DNA of 38,742 nt from a virus, in the IMG/VR virus record IMGVR_UViG_3300036715_004470, positions 1-38,742 of that record. The stretch is one strand, 5' to 3'. The notes beneath the pieces are model-generated. The model searched no databases. It saw only the letters and a program-made list of their open reading frames with translations, and had not been told where the DNA came from. Below, piece by piece: positions 1 through 38,742 of this stretch. Numbering within the stretch: position 1 is the first letter of the stretch; each line of letters starts with the position of its first letter. The translations under genes were made by a program, and so were the position numbers.

Positions 1-108
1 ACACCGGACAATATCACGGATAAAAAAATCTTGATTACGCCGGAATTTGTGAAAGAGCGCTTGACGGCGATTGCGAAGAATCAAGACCTCAGCAAATACA
101 TTCTCTAA
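1..108 (+). CDS. hslU: HslU C-terminal fragment (HslUV protease ATPase)
   Basis: The first 36 codons of the window read open to a TAA at 106-108 and end in NQDLSKYIL. This closely matches the conserved C-terminal tail of HslU (E. coli ends EDLSRFIL), the AAA+ unfoldase of the HslUV protease; that C-terminal tail is what docks into HslV. Only the end of the gene is present, since the start lies upstream of the window. ruvC begins 13 bases after the stop, so the two are probably co-transcribed. This is host chromosome, not phage. The identification rests on a short tail, but that tail is very characteristic. Confidence 0.8.
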   Translation, partial: TPDNITDKKILITPEFVKERLTAIAKNQDLSKYIL

Positions 109-121
109 AACCTCTACAACA

Positions 122-682
122 ATGCGAATTTTAGGCGTTGACCCGGGAAGCGTTGTTTGTGGCTACGGCGTAGTAGAAAAAGAAGGAAAGAACTTGACGC
201 TCATCGAATACGGTGTCATCGAGGCAAAGCGGCAGCACGACGATATGCCAATGCGCCTCAAAACCATCTACACACGGCTTCAGAAGGTGATTGAGCGTTC
301 GCTGCCCGACCAGTTGGCAATTGAGACGATTTTTTATCACAAAAGCGCCTCTTCGATTATCAAACTGGCTCATGCCCGCAGCGCTGCTATCTTGGCGGCG
401 ATTATGGTGGACATTCCGGCAGCAGAATATGCGCCGCGCTTCATCAAACGCGCCGTCACGGGCAACGGTAACGCCAGCAAAGAACAGGTGCAGTACATGG
501 TGCGGACGCTACTCAACATTGAGGAAACGCCGGACTTCTATGATGCTACTGATGCACTCGCAGTGGCAATTTGCCATTCGTATCAAATAGCCGCACTTGC
601 CGGAAAAAGCGGTAAACGCAATGCCTCATCATGGAAAGAGTTTATTGAGTTGAATCCGGAGCGCGTTAAATCGCAGAAGTAA
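122..682 (+). CDS. ruvC: Holliday junction resolvase RuvC
   Basis: RuvC cuts Holliday junctions symmetrically with RuvAB during recombination repair. The 186-residue product starts MRILGVDPGS, with the first catalytic Asp at D7, then E68 in LAIETIFYHK, and D141/D144 in YDATDALAVA, so the full DEDD acidic set is present. The GNGNASKEQV motif (residues 114-123) is also typical. The reading frame extends upstream to position 71, but that would overlap the end of hslU and add 17 residues lacking family similarity, so ATG 122 is chosen. Length is normal for the family. It is a host gene marking the left chromosomal flank. Confidence 0.95.
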   Translation: MRILGVDPGSVVCGYGVVEKEGKNLTLIEYGVIEAKRQHDDMPMRLKTIYTRLQKVIERSLPDQLAIETIFYHKSASSIIKLAHARSAAILAAIMVDIPAAEYAPRFIKRAVTGNGNASKEQVQYMVRTLLNIEETPDFYDATDALAVAICHSYQIAALAGKSGKRNASSWKEFIELNPERVKSQK

Positions 683-715
683 AAAATATTTTTTTCGGGA
701 TTTTGCGAAAAACAG

Positions 716-746
716 TTGACAAGTCCATAGAAAAGTCGTATATTTG
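716..746 (+). promoter_or_regulatory. Promoter of the tRNA-Ala/tRNA-Asp unit
   Basis: TTGACA at 716-721 is followed after 17 bases by TATATT at 739-744, a near-consensus sigma70 promoter. The same stretch reads TTG ... TATATTTG (739-746), which also fits the Bacteroidota -33/-7 consensus (TTTG, TAnnTTTG). The start would be near 752, about 50 bases before tRNA-Ala. It lies in the gap after ruvC and gives the tRNAs their own transcription unit. Confidence 0.75.
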
Positions 747-800
747 AAACTCACTTTAATAATCAATACTACTCTGCTACTCGTTTACAGTTCCTTCCGC

Positions 801-875
<75 letters not shown>

Positions 876-913
876 CGCAGTAGAGCAATTTGACGAAGTG
901 ACTGACAAAATAA

Positions 914-990
914 GGGATCGTAGCTCAGCTGGTTAGAGCGCCTGCCTGTCACGTAGGAGGTCGCGAGTTCAAGTCTCGTCGGTCCCGCCA
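914..990 (+). tRNA. tRNA-Asp (anticodon GTC), likely phage integration target
   Basis: The acceptor gggatcg (914-920) pairs with cggtccc (980-986), followed by discriminator G987 and an encoded CCA at 988-990. The anticodon stem cctgc/gtagg encloses loop ctgtcac, with anticodon GTC at 948-950. The D arm is tagctcagctggttagagc. It sits 38 bases after tRNA-Ala behind the same promoter. The prophage begins just downstream, so its 3' end probably holds the attachment core; that role is inferred. Confidence 0.95.
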
Positions 991-991
991 C

Positions 992-1027
992 AAACCCCAC
1001 AGAAAATAAGCCTTCTGCGGGGTTTTT
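992..1027 (+). terminator. Rho-independent terminator after tRNA-Asp
   Basis: AAACCCC (992-998) pairs with GGGGTTT (1019-1025). The stem extends inward past one A/C mismatch with cagaa/ttctg and is followed by a T run ending at 1027. It begins two bases after the tRNA CCA and closes the tRNA unit. If the attachment core is the tRNA end, this terminator may be carried by the phage. Confidence 0.8.
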
Positions 1028-1044
1028 CTTTCTCCGAAAGTATT

Positions 1045-1091
1045 GCTTTTGGTAGCAATAAAAAGGCTGTTTTGGTAGCATATTGGTAGCA
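1045..1091 (+). repeat. Three direct repeats TTGGTAGCA, candidate integrase arm sites beside attL
   Basis: The unit TTGGTAGCA occurs at 1049-1057, 1072-1080 and 1083-1091. A 12-base copy of the first block (gcttttggtagc, 1045-1056) recurs at 38701-38712, at the very end of the integrase gene. In the circular phage these two regions would flank the attachment core. This is the usual arrangement of arm-type integrase binding sites. The repeats are seen directly; the role is inferred. Confidence 0.45.
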
Positions 1092-1119
1092 CGTATTTTC
1101 TCCTTATCCTATTCCTCAC

Positions 1120-1233
1120 ATGGCACACAGTAAAGAGTTCGTTGACGCTGTTATAGTTAGCTCGTTAATAATTATCTCACTCCTATTGCAGATAGCAGCA
1201 AGAAAAGGCGTTTTTGACCCTAAAGAAGACTAA
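1120..1233 (+). CDS. Possible 37-residue membrane peptide
   Basis: This short frame encodes a protein with a polar start (MAHSKEFVDA), one hydrophobic segment at about residues 11-27 (VIVSSLIIISLLLQIAA) and a charged end (RKGVFDPKED). The layout fits a single-span small membrane protein. It lies between the candidate attachment-site repeats and the end of the leftward late operon, and its stop overlaps that operon's last stop codon by three bases. There is no clear ribosome binding site. Small membrane peptides at phage ends are common, but at this length the frame could be chance. Confidence 0.35.
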   Translation: MAHSKEFVDAVIVSSLIIISLLLQIAARKGVFDPKED

Positions 1234-1793
1234 GCAGCCTTTATCTTCACTTGTCCGACGTTAATCACAAAGTTCTGGTTCGTCACGCTATTGTTATGCA
1301 CCGATACGCCTATCTCTAGTTGGTCGTCAACAGATAGGCGTATTGTTTCGTTTATCGTGAGCGAAAGCGTTGCACCGTCCACAACAGGGACAACTTGCCG
1401 CGCAACCTCTACCGACACGTCATTACGCCGGAACACGTGCAAAACGTGTCTATCAAGGTTTGCATTGACAGCACATTCGATATAAACGCTTATCTGCACA
1501 TCCTTTGCGGTCGTGGCTTGGTAGCGGAACGGTAGCAACGTTACATCGGTGCTGCTTTTCAGCACTTGTGGAAAATTCAGCTTATTGAGCGGGTAGTTCA
1601 CGGGGAAAGCGCCGTTTGGTATTACCAGTGTTTGCGCGGTTTCTATGCCATAGTGCGCAAGAATTTCGTTTGCTGCGTTTCCAGTACCGCCACTTGCACC
1701 GCCACTACTTGCTGTTGTTGCCCCGCCTTTTTTGCCTATGTTGAGGTGCTTAGACGTGAGGCTATTCCGTGATATTGGTTCTGTTACTGGCAT
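1230..1793 (-). CDS. Putative virion protein, Gly-rich linker plus beta-sandwich-like domain
   Basis: I do not recognise this 187-residue protein. The first 20 residues are polar, then a Gly/Ser/Thr-rich low-complexity linker runs over about residues 20-40. From about residue 45 it is rich in alternating hydrophobic strands (for example DVQISVYIEC and ATLSLTINETIRLSVDDQLEIGVSV), which suggests a beta-sandwich such as those in fibre tips or decoration proteins. Its ATG overlaps the stop of the upstream 636-residue gene (TAATG), so the two are translationally coupled. It is the last gene of the leftward late operon. A virion attachment or tail-tip role is inferred. Confidence 0.6.
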   Translation of the reverse strand: MPVTEPISRNSLTSKHLNIGKKGGATTASSGGASGGTGNAANEILAHYGIETAQTLVIPNGAFPVNYPLNKLNFPQVLKSSTDVTLLPFRYQATTAKDVQISVYIECAVNANLDRHVLHVFRRNDVSVEVARQVVPVVDGATLSLTINETIRLSVDDQLEIGVSVHNNSVTNQNFVINVGQVKIKAA

Positions 1794-3703
1794 TATTTTA
1801 GGTCGGTTGTTGGTGAAATTACTATGTCGGCGGGGTCGGATGTAAAAAGCATCGTGCCTGTAATTATCCCCGTTTTCAGGTCAAAGGAAGATTTTAAGAG
1901 CGCTCCGTATTTCGGAAGTTTGCTTGCCATACGTGCCGAAACAATACCAGTCCAGTCTATTTCGTGCCGGAACGCTACACGGTTTGGCATCAGTTCGCCC
2001 GCAAAGCCGAAATCTACGGGCAAATCTTGTATGTGTGCTTTGAAATCAAGTGTTACGCTGTTGTATTCGGAGTAGAACGCTGTGATTGCCGCGCCTATTA
2101 CACGGGCAATGCCGTTACTTGCGTTGACTCGGTTTATGTACCCTGCGTAAATGTTTTCGCCTTTGTCTTCATCGCCTTTACCAGTGGTGAAAGTAAATGA
2201 TGGGAAATCGCTTCCTTCAAAGGGGAACGAATACCACGTATTTTTTGAAACTTCAAAGTGCATATCAGGCATAACGGCAACATAAGGCGTAGGTTCTCCA
2301 CCTGCAAAACTACCTTCTTGATAGTACAGCTTCCCTTCCTTAAACGTGTACCCCCTGAAAAATTGGTCAACAGGTTGGTCAATGTTCCCCGCTTCGTAGG
2401 CTTGGTTATGGAACGTAATGTTTGCAGACATATCTTTTTGCCCCTTCGTTTGCCCCGCGCTTTTGCTGCGTATTGGCTTTGTATTGTCCGCCGTCACCTC
2501 AGAAGCCCGAATCAGATTCTTGCCTATGCTTAACTTCGTGACCTCAATGTTTGTGGCTTTCAAAACGTGCGTAGATTTTATCTCAGTCCCGCGCCCCGCC
2601 AAACGGTACGCCTTAATCCCCGAATTTGTGTACCTACCGATTACGCCGCCTTCGTATTGGTCAAACACGAAATCAAACGCTGTTTCCGCCTCAATAAACC
2701 CGCCTGTATTCGCCAAACCGCCCGCCGTAAATGCGTCCTCTGAATCGCTTGCGGCTGAAATAAAAAACGGCGTAAGAAGTTCGTAGATACTACCTATCGC
2801 AGCACCCTTGTCTGGGTAGTCGGTTGCGTTCGGGTTTTGATAGAAAAATTTACTATACAGCAAATACGCCGCGTCCAGTTCGCCCATACCGCCAAGCAAG
2901 GTGCGCGTAATCCGATACACCAGCGTCGTTGCTTGCTCTTTTATCTTCTCAAATATGTTCACAGCGCCGTACAGCTCTATCCTTTTATCGTTATCAATCC
3001 CCTCAATTTGCGCCTCTATCCATATTTTTTTGCTATTGTACGTCCACACGTGATTATACAGTTGGTTTGTCCGAACTGTAATCACCTCACGTATTTTCGC
3101 CGCTATCGTACTTGTCGCAACCTGTTCCAACGTAAATTTCCAAATATCCGAAAACTCCACAACCAAAATTTGCTTCTCTACATCCCATTCCGTAGGTTCG
3201 GTCGAAAGCCCCTGTACAAAAACCGCCTCTAATTGCAAATCGTTTGCATCAAGAGCGGCGTTGCCTCTATCGGAATAGAGCGCTACAATGTTTGTGAGCA
3301 ATGGTACGTTATCCGCACTCTCGACTATCGTTTCGGTGTAGGCGGGAATGTCTATCGTGCCGAATCCTGTGTAAATAGTCGTTGCTTCGTGTTCAATCGT
3401 GGCAATCACGGCGGGTTCGGGTTTGATATACGGATTAAGCAAGCGGTCGTGCAAATGCTGTAATTCCGCGCTTGCTTCCATCGCTGACATATCAAATGCC
3501 ATTTTGAGCGTCGGTGCGTCAGGTAAACCGATTGGTATATGGTCAAAGCCGCACGACCATTCAAGCGGCTCTTCGGCAATGACGTTGTACGGTAACTCTA
3601 TTGTCGTAGTCGGCGCTGCGTAGCTTACGTCGGCAGTGATAATCTCTATACGCCAGCGCCGCCCGAAACGGTTAAAATCGTGTCTGAATTTGTAGTTTGC
3701 CAT
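1793..3703 (-). CDS. Putative large tail/baseplate-hub-like structural protein
   Basis: This 636-residue protein begins one base after the portal stop codon, so it belongs to the packaging/portal operon. It has no signal peptide or membrane segment and is rich in beta strands and aromatic residues throughout. The N-terminal part (FNRFGRRWRIEIITADVSY) and the C-terminal VSARMASKLPKYG ... KTGIITGTM stretch resemble the general style of siphophage distal-tail and hub proteins, but I see no diagnostic motif. At this length and position a tail-tip hub, or another head-proximal structural protein, is the best guess. Assignment is by context only. Confidence 0.5.
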   Translation of the reverse strand: MANYKFRHDFNRFGRRWRIEIITADVSYAAPTTTIELPYNVIAEEPLEWSCGFDHIPIGLPDAPTLKMAFDMSAMEASAELQHLHDRLLNPYIKPEPAVIATIEHEATTIYTGFGTIDIPAYTETIVESADNVPLLTNIVALYSDRGNAALDANDLQLEAVFVQGLSTEPTEWDVEKQILVVEFSDIWKFTLEQVATSTIAAKIREVITVRTNQLYNHVWTYNSKKIWIEAQIEGIDNDKRIELYGAVNIFEKIKEQATTLVYRITRTLLGGMGELDAAYLLYSKFFYQNPNATDYPDKGAAIGSIYELLTPFFISAASDSEDAFTAGGLANTGGFIEAETAFDFVFDQYEGGVIGRYTNSGIKAYRLAGRGTEIKSTHVLKATNIEVTKLSIGKNLIRASEVTADNTKPIRSKSAGQTKGQKDMSANITFHNQAYEAGNIDQPVDQFFRGYTFKEGKLYYQEGSFAGGEPTPYVAVMPDMHFEVSKNTWYSFPFEGSDFPSFTFTTGKGDEDKGENIYAGYINRVNASNGIARVIGAAITAFYSEYNSVTLDFKAHIQDLPVDFGFAGELMPNRVAFRHEIDWTGIVSARMASKLPKYGALLKSSFDLKTGIITGTMLFTSDPADIVISPTTDLK

Positions 3704-3704
3704 G

Positions 3705-4886
3705 TTAAATAGCGATATTCGGGGTGGTTGCGCCTATGACTTCCGTTCCCGCTTCTGGCATGGTGTACCCTATGCGATTGTACACTTCGTTTTTCGGTAG
3801 TGGTACGCCCGCCGCTAATACCTCGCGGATTACCTGTGCTTCTGACAGCACGTCATTTTCTTCGTGCCAGTTAAACGCAAACCTGTACGGAGCTTCCAAT
3901 GCGTTAATGTCGTAGTTAAGTTGGAAATCGTAGGTAAGAAGTTGCTCGTTTATGACGCTTTCCACGCGCTGCATATCTTCGTACATAATATCCGCGCTTA
4001 TCATTTTAAGCACTTGCAAAGCAGCACGAGAGCCTGTCTTCCCTAGTTCGGCGGTGTTTGCTTGTCCCAGCACGGCAATAGCTGTGTTCGCGTTCAATCT
4101 ATCAATCAAATCGTTATACGCGGCGTGACCGCCTTTGCTCACAGCCTCTATCAATTCAATGATAATACTGTCGTCAGTAGCGGCGTAATCGTTTACGCCT
4201 ACGTTTTTGATAGCATCTAAGGTCGTTTGTTTGTTGATTTCGTCTGTGGCTTCCTTCCATGTTCCCCGTAAAATCCCCTTCAAACGCTTGTTAAACTCTG
4301 CATAGCCTTTGTACTGCATATCTAGCAATACTTGTTGACGCATAAGCCCGCGCAACGTTCCGCCTACATTCCCGTCCGAATACGTGTCAATGATGTATTT
4401 TTGCGGCATGTCAAGCGGTGTGCGTACTTTTTCAGGTTCAAGGTTTACTTTCGCTATCTCAATCCCCGTTTGTGGCTGTTCTATCTGCACAGGCAAAAGC
4501 CGTGTGATTTTCGTCGGTACACTGCCCTGTGGTAGCTTCTCCCACGTCATTTCTAGCACCATAGCGCCGAAAAGCGGGGAATCAGTGTGATTGCTAACAA
4601 TACGCGCTATGGTTTTACGCAAGCGTGTTTTTGCATCAATAGCACGTTGTTCATCGGTGGCTTCATACGGCACAATGTCCCACGAAAACGAGGAAAGCGC
4701 TGTACGGCGTGTCAGTATGTGACCTCTCAGACGCGGGTTTGCTTCCACAAGCCTCATAAGGATAGCCATAAGCTCGCGTGTATCGCGGGTGTTCGGGTCG
4801 TCTATTTCCACTTTCTGTTCTGCTTTTTTGCATTGCTCAAAAGACGGGTAGAGGTTTTCTTTTAGGAATGACGGTAGATATGGCAT
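3705..4886 (-). CDS. Portal protein, Mu gp29-like (DUF935 type)
   Basis: The portal is the dodecameric ring at the capsid vertex through which DNA enters and leaves. This 393-residue protein shows the Mu gp29/DUF935 hallmark near its start: VEANPRLRGHILTRRTAL followed by FSWDIVPYEA (about residues 48-78). A later block (AIAVLGQANTAELGKTGSRAALQVLK) resembles the conserved nucleotide-like patch seen late in these portals. It is shorter than typical Mu-like portals of about 500 residues. It follows the large terminase by two bases, the usual terminase-portal order. No fused minor head domain is present; a gpF-like protein is encoded separately at 26815-27426. Confidence 0.78.
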   Translation of the reverse strand: MPYLPSFLKENLYPSFEQCKKAEQKVEIDDPNTRDTRELMAILMRLVEANPRLRGHILTRRTALSSFSWDIVPYEATDEQRAIDAKTRLRKTIARIVSNHTDSPLFGAMVLEMTWEKLPQGSVPTKITRLLPVQIEQPQTGIEIAKVNLEPEKVRTPLDMPQKYIIDTYSDGNVGGTLRGLMRQQVLLDMQYKGYAEFNKRLKGILRGTWKEATDEINKQTTLDAIKNVGVNDYAATDDSIIIELIEAVSKGGHAAYNDLIDRLNANTAIAVLGQANTAELGKTGSRAALQVLKMISADIMYEDMQRVESVINEQLLTYDFQLNYDINALEAPYRFAFNWHEENDVLSEAQVIREVLAAGVPLPKNEVYNRIGYTMPEAGTEVIGATTPNIAI

Positions 4887-4888
4887 AA

Positions 4889-6166
4889 TTACCAGTTGAT
4901 AGTGCCTAGTTCTGGCATTGTTGGAATAGTGTTTGTATAAGAGCGTTTTGCTAGAGAGCGTTCATGCAGAAACTCAAAAGAGCAAATAAGCGCGTCGGGT
5001 GCGTCGTCTGGCATTTTCGCTTTTTTGCCCGAAAAACTGAATACTTGCGCTGCAAAACGTTCACCTTCGACTGTACTTCTGAAATTGCGAGGGAATAGTA
5101 TTGCGTTGTCTGCATACGCTAACTGTGTGTTTTTTGCGAGGTCATCAACGCGATAGCGCTTGTATTCCACAACGGGGAATGGGACTTGATGAAGCCTACA
5201 CCAGTTACGCACGTTATTTGTCCACTGCGATTCCTGCGTAACGTTGCCGTCGAATCCGACAGCACGTACTTTCGCGTCTTTCATTTTCAAAACCGATTGC
5301 AAAAGGTCGTTGCTATCAGAGAAAGAGCGGCAAACCACATCTGCGATATAGAATTTACCTGTTGACGGTGAAAAGAGCAGTTTCACGATTGCCGTACTGT
5401 CACCTTGCCCGCGCTTGGATAAGTTCGGGTCGCAATAGATTACGCCCCTACAATCTTCGGGCAAAACGTCGTACTCTTGGTAATGCTCACGTCTGAATAT
5501 GAATCCCTCTACTGGTTCGCCCCATTCGCCCATAGCGTAAACGGCGTAGTATTCGGGATTTTTGTCTCTGAGTGATTCCAGAACACGCACGTAGTCAGCA
5601 TCTATAAACCGATTGTCTTTGTACGTTGTGCGCTTGACTGTGCAGGATTCAGGCGGTAAATCCACGAAACGACGCTTTAACCAGTGTTCTTTCGATATAG
5701 GGTTAAACGTCAGCATCACTTGTTTGTACGCGGGCGTTTCGCCCCTCATCCGCAAATCAAGTTGGTCAAAGTCGGCTTCCTTTACCTCGCTTGCCTCTTC
5801 AATCCACATCCAACCAATGCCAGAGATAGATTTCACGCGCTCTACATCATCAAGACCGACGCTCAATATCTCAGAACCGCTAGGTATGCACCGGATAGAC
5901 AAATCCGACTTATTGAACGTGAAATGCTCTTGCAAGCCCAAATCCGATATAACCACACGCAATAGGTGGAACGTGCTGTTTCGTATGCTGTTGAACGTTT
6001 GACGAATGACTAACCCGCGCTGCTTTTCTTCCGTGAGCGTCCGCAAAATGGCTTTCTGTGCAGCCATGACACTTTTGCCGCTACCAGCGCCGCCATACGC
6101 TACTAAGTAGCGATCTTGGTTCGTAAAGAGCGGTTTGCACCACGCATTAGCTCTCAGATTCGCCAT
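4889..6166 (-). CDS. terL: Terminase large subunit
   Basis: This is the packaging motor and headful or cos nuclease. Numbered from ATG 6166 (425 residues), the Walker A is GGAGSGKS at 25-32. A Walker B-like WMWIEEASEV carries acidic residues at 123-124. The C-terminal RNase H-like nuclease has D246 in IYCDPN, D306 in VGFDGN and D391 in DAPDAL. This is the PBSX/Terminase_3-type layout. A TTG two codons upstream (6172) is possible but less likely. The gene overlaps the end of the small subunit gene by 20 bases, implying coupled translation. Confidence 0.93.
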   Translation of the reverse strand: MANLRANAWCKPLFTNQDRYLVAYGGAGSGKSVMAAQKAILRTLTEEKQRGLVIRQTFNSIRNSTFHLLRVVISDLGLQEHFTFNKSDLSIRCIPSGSEILSVGLDDVERVKSISGIGWMWIEEASEVKEADFDQLDLRMRGETPAYKQVMLTFNPISKEHWLKRRFVDLPPESCTVKRTTYKDNRFIDADYVRVLESLRDKNPEYYAVYAMGEWGEPVEGFIFRREHYQEYDVLPEDCRGVIYCDPNLSKRGQGDSTAIVKLLFSPSTGKFYIADVVCRSFSDSNDLLQSVLKMKDAKVRAVGFDGNVTQESQWTNNVRNWCRLHQVPFPVVEYKRYRVDDLAKNTQLAYADNAILFPRNFRSTVEGERFAAQVFSFSGKKAKMPDDAPDALICSFEFLHERSLAKRSYTNTIPTMPELGTINW

Positions 6167-6539
6167 AGTCAATCACTATTTTGATGGTGTTATCGTTCTT
6201 GTTCGTGTTCTCGCTTTCGATTTTCTCTACATAGCCACGTTTCTTGCCTTTGGTGGATAGGTAGTATTTGATAGCGTTAAAGTCAGGTGGCTTGGTATAA
6301 ATGAAAACGTTGTCACCTGTTTCGCGCTCTACCGTTACGCCGTTTATCAGTTCGTGTAGTTTGCTCTCTGCGTTATCCAAGAGAGATTCGTACAGGTCTT
6401 CGATAGCCTCTGCAAACTCTGTGTTCTCTAACCAACGATAATAAGCCATTCGGGAAACTCGCACAGCCTCGCAAGCGGCTGTAATGTTGCCATGCTTGCG
6501 CCTTAAAGCGTCTAAAAAATGCGTGTGCTTATCTTCCAT
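6147..6539 (-). CDS. terS: Terminase small subunit
   Basis: The 130-residue protein has an N-terminal helix-turn-helix (HGNITAACEAVRVSRMAYYRWLEN, split here as HGNITAACEAV and VSRMAYYRWL, about residues 16-39). An acidic helical region follows (EFAEAIEDLYESLLDNAESKL), then a conserved block ending PDFNAIKYYLSTKGKKRGY. This matches small terminases that recognise phage DNA and recruit the large subunit. Its position directly upstream of and overlapping terL supports this. The C-terminus is Asn/Lys rich and probably flexible. Confidence 0.85.
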   Translation of the reverse strand: MEDKHTHFLDALRRKHGNITAACEAVRVSRMAYYRWLENTEFAEAIEDLYESLLDNAESKLHELINGVTVERETGDNVFIYTKPPDFNAIKYYLSTKGKKRGYVEKIESENTNKNDNTIKIVIDYGESES

Positions 6540-6571
6540 GACGTTACAAATGTTACAATTTCAGGTCGTTT

Positions 6572-6982
6572 TTAGAGCAACTTGTACGGAACTTCAAACG
6601 TGATGCTCGTCGCTGTGTAAATGCTGCTATCTTCGTCAAATTCGACAGGCGAATCATACATAAACGTAGTAAGTGTGCGGTCTGTACGCAATACACTCAA
6701 AACTTTTCCCGCCAAATCAACAGCGCTCTTGATGCTGTCCGCTAGGGTTTTTGCGGGCTTTACCCCTGCAAACACAATACACGTTGCGCGAAAGTGTCCG
6801 CCCGCTCCGCTTTCTGCTTTCATTATGCCAGATGGTACCAGATACACCGTGAGGAACGGCGCTCTTGCGGGCGTTTCTCTATCACCTAATTTTATAGCGC
6901 CTGCATCAATACCTAGCGTTACGGCGTTTGATTGCAATAGGGATTCAATGTAATCCCATGTCTCTGAGAATGTTCTTACCAT
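6572..6982 (-). CDS. Putative tail-terminator / head-tail joining protein
   Basis: A 136-residue protein with the alpha/beta make-up of small phage connector proteins. It opens with a helical start (SETWDYIESLLQSNAV). Strands around APFLTVYLVPSG and FRATCIVFAGVK follow, then a helix (LADSIKSAVDLAGKVLSVLR) and a final strand SITFEVPYKLL. The final pattern resembles tail-terminator or Mu gp37-like proteins. It overlaps the upstream gene by 7 bases and sits 33 bases before terS. The specific role is inferred from size, order and secondary-structure pattern. Confidence 0.55.
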   Translation of the reverse strand: MVRTFSETWDYIESLLQSNAVTLGIDAGAIKLGDRETPARAPFLTVYLVPSGIMKAESGAGGHFRATCIVFAGVKPAKTLADSIKSAVDLAGKVLSVLRTDRTLTTFMYDSPVEFDEDSSIYTATSITFEVPYKLL

Positions 6983-7341
6983 AGCTCGCTCACAACCTTT
7001 CCCGTTTCCGCCGCGCCTATGGTCGGTGGTGCATCACCGCGCTTCCAGCCTTCTAGTTCCTCAATAGCCTTGCGCCTGTTGTCTCTGGCTCTCTGTATGT
7101 GGTTCTCATTCACATTCGGCAAGGAATCTATCATTATGTCCATCACAAGCCAGTTCATAGGCTGCTTACTCCATTCGGGCGCGTCCACTACGTTAGTAGG
7201 TGGTTGTACGCCTGTAATGCGAACAACAGTCTGAGACGCGCCGCGTTCCGCTTGCTCGAATGAAGCGGGCGTTGCCTCTAACACGCTTGCTAATTGCTGC
7301 GAAGCGTACTGTTCAAACTCAGTCTTTGTGAGGAATGGCAT
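6976..7341 (-). CDS. Putative head-tail adaptor (Mu gp36-like)
   Basis: This 121-residue protein is the first gene of the leftward late operon. It opens MPFLTKTEFEQYASQQLASVLE, a helical start like that of head-completion adaptors, and has a second helical region (MNWLVMDIMIDSLPNVN) ending with RARDNRRKAIEELEGWKRGD. Such an all-helical layout, followed by a tail-terminator-like gene, is typical of the connector pair in Mu-like and HK97-like phages. No catalytic motif is visible. Transcription probably starts from the control region at 7373-7381. Confidence 0.5.
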   Translation of the reverse strand: MPFLTKTEFEQYASQQLASVLEATPASFEQAERGASQTVVRITGVQPPTNVVDAPEWSKQPMNWLVMDIMIDSLPNVNENHIQRARDNRRKAIEELEGWKRGDAPPTIGAAETGKVVSELW

Positions 7342-7372
7342 AAAAAGCAGTAAGAAAAGTGTCTGTTTATTG

Positions 7373-7381
7373 CAAAATCTA
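7373..7381 (-). promoter_or_regulatory. Candidate leftward late promoter (-7 element)
   Basis: Read on the minus strand this is TAGATTTTG, close to the Bacteroidota -7 element TAnnTTTG with one extra T. It lies 32 bases upstream of the first leftward late gene. I do not see a good -33 TTTG, which would fit an activator-dependent late promoter. Confidence 0.35.
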
Positions 7382-7416
7382 TGCGGACAAGTTAAGTATT
7401 CATCGGAAAATAAATA

Positions 7417-7448
7417 GTGCTACATATAGCACAGTGCCATTAGTGGCA
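7417..7448. promoter_or_regulatory. Two tandem dyads in the divergent late control region
   Basis: GTGCTA-CATA-TAGCAC (7417-7432) and TGCCA-TTAG-TGGCA (7435-7448) are perfect inverted repeats with centres 17 bases apart. They lie between the two divergent late operons, directly upstream of a candidate rightward -7 element. They are probably binding sites for a late regulator, or alternatively small RNA hairpins. Confidence 0.55.
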
Positions 7449-7451
7449 TAA

Positions 7452-7459
7452 TAAATTTG
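7452..7459 (+). promoter_or_regulatory. Candidate rightward late promoter (-7 element)
   Basis: TAAATTTG matches the TAnnTTTG -7 consensus exactly. The -33 region, about 20 bases upstream, is occupied by the TGCCA dyad and carries no TTTG, suggesting activation by a protein bound there. The start would be near 7466, giving a leader of about 57 bases before the scaffold gene. Confidence 0.5.
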
Positions 7460-7522
7460 CCCGTTTTCTTGTAAAATTGCTTTTCGTTTACAGCGAACTT
7501 TCTTCCACATCGGACAAAAGCA

Positions 7523-8110
7523 ATGACACTCAAGGAATGGCTCAAAAGCCTCTACCCTGACAAGACGGCTGAAATAGACTTGCTGTCAGACGGCACAGAG
7601 AAGCCGCCGCAACCAGCGCCCGTGCAATCGCAGGGAATTGACATATCCGCTCTTGTGCATAACAGAAGCGCCCTTGAAACACTTGTGCAGGCGCAAGAAA
7701 AGCAAGCGCAACAAATAGCGCAACTCACGGCGCAACTCGCGGAAAAAGACAAGGCAGTGACCGCCTACGAAGCCGAAAGAGCAGCAACACAAGCCGCAAT
7801 CGAAAGACAGCAACAAGAGACGCGCAAAGCGGAAATCGCTAAAATTATAGCTGACGCGCAGGCGGACGGTCGCATAGAAGCGAAGAACGAAGAGAAAGCG
7901 AATCTCTATCGCTCACTTTTGGAAGCAAACTTCGAGACGGGGAAACTTGTCGTTGACGGGCTTCCGAAGAGCGCAGCATATAAACCAGAACAGAAGCCAA
8001 CAGAAAGCACAAAAACAACTACATCACAAGGCGTAGCGGGGGTTACACCTATTGAACAAGCGCGAGAGAGCAGTTTATCTGAAATCCGCGCAGCATTGCA
8101 GTTCAATTAG
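7523..8110 (+). CDS. Capsid scaffolding protein
   Basis: The 195-residue protein directly precedes the major capsid gene. After a short N-terminal segment and a Pro-rich linker it forms a long Gln/Ala/Glu-rich coiled coil (about residues 50-115, QAQEKQAQQIAQLTAQLAEK and on). The C-terminal part (RIEAKNEEKANLYRSLLEAN then FETGKLVVDGLP) resembles the end of Mu-like protease/scaffold proteins. No serine protease motif is visible, so it seems to be the scaffold alone. It would guide capsid assembly and be lost on maturation. It is the first gene of the rightward late operon. Confidence 0.7.
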   Translation: MTLKEWLKSLYPDKTAEIDLLSDGTEKPPQPAPVQSQGIDISALVHNRSALETLVQAQEKQAQQIAQLTAQLAEKDKAVTAYEAERAATQAAIERQQQETRKAEIAKIIADAQADGRIEAKNEEKANLYRSLLEANFETGKLVVDGLPKSAAYKPEQKPTESTKTTTSQGVAGVTPIEQARESSLSEIRAALQFN

Positions 8111-8131
8111 TTCCACTAAACCCTTTATACC

Positions 8132-9172
8132 ATGCCTTTACTATCTGCATTTTCGGGAACGTTCTTCGGTTCTTCTACCGATACGTCAATGCGCGCGGTC
8201 GTGTTGAACAACATGATTTCTGCCGCTCCCATGCTCAGTTATGCACGCTTCTTTGCACACGCAGGGAACGCCATACAGCTTATCCAAGCAACGTCAAACA
8301 ATATCACTAATCTTGCTATTCGTGATATTAACACAGAGCCAAGCGCCGTGCAACCGCCGCCGCCGAATTACATCACGACTGGCTTGCGCATTTTCCATGC
8401 GAAAATTCAGTCCGATATTGCCTACGAATTTCAAAATCCGGGAAATCTCGCTGCGTATCACCAGCGCAATCTTGAAACGTATGCACAGGCAATGGGACGC
8501 AATTTCACAGACCGATTTATCAATGACGACCCAGCAGCTTTACCAGCAGATGCGCGCCGTTGGACTGGCTTAAAACGCCTTACCGCACTCACTACCCCTT
8601 CCCCTGAATTGGCGCTTGCGGGTGGTTCTGGTACTCGTACCGTGCCGTTTGGTGGTGCGAATGGTTCTGCATTGCCAAATGACGATTCAAGCGCTTCTAA
8701 AAAAATTGTCCGTCAGTTCCTCGAATTGGCAGACCAAGTAGATAGCGCAACCGTTTCAAGTGGCGGTGGCACGAAGGTAGTGTTTATGAATGAAGCTCTT
8801 GCTTATCGCTTGGCTTCTCTTGGATTGCCGTATTTGCAGCTTTCCAACACACTCGACTTGCTTAGTCAGCCTTTGCAAATCGGTACGTGGAAAGGTTATC
8901 CGGTTATCCGCACGGGCAAAACGCACGACCTTGCATCTGACGTTATACCTACAAACGAGACCGTAGGCACATCAACGGATTGTACTTCGATGTACTTCGC
9001 CACGTTCAACGAGGAAGCGGACTTGACATTCAACACCAACGTTGGCGTTTACGTTGACGGTGTGAAAGTGAAAGACAATTTCCTTACGACACGTGTAGAA
9101 TTGCAAGCGGGACTTTCCCTTGCCAATCCACAATCAATTTCACGTATCTCTGGCATCCGCCTTTACGCATAA
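8132..9172 (+). CDS. Major capsid protein
   Basis: This 346-residue protein follows the scaffold by 21 bases and is in the size range of HK97-fold capsid proteins. It has a long helical stretch (AYEFQNPGNLAAYHQRNLET, residues ~96-115) compatible with a spine helix. It also has KKIVRQFLELADQVDSATVS, then VVFMNEALAYRLASLGLP, the typical 'place a unit, look up its index' pattern of HK97-type A domains. The end NFLTTRVELQAGLSL is the usual strand of the P domain. Its stop overlaps the next start (TAATG). Family is assigned by pattern and position, not by a database hit. Confidence 0.75.
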   Translation: MPLLSAFSGTFFGSSTDTSMRAVVLNNMISAAPMLSYARFFAHAGNAIQLIQATSNNITNLAIRDINTEPSAVQPPPPNYITTGLRIFHAKIQSDIAYEFQNPGNLAAYHQRNLETYAQAMGRNFTDRFINDDPAALPADARRWTGLKRLTALTTPSPELALAGGSGTRTVPFGGANGSALPNDDSSASKKIVRQFLELADQVDSATVSSGGGTKVVFMNEALAYRLASLGLPYLQLSNTLDLLSQPLQIGTWKGYPVIRTGKTHDLASDVIPTNETVGTSTDCTSMYFATFNEEADLTFNTNVGVYVDGVKVKDNFLTTRVELQAGLSLANPQSISRISGIRLYA

Positions 9173-9747
9173 TGATTGACTACCCACGTTTACAGCTTGC
9201 CGCACGGCTTGTACCTATTTCCGAATTGGCAATAGGTTATCTGAATGTGAATCGGACATTGTTAGAGCCTAATATCTTAGGTACTAACGCAGACCCATAC
9301 ACACTTGACACTGCATCAGTTATGACGGCACTTGCAGCGATTGGCGCGCCCTCAACGGTAGTGGTAGCGTTTGAATTGTTCTTGGACGTTCTGGCTTATC
9401 GTTACACGGTCTTGGAAACGGTAGGGCTTCCCGTAGGCGTTGACCCCGCAGTTCTTGATGCGCTTGTAACGGCAAAAGTAGCGGTAGCAACGGCAACGAA
9501 ACTGGATAAGTCTGTCTATGACAAGAACAATGACGGCAAAGTAGATATTGAAAATCAAAACGATGCTTCTTTCTTGTTCTCTACTCCGGCGCTTCAATGG
9601 GTGCAACCGCATACATACGGGCGCATCCCTGACGTGACATTATTGGACGGCGCAGGCAACCAGATACAAGCGGACGTAAGAGCGACAACTACCAGCGTAA
9701 TAGTAGATTTCGGAGCGCCAACGGCGGGACAAATCATTCTTCGGTAA
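9172..9747 (+). CDS. Putative virion protein with EF-hand-like loop and fibre-type C-terminal domain
   Basis: The 191-residue protein is coupled to the capsid gene by a one-base overlap. Residues 117-128 (DKNNDGKVDIEN) form a calcium-binding loop of EF-hand/dockerin type, though position 12 is Asn instead of Glu or Asp. The last 50 residues (WVQPHTYGRIPDVTLLDGAG and on) resemble the small beta domain found at the ends of phage fibre and head-decoration proteins, with the W-x-H-x-x-G-R-x-P-x-V pattern. A head fibre or neck role is inferred from its place next to the capsid gene. Confidence 0.5.
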   Translation: MIDYPRLQLAARLVPISELAIGYLNVNRTLLEPNILGTNADPYTLDTASVMTALAAIGAPSTVVVAFELFLDVLAYRYTVLETVGLPVGVDPAVLDALVTAKVAVATATKLDKSVYDKNNDGKVDIENQNDASFLFSTPALQWVQPHTYGRIPDVTLLDGAGNQIQADVRATTTSVIVDFGAPTAGQIILR

Positions 9748-9763
9748 CTAAAACAAACACACA

Positions 9764-10732
9764 ATGAAACTCTATCAAGTATTGCAGTTCTTACTGCAAA
9801 CATTCGCAGAAATTACAGCGTCTCTCACTGCCAAAGGCAAGGGCGCAATGGGTTATCAGAACGGCGCGGGCGGTTCTGGTGAAGGCTTTTACGGTAACGT
9901 AAACAGCGTCATTAAACGCTTCCTTATGGAAGGTGACGCAACCGCAACCCCGAACGCTTCCACTACGGTAGCGGGTTCGGTAGAAATTGCAGACGCTACG
10001 GAAATTACGGCGGGAACTGACACGGGCGCTACGGGCGCAACACTCGCAGTTACACCGTCGCAACTTAAAAACGTGTCCGATAACGCAGTACAACTCGCAG
10101 AAGACCTCTCGAATACAGCAGCAGCGCCGCGTGTGGCTCAATCCACTAGCGACACGGGTTTGCTGTTCCGTAACGTCCTGAATACTGTTTCGGCGCGTAT
10201 CAAAGCGTTTGCCACAGGCGTACAGGTTCGTAACGCAGCAGACAACGCATTCGCAGATGTACAAGCGGACAACGCCACGTTTGCAGGTGATGTACTTATC
10301 ACTGGTGATTTGACGGTACAGGGCTTAAAAACAAACGTCAATACTACCGACCTCGAAATTACCGACAATGTTATCACTGTCAACAAAGGTGAGACGGGCG
10401 CGGGCGTTTCGGCAGGTACGGCGGGAATTGAAGTCGACAGGGGTACAGCGCCGGAAGGTTTTGCGCGTATCGTTTGGAATGAAATTTCTAAACTGTGGCG
10501 CGTTGGCACAAACGCACTCATGTTTGATGTAGCGCGTAAAGCCAATTTTACGCTTGGCGCTTCCAATACCACACACGTTGTTAATCACCAACTTGGCACG
10601 AAAAACGTACAGGTTTTCGTTTATGACGGTGACGACCTCGTTTTCTGTGATGTAACAACTACAACCGTTGACGACGTTACACTCGCTTTTGGTACGGCTG
10701 TAACTGGCTTCCGTGTGGTTATTGTTGGATAA
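9764..10732 (+). CDS. Putative head fibre / fibre-like structural protein
   Basis: This 322-residue protein has a short N-terminal helix and then a Thr/Ala-rich repetitive shaft (about residues 55-150). The block NTTDLEITDNVITVNKGETG (~192-211), followed by AGIEVDRG and WNEISKLWRVG, is a motif that recurs in many phage structural fibres. The C-terminal ~55 residues repeat the small beta domain of the preceding gene (NHQLGTKNVQVFVYDGDDLV). The two proteins may therefore share a docking or tip fold. It is followed by a strong terminator hairpin. Head fibre against tail fibre cannot be decided here. Confidence 0.55.
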   Translation: MKLYQVLQFLLQTFAEITASLTAKGKGAMGYQNGAGGSGEGFYGNVNSVIKRFLMEGDATATPNASTTVAGSVEIADATEITAGTDTGATGATLAVTPSQLKNVSDNAVQLAEDLSNTAAAPRVAQSTSDTGLLFRNVLNTVSARIKAFATGVQVRNAADNAFADVQADNATFAGDVLITGDLTVQGLKTNVNTTDLEITDNVITVNKGETGAGVSAGTAGIEVDRGTAPEGFARIVWNEISKLWRVGTNALMFDVARKANFTLGASNTTHVVNHQLGTKNVQVFVYDGDDLVFCDVTTTTVDDVTLAFGTAVTGFRVVIVG

Positions 10733-10743
10733 TGACTGAGATA

Positions 10744-10780
10744 AGCACCGCTAGGCATTTCTAGCGGTGCTTTGCTTTTA
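10744..10780 (+). terminator. Strong hairpin terminator inside the late operon
   Basis: AGCACCGCTAG (10744-10754) and CTAGCGGTGCT (10761-10771) are a perfect 11-bp stem with a six-base loop, followed by ttgctttta. It sits between two same-strand structural genes with only 20 bases before the next ATG and no visible promoter there. It probably lowers expression of downstream genes relative to the capsid genes, unless antitermination occurs. Confidence 0.8.
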
Positions 10781-10799
10781 CCGAAACTAGGAAATCAAA

Positions 10800-11969
10800 A
10801 TGAAAATCACACTTGATAAAACAACTACTTCCCTTGTTGTAGAGCTTACGACGGCTGGCACAATCCCGTTTTCTGTGGCATACTCAGAACAGGCAAAAAC
10901 AGCGCAATCCGAAGTAGCAAAAGGCGAGGACGGCGTGACCAACGGCACGACGCTTGTAACAATGGTTACAGCGCCCGCGACTGGCTTCCGTCGCATAGTG
11001 GAGGACTTCGTTGTATTCAACAACACAGGCGGAACGTTGACAGCTATTGTATCGCTGCAAAGCGGAGTCAATAAGCGGGAAATAAAGCGCGGTCAACTTT
11101 CGCCGAACAACTACATGAACGGTGACGGCGTGTTTGACGACTTGGGGCGGCTTGTTGCTTCATCAAGTCCTTTGGCAGGTAGCGTTACAAACGCAATGCT
11201 GTCAACAATGGCAGCTACAACGCTTAAAGGGAATAGCACGGGCGCTACGGCTGCGCCTACGGATATTACAGCGGCAAACGTGAATGTGATGTTAGGCTCT
11301 CATTTGAAACGCATTGCCGCAAAAGCGGCAAATTTCACGGTAGCGGCAACGGAAAACGGTATGTACTACCCCGTTACCACAGCAGCAGCAGCAATCACGG
11401 CAACGTTACCAGCAGCAGCAGGAAACACGGGATTTACCGTAACCATTCAAAAAGTGGACGCGGGTGCGGGAACGGTCATTACAAGCCCCGCAACACAGAC
11501 GCTCACGGCAAACGGTCACGTTATCCAACTCGTTTCGGACGGCACGGCTTGGCGAGTGGTTGCTACAAATGTTATCGTCTCTACATATAGTTCTGACGGC
11601 TTCCTTAAAAAATACACGAACAAGAGTACGCCTGTCGCTGTTTCCGCTACGTTCCTATCGGACACGACGGCAACAAATGGCATCAGTGCAACGGCGGACT
11701 TAACCTCAGAGATTGTACGCATAAGCGGCACTCTTGGCGGTAACTTCACGCTCACCGCTCCTGTTACAGCAGGTCGTATCGGTGGTCAAGTTTGCTTGTT
11801 GGAAGTACTCGCAGACGCTACGGCGGGGCGGGCGCTCACATTCCCGACTGGTTTCCGTATGCCTTCGGCGGGCGCGGTTTCATTCACAGCAAATGAACGG
11901 AAATTGTTCGCTTTGCTGTGGGATGGTGCTTCATGGGCGGTTACTCACCAACCTTTGGTAACGGTGTAA
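10800..11969 (+). CDS. Putative fibre/appendage structural protein
   Basis: This 389-residue protein is Thr/Ala/Val-rich, without Cys-rich or catalytic motifs, and reads as a beta-rich fibre. The N-terminal ~100 residues look like a base domain (GTIPFSVAYSEQAKTAQSE ... RRIVEDFVVFNNTGGTLTAI). Then comes a motif common in fibres (TLKGNSTGATAAPTDITA, ~140-157). Two similar C-terminal beta segments both end in a W-containing strand (DGTAWRVVATN near 253-263 and DGASWAVTHQP near 375-385), suggesting an internally duplicated domain. It follows a terminator and precedes a beta-propeller gene by one base. The role is inferred. Confidence 0.5.
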   Translation: MKITLDKTTTSLVVELTTAGTIPFSVAYSEQAKTAQSEVAKGEDGVTNGTTLVTMVTAPATGFRRIVEDFVVFNNTGGTLTAIVSLQSGVNKREIKRGQLSPNNYMNGDGVFDDLGRLVASSSPLAGSVTNAMLSTMAATTLKGNSTGATAAPTDITAANVNVMLGSHLKRIAAKAANFTVAATENGMYYPVTTAAAAITATLPAAAGNTGFTVTIQKVDAGAGTVITSPATQTLTANGHVIQLVSDGTAWRVVATNVIVSTYSSDGFLKKYTNKSTPVAVSATFLSDTTATNGISATADLTSEIVRISGTLGGNFTLTAPVTAGRIGGQVCLLEVLADATAGRALTFPTGFRMPSAGAVSFTANERKLFALLWDGASWAVTHQPLVTV

Positions 11970-11970
11970 T

Positions 11971-12930
11971 ATGGCAATAATACAATTTGCATCAATGCTG
12001 AAAACGCCTGTCGCTACAAATCCGACAACGCCAAGCACAAACACAAGCGGTAATTTTGTTATCGTGCAACAAGAGTTTGGCGGCAACTTCAAAGCAGGTA
12101 ACAAAACGACGCGTGTAATGGACGGTACAACGCCGTTTATTGGTTCGCGGGCTTGGATGCCTACTTATCAAGGGGCGCGTTGGTTTATTGGTTTTAGTGA
12201 CGCGGATATACGTGTTATTGATGAAAGTTGGGCGGTGAAATCCACTATTACAAACGCAGTCCATCAAGCAGGGACGGCGTACCGCATACATTCATATAAC
12301 GGTAAATTCTGTATTGTCGGTTCAACTGGCATACGGTTCGGAACGTACAACCAAACTACGGACACGTGGACTAATGGCACATTGCTCGCAAACGAAGTTC
12401 CGCCGCTCGATAGTGTCATAGACACTTCAAACGGCAGGATTTACATTTCGTCTGCTTTTGGTGGTACTATTGCGCGAAACGTTACTGTTCTGGATATAAC
12501 AACGGAAACGGTAATAGACAGGCAAACCGTAGCGGGTTCGTCGAATCTTAGCCAAATATCCGTTGGCAGCATGGGGCTTTTGGTTGTAGCAAATGACGGC
12601 ACGGCGCGGCTTGTAGATAAGACAAATTTTGCGACTATTGGCGGACTGCTAAGTTTCCCGAATATTTTTGGCGCAATTGCCTATTCAAACGGGAAATTTT
12701 GGCTTACGCAGCAAACAAACGCAACATTGAAAAGCGTTGACGAAACAAACGGCTCAATAGTTTTGGCGCAATCTGGTGTGTCAGCGCCAAGCGGCTGTGT
12801 GTCAGACGCAAATTTTGTCTATATGGCAGAACAGACGGCGAACAAAATTACCGTGATAGATTCTCTCACGGGTGCAATCAATGGTTCGGCAATAACTGGA
12901 TTTAACTCACCTGTATTCAGAACAGCATAA
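11971..12930 (+). CDS. Beta-propeller-like structural or receptor-binding protein
   Basis: The 319-residue protein has repeating blades of about 40 residues with the pattern 'I/V-x-V-I-D-x-T-T/N-x-x-V/I': IRVIDESWAVKSTI, VTVLDITTETVIDRQ, ARLVDKTNFATIGG, LKSVDETNGSIVLAQ and ITVIDSLTGAINGS. This is the signature of YVTN/NHL-type propellers. There is no signal peptide, so it probably acts in the virion, where a propeller could bind a receptor or glycan. It starts one base after the previous stop. Propellers are unusual beside phage head and fibre genes. Confidence 0.6.
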   Translation: MAIIQFASMLKTPVATNPTTPSTNTSGNFVIVQQEFGGNFKAGNKTTRVMDGTTPFIGSRAWMPTYQGARWFIGFSDADIRVIDESWAVKSTITNAVHQAGTAYRIHSYNGKFCIVGSTGIRFGTYNQTTDTWTNGTLLANEVPPLDSVIDTSNGRIYISSAFGGTIARNVTVLDITTETVIDRQTVAGSSNLSQISVGSMGLLVVANDGTARLVDKTNFATIGGLLSFPNIFGAIAYSNGKFWLTQQTNATLKSVDETNGSIVLAQSGVSAPSGCVSDANFVYMAEQTANKITVIDSLTGAINGSAITGFNSPVFRTA

Positions 12931-12950
12931 AACTATAAAACTATAAAACT

Positions 12951-13430
12951 ATGAAAACTTTCTCTTTTACCCCAAGACTTGACAGTGCCGTAACATGGCT
13001 TATTGTCCTTGCGCTGCTTGTGATTGCATCGTGTATGCCTGCCTTTGCGCAAGCTATCGACCAGCACGATACGTGCGAGGTCGTTGTTGTGCGCGTCGTT
13101 GACGGCGATACGTTTTACGCAGCCAAAGACGGTGACACGGTAAAAGTCCGCGTTTTGGGCTTTGATGCCTTTGAATCACGCAACGGTGAACGCCTTAACG
13201 ACCAAGCGAAACGTGCCGGAATACTACCGACACGCGCTCTTGAAATTGGCAATAATGCAAAGAAGGCGGCTAAAGAGCTATTACAAGGCAAGCTCGTTGT
13301 CCTGCACAGGGGCAAGAAACGCGCTCCGAATCACGACATTTATACTCGACTACTCCGATACGTGATTGTTGACGACGAAGATTTTGCAGAACTAATGACA
13401 CAACGCGGCTTTGCAGCCCCTAAGAAATAA
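12951..13430 (+). CDS. Secreted or lipid-anchored staphylococcal-nuclease-like protein
   Basis: This enzyme family hydrolyses DNA and RNA with calcium. The 159-residue protein has a hydrophobic signal (about residues 14-35) with a lipobox-like IAS-C28 and a signal-peptidase-I-like site after AQA35. The SNase-fold residues are all present: DGDT at 51-54, R67, D72 and E75 in RVLGFDAFE, and R133 in YTRLLRYV, matching the D21/R35/D40/E43/R87 set. It lies just upstream of the lytic transglycosylase, so it is expressed late and works outside the cytoplasm. Possible roles are degrading incoming phage DNA or host nucleic acid at lysis. Confidence 0.85.
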   Translation: MKTFSFTPRLDSAVTWLIVLALLVIASCMPAFAQAIDQHDTCEVVVVRVVDGDTFYAAKDGDTVKVRVLGFDAFESRNGERLNDQAKRAGILPTRALEIGNNAKKAAKELLQGKLVVLHRGKKRAPNHDIYTRLLRYVIVDDEDFAELMTQRGFAAPKK

Positions 13431-13434
13431 TACC

Positions 13435-14058
13435 ATGACACGCTCTCAGGCAATAGAAAAATTACTCGACTTGCGAGAAGAGGCGCAAAGCCAAACGCAG
13501 CCAAGACCCTCGCAAGTAGTGGGGCTTATACGCCGCCTTTGTGAGCAAGAAAACGTCACCTTCGGCGAATACATGACGCGGAAAGCGTTCATCGAAAGCC
13601 GTTTTAATCCACTTGCCATGAACAAAGCCAGTCACGCGGCGGGCTTGTTCCAAATCATGCCGTTTAACTGTGTTGACGAATGGGAATCAAACCCAGATTT
13701 TAACCCTTTCAACGCAGGACACAACACGCTTTGGACAATCAACTTCACAAAAGGCAATGTTCGCGTACTGGATTCACGCGGCTTTAAGGTGAGCATGGGT
13801 ACACTGTACCTTGCACACCAACAAGGCGCGGGCGGTGCGAGTACGATTTTGCGCGGTGCTGCAAAGGGTTTAAGCATATCCGACTTGCCAGACGAAATAG
13901 AGCGCAACGTCAAAGCCAACATACCAAGCGGTGTGCGGGTTACGTCCTGCCTTGATTTTGTCGTGCTATGGGAAAAGCGCATGAACAGCGCTGTTGTTCC
14001 TGACGCAATCGCAATGAACGATAACGAGGAAGATGATGATGAAAACGGCTTGGTATAG
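13435..14058 (+). CDS. Lytic transglycosylase-like endolysin or virion lysozyme
   Basis: This 207-residue protein shows the transglycosylase SLT pattern: catalytic E54 in FIESRFNPLAMN, then HAAGLFQIMPF (67-77), and YLAHQQGAGGAST further on. It would cleave the peptidoglycan glycan strand with formation of an anhydro sugar. No signal peptide is seen, so export would need a holin, or it acts in the virion. The C-terminus is very acidic (NDNEEDDDENG). ATG 13435 is chosen over an upstream in-frame ATG at 13411 that would overlap the nuclease gene. It overlaps the following membrane protein gene. Confidence 0.8.
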   Translation: MTRSQAIEKLLDLREEAQSQTQPRPSQVVGLIRRLCEQENVTFGEYMTRKAFIESRFNPLAMNKASHAAGLFQIMPFNCVDEWESNPDFNPFNAGHNTLWTINFTKGNVRVLDSRGFKVSMGTLYLAHQQGAGGASTILRGAAKGLSISDLPDEIERNVKANIPSGVRVTSCLDFVVLWEKRMNSAVVPDAIAMNDNEEDDDENGLV

Positions 14059-14731
14059 CGCCCTAGCGGTACTATTTCCGCTTATACTTTCTTTCTTTGC
14101 TGTGGCAATCATGGCAGCGAAAGCAGTACATAGCTCCGGCTCATTTTCGCTTCGTGGATTCGCTCGTAAAATGGTGCTTTGGCTCACCGATTCGTTCTTT
14201 GACCATGTAGTACGATTGCACGTCCATACCTCTCTGGAATGGGTTTCGTCGCTTGGCTTGCTCTCGCTTTTGGCGGGGAAAGTCGCTACGGCACTGCTTT
14301 TTGAGGGTGCAATCACCATGCGTACCACGTGGTTTGTAGGCGCAATGTTGGCGGCGGGCTTTTATCAGATGTACGCGGTATTGCACCGAAACAACATACA
14401 GGCTCGAATTGAAGCGACAATGTTCGCTACGGCAACGTGGTTGTTTGTTTTTGTCTCGCTGTTCTTTGCCTACATCGGAGAAACGACCATCATTGCACGT
14501 GTAATTTTTGAATACGTTTTGCCTCTCTGCTTTGTGTTCGTGGCTATCTCAATTTTACAGGCACTTGTGCTTATGCGTGAATCTATGTTCCCGTCTCTCT
14601 CACGTGAAGAGGCGTTTGCAATGGCAATCTTTGACGAAATCCGTGTCGTGTTTGATTTGCAAGAATCGCTGCGAAACGAGTTTCGTTCGATTGTTACGCA
14701 CATGGCACATAAACTCAAAATTCGCCACTAA
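14039..14731 (+). CDS. Multi-span membrane protein in the lysis block
   Basis: The ~230-residue protein has about five predicted membrane spans: near residues 3-26, 68-85, 94-112, 130-146 and 150-172. A soluble C-terminal tail of about 50 residues follows (LSREEAFAMAIFDEIRVVFD and on). Three ATGs lie in a row at 14033, 14036 and 14039; the AGGA at 14027-14030 best suits the last, with 8 bases between. It overlaps the end of the transglycosylase gene. It is larger than classical holins, and I do not recognise the family. A lysis or membrane-remodelling function is inferred from its neighbours. Confidence 0.6.
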   Translation: MKTAWYSALAVLFPLILSFFAVAIMAAKAVHSSGSFSLRGFARKMVLWLTDSFFDHVVRLHVHTSLEWVSSLGLLSLLAGKVATALLFEGAITMRTTWFVGAMLAAGFYQMYAVLHRNNIQARIEATMFATATWLFVFVSLFFAYIGETTIIARVIFEYVLPLCFVFVAISILQALVLMRESMFPSLSREEAFAMAIFDEIRVVFDLQESLRNEFRSIVTHMAHKLKIRH

Positions 14732-14734
14732 TGG

Positions 14735-15253
14735 ATGCCAGTAAAATTCGACATAGCTACGGCGGTCGTGTCTATTCTTGGAATGGTCGCGGCTTGGCTG
14801 TTCAAAGGTGGTGTTAGTTACATCGCAAATAAGGTCGCAAAGCCGCGTATTTCCTCATCGGTGAACCGTGCGAATATGCAGGACGCGAACGCAATGTCAA
14901 GTGAAAGCCTTGTCTTGCAAGCCGCGCAAATGCAGCAAACGGAGAACGCCGAACTACGCAAAGAGCAAAAAGAGATTTATACACATTTGGTGAAAATGGC
15001 AACGGAACTAGGTAAGGCACAAGGCAAGCTCGAAGCGATACAACCGCCCGCACAAGACCTGTTTGGAAGTGCGGTAATGGTAGAGGCACTTAACGAAAAA
15101 TCGAATCCCGAAATAGAGTTTTTATCACCAGAAGAGCGCAAGCCACATCCGCTGTTAGGAATGAAAGATGAGCACAACTTCGGAGAATCTTTCCAGTCAA
15201 AAGCCAGAAGCGGCAAAAATCGAGCCAGTGGATTTGATGAAACCGACTATTAA
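14735..15253 (+). CDS. Membrane-anchored coiled-coil protein, possible i-spanin-like
   Basis: The 172-residue protein has one N-terminal hydrophobic segment (about residues 8-32). A helical coiled-coil region follows at ~55-102 (QAAQMQQTENAELRKEQKEI and on), then a polar tail. A single N-terminal span plus coiled coil is the layout of inner-membrane spanins, which disrupt the outer membrane in the last step of lysis in Gram-negative hosts. No embedded outer-membrane lipoprotein partner is obvious. The gene starts 3 bases after the previous stop, and its last 86 bases overlap the next gene in another frame. Confidence 0.5.
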   Translation: MPVKFDIATAVVSILGMVAAWLFKGGVSYIANKVAKPRISSSVNRANMQDANAMSSESLVLQAAQMQQTENAELRKEQKEIYTHLVKMATELGKAQGKLEAIQPPAQDLFGSAVMVEALNEKSNPEIEFLSPEERKPHPLLGMKDEHNFGESFQSKARSGKNRASGFDETDY

Positions 15254-15581
15254 ACCGCCTAAAAACGATATTGATATTCAGCACTATCGCACGGCGGCAC
15301 AACACGCAAACGACATTTTTCTACAACATCAACAGGAAAACACAATGAATCCGATTATTGCATCCCCGAAAACCTCGCTTGCTGGCATCGTTGCCGCCGC
15401 GCCGCTTTTCATTCTTGGCGTAGGCGCTCTTATCAGTGGTGATATTGGCGGCGGCGTAGGCAACATCATTGCAGCACTTGGCGTACTCTTTGGCTTGTTG
15501 CAAGCGCAAGACGCAGGCAAAGTCGCTGACGTGGTAAAGCAAATTATTCCGAAGCCGCAATCACAAGCGCCGACTGAGTAA
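15168..15581 (+). CDS. Small holin-like membrane protein with two possible starts
   Basis: The full frame gives 137 residues. An internal ATG at 15345 gives 78 residues containing the whole hydrophobic part. Both starts have AGGA seven bases upstream (15157-15160 and 15334-15337). The short form has two hydrophobic segments (SLAGIVAAAPLFILGVGALI and GNIIAALGVLFGLLQ) separated by a GDIGGGVG turn, then a KVADVVKQ tail. This resembles widespread small holin-like phage proteins. The longer form adds a 59-residue polar N-terminus overlapping the previous gene. Two products, such as holin and modulator, are possible. A holin function is inferred. Confidence 0.6.
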   Translation: MSTTSENLSSQKPEAAKIEPVDLMKPTIKPPKNDIDIQHYRTAAQHANDIFLQHQQENTMNPIIASPKTSLAGIVAAAPLFILGVGALISGDIGGGVGNIIAALGVLFGLLQAQDAGKVADVVKQIIPKPQSQAPTE

Positions 15582-16918
15582 TGCCAACAACGTACATAAA
15601 CGCCACAGAACAAGGCAACACCGACACGCGCACTATCCTTGCGAAGTTGGTAGAGCTATTGCCAAGCGGTACAGGCTATGTACGGATATTGCCAGACGGT
15701 ACGCTCACACTCGATACGCCTTCGGGCGGTGGTGGTAGCGCTTCACCGTTCCGTGAGAAATTGATTGTTTCGGCAACGAATGTTCTTTCACAATTAAGCT
15801 ACACGCCGCGCACGGGAACAGTCGTAAAACTCACCATACGCGGCTTGACACATTCCTCGCTTTCATCGGACTTCACCGTGAGCGGGAAAAACATCACTAT
15901 TGCGGGCGGTGGTTATGCGATACTGGCAACATGGAACGTGGAAGCGGAATACTACACAGATGATACGATTACGCCTCCCACTATCACAAGTTTTGCGCCC
16001 TCTTCGGCTTCTGTCGGTGGTACGTTAGTTATCACTGGCACGGGCTTTTTCGGGGTGCAATCGGTTATCATTGGTGGCGTTGCGCAAACAACCTATACCG
16101 TGAACAGCGCCACACAGATAACCGTCACGCTTGGCGCGGGAACGTATTCGACAAACACCGTCGTTGTTATTACCGCAAGCGGCGCAGCAACAAGAGCGGG
16201 CTTCACCTATCTCGACCCAACACCGACAATTACGGCGGTTCTGGCAACCGTGAGCGCTATCGGAAACCCTGTCGTTATCAACGGCACGAACTTTACAGGC
16301 GCTACGGCTGTTCGCTTTGGTGGCACAAACGCAGCCAGTTACGTTGTCAATTCGGCAACGCAAATCACGGCAACGATAGCAGATACAGGCACGGCGGGAA
16401 CGGTACAGGTCGTTACGCCGTTCGGCACGGCAACGTCAGCAAGTAGTATCTCACTTGATACTATTCTGCCTATGCCACGAAGCGGGCGGGAAATGACGGC
16501 AACAACGACAACATTTAATACGATTCCTTACACAGCAAGCGGCAACGCGAACAACGCAGGACAAGAGGCTTGGAGAGCGTTTACGCTGAACGCAGCAAAT
16601 TACTACTTCGGTGTCACGCAAAACGGCACAGAGTATTTGCAGATTCAGTGCGGCTTACGCTTCAAAGAAGCATCCTACACGATTTTCACGCCGAACTTGA
16701 GTACGAACTATTTGCCGAAGAACTGGTTTTACGAGGCATCAAACGACGGCGTTACGTGGGTAACGCTTGACAGTCGCACGAATCAAGCCCTCGCTGGAAA
16801 CACGCAATACACGTACCCTGTAACGTCAAACGCTGGATATTACTCATGTCGCAGGATTCGGATAACCGCAACGCAATTAGTAGGATGGCCACCTGCACTA
16901 CGACTGATGTTTAACTAA
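15581..16918 (+). CDS. Fibre protein with two IPT/TIG domains and a discoidin-like tip
   Basis: The 445-residue protein starts with a conserved-looking N-terminal adaptor and a Gly/Ser linker (PSGGGGSAS, ~47-55). Two immunoglobulin-like IPT/TIG repeats follow at about 132-211 (PPTITSFAPSSASVGGTLVI) and 212-293 (PTPTITAVLATVSAIGNPVVI). The last ~140 residues look like an F5/8-type C (discoidin) carbohydrate-binding domain, with the telltale WFYEASNDGVTWVTLDSRT. Together this suggests a fibre that binds host surface glycans. It is coupled by overlapping stop/start to the genes on both sides. Confidence 0.7.
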   Translation: MPTTYINATEQGNTDTRTILAKLVELLPSGTGYVRILPDGTLTLDTPSGGGGSASPFREKLIVSATNVLSQLSYTPRTGTVVKLTIRGLTHSSLSSDFTVSGKNITIAGGGYAILATWNVEAEYYTDDTITPPTITSFAPSSASVGGTLVITGTGFFGVQSVIIGGVAQTTYTVNSATQITVTLGAGTYSTNTVVVITASGAATRAGFTYLDPTPTITAVLATVSAIGNPVVINGTNFTGATAVRFGGTNAASYVVNSATQITATIADTGTAGTVQVVTPFGTATSASSISLDTILPMPRSGREMTATTTTFNTIPYTASGNANNAGQEAWRAFTLNAANYYFGVTQNGTEYLQIQCGLRFKEASYTIFTPNLSTNYLPKNWFYEASNDGVTWVTLDSRTNQALAGNTQYTYPVTSNAGYYSCRRIRITATQLVGWPPALRLMFN

Positions 16919-19029
16919 TGGAACAAACACACTACACGCAGATTGTACCGCAACCAGTGGAGTATCTCGCTACGGCGGGCGCTACACTTGACACTGTACC
17001 TGTGTTCGCGGGCGTGAATTATACGCCTCAGTACCCCGTTTCGGCTTTCCAAGCGGGCGCTTCTTTGGGGCGTGTTGCTGAAATCAACGTCACAGGCGCG
17101 GGCGCAACGGCTTCCGTGTCTGGAAAGCGTATGACAATTAACGTTGCGGGCAGTTCTTTGACAGGTACAAGTGGCAACGGCTTAACCGTCGGTGCAAATT
17201 CGGTATCGCTTGCACAGGCAACGACATTGAGCGCGGGCGCTATGCCTGCTTACCCTGCTCTCAACGCTACGTTTTTATATCTCCGTGGTGATGGGCTTTG
17301 GGCAATTCCGCCTTCTGGCGGTGGTGGCGGTGGTGGCACGATGAATGGTTGGCGGTCGCAACTTGTGAACCAGTTTAACGCTGCGGTTTCAACGGTGAAT
17401 ATCACCGACAACTTTGTGAATCAGATGCAAGCCGGCACGGGAATAAATATCACGCAAACCGACTTAGGCGGCGGCTCTCGGTTCACGATTTCGCTAGAGG
17501 CGGGCGCGGGTTATACACATCCTGCATACACACCGCAAAATTTCATGCCGTCGCTCACTGGTAATGTTCTCACCGTACCTGCTATCGTTACGGACGCAAT
17601 CGGTAGCGTTACAGGTATCACGGCGCAATCTTTTACTTTGCCAAGCGGCGGCGGTAGCTCTCTCACTGGTAACAGTGGGAACGGACTGACGGTCACGGCA
17701 AACACAGTGACACTTGCTCTCGCGAATACAAGTAGTGCGGGCGCTATGCCAACACTGCCAAACAATTCAAGCCTGTTTTTGAACGGTGTCGGAGCATGGG
17801 CAACACCACCAAGTGGCGGCGGTGGTGCGGTGACATCGGTAACGAGTGGCAATCCTACGGCGCTTGCTGTTTCGCCTACGACGGGCGGGGTGGTGGTTAC
17901 GCCGAATGGTCAAAGCACCGTGTTAAACAGCGCGTGGAATCCGTCAACACGCATACTCAGTATTCCCGTAGGCACGTATCAAGGCGGAATCCTTACGAGT
18001 TCGGTGCTGAATCAATTCGACTTGACGGTAGCGGCAACGACCAACACAGTCGAAGTACGAAGCGAGGGCGTGACCATCGGACAAGCCGCAATCCTGAATT
18101 TCAAAGGCGCGGGCGTGACGGTAACGCCGGGCGTTGGGTACGAAATCAATATACCGGGCGCTACGGGTGGCGGTTTGGCTGGCATATCCATAAACGGCGT
18201 AGGCAGTTATCCGGGACTGTCGATTACAGGTGCGGGCGTATCGGTTTCGGGAAGCATTGTAACGATTTCGGGCGGTGGTGGCGGTGGTCTTGTTGGCACG
18301 TCTGGCAATGGCTTGACGGTAGGCACGAATAGCGTTTCTTTGGCTATCGCAACAAATAGCAGCGCGGGCGCAATGCCTGTTCTGAGTGGTATTTCAACGC
18401 AGTATCTGAGCGGCGCCGGGACGTGGCTAAATGTTCCGTCAGGTGGTGGCGGTGTAACTGGTTCTGTTGCGGGCGCTTGGGACAATTCGACAAGGCAAAT
18501 ATCTATTCCGTCTCTTGGTTTCACAAGCGGGCTAATTACTTCATCTGGCTTGGCTTCGTTTGTTATACCGACAGGCTTGCCAAATGGTGCGCTTGCAAAC
18601 ACTCTCTACCACGACGGTAGTGCTTGGCAAGCAACAAGCAAGGTTTCAGTAAACCCGAACACTTCTAAAATGGCTGTTAATATGGATACTTCTAATGGTG
18701 AAGTATCGCTTATTGCAGGGGCTTCAGGGCAATATACAGAACTAAAGCTAACGCCTACAAGTGCTTCATTAGGAAGAATTGGAGATAATTCTATTATCGC
18801 AAACATAAACGCCGCTTCTGTCAATATCAATGCGTTTAACTCTAGCACTTTCAGGACGGACATAGGCTCTGTCGGTTCTCTTGGTATTATACGCACATAC
18901 AATGGCAGCGCATCAACGGCGGGACTTAGTTTTTTTGGGGCGAATACTGTCCCTCAACAAACGATTATCGCAGGAAATCTTGCTTCTATTGAGGCATTAC
19001 TAATCAACTACGGACTAGCTAAATACTAA
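16918..19029 (+). CDS. Long repetitive tail fibre protein
   Basis: The 703-residue fibre contains three copies of a ~55-residue module, at about 80-136, 248-302 and 458-512. Each copy reads GNGLTV ... (S)AGAMP ... LxGxGxW and ends in a Gly-rich PPSGGGG or PSGGGG linker. Between the copies are beta-rich stretches of varying length. The last ~130 residues (from about 18640) are unrelated in style and visibly more A/T-rich. This suggests a separately acquired tip that carries receptor specificity. It overlaps the TIG fibre gene by one base. It probably forms trimeric side or tip fibres. Confidence 0.7.
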   Translation: MEQTHYTQIVPQPVEYLATAGATLDTVPVFAGVNYTPQYPVSAFQAGASLGRVAEINVTGAGATASVSGKRMTINVAGSSLTGTSGNGLTVGANSVSLAQATTLSAGAMPAYPALNATFLYLRGDGLWAIPPSGGGGGGGTMNGWRSQLVNQFNAAVSTVNITDNFVNQMQAGTGINITQTDLGGGSRFTISLEAGAGYTHPAYTPQNFMPSLTGNVLTVPAIVTDAIGSVTGITAQSFTLPSGGGSSLTGNSGNGLTVTANTVTLALANTSSAGAMPTLPNNSSLFLNGVGAWATPPSGGGGAVTSVTSGNPTALAVSPTTGGVVVTPNGQSTVLNSAWNPSTRILSIPVGTYQGGILTSSVLNQFDLTVAATTNTVEVRSEGVTIGQAAILNFKGAGVTVTPGVGYEINIPGATGGGLAGISINGVGSYPGLSITGAGVSVSGSIVTISGGGGGGLVGTSGNGLTVGTNSVSLAIATNSSAGAMPVLSGISTQYLSGAGTWLNVPSGGGGVTGSVAGAWDNSTRQISIPSLGFTSGLITSSGLASFVIPTGLPNGALANTLYHDGSAWQATSKVSVNPNTSKMAVNMDTSNGEVSLIAGASGQYTELKLTPTSASLGRIGDNSIIANINAASVNINAFNSSTFRTDIGSVGSLGIIRTYNGSASTAGLSFFGANTVPQQTIIAGNLASIEALLINYGLAKY

Positions 19030-19053
19030 TTTCAAACTATAAATCACAAAACC

Positions 19054-19245
19054 ATGAAAATCAAAGCAAAAATCGCGGCTCTTGTCGCAGGGAACACACC
19101 AGACACGGTGCAACTCCAAACGGGACTTGTTGACGAAAACGGCAACATCACGCAGTATTTCAACATTGCCGTTTCAGGAAAAGAAGCAATCGAATACTGG
19201 CAAGACCGTGATAAACCGTTCACTTGGACGCTCACACAAGAGTAA
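19054..19245 (+). CDS. Small hypothetical protein between fibre and tail tube genes
   Basis: A 63-residue protein with no recognised motif. It opens with MKIKAKIAALVAGNTPD, continues with strand-like VQLQTGLVDENGNITQYFNI, and ends DKPFTWTLTQE, suggesting a compact beta-rich fold. The start follows an A-rich leader (aaactataaatcacaaaacc) without a Shine-Dalgarno sequence, a style seen elsewhere in this phage. It sits 24 bases after the fibre gene and 37 bases before the tail tube gene. A fibre chaperone or small tail component is possible, but nothing in the sequence decides this. Confidence 0.6.
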   Translation: MKIKAKIAALVAGNTPDTVQLQTGLVDENGNITQYFNIAVSGKEAIEYWQDRDKPFTWTLTQE

Positions 19246-19282
19246 ATTTAACTTTCTTTCTTTCACTTAACGAAATACAATT

Positions 19283-19915
19283 ATGGCAGGAGCAGCAGCA
19301 CGTTGGGGCGGCGGTGCAATTAAGCACATTTACCGTCTCAAAACAGACCATACAGGCGGACTTTTCGCTTGGGATGACACAACATTAACAACGCCAACAA
19401 CCGCTTTCGCAGATGCTTTTCAGCTTGGCGCAACGACAGGTGACGTGATTGTAGAGCAATCGCAGATTGCGTATGATGATAGTGGTATTCCGACGTTTAC
19501 CTACAACCAATCTCGAAGCGACAAAGACTTTTCGGCGTTTCTTGACATTGCTTGTCCGAAGAAAACGACGGCGGGCGGCGCAACTCGTAGCGAGAAAACT
19601 GCCGAAGATGGTCGCAAAATCGGTGGTAAAACGTCTGGTAGCAACGCAAAATTCTTGGTCGTGGACTACGGTTCACCTGACGAAAACGATGAAGTTCTTG
19701 TAACGGTCGTCGTTGGCACATTTAAGAACACAAGCGGTTCGCGCACATACCAAGCGGGCGAATTGGTTACGCCGTCGGTGGAGTTTGTCGGTGAAGCGGC
19801 AAAAGTAGCGATTACTATACCGTCAACGGCTTTAGACCCGTCGCTCGTTACAGCAACAGCGCTCACTTTCCGCAAAGACTATATGTCCGAAGATTATCAC
19901 CTCGCAATTCCATAA
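19283..19915 (+). CDS. Major tail protein (tail tube)
   Basis: The 210-residue protein is followed by the tail chaperones and the tape measure, which is the invariant order of siphophage tail genes, so it is taken as the tail tube subunit. It is beta-rich (FLVVDYGSPDENDEVLVTVV, SVEFVGEAAKVAITIPST) with a charged loop in the middle (TRSEKTAEDGRKIGGK). This pattern fits the beta-barrel tube fold, although no single motif proves it. It begins with MAGAAARWGGGAIKHIYRLK. Expression should be high; it has no strong Shine-Dalgarno but an A-rich leader. Confidence 0.65.
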   Translation: MAGAAARWGGGAIKHIYRLKTDHTGGLFAWDDTTLTTPTTAFADAFQLGATTGDVIVEQSQIAYDDSGIPTFTYNQSRSDKDFSAFLDIACPKKTTAGGATRSEKTAEDGRKIGGKTSGSNAKFLVVDYGSPDENDEVLVTVVVGTFKNTSGSRTYQAGELVTPSVEFVGEAAKVAITIPSTALDPSLVTATALTFRKDYMSEDYHLAIP

Positions 19916-19921
19916 GCAACT

Positions 19922-20320
19922 ATGAACATAACACTAAATTTTGGCACAGAAGAAACCCCGCGTCTTGTTGACTTAGAGGCGCGGGCGGCTTCAATGGCAG
20001 CAAGCGACGATGTGACGGCGGTAGATGAAAAGCGCATGAAAGCGCTTACGCCGCTTATCGCAGACGAAAAGACACTCGAAGAGCGCTTCAAGAACAACGA
20101 CCCGCAAGCGATACAGGCGCAATTTGCCCTAAAACGCAAGGTCGCTGCTATCGGTTTCGCGCATGACGTGGAACTGGTGCAAAAAGTAGCGCTGCGTAAA
20201 GACCTCACGACTGAGGATAAAGCGCTCTTTGATTCCGCTCCGAATAGCGCTTTTTGGCGCTCACAAGACCTGTCGGAAGTGCGGCGCTTTCTGTCGTACT
20301 TTCGCGGATTGCTTGACTAA
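19922..20320 (+). CDS. Tail assembly chaperone (lambda G-like position)
   Basis: This 132-residue protein lies between the tail tube and tape measure genes, where siphophages encode the chaperones that coat the tape measure during assembly. It is helical and charged, with an N-terminal strand (MNITLNFGTEETPRLVDLEA). It ends SAFWRSQDLSEVRRFLSYFR, a helical end typical of this group. Its 3' end overlaps a second frame (to 20609) that is open well upstream of its own possible start. This is the usual setting for a programmed frameshift product. It starts 6 bases after the tail tube stop. Confidence 0.6.
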   Translation: MNITLNFGTEETPRLVDLEARAASMAASDDVTAVDEKRMKALTPLIADEKTLEERFKNNDPQAIQAQFALKRKVAAIGFAHDVELVQKVALRKDLTTEDKALFDSAPNSAFWRSQDLSEVRRFLSYFRGLLD

Positions 20321-20609
20321 GCAGCACAAAAGCGCCGAATCTATCAAAAATTGGATGGCTTTTCGCGTGAAGCCGCGTCAAAAGGACGGCGGCGGAAACG
20401 CGAAAATCGTTAAAACACGGTGGCACACATTCAATCTCATTCCAACGGTCGAATCACACGGACACGCAAAAGGACAAGAGGCATACCACAAAATGATATG
20501 TTACCTTGTTGCGGACGGCGTACCTAGTGAAGTTACACGGCTTTATCAAGACGTACCTCTCTCGCAAGTATGGGAGTTCTACGGACTGAAAAAAGCCGCG
20601 TCATGGTAA
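20313..20609 (+). CDS. Second tail assembly chaperone frame (frameshift or TTG start)
   Basis: This frame is +1 (equivalently -2) relative to the preceding chaperone and stays open back through its 3' end. An independent start at TTG 20313 (MTKQHKSAESIKNW) overlaps the previous stop by 8 bases, with only a weak GGA upstream. An ATG at 20355 has no ribosome site. In lambda, Mu and many other siphophages the second chaperone is made only as a frameshifted fusion. The C-terminal part (HKMICYLVADGVPSEVTRLY then LSQVWEFYGLKKAASW) fits such an extension. Which mechanism is used cannot be settled by reading. Confidence 0.5.
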   Translation: MTKQHKSAESIKNWMAFRVKPRQKDGGGNAKIVKTRWHTFNLIPTVESHGHAKGQEAYHKMICYLVADGVPSEVTRLYQDVPLSQVWEFYGLKKAASW

Positions 20610-20634
20610 ATCAATAAAAACCCCCGTTACGCTC

Positions 20635-20675
20635 AAGCCCGCTTGCACCCTCGAAAGTGCGGGTGGGCTTTTTTA
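20635..20675 (+). terminator. Terminator just before the tape measure gene
   Basis: AGCCCGCTTGCAC (20636-20648) pairs along its whole length, with three G-T pairs, to GTGCGGGTGGGCT (20657-20669). Six Ts follow. The tape measure ATG is only nine bases beyond. It probably reduces transcription into the long tape measure gene, whose product is needed in few copies. Confidence 0.8.
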
Positions 20676-20683
20676 CTAAAGAT

Positions 20684-23600
20684 ATGGCACAAACTCTTGA
20701 ATTAAAAATCTTGCTCACGGCGGAAACTGGCACGGCGCAACGTGCTATTGATGCGGTGAAGAGTAGTATATCCAATATCGGCGGTGGAATAAAGATTGTT
20801 GACGAGGCAACTTTGACCAAACCGTTTGAAAGCGCTGCGAAAGCGGCGAAAGAGACGGCGGGCGCAACGGACAGTATAGGACAAGCCGCAAGCAAGACTT
20901 TATCCGCAACGGATAAATTAGCAGAGAGTTTCCGTAATACGTCCAAAGCAACAACCGATTCGTTGAACGGGCAAAAGGACGCTTTGGCGCAACTCATACT
21001 GAGCGGTGGGAAAGGTTCGGCGGAATACGATAAAATGGTGCAGTCGCTCAAGTCTGCACAGGGCGCAAGCGATAAGCTAAAAGGCGCTCAAAAAGAGGTG
21101 GAAGAAGTCTTGGGGAATGTTGACAAGAAAGCGACAGGCTTTGCGGACAAGTTTGCAAAAATTGGTCTTGTCAGCAATGGCATAACCTCTCTCGCTTCCA
21201 ACATACAGGGGCTTTCCGCGCCGTTTGTAGAACTTGATTCAGGGCTTCGTGCTATTGGTACGCTTGGCGTGAAAAACTTCAAAGAGTTCGGAGACGCTGC
21301 TTTGGAACTGTCTCGCACATTCCCTGACAACGCGGCAACTATCGCAAACGCCGTTGCGGATGCTGTCGGTAGTGGTATTATCAAGACCGACCAAGCGGGG
21401 AAAATCTCTATCCAACAGGCGAAAGGCTTTGCGGAACAGGCTTCATCACTGGCACTTGCGGGCGCTACGGATATTGGTAAAGCTACAAGCGGCTTGGCTT
21501 CTGTGATGAACAGTTACGGTGACAGCTTAGACAAGTATGGAGATACGACAAAGAAAGCGGCTTTCGTTTCGGATGTACTTTTCAACACATACAATCTTGG
21601 CGTTACGACGGTTTCCGATTTGGCAAGCAATCTCTCGAATGTGACGGGCTTAGCAGCTACGGCGGGCGTAGGCATTGACCAAGTAGGCGCGGCGATTGCA
21701 ACCATGACGAAACAAGGCAAGCAAACTGGCGTAGCAACGACGCAAATACGCGGGCTTATTCAAGAATTGCTTGCGGGGAAAGACAAACTTGCACCTGTCT
21801 TGGCAGATTTGCAGAATGATTTTGCCAAGCAAGAGGGCGTAATCGCAAGTACGGGGAGGGCTTATGACAAAACAAGGACACTCCAACAGAACTTGAAAGA
21901 CGGCAACATCACCTTGCAAGACGTGGCGGCGGGAATTGGCAAAGTCGCTGCAAAGCAAGGCAAGGAAGTAACAAACATCTTCGGCTCTGTTGAAGCGGCG
22001 AGCGCTGTTCTTTCGCTCTCTGGTAAAAATGCAAAAGTAGCTTTTGAGGATTTAGAAGGTATCACAGCACGTGGCACGGTAGCGGCGGGCGTTGACGTGC
22101 AAGCGGGTTCTATCGAAAATCGAATGAAAGTGCTTATCAATACCGTGAATAGTGGCTTTGTCGCTGCGTTCTCGAAACTTGGCGACGGCGCAACGGTAGC
22201 GATAGGCGCAATATCCAAACTTGCGCCCACGATTAGCGCCGTTACTGGCATTAAGCAACTTATACCAGAATCGGTATTTACAAGCCTCGCATCCAACGCA
22301 AAAGCGCTTGGCGGTGCGTTTGTTGGCGCTTTCAAAGACTTTGGCGGTACGGTGCTTTCGGCACGTATTGGCATAGCCTCTTTCGCAGGGAATATAACAC
22401 AGGCAATTTTGCCTGCTATTGCCCGAATTGCACCAACATTGGTAGTGACTAACGCGGCGGGTGCTTTGTCGTTTGCAGGGCTTAGCACAGCAGCGACGGC
22501 AGCTTGGACGGCTGTAACCGGTCCCGTTGGTTTGGTCGTAGCTGGTATTGCGGCTGTGGGTGTTGCGGCTGTGCTGTTGTACAAGAATTTTGAGCCATTC
22601 AGAAACTTTGTTGACGGTGTTTGGGCGGGAATTGTGAAAGCATTTAACGACGCAAAGCCTGTCGTTGCGGAGCTTGGCAAACTGTTCTCCGATATTGGCG
22701 GCTTCATCAAAGACACGTTCGTAGGCGCTTTGAATGGTGCATTTGATATTATTCGCGGCGTTGGTAGCGCCGTAGGCAGCTTGCTTATTCTGGCATTTGA
22801 AAAGTTGTCGGTCGTTCTCAGTCCCGTAGCGGGCTTTTTCCGCTCTATCGGTTCGGCGGCGGCTTCGTTTGTTTCCTCGCTGTTCAAAACCACAAGCGCA
22901 ACCGATAGCGCAAGCGCGGGCTTGAAAGGTTTTGAGGGTGTACTTGGCAGTGTCCGTGCGGGCTTGGTCAACGTTCGCGCTTTTGTTGCGGGCTTGGCGG
23001 GCGGTTTGGAAGTGTTGGGGAAAACGCTTTCCAGTATCGCAACGAACCTATTAAACCCTTCGGAATGGGGTAAAATCAACGTTTCGGGCTTCTTTGACAA
23101 CTTCCAAAAAGCGTTTACAGGTCGTTGGAATCAGACGTGGGAAGATGCGAAAAAGACTGCACAGACGGGCGCGGCAAGTATCGGTGATGTTGAAGTAAAG
23201 CCGCCTGACACAGAGAAAACGGCTTCTGCACTTGAAGCCTTGCGTCAGGTGTTCGGGAAAATCAAGACCGACCTTGCAAACGGCGCAAATACTACACAGG
23301 TTTCGCGGGACTTGAAAAACCTTTTCAATAATGTGAACAAAACGCAGAAGCAAGGTAAAATCTCGCTTATAGACGCAAGCTCACTCGAAAACGAGATACA
23401 GTCAATACTCAAAAGTTTTGCCAAGAGCAAAGAAGGCAAAGACAAGTCCGCAAAAGAGGGCGAAAGCATTGAAAAATCCTACACGGATTTCATCGCAAAA
23501 CAGGTGAAATTGCGTGAAGAAATAGAAGCGGCGACGACAAAGAGCATCACCGAAGGGCGCATAAAAGCCTTAGAAGATGCAAAAGCCGCTCTCGAAAAGA

Positions 23601-25414
23601 ACGAACTTTTGAGCAACACAGAACGCTTGCAACAAACAATAGCTATCGAAAAGCAGATACTGGAAGAGCGCAAGAAAACAGCGACGCAAGCCGTTGAAGA
23701 TGAAAGCAAAAAGCGCCAAGCTACTATCGGTGCGGATTTGGCGGCGCTCTTGGATAAAGCAACCAAGCTAGGTGCGGCTTCCATAGCAGAGTTTACGAAC
23801 AAAACGGCAAACCTTACCCCTGAGAAAATCGGTGATTTCCTGACGAAAAACGCGCAACTCACGAAAGCGCAAATAGACGAAATTACAACCAAAGTCAAGG
23901 AAACAAGCGCGGCAATAGAGGCACAAAACGCCGAAGTCACCAAGAAAACCACATCGGAGTTTGACACGGCGGCGAAAGCCATTGAAGCCCGCTTGAAAAG
24001 CGGCTCTATTGCGGCTGCTTTGCAAGACCAACTCCGCGCAATCACGCAAACCGTCACCAACGAGACGCAAAAGCGGATTCAGACGGAACAAGCGCAACTC
24101 ACGGACAAGTACCGTAGTGACCTTTTGCAGCTAGAAATTGCCGAAGTACGCAAGACCGCAATACAAGCGGACTTTGCAGCGAAACGCCTTGCAATCGAAA
24201 GCAATGCGACGCTTGCGCCGGACGTGAGAGCAAAGCAACTTGCGGAACTTGCCAACACGCAAGCCGCTTCCTTGCAAGAATTTGAGGGCTTGGAAGGTGC
24301 AAAACTTTCGCTAAAGAAACAGTACACCGCAAAGCAATCGGAACTAAGCAAACAGCAATTCTTAGAGACTGGCACAACGGCACGTGAACAGGTTACGGCG
24401 CTTTCATCTACACTTGGCGCTTTGACCAAAGGCTTTGCGGGTCTTGGCGGAACGTTTGCACGGCGTTCTGAGGATTATGCTACACAGTCGGCGGCGCTGA
24501 AAAAGCGGCTTGAAGAAGAGCTTGCGGCGGTGGGCAAAAACGTTAAAAAGCGGCGTGAAATCGAAAAGAAATATGCAGAAGATAAGAAGAAACTTGACGA
24601 AGAACTTGGCGGGGCGGGAACATTGCGGGCGCTTGGCGATAGCGCGTCGGAAGTATTCGCAGGAATAGCAGCAACGCAACGGGCGGCGTTCCAAGAATCA
24701 ATCGCGGGTGTTACCAGTTTCGCCGACATCGGAGAAGAGGCGTTTATTTCGCTTGGCGCAACGGCGGCGGCAACTATTGGCGCTGTCGCTGCAAAAGGCG
24801 GGGATGTAGGCAAAGCGGTTATCCGTTCAGCGTTTGATACATTGCAAGCCCTTGTGCCTATCTTCGTAGCGCAAGCCTTCGGTATTAGTACAGCACAAGG
24901 CGGGCTTGCGGGCGTACCGATTGCGCTTGGACTTTCGCTTGCCTTGCAAGGGCTTGTCTCTGTGGCAAGAGCGGCGGCGGGCTTCAAACAAGGCGGTCTT
25001 GTCACAGGCGGCAAACACGACGGCACGACGGGCAAACTAATCCGCATAAACGAAGTTGCACCCGAATTTGTCGTGAATCACCGCGCTACGGAACGCAACC
25101 TTACGGCACTCACGGAGATCAACAGACGCAATATCACAGTAGAGCAATACGTCCGCGAGCGTTCACCGCAAGCGCCAATAGATACACACCTTTTTGTTGA
25201 CGAAGAGGGCGTTTTGCGAGAAGGTTTGCGGCGTGTGGAACGTGCTGTGTACGACCAAACAAACCGCCTCGAATCTCGCTTGGTATCGCTTGAAAGCGAA
25301 ATGCACGGCGCGGCGCAAATGTACAGCTACGAACGGAAACGCACGGACGTTGTGATTTCCACGAAAGACCCGAACTTGGTAACTACTATCAAAGAACGAA
25401 AGGCACTTCACTAA
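20684..25414 (+). CDS. Tail tape measure protein
   Basis: The tape measure sets tail length and helps DNA cross the cell envelope. This is the longest gene in the window (1,576 residues). The N-terminal ~100 residues are helical. A TP901/PhageMin-type core follows near 180-300 (LDSGLRAIGTLGVKNFKEFG and on). Hydrophobic segments lie near 595-640 and again near 1390-1445. A long charged coiled coil fills about 930-1330. By the common rule of ~1.5 angstroms per residue the tail would be roughly 230 nm. ATG 20684 is chosen over the in-frame ATG at 20657, which lies inside the terminator. Its stop overlaps the next start. Confidence 0.92.
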   Translation: MAQTLELKILLTAETGTAQRAIDAVKSSISNIGGGIKIVDEATLTKPFESAAKAAKETAGATDSIGQAASKTLSATDKLAESFRNTSKATTDSLNGQKDALAQLILSGGKGSAEYDKMVQSLKSAQGASDKLKGAQKEVEEVLGNVDKKATGFADKFAKIGLVSNGITSLASNIQGLSAPFVELDSGLRAIGTLGVKNFKEFGDAALELSRTFPDNAATIANAVADAVGSGIIKTDQAGKISIQQAKGFAEQASSLALAGATDIGKATSGLASVMNSYGDSLDKYGDTTKKAAFVSDVLFNTYNLGVTTVSDLASNLSNVTGLAATAGVGIDQVGAAIATMTKQGKQTGVATTQIRGLIQELLAGKDKLAPVLADLQNDFAKQEGVIASTGRAYDKTRTLQQNLKDGNITLQDVAAGIGKVAAKQGKEVTNIFGSVEAASAVLSLSGKNAKVAFEDLEGITARGTVAAGVDVQAGSIENRMKVLINTVNSGFVAAFSKLGDGATVAIGAISKLAPTISAVTGIKQLIPESVFTSLASNAKALGGAFVGAFKDFGGTVLSARIGIASFAGNITQAILPAIARIAPTLVVTNAAGALSFAGLSTAATAAWTAVTGPVGLVVAGIAAVGVAAVLLYKNFEPFRNFVDGVWAGIVKAFNDAKPVVAELGKLFSDIGGFIKDTFVGALNGAFDIIRGVGSAVGSLLILAFEKLSVVLSPVAGFFRSIGSAAASFVSSLFKTTSATDSASAGLKGFEGVLGSVRAGLVNVRAFVAGLAGGLEVLGKTLSSIATNLLNPSEWGKINVSGFFDNFQKAFTGRWNQTWEDAKKTAQTGAASIGDVEVKPPDTEKTASALEALRQVFGKIKTDLANGANTTQVSRDLKNLFNNVNKTQKQGKISLIDASSLENEIQSILKSFAKSKEGKDKSAKEGESIEKSYTDFIAKQVKLREEIEAATTKSITEGRIKALEDAKAALEKNELLSNTERLQQTIAIEKQILEERKKTATQAVEDESKKRQATIGADLAALLDKATKLGAASIAEFTNKTANLTPEKIGDFLTKNAQLTKAQIDEITTKVKETSAAIEAQNAEVTKKTTSEFDTAAKAIEARLKSGSIAAALQDQLRAITQTVTNETQKRIQTEQAQLTDKYRSDLLQLEIAEVRKTAIQADFAAKRLAIESNATLAPDVRAKQLAELANTQAASLQEFEGLEGAKLSLKKQYTAKQSELSKQQFLETGTTAREQVTALSSTLGALTKGFAGLGGTFARRSEDYATQSAALKKRLEEELAAVGKNVKKRREIEKKYAEDKKKLDEELGGAGTLRALGDSASEVFAGIAATQRAAFQESIAGVTSFADIGEEAFISLGATAAATIGAVAAKGGDVGKAVIRSAFDTLQALVPIFVAQAFGISTAQGGLAGVPIALGLSLALQGLVSVARAAAGFKQGGLVTGGKHDGTTGKLIRINEVAPEFVVNHRATERNLTALTEINRRNITVEQYVRERSPQAPIDTHLFVDEEGVLREGLRRVERAVYDQTNRLESRLVSLESEMHGAAQMYSYERKRTDVVISTKDPNLVTTIKERKALH

Positions 25415-25866
25415 TGACTGACACAACCATATACACCGTAACCCTCGAAAAGTCCGATAATTGGGCGTTTTCGGCGGGACTGGAAAGCATTACGTTTAAT
25501 TGCCTCGCTATGCCTCGCAAGCCAGTAGTGGAGAATCTGGTACGGTACAACAAAGGCGGCGGACGCAACAAATGGACTGACGAATTTCACTTGGAAGTGT
25601 ATCCGTTTTCTACCCTGTTTTCCGACACGGCGCAACATAGCGGAGATTTGGACGCGCTTATAGATTTCCTATGCGAAGATAAACCCATGCGCATAAAAGA
25701 AAGTACGCTCCCTCGCTACGAAGCGGGGAACGATTACGAGATACCGACACGACGGGCGTTTGTGGAAAATTGCCCTGTGTGGGTAAAAGGCTTTGAAGGC
25801 GGCGACGTGCAAAAGGAAGATGCAGAAGAGACGTGCAATCTGGTACTGGAAAAGGTTTTGTTATGA
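25414..25866 (+). CDS. Minor tail protein downstream of the tape measure
   Basis: The 150-residue protein starts on the last base of the tape measure stop and ends overlapping the next gene, so it belongs to the tail operon. It contains TVTLEKSDNWAFSAGLESIT, a basic loop (MPRKPVVENLVRYNKGGGRN), and a W/F-rich C-terminal half (VENCPVWVKGFEGGDVQKED). The ending suggests a beta fold in which the protein packs against the tail tip or hub. The position after the tape measure corresponds to the distal tail region of siphophages. I do not recognise a named family. Confidence 0.55.
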   Translation: MTDTTIYTVTLEKSDNWAFSAGLESITFNCLAMPRKPVVENLVRYNKGGGRNKWTDEFHLEVYPFSTLFSDTAQHSGDLDALIDFLCEDKPMRIKESTLPRYEAGNDYEIPTRRAFVENCPVWVKGFEGGDVQKEDAEETCNLVLEKVLL

Positions 25867-26393
25867 AGCTAAAAATCTCACAAGATGCGCTACTCCGATT
25901 TGGCTATCGCGCTATTCAACTTATCCAAGAGCGCACGGCAAAAGGTGACGGCTTAGACGGCAAATTTGCGTCATACAGCACAAACCCGCTTGCCGTGCCG
26001 TCTGGTATGGCATCGAAGCGGGCGCGAAAGGCGTTACAAGGTGCGGGGAAATTGAGCTACTTCAAACGCAAGGGCAAATTGTGGATGGTCGTACAAGGCG
26101 GCTATGCTGAATTGAAACGCGCTGTTTTTACCAATGCCAAAGGGAACACGGGCGTACCGAATCTCATGGTCACGGGGCAAATGATGGGTTCGCTACAAGC
26201 GAAAGTAGCGGGCGAAAATAGCGTCGTACTCACATTCGATAACCCAGAAGCGGCGCGTAAGGCGTTTTACCACCATGTTTCGGGTGCGGGAAAACGCCGT
26301 GTGTTGCGCCGCTTCTTAGGGTTGCGAGAAGAGGAATTGAAAGACCAAAGGCTTATTCAGACTATTACGGACGGGGCGAATCTTGAGATTTGA
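25863..26393 (+). CDS. Tail completion protein, gpG/gpS-like
   Basis: This 176-residue protein resembles the 'phage virion morphogenesis' family (Mu gpG, P2 gpS), which finishes the head-proximal tail end. Seen are the N-terminal helix (DALLRFGYRAIQLIQER), the GDGLDGKFASYS block, and the loop with NLMVTGQMMGSLQAKV. The distinctive end RVLRRFLGLREEELKDQRL matches the family's R-x-F-L-G-L motif. ATG 25863 overlaps the previous stop. It is the last rightward late gene and runs 29 bases past the end of the convergent early operon, with no terminator between them. Confidence 0.65.
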   Translation: MKLKISQDALLRFGYRAIQLIQERTAKGDGLDGKFASYSTNPLAVPSGMASKRARKALQGAGKLSYFKRKGKLWMVVQGGYAELKRAVFTNAKGNTGVPNLMVTGQMMGSLQAKVAGENSVVLTFDNPEAARKAFYHHVSGAGKRRVLRRFLGLREEELKDQRLIQTITDGANLEI

Positions 26394-26787
26394 AGTTGAG
26401 TTCTCCGTCACAAAGACGTTCACCTACATAGTTCCCATATTCGTCTAATTTTTGAACGTAGATACCGCTAAACTGCTTATCTTGCAAAACCTTTTGCAGC
26501 CTATCAATCGCGGGTTGCGCAAGATTTTCCCAGCCTACATAGGCTTTACCACCTTCGCAAAAATCATCTGAACCGGAACACCAGATTAGCGCCCGTAAAG
26601 CATCGTTTGCCGCTCCTAACAGTTCACGGTTTACTTCTGTTTTGTTGATTACTGGTTCTGGTGCGGGGAAACGTTCTTTGTATGCTTGTAGGCATTTATC
26701 CGCGATTTCCGTCGCGGTCTTGCTTGGGCAATTCTCACAGGCTATGGCGGCGTACCATGCCTTTAGCCATATCTCTTGTTCTGTCAT
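26365..26787 (-). CDS. Conserved-type phage hypothetical protein
   Basis: A 140-residue protein, the last gene of the leftward early operon. It opens TEQEIWLKAWYAAIACENC, continues TEIADKCLQAYKERFPAPE (about residues 27-45), and has a second half with ALRALIWCSGSDDFCEGGKA. The 'MTxxEIWxxAxxAA ... AD ... L..F..RF' opening recurs in many unrelated phages but has no known function. ATG 26787 is chosen because GGAG lies six bases upstream; an in-frame TTG at 26799 is spaced too poorly. Its last 29 bases overlap the convergent tail gene. Confidence 0.65.
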   Translation of the reverse strand: MTEQEIWLKAWYAAIACENCPSKTATEIADKCLQAYKERFPAPEPVINKTEVNRELLGAANDALRALIWCSGSDDFCEGGKAYVGWENLAQPAIDRLQKVLQDKQFSGIYVQKLDEYGNYVGERLCDGELNFKSQDSPRP

Positions 26788-26814
26788 ATCATTCTCCAAA
26801 AAAGTTGTAAAAAA

Positions 26815-27426
26815 TTATTCCACGACTGGCAACCACGAATGACGGCAACGAAACCCGCCTGCATAGTACAAAACTTCCAAGCCTTGTCCGTTGTCCATCC
26901 GCCGTATTTCCTCAATCGTGTAAATGTTGTTCAAATGTTCTACGCAAAAGTCTCTTTCGGCGGGCGCTCCGAAGTATTTCAACCGCTTCACGCCCGCTCT
27001 CTCTGCCTTGTTGATACGGTTTGCCCTCGAAAGCGCGGTGCGACTGGTGAGAGCGATTGTGTCTGCAACGTAGCGTAACCGACCATAGCGTAATTGCAGC
27101 CTGTCGGAAATCTCCTTAATGCTCTTGTCTTGCCTCAGAAGCCGCACAACGTCTTGCGATACGTCTTTCATTACACCGCGAACCGTCTTTGCAAAGTCCG
27201 CCGCGCCTTGCTTGGCTATCGTGTCGAAAACGTCCGCTTCCGGCTGCGTTGTGTTGTCCGTAACAAAACTATCCGCGCTTGAAATCAAACCAGAGGCATA
27301 GTCTCGAATTACGCCGGAACGACTTATTAGACTATCCAATTCGGACGGTATCTTTTCGGGCGTGTTCGCTGCTATATTGCGTTCTACGATTGCGTCCACA
27401 GCGTCCAAAAATGCGGCGATACTCAT
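26815..27426 (-). CDS. Mu gpF-like minor head (head morphogenesis) protein
   Basis: Minor head proteins of the SPP1 gp7/Mu gpF group associate with the portal and can enter the cell with the DNA. The N-terminal ~130 residues are helical. The C-terminal part has the characteristic gpF pattern: a GAPAERDFCVEHL start, then TIEEIRRMDNGQG and AGGFRCRHSWLPV at the end. The gene overlaps the preceding zinc-ribbon gene by ATGA. Its place is odd: it lies in the early operon, about 22 kb from the portal gene, which is next to it in most relatives. Confidence 0.8.
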   Translation of the reverse strand: MSIAAFLDAVDAIVERNIAANTPEKIPSELDSLISRSGVIRDYASGLISSADSFVTDNTTQPEADVFDTIAKQGAADFAKTVRGVMKDVSQDVVRLLRQDKSIKEISDRLQLRYGRLRYVADTIALTSRTALSRANRINKAERAGVKRLKYFGAPAERDFCVEHLNNIYTIEEIRRMDNGQGLEVLYYAGGFRCRHSWLPVVE

Positions 27427-27599
27427 TCTGCACCTCTGTCAACGGTTAAGATGCTCTTTTGCGAAGTCGGTACAATGCGCTCTATCGTGATGTACCGAAA
27501 AGCGCACGTCAGACACTCGCAATACCGTTTAATCGTGTTCCAACGCTGCCGTGTGTGTGTGACGCGGCGCTGTGTATCTCCACATTTTGGACATTCCAT
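27423..27599 (-). CDS. NrdR-like zinc-ribbon miniprotein
   Basis: The 58-residue frame starts MECPKCGDTQRRVTH and continues KRYCECLTCAFRYITIERI. The C-x2-C and C-x-C-x2-C pairs with FRYITIERI strongly resemble the N-terminal zinc ribbon of the ribonucleotide reductase repressor NrdR (CPxCG ... CxxCxxRFTTxE). The ATP-cone that follows in NrdR is absent. Its stop overlaps the next start (ATGA). It lies in the early operon after a small membrane protein. It could bind nucleic acid or compete with host NrdR; the function is inferred from similarity alone. Confidence 0.7.
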   Translation of the reverse strand: MECPKCGDTQRRVTHTRQRWNTIKRYCECLTCAFRYITIERIVPTSQKSILTVDRGAE

Positions 27600-27602
27600 A
27601 GT

Positions 27603-27809
27603 TCAACCTTGAATGATGAAAATTGTAGTTAGAAAGGCAATGCAAAAAATCACGAAGCCTTTCCAGAACGGATAATTGCTATCTTCCCACGCATTGTAGG
27701 CGAAGAAAAACAGCATTACGCAAACAAACCAACGCTTATCGTGCATGACGGTAGCGACTAAGAGCGCTACGCAGGCGGTGTAGATGGAGAGGGGCAAAGG
27801 GGATTTCAT
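27603..27809 (-). CDS. Small two- to three-span membrane protein
   Basis: A 68-residue hydrophobic protein with segments at about 5-20 (LPLSIYTACVALLVATV), 26-40 (RWFVCVMLFFFAYNA) and 50-66 (GFVIFCIAFLTTIFII), separated by short charged loops. Its ATG overlaps the stop of the nuclease gene (ATGA) and its stop lies 3 bases before the zinc-ribbon start, so it is firmly within the early operon. Early phage membrane proteins often alter host membrane functions or block superinfection, but nothing here specifies which. Confidence 0.65.
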   Translation of the reverse strand: MKSPLPLSIYTACVALLVATVMHDKRWFVCVMLFFFAYNAWEDSNYPFWKGFVIFCIAFLTTIFIIQG

Positions 27810-28090
27810 TTCAAGCCCTCGTTAAGCAGAGCCAAAGCCTCGTCAACGCTCCGAATGATTGTAATTTGCCCGCGCCACTTCTCATGCCAAGCGGTCTCGT
27901 CAGGCGTTAATTTTTGTGCTGACGGCGGTTTTGCGCCGTCTTTGATTTCTACCAGAAAGTTCCTTCTGCGATAGCCTACAACCAAGTCAGGGAAGCCTTT
28001 GCCAAGACCGCTCGTTATCGCTACGGTAGCGCCACATTTGCGGAACGCGCTCACGATTGCGGTTTGGTTTGCGTCGGTGCGTTTTGGCAT
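27806..28090 (-). CDS. VRR-NUC family nuclease
   Basis: The 94-residue protein is a stand-alone VRR-NUC domain of the PD-(D/E)xK superfamily, found in phages as structure-specific nucleases that process branched DNA. The motifs are GKGFPDLVVGY with P34-D35, then VEIKDG with E48 and K50, and KPPSAQKLTPDE with Q59. The C-terminal helix (EWHEKWRG-like, TAWHEKWRGQITIIRS) closes the fold. Length is normal for the domain alone. It is coupled to its neighbours by TAATG and ATGA overlaps and sits just downstream of the replication genes. Confidence 0.85.
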   Translation of the reverse strand: MPKRTDANQTAIVSAFRKCGATVAITSGLGKGFPDLVVGYRRRNFLVEIKDGAKPPSAQKLTPDETAWHEKWRGQITIIRSVDEALALLNEGLK

Positions 28091-28950
28091 TATACGCCCT
28101 CCGTTTCCTTGATTTGCACAGCCAGATTGACAACCATCTGCCCGTACATCGCGTCCAATTCATCACGCTCACGTCGCAATCGGTCGTTTTCCCGTGCCAT
28201 GCGCTGTAACTTTTCCTCCAACTCTACCACTCGTTTTTCGCTCTTTGCCCACAGCGAGGCAAAATTTGTTTCCTCGTTTGGTTGTAGAACGTCGGTTTTT
28301 GCCGCGCCGTTTTCGCTAGGTTGCGTTTTTGGCAGTGATTCGATATTCTGCCAAGCCCCACGAAAAAAAACGCGATGTAAACCTTCTATTGCGGTTTCGT
28401 CTTCGGGGATGTAGCGCCACAATGTTTTTTCGCCCACTTGGTACGCTTCCATCCTGCTTTGTGCCGTAGCGTCTTTTTTCTGCTCTTGTGCCGCCCAAAC
28501 GTGCGAGTGCAGTTCGGGCGGTGTTTTGCCATTCAAAAAGTCCGCTATTGTCCATCGGTCAAATGATTGCCGCTTCAAAAACGTATGCACTTGTGCCGTG
28601 AAATCGCTCTCAGTCCATCCGTCAGATTTGAGCGTTTCCCAGAGTGCAAGCGCTTTTGCGCGGTTCTCTGTCGGATTGCCTTGCGCGTCTTTCGCTGTGT
28701 AGTCAACGCCGTAGTTTGCGCCAATTTTTGCCATAGCCGCCGCAAACGTTTCAGGGCGCAAGCGAAGCGCGGGAATCAGTGCAACCACAGCCACGGGCTG
28801 CATAGGTCGGATTTCAAGTGAGCGAAGCGGCGAAATCTCTTGCGTTTTCAACCAGTGTTGTAACGCTTCGTTGTCCGTTGTGCTGTCGCTGTTGGTACGC
28901 AGTGAGATTTTGTCCATTAGCGCCGCCCCCGTTTGTGCTAGTGTTTGCAT
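28090..28950 (-). CDS. Putative replication accessory protein (helicase-loader-like?)
   Basis: The 286-residue protein follows the initiator gene. The central helical part at about 60-150 includes PETFAAAMAKIGANYG, RAKALALWETLKSDGWTESD, and FTAQVHTFLKRQSFDRWTIA. This has the style of small helicase-loader proteins such as G39P, with a 'count, step, then ...F..a..fl' pattern. A linker precedes a C-terminal coiled coil (~235-275). The start is uncertain: ATG 28950 overlaps the initiator gene by 137 bases, ATG 28917 by 104, and ATG 28803 not at all; none has a strong ribosome site. The function is a guess from position and pattern. Confidence 0.55.
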   Translation of the reverse strand: MQTLAQTGAALMDKISLRTNSDSTTDNEALQHWLKTQEISPLRSLEIRPMQPVAVVALIPALRLRPETFAAAMAKIGANYGVDYTAKDAQGNPTENRAKALALWETLKSDGWTESDFTAQVHTFLKRQSFDRWTIADFLNGKTPPELHSHVWAAQEQKKDATAQSRMEAYQVGEKTLWRYIPEDETAIEGLHRVFFRGAWQNIESLPKTQPSENGAAKTDVLQPNEETNFASLWAKSEKRVVELEEKLQRMARENDRLRRERDELDAMYGQMVVNLAVQIKETEGV

Positions 28951-29680
28951 CGTGTTCCGCTTTCATCTTATTCAAAAAAACGTCGTAGTATTTTGTGCCT
29001 GTTTTGTCTTTGTGCCGGAGCTTGGTTGCACTGAGGAAATTCGATTTCCAGAATGAATCCTGACGCGCCCATAGCACAACCGCTTTAATTTCCGCTTTTT
29101 CGCGCTTGTCAATCGTTACCAGTTCGTCGTAGGTTTTCGCCCACGCTCGTAAATCGCTGTCGGTCGTGTCGCGGTCTGGTGGTAGTAATCCACGAAACCA
29201 GTCTGCAAATTTTTGTGCGCTCTCAGAAAGTTCAATCTCTTTCCGCGAAACGGTACGTTTCGTGGGAGATGCGTTAGCATCTTCTTTATGTTTACGTTTA
29301 TGTTTATGTTTTATAGTGTCACCACTAAACGTATCACTATACGTGTCAGAGAACGTATCACTAAACGTATCACTATACGTGTCAATTTTTGCTACGTTTA
29401 ACGTGTACGAAGTAGAGTTTTCTATGCCTCTACCGCCCTTCGGATTGCTCTTGAAATCAATAAGTCCGCGCTGTTTTAGTAAATTCTTTGCCTTCCTTAC
29501 CGTGTTCACTGACATATCTACATCAAATGCAATATATCTGTCGGAATGTCGTATCGGGAACGTCCAATGTGAGCGGTTACAGGTATCTAATAAATAGAAA
29601 TACAGAGTAATAGCCGACGATGTAAAACGGTTCTCACGGTGACATTGCCAGAAGCGGTTAATAAGGTGGATGTAATTCAT
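28814..29680 (-). CDS. Replication initiator, winged-helix type (DnaD/lambda-O-like)
   Basis: The 288-residue protein has an N-terminal winged helix-turn-helix domain: SAITLYFYLLDTCNRSHWT, then the recognition region SVNTVRKAKNLLKQRGLIDF near 57-76. A repetitive hinge follows at 100-119 (DTYS/DTFS tetrapeptides), then a His/Lys-rich stretch (124-132). A helical C-terminal domain runs over ~140-245 (AQKFADWFRGLLPPDRDT and on). As in lambda O, the DNA coding the hinge carries iterons, so the gene probably contains the origin it acts on. It overlaps the upstream gene by ATGA. Confidence 0.8.
   Translation of the reverse strand: MNYIHLINRFWQCHRENRFTSSAITLYFYLLDTCNRSHWTFPIRHSDRYIAFDVDMSVNTVRKAKNLLKQRGLIDFKSNPKGGRGIENSTSYTLNVAKIDTYSDTFSDTFSDTYSDTFSGDTIKHKHKRKHKEDANASPTKRTVSRKEIELSESAQKFADWFRGLLPPDRDTTDSDLRAWAKTYDELVTIDKREKAEIKAVVLWARQDSFWKSNFLSATKLRHKDKTGTKYYDVFLNKMKAEHDANTSTNGGGANGQNLTAYQQRQHNGQRSVTTLVENARDFAASLT
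29285..29384. other. Candidate phage replication origin: five 12-bp iterons plus AT-rich block
   Basis: ACGT(A/G)TCA occurs at 29329, 29341, 29353, 29365 and 29377, exactly 12 bases apart. A degenerate further unit lies near 29316. Next to them, 29285-29313 is an A/T-rich run of TTTATG or TTTACG six-base units, suited to be the melting element. The array is inside the initiator gene and codes its DT(Y/F)S and HKHK stretches. This matches the layout of lambda's ori within gene O. Confidence 0.75.
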
Positions 29681-29931
29681 GCCTTTACCTTCTTATTCTC
29701 CCCAATCCAGACAAGACCAAACAACTCTAATGCAGCCATTTGTGTCATTACGCCTGAAGTGGGGTATTTGTTGTATTCAGTATTCATGCGGCTTTCAAGG
29801 CTTTTGCGGTGCGGTAATGTGTGAGGGTCTTTGTCTATCTTTTTGGCGTAAAAACTCATTTCTGTTTCAATTACCAGCACCGCGAAAACCTCACCAGTCA
29901 CGTGTGATATGACTTTGTACTCGTTCATCAT
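29677..29931 (-). CDS. Hypothetical early protein upstream of the initiator
   Basis: An 84-residue protein coupled by ATGA overlaps to the zinc-ribbon gene upstream and the initiator gene downstream. Its N-terminal part is strand-like (EYKVISHVTGEVFAVLVIE). A charged middle (KKIDKDPHTLPHRKSLESRM) and a helical end (MAALELFGLVWIGENKKV) follow. Two ATGs in a row (29931, 29928) could serve as start; the first is used here. I do not recognise the family. Its place directly before the initiator suggests a regulatory or accessory role in replication. Confidence 0.6.
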   Translation of the reverse strand: MMNEYKVISHVTGEVFAVLVIETEMSFYAKKIDKDPHTLPHRKSLESRMNTEYNKYPTSGVMTQMAALELFGLVWIGENKKVKA

Positions 29932-30200
29932 ATTATCTGAAATTCAGCGCCCAAATACGGCGTTGGTGTCGGATAATTGTAGCGCTCCGTTACAGGTCGT
30001 AAGTGCTGTGCTGTAATAGCCTCGCTTTCAAGACGTTTCACGAGTTTGTATCTATCCGCTTCGCTGCGAATATCTTTTGCATTGCAAGCGTGAACGTTGC
30101 GCAAGTAGCTTGCGCGGTTTCGGCAATGTCCACAGCAATAGAGCGCCCTGTGTCCGGCTGTTCGTGGTAGCGGTTTGCTACATTGTTTGCAGTTTCTCAT
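29928..30200 (-). CDS. Small zinc-ribbon protein
   Basis: The 90-residue protein begins RNCKQCSKPLPRTAGHRAL and continues YCCGHCRNRASYLRN. The CxxC and CCxxC groups (residues 4-7 and about 22-26) form a typical zinc ribbon, followed by a helical tail (IRSEADRYKLVKRLESEA). Comparable proteins occur in many phages next to replication or recombination genes. The gene overlaps its neighbours on both sides by ATGA. It may bind nucleic acid; no specific partner can be named. Confidence 0.65.
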   Translation of the reverse strand: MRNCKQCSKPLPRTAGHRALYCCGHCRNRASYLRNVHACNAKDIRSEADRYKLVKRLESEAITAQHLRPVTERYNYPTPTPYLGAEFQII

Positions 30201-30376
30201 TTCGTCACCTCAAATAAATTCATTGTCGGAGCTAGTTTGTAATCCTTAATCGCTTTATCCACTTCACGCTCTAAGCGCTTGGCGGTCTCTAAGGCGTTTG
30301 CATGACGCTCACCGAAGAAATCCTTTTGCGCTTGCCGCATCCTTTCGACAAGCGCGTAAAACTCAAATTCTGTCAT
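30197..30376 (-). CDS. Small helical hypothetical protein
   Basis: A 59-residue frame starting MTEFEFYALVERMRQAQKDF, then ERHANALETAKRLEREVDKA, with strong heptad-like spacing, so the protein is probably one or two long helices. GAGG lies seven bases before the ATG. Its stop overlaps the next start (ATGA), and it begins 9 bases after the exonuclease stop. These spacings make it very likely real despite its length. The function is unknown; an association with the recombination genes upstream is suggested only by position. Confidence 0.7.
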   Translation of the reverse strand: MTEFEFYALVERMRQAQKDFFGERHANALETAKRLEREVDKAIKDYKLAPTMNLFEVTK

Positions 30377-30385
30377 GGCTTGACC

Positions 30386-31288
30386 TCACTTCAAAAGAAA
30401 GCGACGTGAGCCGCTTTTCGGTTTCTGAAATTGCGCCCACAATTCGGGGTGCTGTGATTTGAACGAATCCGCGTCAAAAGCAAGGCTGTCTTTCGCGGCT
30501 TTCCACGTTACAAGCGCCTCGCCGTCAAAGGTGAGCGCTTCGTTATCGCGCAAAAGCAATTTCAGCGACGTTTGCAAATCCTCTTTTTTCTCTTCCAATT
30601 CTTTCATCTTTTGCTGCACACCTTGTAAGGCATAATACACAGCCAAAGCCTCCTCTGTTGCTTCAATGGCTTTCCCCGTCGTGTGTTTCGGGAAAGCAAG
30701 TACAACATCGTCAGCAGTGGTGAGCTTTGGCGGCGTTCCCCCCAGAACGTTGTCCCGCCAAAACGCGCTTGCAAACTCTACCATCATGGAAATTACCTCG
30801 TCGTCTCGCTCGTATTCTTGCCAGTGAAAATCAATACCGCGTTCTAGCCATGCCACAGCGCACCCCTCTAAATTCAGCACATTGCAATAGTGTTGCGCCT
30901 GTATGAACCACATAGGCTCTGGCTGGTCGAGATGCTTCTGTGTCGTTTTACATTCTAGCACCGTTACGCCGCCGCTTGAGTTTCTTGACATCCAATCAGG
31001 CATAGCAGTTAAAAAATCGTGTTCGGGATGCACATATAACGGCGCGTGTGGCTGCCAGACTTCGCGGTCGGTGTCTTCTGCGTAGTATTCCGCTACAATG
31101 CGTTCAAGTTTTTTCCCTGCTCTCATATATTTTGTTTGTTTGCGAACGATGTTTTGCGTTATCTCGCGCCAAACTTGATAAGGCGAGGAATAAGGATTCA
31201 GACCCATTATTGTAGCTATTGTTGTCCCGCCAACCTTGCGCTGTGCATAGACTTCGGCGGGAATGATAAGTTCTTGTGTGTCAGTCAT
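30386..31288 (-). CDS. YqaJ-like recombination exonuclease
   Basis: This 5'-3' double-strand exonuclease would pair with RecT for phage homologous recombination. In the 300-residue protein the PD-(D/E)xK core shows E62 (KKLERIVAEYY), D98 (TAMPDW), and E112/K114 in VLECKTTQ. The Q-rich motif IQAQHYCNVLNLEGCAVAWL follows at about 129-148, as in YqaJ and lambda Exo. The C-terminal third is a coiled-coil region (VQQKMKELEEKKEDLQTSLK) ending in a basic tail. It lies two bases after recT. Length is normal for the family. Confidence 0.88.
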   Translation of the reverse strand: MTDTQELIIPAEVYAQRKVGGTTIATIMGLNPYSSPYQVWREITQNIVRKQTKYMRAGKKLERIVAEYYAEDTDREVWQPHAPLYVHPEHDFLTAMPDWMSRNSSGGVTVLECKTTQKHLDQPEPMWFIQAQHYCNVLNLEGCAVAWLERGIDFHWQEYERDDEVISMMVEFASAFWRDNVLGGTPPKLTTADDVVLAFPKHTTGKAIEATEEALAVYYALQGVQQKMKELEEKKEDLQTSLKLLLRDNEALTFDGEALVTWKAAKDSLAFDADSFKSQHPELWAQFQKPKSGSRRFLLK

Positions 31289-31290
31289 GG

Positions 31291-32214
31291 TTATTTCTTT
31301 CCTTTCGGTTGTTCAAACATAGGGTTTGCAATTTCTGGTTCTGTGGATTCGGGTTCATGCATTGGTGCGGGTTCAGGCTCTTGTGGCGTATCAATAATTT
31401 CCGCCTCTTCGACTTCATTCAGTTCGCCGCTTTGGTCGGTCGCAAAATGTTCGGGTTTGATAATACCGCCGTCGGTACTTGCGGCTTGTTCCAACTTGTC
31501 AATAGAAACGGGCAAATACGGCACTAAGCGACGGATAGCGGTCTTTTTTGCCATAGCCTCATAGTCTGTCTTCCATGCTCCCGAAAGCCCGTTACGCTGC
31601 GATTGTGAGCGACGGCGGTATTTCTCCACTTCGTTGAGAGACAGCACGACAAAATTGTAACCGCCGCTTTTGTAATGCACAACGGCGTAAACGTAGGAAA
31701 CAAGCGCTTCGCTACTTGCTTTGGGCTTGTGTGTCAATTTCGGGTGCAACCCAAGTTCATAATCAAAGTCATCACCTTCGCGCACTACTTCGGCGTACAC
31801 CGTGAGAATTTCCCCGCTTTGACGTGCCAGAGAAAGATAGCCTTTGTATCCTATCTGGAATTGAATTTCCATTTTCCCCGCTTGGTTGTTGCGGTATGGC
31901 ACAAAATAACATTCGCCAAGCGCGGCAACGGGCTTAAAGCCAAGTATTGATGCTTGCATAACAGCGCCCGCCAAACTTTCAACGCTGCACTCTGCTATGG
32001 CAGGATTGCGAGTGATTAACGTCGTTGCCATTTGGATAATTCTATCCGCTGTCAGGTGTTTGGGTAGCGCTTGTGCGATTTGCGGGCGTAATTGCTGCAA
32101 TATCGTACCTACATCGTTAGAGCGTAACCCTGCCATTGTACCACCGTTTGCGCGGGTTTTTTGCATGGCTGTTTTGACTGTATCAGCCAATTTCGTATTT
32201 TGCATTTCACTCAT
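31291..32214 (-). CDS. recT: RecT single-strand annealing protein
   Basis: RecT anneals complementary single strands, here with the adjacent YqaJ exonuclease. The 307-residue protein has ITRNPAIAECSVESLAGAVM, ASILGFKPVAALGECYFVPY, and IQFQIGYKGYLSLARQSG, all hallmark RecT blocks, and then FVVLSLNEVEKYRRRSQS and WKTDYEAMAKKTAIRRL. The C-terminal ~70 residues are acidic and flexible. ATG 32214 is used because an in-frame upstream ATG at 32262 lies in a hairpin. No clear ribosome site is visible, as for several genes here. Confidence 0.92.
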   Translation of the reverse strand: MSEMQNTKLADTVKTAMQKTRANGGTMAGLRSNDVGTILQQLRPQIAQALPKHLTADRIIQMATTLITRNPAIAECSVESLAGAVMQASILGFKPVAALGECYFVPYRNNQAGKMEIQFQIGYKGYLSLARQSGEILTVYAEVVREGDDFDYELGLHPKLTHKPKASSEALVSYVYAVVHYKSGGYNFVVLSLNEVEKYRRRSQSQRNGLSGAWKTDYEAMAKKTAIRRLVPYLPVSIDKLEQAASTDGGIIKPEHFATDQSGELNEVEEAEIIDTPQEPEPAPMHEPESTEPEIANPMFEQPKGKK

Positions 32215-32243
32215 TTTCGTACACAAATAATGTTTGATAAAGC

Positions 32244-32273
32244 GGGGCTTGGCTACTACCAAGCCCCTTTTGT
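32244..32273 (+). terminator. Perfect hairpin upstream of recT
   Basis: GGGGCTTGG (32244-32252) and CCAAGCCCC (32259-32267) form a 9-bp stem with a six-base loop. On the plus strand it is followed by ttttgttgtttta, so it would stop rightward or antisense transcripts. On the minus strand (the operon direction) only a weak tail, gctttat, follows, so it may instead act as a processing or attenuation element in the early message. Confidence 0.55.
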
Positions 32274-32277
32274 TGTT

Positions 32278-32565
32278 TTAGTATTCCAGATATGCCAGTG
32301 CGTACAGTTCTTGCACGTCGGATTCGATCTTGGTTGTGCCGTCAGCGTCAAATATCCAATCTCCCAAGCGCAAGCCTACAACCTCAATAATAATACTCTT
32401 CACGTCGTGTGCCTCTTCGCGGGTTTTGCGGTAGGGCGGGGAAACGTGTATGTCAACGTCGTATAAACATTCTCTGCGTTCAACGGGCGTAACCTCTGCA
32501 CTGCCATATATGCCACAATCGAATGTTGCGCCTGTTATCCAAAGATTCGGGATGTAGATTCGCAT
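32278..32565 (-). CDS. Hypothetical early protein
   Basis: A 95-residue protein of mixed strand-like and charged segments: MRIYIPNLWITGATFDCGIY, then ECLYDVDIHVSPPYRK and KSIIIEVVGLRLGDWIFDAD. The last part (TKIESDVQELYALAYLEY) is helical. The pattern suggests a compact alpha/beta fold, but no family is recognised. It begins one base after the stop of a 56-residue gene and ends 11 bases before the hairpin that precedes recT. A role with the recombination genes is possible by position only. Confidence 0.6.
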   Translation of the reverse strand: MRIYIPNLWITGATFDCGIYGSAEVTPVERRECLYDVDIHVSPPYRKTREEAHDVKSIIIEVVGLRLGDWIFDADGTTKIESDVQELYALAYLEY

Positions 32566-32566
32566 A

Positions 32567-32737
32567 TCACACCGCTTTCAATTCTTTTTGGGCGCGGATT
32601 AACTCACTGTGATTCTGAATCAAATCAGCAATTTTTTCATCCGTAACACCAGCAAGCATCATACTTGCGAGTATGCTGTTCTGCGCTTGTTTGCAGGTAT
32701 TTAGCAACCTTTCGAGTAATTCTGTTTTCTCAATCAT
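32567..32737 (-). CDS. Small helical hypothetical protein
   Basis: A 56-residue frame starting [20 protein letters not shown], then [18 protein letters not shown], ending RAQKELKAV. The whole protein looks like three short amphipathic helices. Its ATG overlaps the stop of the pentapeptide repeat gene (ATGA), with a GAGGTGAT ribosome site just upstream inside that gene. Its stop is one base from the next start. This spacing strongly supports it as a gene, although the function is unknown. Confidence 0.7.
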
Positions 32738-33423
32738 TTCATCACCTCGTTTGGTTCAGTTTGCTGTGATAGTAATTGCTTCTCTAGCGCCCGCAAATAC
32801 TCAATTTGCACGGCGTAGTTTTGCTTTTCGTTATCGCCGTAATCTTCTTTTGCTTTCGCTGCAAATTCCTCTAGCGTACCCCAAAAGCACCCCGCTTGGA
32901 TAATTAGCCCTGTATCGTGCCAAACTGCAATGCACGTGCGCCCGCTTGGTTTGTTGAAGAGGAAAACATCTTTGGCTCTCGAAAGGTAGGCTCCCGAAAG
33001 GTCGGCTCCCGAAAGGTCGGCTCCCGAAAGGTCGGCTTCCGAAAGGTCGGCTCTCGAAAGGTCGGCTATCGAAAGGTAGGCTCCCGAAAGGTAGGCTCCC
33101 GAAAGGTCGGCTCCCGAAAGGTCGGCTCCCGAAAGGTAGGCTCTCGAAAGGTTGGCTCCCGAAAGGTCGGCTCCCGAAAGGTTGGCTCCCGAAAGGTCGG
33201 CTCCCGAAAGGTCGGCTCTCGAAAGGTAGGCTCTCGAAAGGTAGGCTCTCGAAAGGTAGGCTCCCGAAAGGTCGGCTCCCGAAAGGTCGGCTCCCGAAAG
33301 GTCGGCTCCCGAAAGGTAGGCTCCCGAAAGGTTGGCTCCCGAAAGGTCGGCTCCCGAAAGGTTGGCTTCGGCAAATTGGCGCTTGCCCTCTGCGTATTGC
33401 TGTAATAATTCTGTTTTTGTCAT
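32734..33423 (-). CDS. Pentapeptide repeat protein
   Basis: This 229-residue protein has 26 uninterrupted pentapeptides A(D/N/Y)LS(G/R), residues 20-149, which fold as a right-handed square beta-helix. A short N-terminal helix ([19 protein letters not shown]) precedes them, and a C-terminal alpha/beta domain follows (~150-229: [20 protein letters not shown] and on). Some helix proteins of this kind mimic DNA and inhibit gyrase, but many have no known function. The DNA is a near-perfect 15-bp tandem array. It lies in the early operon and is coupled to the next gene by ATGA. Confidence 0.88.
32977..33366 (-). repeat. 26-unit 15-bp tandem repeat
   Basis: The unit (minus strand) is close to GACCTTTCGGGAGCC. 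Almost all differences fall on the first base of the second codon (GAC, AAC or TAC) and on the fifth codon (GGA or AGA). The array spans 390 bases and encodes the pentapeptides. Homogeneity this high implies recent expansion or conversion, and the repeat number probably changes easily. Confidence 0.92.
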
Positions 33424-33452
33424 TGTTTTACCTCGTTTGGTTAAAAGTGGGT

Positions 33453-33611
33453 TTACCGTTGTTTGTTCCGGCGCTTCTTTGATTGCCGTTTTTGCCGTGC
33501 AACAGAGCCGCCATTTTTGCCGTAGCTATTGCGCTTGTTTGCCAGTGCGTTGTACATTGCCGCTTGCCGTGCAAGCATTTTCTGAAAGTCAGTCATCAAA
33601 TCGTCGTTCAT
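33453..33611 (-). CDS. Small basic hypothetical protein
   Basis: A 52-residue frame starting [20 protein letters not shown]. Its C-terminal half is strongly basic ([14 protein letters not shown], then [12 protein letters not shown]), so nucleic acid binding is likely. It lies 29 bases upstream of the pentapeptide repeat gene and 33 bases after the small membrane gene in the same operon. The basic end could instead be a disordered tail. No family is recognised. Confidence 0.5.
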
Positions 33612-33644
33612 GTTTTTGCAGTGTATTGTGTGAAAAATTGTGTG

Positions 33645-33830
33645 TTAAATAGCGTAAGGCGGTTCGTCATCACGCTCTAAAATTTGGCGTATCGCTCTCT
33701 CGTTGCGCCACTCATGGAGTTTGCCAACAAACCAAGCGAAGGTTTGACCAAGAGCGACGGAAAGAGCAATGATGCTAAAGAGCAGGAATAGCCATGCTTC
33801 GGGGCTTTTCGGGTGTAATTCGGTAGGCAT
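33645..33830 (-). CDS. Single-span membrane protein
   Basis: A 61-residue protein with a hydrophobic segment at about 13-34 (AWLFLLFSIIALSVALGQTF) and a charged cytoplasmic end (WRNERAIRQILERDDEPP). ATG 33830 lies 4 bases after the preceding stop; an in-frame TTG at 33851 would overlap that gene. It is part of the early operon directly after the excisionase-like gene. Function is unknown. Confidence 0.6.
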   Translation of the reverse strand: MPTELHPKSPEAWLFLLFSIIALSVALGQTFAWFVGKLHEWRNERAIRQILERDDEPPYAI

Positions 33831-33834
33831 AGTG

Positions 33835-34113
33835 TTAGTGTAATTGTGCAAGAATGGATTTAATTGATTTTTGTCGGAAGTCTGGTATGTTGGCGGTCTG
33901 TTTGGGCGCGGAAATACGCGCCTCTACTGTCTCCAATGCGCACACGGAAACCTCACACGACAAAATGTAGGCATCTAAATCTCGCTGCGTTGTGAGCCAT
34001 TTATTGCCCATTTTGCGAGAGCGGATTTTGCCGCAAGCCATGTATTGCCGTATGGTGTACAGCGATAACTTGCCGTTGAAATGCGCGTGTATGTCGTGTG
34101 CGGATAGGTACAT
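33835..34113 (-). CDS. Excisionase-like helix-turn-helix protein
   Basis: The 92-residue protein begins MYLSAHDIHAHFNGKLSLYT and continues IRQYMACGKIRSRKMGNKWL, then TTQRDLDAYI. This is the MerR/excisionase-type (HTH_17) pattern of a helix-turn-helix plus wing ending in 'W..t...dld.yi'. Excisionases bend attachment-site DNA and turn integrase towards excision; some relatives instead serve as early repressors or activators. It is the second gene of the early operon, a sensible place for an induction-time excisionase. Its start overlaps the upstream stop (TAATG). Confidence 0.65.
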   Translation of the reverse strand: MYLSAHDIHAHFNGKLSLYTIRQYMACGKIRSRKMGNKWLTTQRDLDAYILSCEVSVCALETVEARISAPKQTANIPDFRQKSIKSILAQLH

Positions 34114-34298
34114 TACTGTTGTTCGGTTGCGGCTTCGCGTTTCGCTTCTGCTTTGTCAAGGAATCTTCCCATTACCCTGACTACCATCCTGTGCGGTTTG
34201 ATGTTCCGTAGTTTCGCCTCTTTGCGTATTCTGTCTGACATGGATTGCGAGAATCCAGCGTGTACACGTGCGGTTTTGATTTTTTCTTCTGTTTCCAT
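34113..34298 (-). CDS. Possible ribbon-helix-helix regulator, first early operon gene
   Basis: A 61-residue protein: METEEKIKTARVHAGFSQSM, then DRIRKEAKLRNIKPHRMVVR and VMGRFLDKAEAKREA. The order (strand-like FSQSM, helix DRIRKEAKLRNI, turn, helix VVRVMGRFLDKAE) fits an Arc/MetJ-type ribbon-helix-helix DNA-binding protein, though no residue proves it. It is the first gene of the continuous leftward run, coupled by TAATG to the excisionase-like gene. A small control protein of early transcription is plausible. Confidence 0.5.
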   Translation of the reverse strand: METEEKIKTARVHAGFSQSMSDRIRKEAKLRNIKPHRMVVRVMGRFLDKAEAKREAATEQQ

Positions 34299-34342
34299 AT
34301 ATTGCTGTTTAATGGTGTTTATCTATGTTTATTCGTGGTCTT

Positions 34343-34564
34343 ATGAAAACCTTTGTTGTGAAAACTGTTTTGGGTAGTGTGCTAACGATTAAAGCAACTC
34401 ATTGGTCGTTAAAAGAAGGGCATCAAGTGTTGGAGTTTTTAGCTAAAGAGTCCACAAACCCAAGTGAATCAAAAACTTATCAGGCTGCTTTAGTGCCTGT
34501 TAGCCAAATCGAATACTGCTACGAAGTTGATTCTGTTAAAGCTACGAATCCAGAAACGCCTTAA
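34343..34564 (+). CDS. Small hypothetical protein in the switch region
   Basis: A 73-residue protein read against the early operon. It begins MKTFVVKTVLGSVLTIKATH and ends with QAALVPVSQIEYCYEVDSVK, a pattern seen in small phage proteins of unknown function ('vfvvkT..G..ltvkA ... yevds'). ATG 34343 is preferred to an in-frame ATG at 34325. Its last 23 bases overlap the convergent gene at 34542-34739. The leftward early transcript would be antisense to it. Function unknown. Confidence 0.6.
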   Translation: MKTFVVKTVLGSVLTIKATHWSLKEGHQVLEFLAKESTNPSESKTYQAALVPVSQIEYCYEVDSVKATNPETP

Positions 34565-34739
34565 AATCGGCTCTTGATACAACCGTATCAATTCTGCCTT
34601 TATCGTCTAAATGTATTGCTACTAAGCCGTACTCGTTTTCTTGTTCGGCTTCAAATACTATTGCCTTTACCGAATCAAGCCTTACTATCGAATAGCCAGT
34701 GCTTATGTAGGGCTTGCCCACTATTGATATAATCTTCAT
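34542..34739 (-). CDS. Small hypothetical protein, first possible gene behind the leftward promoter
   Basis: A 65-residue protein starting MKIISIVGKPYISTGYSIVR, then DSVKAIVFEAEQENEYGLVA, with regular strands suggesting a small beta fold. It is the first leftward gene downstream of the repressor-controlled promoter at 35139-35169, separated from it by the rightward gene at 34861. An A/G-rich stretch (TTAGGAGAAAAG on the minus strand) precedes the ATG, with AGGAG about seven bases upstream. Function is unknown. Confidence 0.6.
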   Translation of the reverse strand: MKIISIVGKPYISTGYSIVRLDSVKAIVFEAEQENEYGLVAIHLDDKGRIDTVVSRADFKAFLDS

Positions 34740-34783
34740 ACTTTTCTCCTAAATGATGTAAAATGAAATGCTTGTCGTGAAAT

Positions 34784-35075
34784 AAAACGCAGTGCCTCTT
34801 GTTTGCCTCTCTCGGAATTGCTGAAACGGCGCGGCATTTGCCGAGAAAGGAGGTGATTTTATGGGTAAAAACACAGGTAACAGTAGTCGTATCGGTTCGG
34901 TTAAAGGTCGTACTCAGACCAAGACCGCAAGCGGTCACTCTGTGAAAAGAGACGCTAAAACTGGCAGGTTTTTAGAGGTGAAAACCTCTTCAAAAAGCAA
35001 GTTCAAAGGCGTTCCTGTCGAAACCGATAAAAGACGCTCGTAAACGTGCGTAACAAAAAGGCACTGCGTGTTTTT
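34784..35075. repeat. Inverted repeats flanking the small gene at 34861-35043
   Basis: CGCAGTGCCT (34788-34797) and its exact complement AGGCACTGCG (35059-35068) face each other. Weaker similarity outward runs into A/T-rich ends (aaaa ... tttt) and inward shares TTGTT. The enclosed ~260 bases hold one complete rightward gene with its own ribosome site. A mobile cassette or a regulatory long-range hairpin are both possible. Confidence 0.5.
34861..35043 (+). CDS. Small basic protein with an optimal ribosome site
   Basis: A 60-residue, strongly basic protein: GKNTGNSSRIGSVKGRTQTK, then SVKRDAKTGRFLEVKT, ending PVETDKRRS. The repeated KG/KR/GR pattern and high Lys/Arg content suggest nucleic acid or ribosome binding. 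Similar small proteins of unknown function recur beside phage repressors. AAAGGAGGTGAT (34846-34857) is complementary to the 16S 3' end over 12 bases, the strongest in the window, so translation should be very efficient. An imperfect hairpin (TCTCGG ... CCGAGA) just upstream could control it. Confidence 0.65.
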   Translation: MGKNTGNSSRIGSVKGRTQTKTASGHSVKRDAKTGRFLEVKTSSKSKFKGVPVETDKRRS

Positions 35076-35138
35076 TACACTTGCATAGTTCCTACTTTTT
35101 AGTATGTTTGCTGTTGTAAACAGATGTTTATTGTGATG

Positions 35139-35184
35139 CAAATATAAGGACACATCCTTAAACTTGCAAGATTTATTTAAGGAT
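35139..35184 (-). promoter_or_regulatory. Leftward early promoter with repressor operators
   Basis: On the minus strand, TTG (35169-35167) and TATATTTG (35146-35139) are 20 bases apart, fitting the TTTG/TAnnTTTG pattern. Between them lies AAGGA-CACA-TCCTT (35146-35159). A second half-site TTTAAGGAT (35176-35184) pairs with ATCCTTAAA (35154-35162). A repressor bound here would block the promoter and could also control its own gene, which starts 12 bases beyond the half-site. Confidence 0.65.
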
Positions 35185-35195
35185 ACAATAATAAA

Positions 35196-35891
35196 ATGGA
35201 AGCAGCAGATACTAAGATAAGGTTTATCAACACGATAAAAATCATGGCAAAAGGCAATAAATCTGCATTTGCTCGAATGTTAGGGATAAAGCCGCAAGAT
35301 TTGTATGCCTATGAAAACGGTAAAACTCGCATAGGTATTGATATGAGAGAAAGGATATTAAGAATTGGTATTAACCCTGAATACCTAAGCGGCAAGTCAA
35401 TTTTTATGTTCGCAGATAACGAACAGGGTCAAATTCTCAAACAAAAATTCGGAGATGCGATGAGCAGTCCACAAAAAGCGGGTGTTCGGTTTATACCAAC
35501 GACAAACCCAGAATCAAGGAAAATTCCAGTAATGTTGTCACCAGTGCGTGCAGGTCTTCCCGCATGGGCTTCGGACAGCATAGGCACAGAGGTTGATATA
35601 AACAGTCTCTATCACGAGAAGAGCTACTTTGTTGTAGCGCACGGTGACAGCATGACAGGCGCACGGATTCAGGAAGGTGACTGGTTGCTTGTAGATGAAG
35701 CGAAAGCACCGAAGAGTAGCGATATAGTAGTTGCAGAGATAGACGGTGCGCTTACCGTGAAGCGTCTAAAGAAGAACGGCGTTACGTGGCTCTTGCATCC
35801 AGATTCGGAAAACCCTGCATACGCACCGATGGAGTTTGGCGAAGGTATGCGGATAGTAGGCGTTGTAGTTCAGATTATTGTACAGCCGTAG
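35196..35891 (+). CDS. CI/LexA-like self-cleaving phage repressor
   Basis: The 231-residue protein maintains lysogeny. Its N-terminal ~60 residues are a helix-turn-helix domain (NKSAFARMLGIKPQDLYAYE, residues 21-40). The C-terminal S24 peptidase domain has the Ala119-Gly120 cleavage site in PVRAGLPAW, nucleophile S152 in HGDSMTGARI, and the general base K189 in LTVKRLKK. This predicts RecA-stimulated self-cleavage during the SOS response, so the prophage should be induced by DNA damage. Operator-like repeats lie directly upstream at 35144-35184. Confidence 0.93.
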   Translation: MEAADTKIRFINTIKIMAKGNKSAFARMLGIKPQDLYAYENGKTRIGIDMRERILRIGINPEYLSGKSIFMFADNEQGQILKQKFGDAMSSPQKAGVRFIPTTNPESRKIPVMLSPVRAGLPAWASDSIGTEVDINSLYHEKSYFVVAHGDSMTGARIQEGDWLLVDEAKAPKSSDIVVAEIDGALTVKRLKKNGVTWLLHPDSENPAYAPMEFGEGMRIVGVVVQIIVQP

Positions 35892-35930
35892 TCAAATCCT
35901 ATTTTTAATCACTTTTGTTATTTCTGAGTT

Positions 35931-36317
35931 ATGAAAAACATTTTAGTCACAACTGCTGACGCACACCAGCCGTATGAAATCATTGGACCCGTTTACTTCC
36001 AAATTTCCAATAAGGGAGTTTTCTCTAGTCAACTTGGCAAGCTCAAAAAACAGTACGATGACGAGTTAAAAGCTCTCAAAGCAGCAGGTCAAACAACTGA
36101 AAAGAGGAACGATTGGGGCGCGCTATATGGTGAGTTTTCTGTTGGGCAGAACGATTTTGACGCGGCGTTTTTTATTGCTGTGCAAGAGTTAAAAAAACGT
36201 GCAGACTTGCTCGGCGCAGATGCAATAGTAGGCATGAGCCAAGATATTGACCTTGACACGCAAGGATTTACACACTTTTACCTTCAAATGTGCGGGACTG
36301 CTGTAAGGTTTATTTAA
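35931..36317 (+). CDS. YbjQ-like (UPF0145-type) protein
   Basis: A 128-residue protein that begins MKNILVTTADAHQPYEIIGP and has a helical middle (GKLKKQYDDELKALKAAGQT). The C-terminal part AVQELKKRADLLGADAIVGM, then FYLQMCGTAVRF, closely resembles YbjQ/UPF0145 proteins ('vTT ... a..lGAdAVvgm ... gTAV'). These form pentameric rings and were once called heavy-metal-binding; the true role is unclear. It follows the repressor by 39 bases in the same direction and could be co-expressed in the lysogen. Confidence 0.65.
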   Translation: MKNILVTTADAHQPYEIIGPVYFQISNKGVFSSQLGKLKKQYDDELKALKAAGQTTEKRNDWGALYGEFSVGQNDFDAAFFIAVQELKKRADLLGADAIVGMSQDIDLDTQGFTHFYLQMCGTAVRFI

Positions 36318-36351
36318 TTTGAAAAACTGAAATAAAAAAGGACGGGTCGTA

Positions 36352-36789
36352 ATGAAGAAATTTCTAAAATGGTTTCTCTATGGTTCGGTGGGTTTCGTGG
36401 TCTTGATATTGATTCTTGGTTGGCTAGTAAGCCCCAAAGAGCCTAGCGAAGAGCAAAAAGTACAAATGACGCTGGATAGTTTGGACAGAGCCGCAAAGGA
36501 TATGAAGATATATGAAGAGAAATTGCGGCAAGATTCTATCCGCAAAGCCAACAGCCCGCCAAGCTATGATGAAATCTACGACGCTTTCAAGTCTGCTTTG
36601 CGCGAAAGAGGCAATATGCGCTCTATGACTATTACGCCAACTAGAGACGGTGACACGCCAAGTGACCCCGAAACAATAGGTGCAAACGCATGGGAAATAA
36701 AGAAAGCAGACGAAATTGTAAAGCGCTACAAATTGGTAAACCGTGAAGAACTGTATATCATTGTCCGCAAAATAGGAATGACACGATAA
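36352..36789 (+). CDS. Membrane-anchored hypothetical protein
   Basis: The 145-residue protein has one N-terminal span at about residues 6-27 (KWFLYGSVGFVVLILILGWL). A long helical, charged stretch follows (~33-68) and then a compact C-terminal part that ends EIVKRYKLVNREELYIIVRK. No lipobox or cleavage site stands out. It lies behind the YbjQ-like gene in the block between the repressor and integrase, where lysogenic cargo is expected. No family is recognised. Confidence 0.6.
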   Translation: MKKFLKWFLYGSVGFVVLILILGWLVSPKEPSEEQKVQMTLDSLDRAAKDMKIYEEKLRQDSIRKANSPPSYDEIYDAFKSALRERGNMRSMTITPTRDGDTPSDPETIGANAWEIKKADEIVKRYKLVNREELYIIVRKIGMTR

Positions 36790-36829
36790 CCCATGCCACG
36801 CACACGCACAAACGCACTATAAAATAATT

Positions 36830-36860
36830 TTTGCTATGACTACGTTATAGACTATATTAG
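36830..36860 (+). promoter_or_regulatory. Promoter of the DUF2335 block
   Basis: TTTG at 36830-36833 and TATATTAG at 36853-36860 are 19 bases apart, close to the Bacteroidota consensus with one mismatch in the -7 element. It lies in an A/T-rich gap and would start near 36867, just before the small gene at 36899. An independent promoter suggests expression in the lysogen. Confidence 0.55.
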
Positions 36861-36898
36861 ATTTTACTGTGTTACACTGTTTACTATTGTTTACTATT

Positions 36899-37105
36899 AT
36901 GCTCACCAAGAGAGAGAAAACAAGCGCCTTCATGTTGGGCGCGCGCAGTATTTACGACCTCTACCCTCCTCAGTTTCGTATTGTCGAAGTAAAACTGCGC
37001 CCATTGCCGGAAGTCTCTTTAGAAGATTGTCGGGAAGGAATTTCCATGCACTTTGACAAAGCAATGAAAAGGTATGAGCAAGAAACATTCACTCATCAAA
37101 TCTGA
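36899..37105 (+). CDS. Small hypothetical protein upstream of DUF2335
   Basis: A 68-residue protein: MLTKREKTSAFMLGARSIYD, then FRIVEVKLRPLPEVSLEDCR and HFDKAMKRYEQETF. ATG 36899 is chosen; an in-frame ATG at 36869 would add ten hydrophobic residues from a region that looks like promoter and leader. It overlaps the next gene by 32 bases. The N-terminal KREKTSAF pattern with LGARSIYDL could be a small control protein, but no family is recognised. Confidence 0.55.
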   Translation: MLTKREKTSAFMLGARSIYDLYPPQFRIVEVKLRPLPEVSLEDCREGISMHFDKAMKRYEQETFTHQI

Positions 37106-37508
37106 ATCCCCGGCACCCCCGCAAGCATCCGCACAGCGTCCTAAAGTACAAATGTATAGCGGCCCGATACCAGACCCAGCAGCATTAGAGCATTACGAAT
37201 CTATATTGCCGGGGTCTCCTGACCGCATACTGTCAATGGCAGAAGAGGAACAGAGGATGCAAAACTCACGTCTTGAAAAAGAGTACGACCTTCAAAAAAT
37301 GTCATTGGAGAATCAGGCATTTGAGCTTCGTCTTTTTGGTCGTGGTCAGATTTGGGCGGGCAGTATAACCGTTCTTGCGATTGGCTTAACGGCTTTGGGC
37401 GGTTGGCTTCAGAATCCGTATCTTTTAAGTGGTGGTCTTTTGACTACCGTTGCGGGTGTTGTGAAAATATTTGTACGGAACACAGGAAAAAATCATGGAA
37501 AATCTTAA
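37074..37508 (+). CDS. DUF2335 membrane protein
   Basis: The 144-residue protein has the DUF2335 signature MYSGPIPDPAALEHYESILP, then GSPDRILSMAEEEQRMQ (residues ~27-63). A helical segment and two membrane spans follow, near 92-111 (IWAGSITVLAIGLTALGGWL) and 113-132. DUF2335 proteins are common in prophages and plasmids, with no established function. A role in superinfection exclusion has been suggested only by context. It overlaps the genes on both sides, so the block is co-translated. Confidence 0.8.
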   Translation: MSKKHSLIKSESPAPPQASAQRPKVQMYSGPIPDPAALEHYESILPGSPDRILSMAEEEQRMQNSRLEKEYDLQKMSLENQAFELRLFGRGQIWAGSITVLAIGLTALGGWLQNPYLLSGGLLTTVAGVVKIFVRNTGKNHGKS

Positions 37509-37674
37509 ATCTATTCTCGGCAATAGCAGCGACTTATTCGCTGTTGTGGCTTTATTGTGCTGTACGGCAATGTTTATTGCTGGCATGACGCTTCAAACGC
37601 AGGGTAGTTCTTTGTTGTGTTGGGTAGCGTTTATCATTGCTTATCCGATTATGGTAAGGAAAGGCATTCTGTAA
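37495..37674 (+). CDS. Small two-span membrane protein
   Basis: A 59-residue protein with two hydrophobic segments: about residues 11-29 (DLFAVVALLCCTAMFIAGM) and 36-53 (SLLCWVAFIIAYPIMV). Its ATG 37495 lies inside the end of the DUF2335 gene, overlapping by 14 bases, and it ends 3 bases before the integrase start. Coupling to DUF2335 suggests that the two membrane proteins act together. No family is recognised. Confidence 0.6.
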   Translation: MENLKSILGNSSDLFAVVALLCCTAMFIAGMTLQTQGSSLLCWVAFIIAYPIMVRKGIL

Positions 37675-37677
37675 GTC

Positions 37678-38742
37678 GTGCCACGTACAAGAACTATCCC
37701 CGGTTCAATCTACGCCCAAAGCGGGCGCAACAAACTCATTATCAAATATAACGGGCGCGTTCACCACACAGGCTTAGAAGATACCAAAGAGGGGCGTAAA
37801 CTAGCACAGCAGATGTTAGAGCGCCTCTATCTGCAAAGTAAAGGCATAGACAAAAAGGAAAGCCACGACGTAACGACCTACGACGTGGCTTTTGCTCAAT
37901 TTCTCACGATATTTTGCGCTCAAAAAAGCAAGAAAACGAAAGAAGCGTATTTATTCGCATACAAGGCAATCGCTCAGGAAGATAAGCCGCTCACGGCTGC
38001 AAACGCAGAGAAAGACGTACTGGCATATTTGGCAAGCGCCGAACAACGCAAACACAACCAAGTAACGCGGAACAATTATCTACGGCACTTCCAAACGTTT
38101 CTTACGTGGTCACACAAACGCGGATGGATAGAGCACACGGAATTTGCAAAGCAGTACAGGAAAGCCGAAAACACCGAAGTACGGAACTACACCGAAAGCG
38201 AGTGCGCTGCGATAGTGGAGTATTGCCGTAAGAGCGAGAAAGCCCACATCCGCGAAATGGGCTTAATGATAGAGTTCATGTTAGAAACGGGTGCGCGTCC
38301 TGTGGACTGTCTCACGTTAGAATGGGCGCATATAAAGCCGGACCAAACAGTAGATTTTTCCAATAAAGTAGATAAAACCCTAGAGAATATTCCGCTTTCC
38401 GATGCGGCTTTTGCGGTATTAAAGCGAATAAATAGGACAGGACCGGAAGTTTGGCGTTGGAAGCATAGCACACTTTCACGTTTACGAAAATGGCTAAACG
38501 ATGTATTGAGCGCTTGCAACATACCAGCGCAAGGAAGGTCGTTTAAGGAGTTCCGTAAAACATTCCGCAACCGGTTACTTGATGCAGAAGTACAACCAGA
38601 AATTGCTATGCGCCTTATGCGACACGCTGACGTAAGAACAACGCTAAAGCACTACACGAAGTTTACGCACGAAAGTCTTAGAAAAGGATTGAAAAAAGTC
38701 GCTTTTGGTAGCGAGAAGGTAGCAGAGGCAAGTGAGGAATAG
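37678..38742 (+). CDS. int: Tyrosine recombinase (phage integrase)
   Basis: The 354-residue enzyme joins phage and host attachment sites. It has an N-terminal arm-binding part (~1-65), a core-binding SAM-like domain (~66-160), and the catalytic domain. The catalytic set is R207 (ETGARPVDCL), R293 in SFKEFRKTF, H316 in RLMRHADVR, and nucleophile Y326 in LKHYTKF. The usual His of HxxR is Lys290 here. It starts with GTG (37678), 3 bases after the previous stop. Its end holds a 12-base copy of the left arm repeat; the stop codon ends the window, and attR should lie just beyond. Confidence 0.93.
   Translation: MPRTRTIPGSIYAQSGRNKLIIKYNGRVHHTGLEDTKEGRKLAQQMLERLYLQSKGIDKKESHDVTTYDVAFAQFLTIFCAQKSKKTKEAYLFAYKAIAQEDKPLTAANAEKDVLAYLASAEQRKHNQVTRNNYLRHFQTFLTWSHKRGWIEHTEFAKQYRKAENTEVRNYTESECAAIVEYCRKSEKAHIREMGLMIEFMLETGARPVDCLTLEWAHIKPDQTVDFSNKVDKTLENIPLSDAAFAVLKRINRTGPEVWRWKHSTLSRLRKWLNDVLSACNIPAQGRSFKEFRKTFRNRLLDAEVQPEIAMRLMRHADVRTTLKHYTKFTHESLRKGLKKVAFGSEKVAEASEE

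What the first reader, a model, noticed from the sequence alone, without database searches (positions are those of the whole stretch)
26815..27426. Minor head protein displaced into the early operon
A clear gpF-like C-terminal domain sits about 22 kb away from the portal, on the early transcript beside recombination and nuclease genes. In most relatives it is adjacent to or fused with the portal. It may be made early, serve as an injected protein with a second function, or show recent rearrangement.
Basis: partly seen in the sequence, partly recalled or inferred. Interest (0 to 1): 0.6.

Follow-up and report, generated by a model that had tools for sequence, protein, structure and literature searches.

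The report
Minor head gene in early operon
The gene is this virus's only copy of a protein that normally sits inside phage heads beside the DNA entrance; here it lies at the end of the early genes, and it does so in an entire unstudied group of viruses, nearly always right behind the same small predicted zinc-binding protein.

Summary
ORF 26815-27426 (-) is a compact 203-aa MuF (gpF-like) protein and the only one detected in the phage. Pfam misses it, but profiles, a confident AlphaFold model and viral fold matches place it there. It lies 21.9 kb from the Mu-type portal, overlaps the gene upstream by 4 bp, and sits near the end of a gapless early operon with RecT and YqaJ.

"Recent displacement of MuF" does not hold. 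In all 22 other contigs with this portal lineage and a readable MuF, MuF is never in the usual place behind the portal: 20 have it on the opposite strand, convergent with the portal block, and 2 have it 6 kb on. The window keeps the convergent neighbour G; the terminase-portal block is what became separated, probably by one inversion.

New here: a conserved pair. Every relative with sequence upstream carries a homologous small zinc-ribbon gene before MuF, the only widely conserved early-operon neighbour found. The window's early module is otherwise unrelated to theirs. MuF divergence tracks portal and G better than capsid, so it probably still works with the portal. Some relatives carry toxin domains; this copy is bare. 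Best reading: an early-made, few-copy, portal-recruited pilot protein. The zinc-ribbon's role is untested.

The parts
26815..27426 (-). MuF (gpF-like) minor head/pilot protein, 203 aa, the phage's only MuF
   Evidence: conserved R158, C161, G190-G191, C194, R195, H196, W198
27423..27599 (-). Small zinc-ribbon protein (58 aa, NrdR-N/Ogr-like), 4-bp overlap with MuF; conserved partner gene
   Evidence: PF22811 1e-7 over cut-off; homologue directly upstream of MuF in 19 relatives and one gene further away in L178
26365..26799 (-). 144-aa ORF after MuF, last of the early operon; lies between MuF and G in the window
   Evidence: no homologue in the relatives; absent in L001, where MuF and G overlap tail to tail by 12 bp
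25833..26393 (+). G-like late gene (186 aa), convergent neighbour of MuF; in relatives it mostly follows the portal directly
   Evidence: hmmsearch 1.5e-46 with a profile from five relatives; synteny
3705..4886 (-). Mu-type portal protein (PF06074)
   Evidence: 9.8e-40; lineage profile A7
4889..6172 (-). Terminase large subunit (PF04466)
   Evidence: 1.8e-51
7523..8110 (+). Protease/scaffold-like head protein
   Evidence: Weak PF10123/PHROG matches; conserved in 12 relatives
8132..9172 (+). Major capsid protein, divergent from terminase-portal
   Evidence: phrog_212 4e-11; blastp homologue in 20 relatives
27603..33423 (-). Upstream early operon: small hydrophobic protein, nuclease-like ORF (no family match), DnaD-like loader, YqaJ, RecT, pentapeptide repeats; gaps of 15 bp or less

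Best explanation
ORF 26815-27426 is the phage's MuF minor head protein, of the kind that binds the portal inside the procapsid in a few copies and helps start infection. In this lineage the gene is the second member of a fixed pair, zinc-ribbon then MuF, near the 3' end of the early operon and convergent with a late operon. It is therefore transcribed from the early promoter and probably translationally coupled to the zinc-ribbon gene. The protein is made before or at the early-late switch, persists, and is drawn into procapsids by the portal once late proteins appear. A few copies per head suffice, so a strong late promoter is not needed. Shown: identity, sole copy, gene overlap, conserved pair, portal-correlated divergence. 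Inferred: early expression, presence in the virion, ejection with DNA. In the window an inversion of the [early operon - MuF - G] segment relative to terminase-portal probably explains the 22-kb distance.
For: Fold and homology. Single MuF. Operon continuity (4-bp overlap, no gap above 15 bp from 26365 to 33423). Position: in 22 other contigs MuF is 0.5-3.6 kb past the portal on the opposite strand (20), or 6.2-6.7 kb past it on the same strand (2; in L178 it lies downstream of the transposase gene), never in the canonical slot. Zinc-ribbon directly upstream in the window and 19 relatives, one gene further in L178; the next commonest neighbour family reaches 4 contigs. The window's early genes have no blastp homologue in the relatives except MuF, yet the pair persists (zinc-ribbon found among neighbours; early genes). 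Distance correlation MuF-portal r=0.70 and MuF-G 0.72, against MuF-MCP 0.38. Canonical relatives: portal directly upstream in at least 47 of 54. SPP1 gp7 is targeted by the portal to the procapsid in few copies, and only about 25% of virions lacking it are infectious (PMC6316719).
Against: No transcript or virion data. Promoter and terminator scans of the region find no more sites than shuffles do, so timing rests on gene layout. Homology to canonical Phage_Mu_F is remote. Distance correlations partly reflect shared ancestry (G and TerL correlate too).
Confidence: 0.66

Rival explanations
1. The MuF protein has been repurposed: it acts early inside the infected or lysogenic cell, with the zinc-ribbon protein as partner, and is no longer a virion part.
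For: Early operon, conserved pairing with a putative regulator; canonical slot behind the portal empty in the whole lineage.
Against: Divergence tracks portal and G (r 0.70-0.72); no other MuF in the phages; relatives carry toxin-like C-termini as MuF toxins thought to be delivered by virions do (PMC5576092).
Confidence: 0.15
2. The zinc-ribbon protein is an Ogr-like activator of late genes and MuF is coupled to it so that MuF appears exactly at the early-late switch (an addition to the best explanation rather than an alternative).
For: NrdR/Ogr-type zinc ribbon found in regulators; position near the end of the early operon; transposable prophages of Leptospira lack Mor/C, so some transposable phages need another activator (PMC8705779).
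Against: Ogr_Delta match is below cut-off and for one member only; no late-promoter motif was tested; a zinc ribbon may bind RNA, protein or DNA.
Confidence: 0.3
3. The convergent spot at the operon end is simply a cargo (moron) zone, kept for swapping MuF toxin tails and immunity genes.
For: 13 of 21 relatives have extended MuF; small ORFs often follow MuF; the 144-aa ORF sits here in the window and has no homologue in the relatives.
Against: Eight relatives and the window have bare MuF yet keep the same kind of place and the zinc-ribbon partner.
Confidence: 0.2
4. A recent one-off displacement of MuF, or a misassembled contig.
For: MuF is 22 kb from the portal only in the window's closest group.
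Against: A second metagenome contig, circular by a 163-bp end repeat, has the same MuF-G convergence; 22 divergent contigs have MuF out of the canonical slot.
Confidence: 0.03

Closest known systems
Phage Mu F (gp30) and D3112 minor head/DNA pilot protein
   Same: C-terminal motif and helical part align in register (weakly); Mu-type portal; single copy
   Different: There portal-F-G are consecutive late genes; here F is in the early operon, on the strand opposite to G, and is less than half as long
SPP1 gp7
   Same: MuF superfamily; presumed portal-bound minor capsid protein
   Different: gp7 belongs to the packaging/portal module just after the portal (PMC6316719); here it is early and paired with a zinc-ribbon gene
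MuF polymorphic toxins (PMC5576092)
   Same: MuF head domain; relatives in this lineage carry C-terminal CdiA_C, ADP-ribosyltransferase or HExxH-containing extensions
   Different: Window copy has no toxin domain; 85% of the published phage muf genes lie near portal or terminase genes, and two MuF domains were defined from that position
Pelagibacter phage HTVC112P gp30
   Same: Nearest match in an annotated phage; same GGxxCRH signature
   Different: Sits between portal and scaffold on the late strand
Ogr/Delta late activators and NrdR zinc ribbon
   Same: Domain class of the gene coupled to MuF
   Different: Function not tested; at 58 aa there is no room for NrdR's second domain

Membership tests
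MuF superfamily | Sequence/profile homology to Phage_Mu_F (PF04233) or relatives | tested here: inconclusive
   Window protein: no Pfam match; hhalign to Mu F probability 52%; lineage members match PF04233 at 1.4e-4 to 0.002, below cut-off
MuF superfamily | Fold of head morphogenesis/minor capsid proteins | tested here: met
   Model pLDDT 90.6; viral Foldseek probability 1.00 to head morphogenesis and minor capsid proteins. The PDB search gave only helical bundles
MuF superfamily | Gene immediately downstream of the portal gene | tested here: not met
   21.9 kb away in the window; never in that slot in 22 relatives. Position is a usual context, not a fold criterion, so this lowers only the claim of a canonical muf locus
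MuF superfamily | Portal-bound virion component in few copies | not testable with these tools
   Needs proteomics; indirect: distance correlation with portal r=0.70
MuF polymorphic toxin | C-terminal toxin domain after MuF | tested here: not met
   The window protein ends 7 residues after the GGFRCRH motif; 13 of 21 relatives do have extensions
Ogr/Delta or NrdR regulators (zinc-ribbon gene) | Zinc-ribbon domain over family cut-off | tested here: met
   PF22811 32.2 bits against 27.2; Ogr_Delta 18.2 bits, below its 26.3 cut-off
Ogr/Delta or NrdR regulators (zinc-ribbon gene) | Regulates transcription | not tested
   No expression data

The most novel reading that the evidence does not exclude
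A conserved early-operon pair couples a zinc-ribbon switch protein to the portal's pilot protein: the same event that turns on late genes supplies the MuF that is loaded into heads and ejected into the next host, where MuF (often with a toxin tail) acts first. This would be a separate, regulated way to load virion cargo, used by a phage lineage with no isolate found in the phage collection searched.
Probability: 0.2. Interest if true: 0.75.

Novelty: new variant of a known kind. Interest (0 to 1): 0.52.

Why it matters
MuF genes have been recognised largely by their place behind the portal, and two MuF domains were defined from that position (PMC5576092). Here is a phage lineage, with close relatives absent from 50,697 phage records by the queries tried, where that place is empty, MuF belongs to the early operon, and the library model misses the window's copy. 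It gives a natural case for asking when a portal-loaded protein must be made, and it offers an untested partner gene that may regulate late expression or head loading. It also widens the places to look for MuF-delivered toxins.

Tried and rejected
Second MuF near the portal: none in the window by PF04233 (which also misses the known copy) or by session profiles. The 636-aa ORF 1793-3703 in the slot behind the portal is not MuF (no family match, no GGxxCRH motif) and has no homologue in relatives. Solved structures: sequence search gave nothing relevant; Foldseek and VIA-align against PDB gave only helical bundles, mostly over residues 1-147. MuF in Salinibacter phage M8CC-19 (portal followed by a G-like gene): not detected, inconclusive. 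Scans of bacterial genomes with the window MuF and with the portal: no relatives. Promoter and terminator scan: numbers equal to shuffles. G structure: model pLDDT 77, no PDB match; G of this lineage aligns only faintly with Mu G (hhalign probability 7%), so the name 'G-like' rests on position and a weak match.

Full report
The observation. The ORF at 26815-27426 on the minus strand is 203 aa with an ATG start and stops seven residues after the signature GGFRCRH. Library searches are nearly blind to it: no Pfam family at E up to 1, two weak PHROG matches to head proteins that I read as MuF-bearing. The nearest annotated match is gp30 of Pelagibacter phage HTVC112P, a protein encoded between portal and scaffold. 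A scan of viral contigs with a three-sequence alignment gave 80 relatives; among those with a long ORF upstream, at least 47 of 54 have a portal protein there, the classical MuF place. hhalign aligns the window's lineage with F of Mu, D3112 and a Mannheimia phage over the helical part and the C-terminal motif, weakly. Lineage members L175, L180 and L186 match PF04233 directly, below its cut-off. An AlphaFold model from 30 sequences has pLDDT 90.6 and its named viral structural neighbours are mostly head morphogenesis and minor capsid proteins. I take the assignment as established, remote as it is.

Surroundings. The portal (PF06074) is at 3705-4886 and terminase at 4889-6172, both minus; protease/scaffold and capsid genes run the other way from 7523. 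MuF overlaps the 58-aa gene upstream by 4 bp. From 26365 to 33423 there are 15 minus-strand ORFs with no gap above 15 bp, among them YqaJ, RecT and a DnaD-like loader. No other ORF in the window matches the MuF profiles. The left flank carries tRNA-Ala and tRNA-Asp, and by eye the right-end ORF 37678-38742 reads as a tyrosine integrase, so this looks like a prophage. A second contig from another metagenome, circular by a 163-bp end repeat with one mismatch, carries the same MuF at 92% identity.

Relatives of the phage. Scans with portal alignments gave 22 other distinct contigs with the same portal lineage (28-37% identity to the window for the members aligned in A7) and a MuF. MuF is never in the slot behind the portal. 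In 20 it lies on the opposite strand, 0.5 to 3.6 kb past the portal and convergent with it; in L177 and L178 it lies on the same strand 6.2-6.7 kb on, and in L178 downstream of the transposase gene of that early block. A detectable transposase of the L009/L010 type is present in six. Between portal and MuF usually lies a gene of 165-198 aa (in L093, L186 and L188 it lies upstream of the portal instead). The window has a homologue of it at 25833-26393 (1.5e-46), not beside its portal but at the end of the tail operon, convergent with MuF. In the closest relative the two genes' ends overlap by 12 bp. In Mu the order is portal-F-G. So the window has kept G and MuF together and lost the junction between portal and G; a single inversion of the early-MuF-G segment in the circular map would do this. 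That step is inferred.

The partner gene. Comparing genes upstream of MuF across contigs gives one widely conserved family: a zinc-ribbon protein (MxCPxC...R...CxxC), directly upstream and mostly overlapping, in the window and 19 relatives, and one gene further away in L178; the next commonest family reaches 4 contigs. L174 and L176 end before it. Ten of 20 match the NrdR zinc-ribbon model. The window's early genes otherwise have no blastp homologue among the relatives except MuF (the short zinc-ribbon copy is missed there but found). The pair therefore outlived replacement of the rest of the early module.

Function. Pairwise distances of MuF follow portal (r 0.70) and G (0.72) more than capsid (0.38), as expected if MuF still meets the portal; shared ancestry explains part of it. 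In SPP1 the portal targets gp7 to the procapsid in few copies, and particles without it are about 25% infectious (PMC6316719). A protein needed in so few copies can be made from an early transcript. Thirteen of 21 relatives (L176 is cut within MuF and left out) have C-terminal extensions, with matches to CdiA_C (L182) and ADP-ribosyltransferase (L174), an HExxH motif in L094, and CdiA_C in one member of A3 that I take to be L010 from its sequence. These resemble MuF polymorphic toxins (PMC5576092). The window copy has none.

Verdict. Real, correctly read, and old rather than recent. The displaced MuF is a trait of a lineage whose close relatives were not found in the phage records with the queries tried (the window portal has only distant matches, the L182 portal and L183 MuF none). 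The zinc-ribbon-MuF pair appears undescribed in the papers that could be searched (one search, no hit), which is weak evidence of novelty. Expression timing, virion presence and the partner's role remain untested.

Noticed in passing
window 27423-27599 and relatives' zinc-ribbon genes (L177, L179, L180, L181, L184): Several zinc-ribbon proteins end in short hydrophobic tails after a Q (e.g. NQEEFIF, RQIELWQK) that recall sliding-clamp binding peptides (from memory, untested); the window copy lacks the tail.
   Followed up: no
window 1230-3703: Two minus-strand ORFs behind the portal (636 and 187 aa) have no family match and no homologue in the 22 relatives.
   Followed up: partly
window 32734-33423: Pentapeptide-repeat protein (229 aa) in the early operon, with long overlapping open frames on both strands caused by the repeat.
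   Followed up: no
L010 9701-10801, L182 11863-12942, L174 5664-6974, L094 13435-14907: MuF proteins of this lineage with toxin-like C-terminal extensions (CdiA_C, ADP-ribosyltransferase, HExxH), some followed by a small ORF that could be an immunity gene.
   Followed up: partly
L018, L036, L042 MuF ORFs: Other viral contigs' MuF proteins (portal directly upstream or near) carry long C-terminal extensions with HExxH-like motifs; three A3 members match PF07737.
   Followed up: no
L172 (NC_042349) 7537-9619: Salinibacter phage M8CC-19 has its portal followed by a G-like gene and no detectable MuF; its early operon is also convergent with the tail operon.
   Followed up: partly
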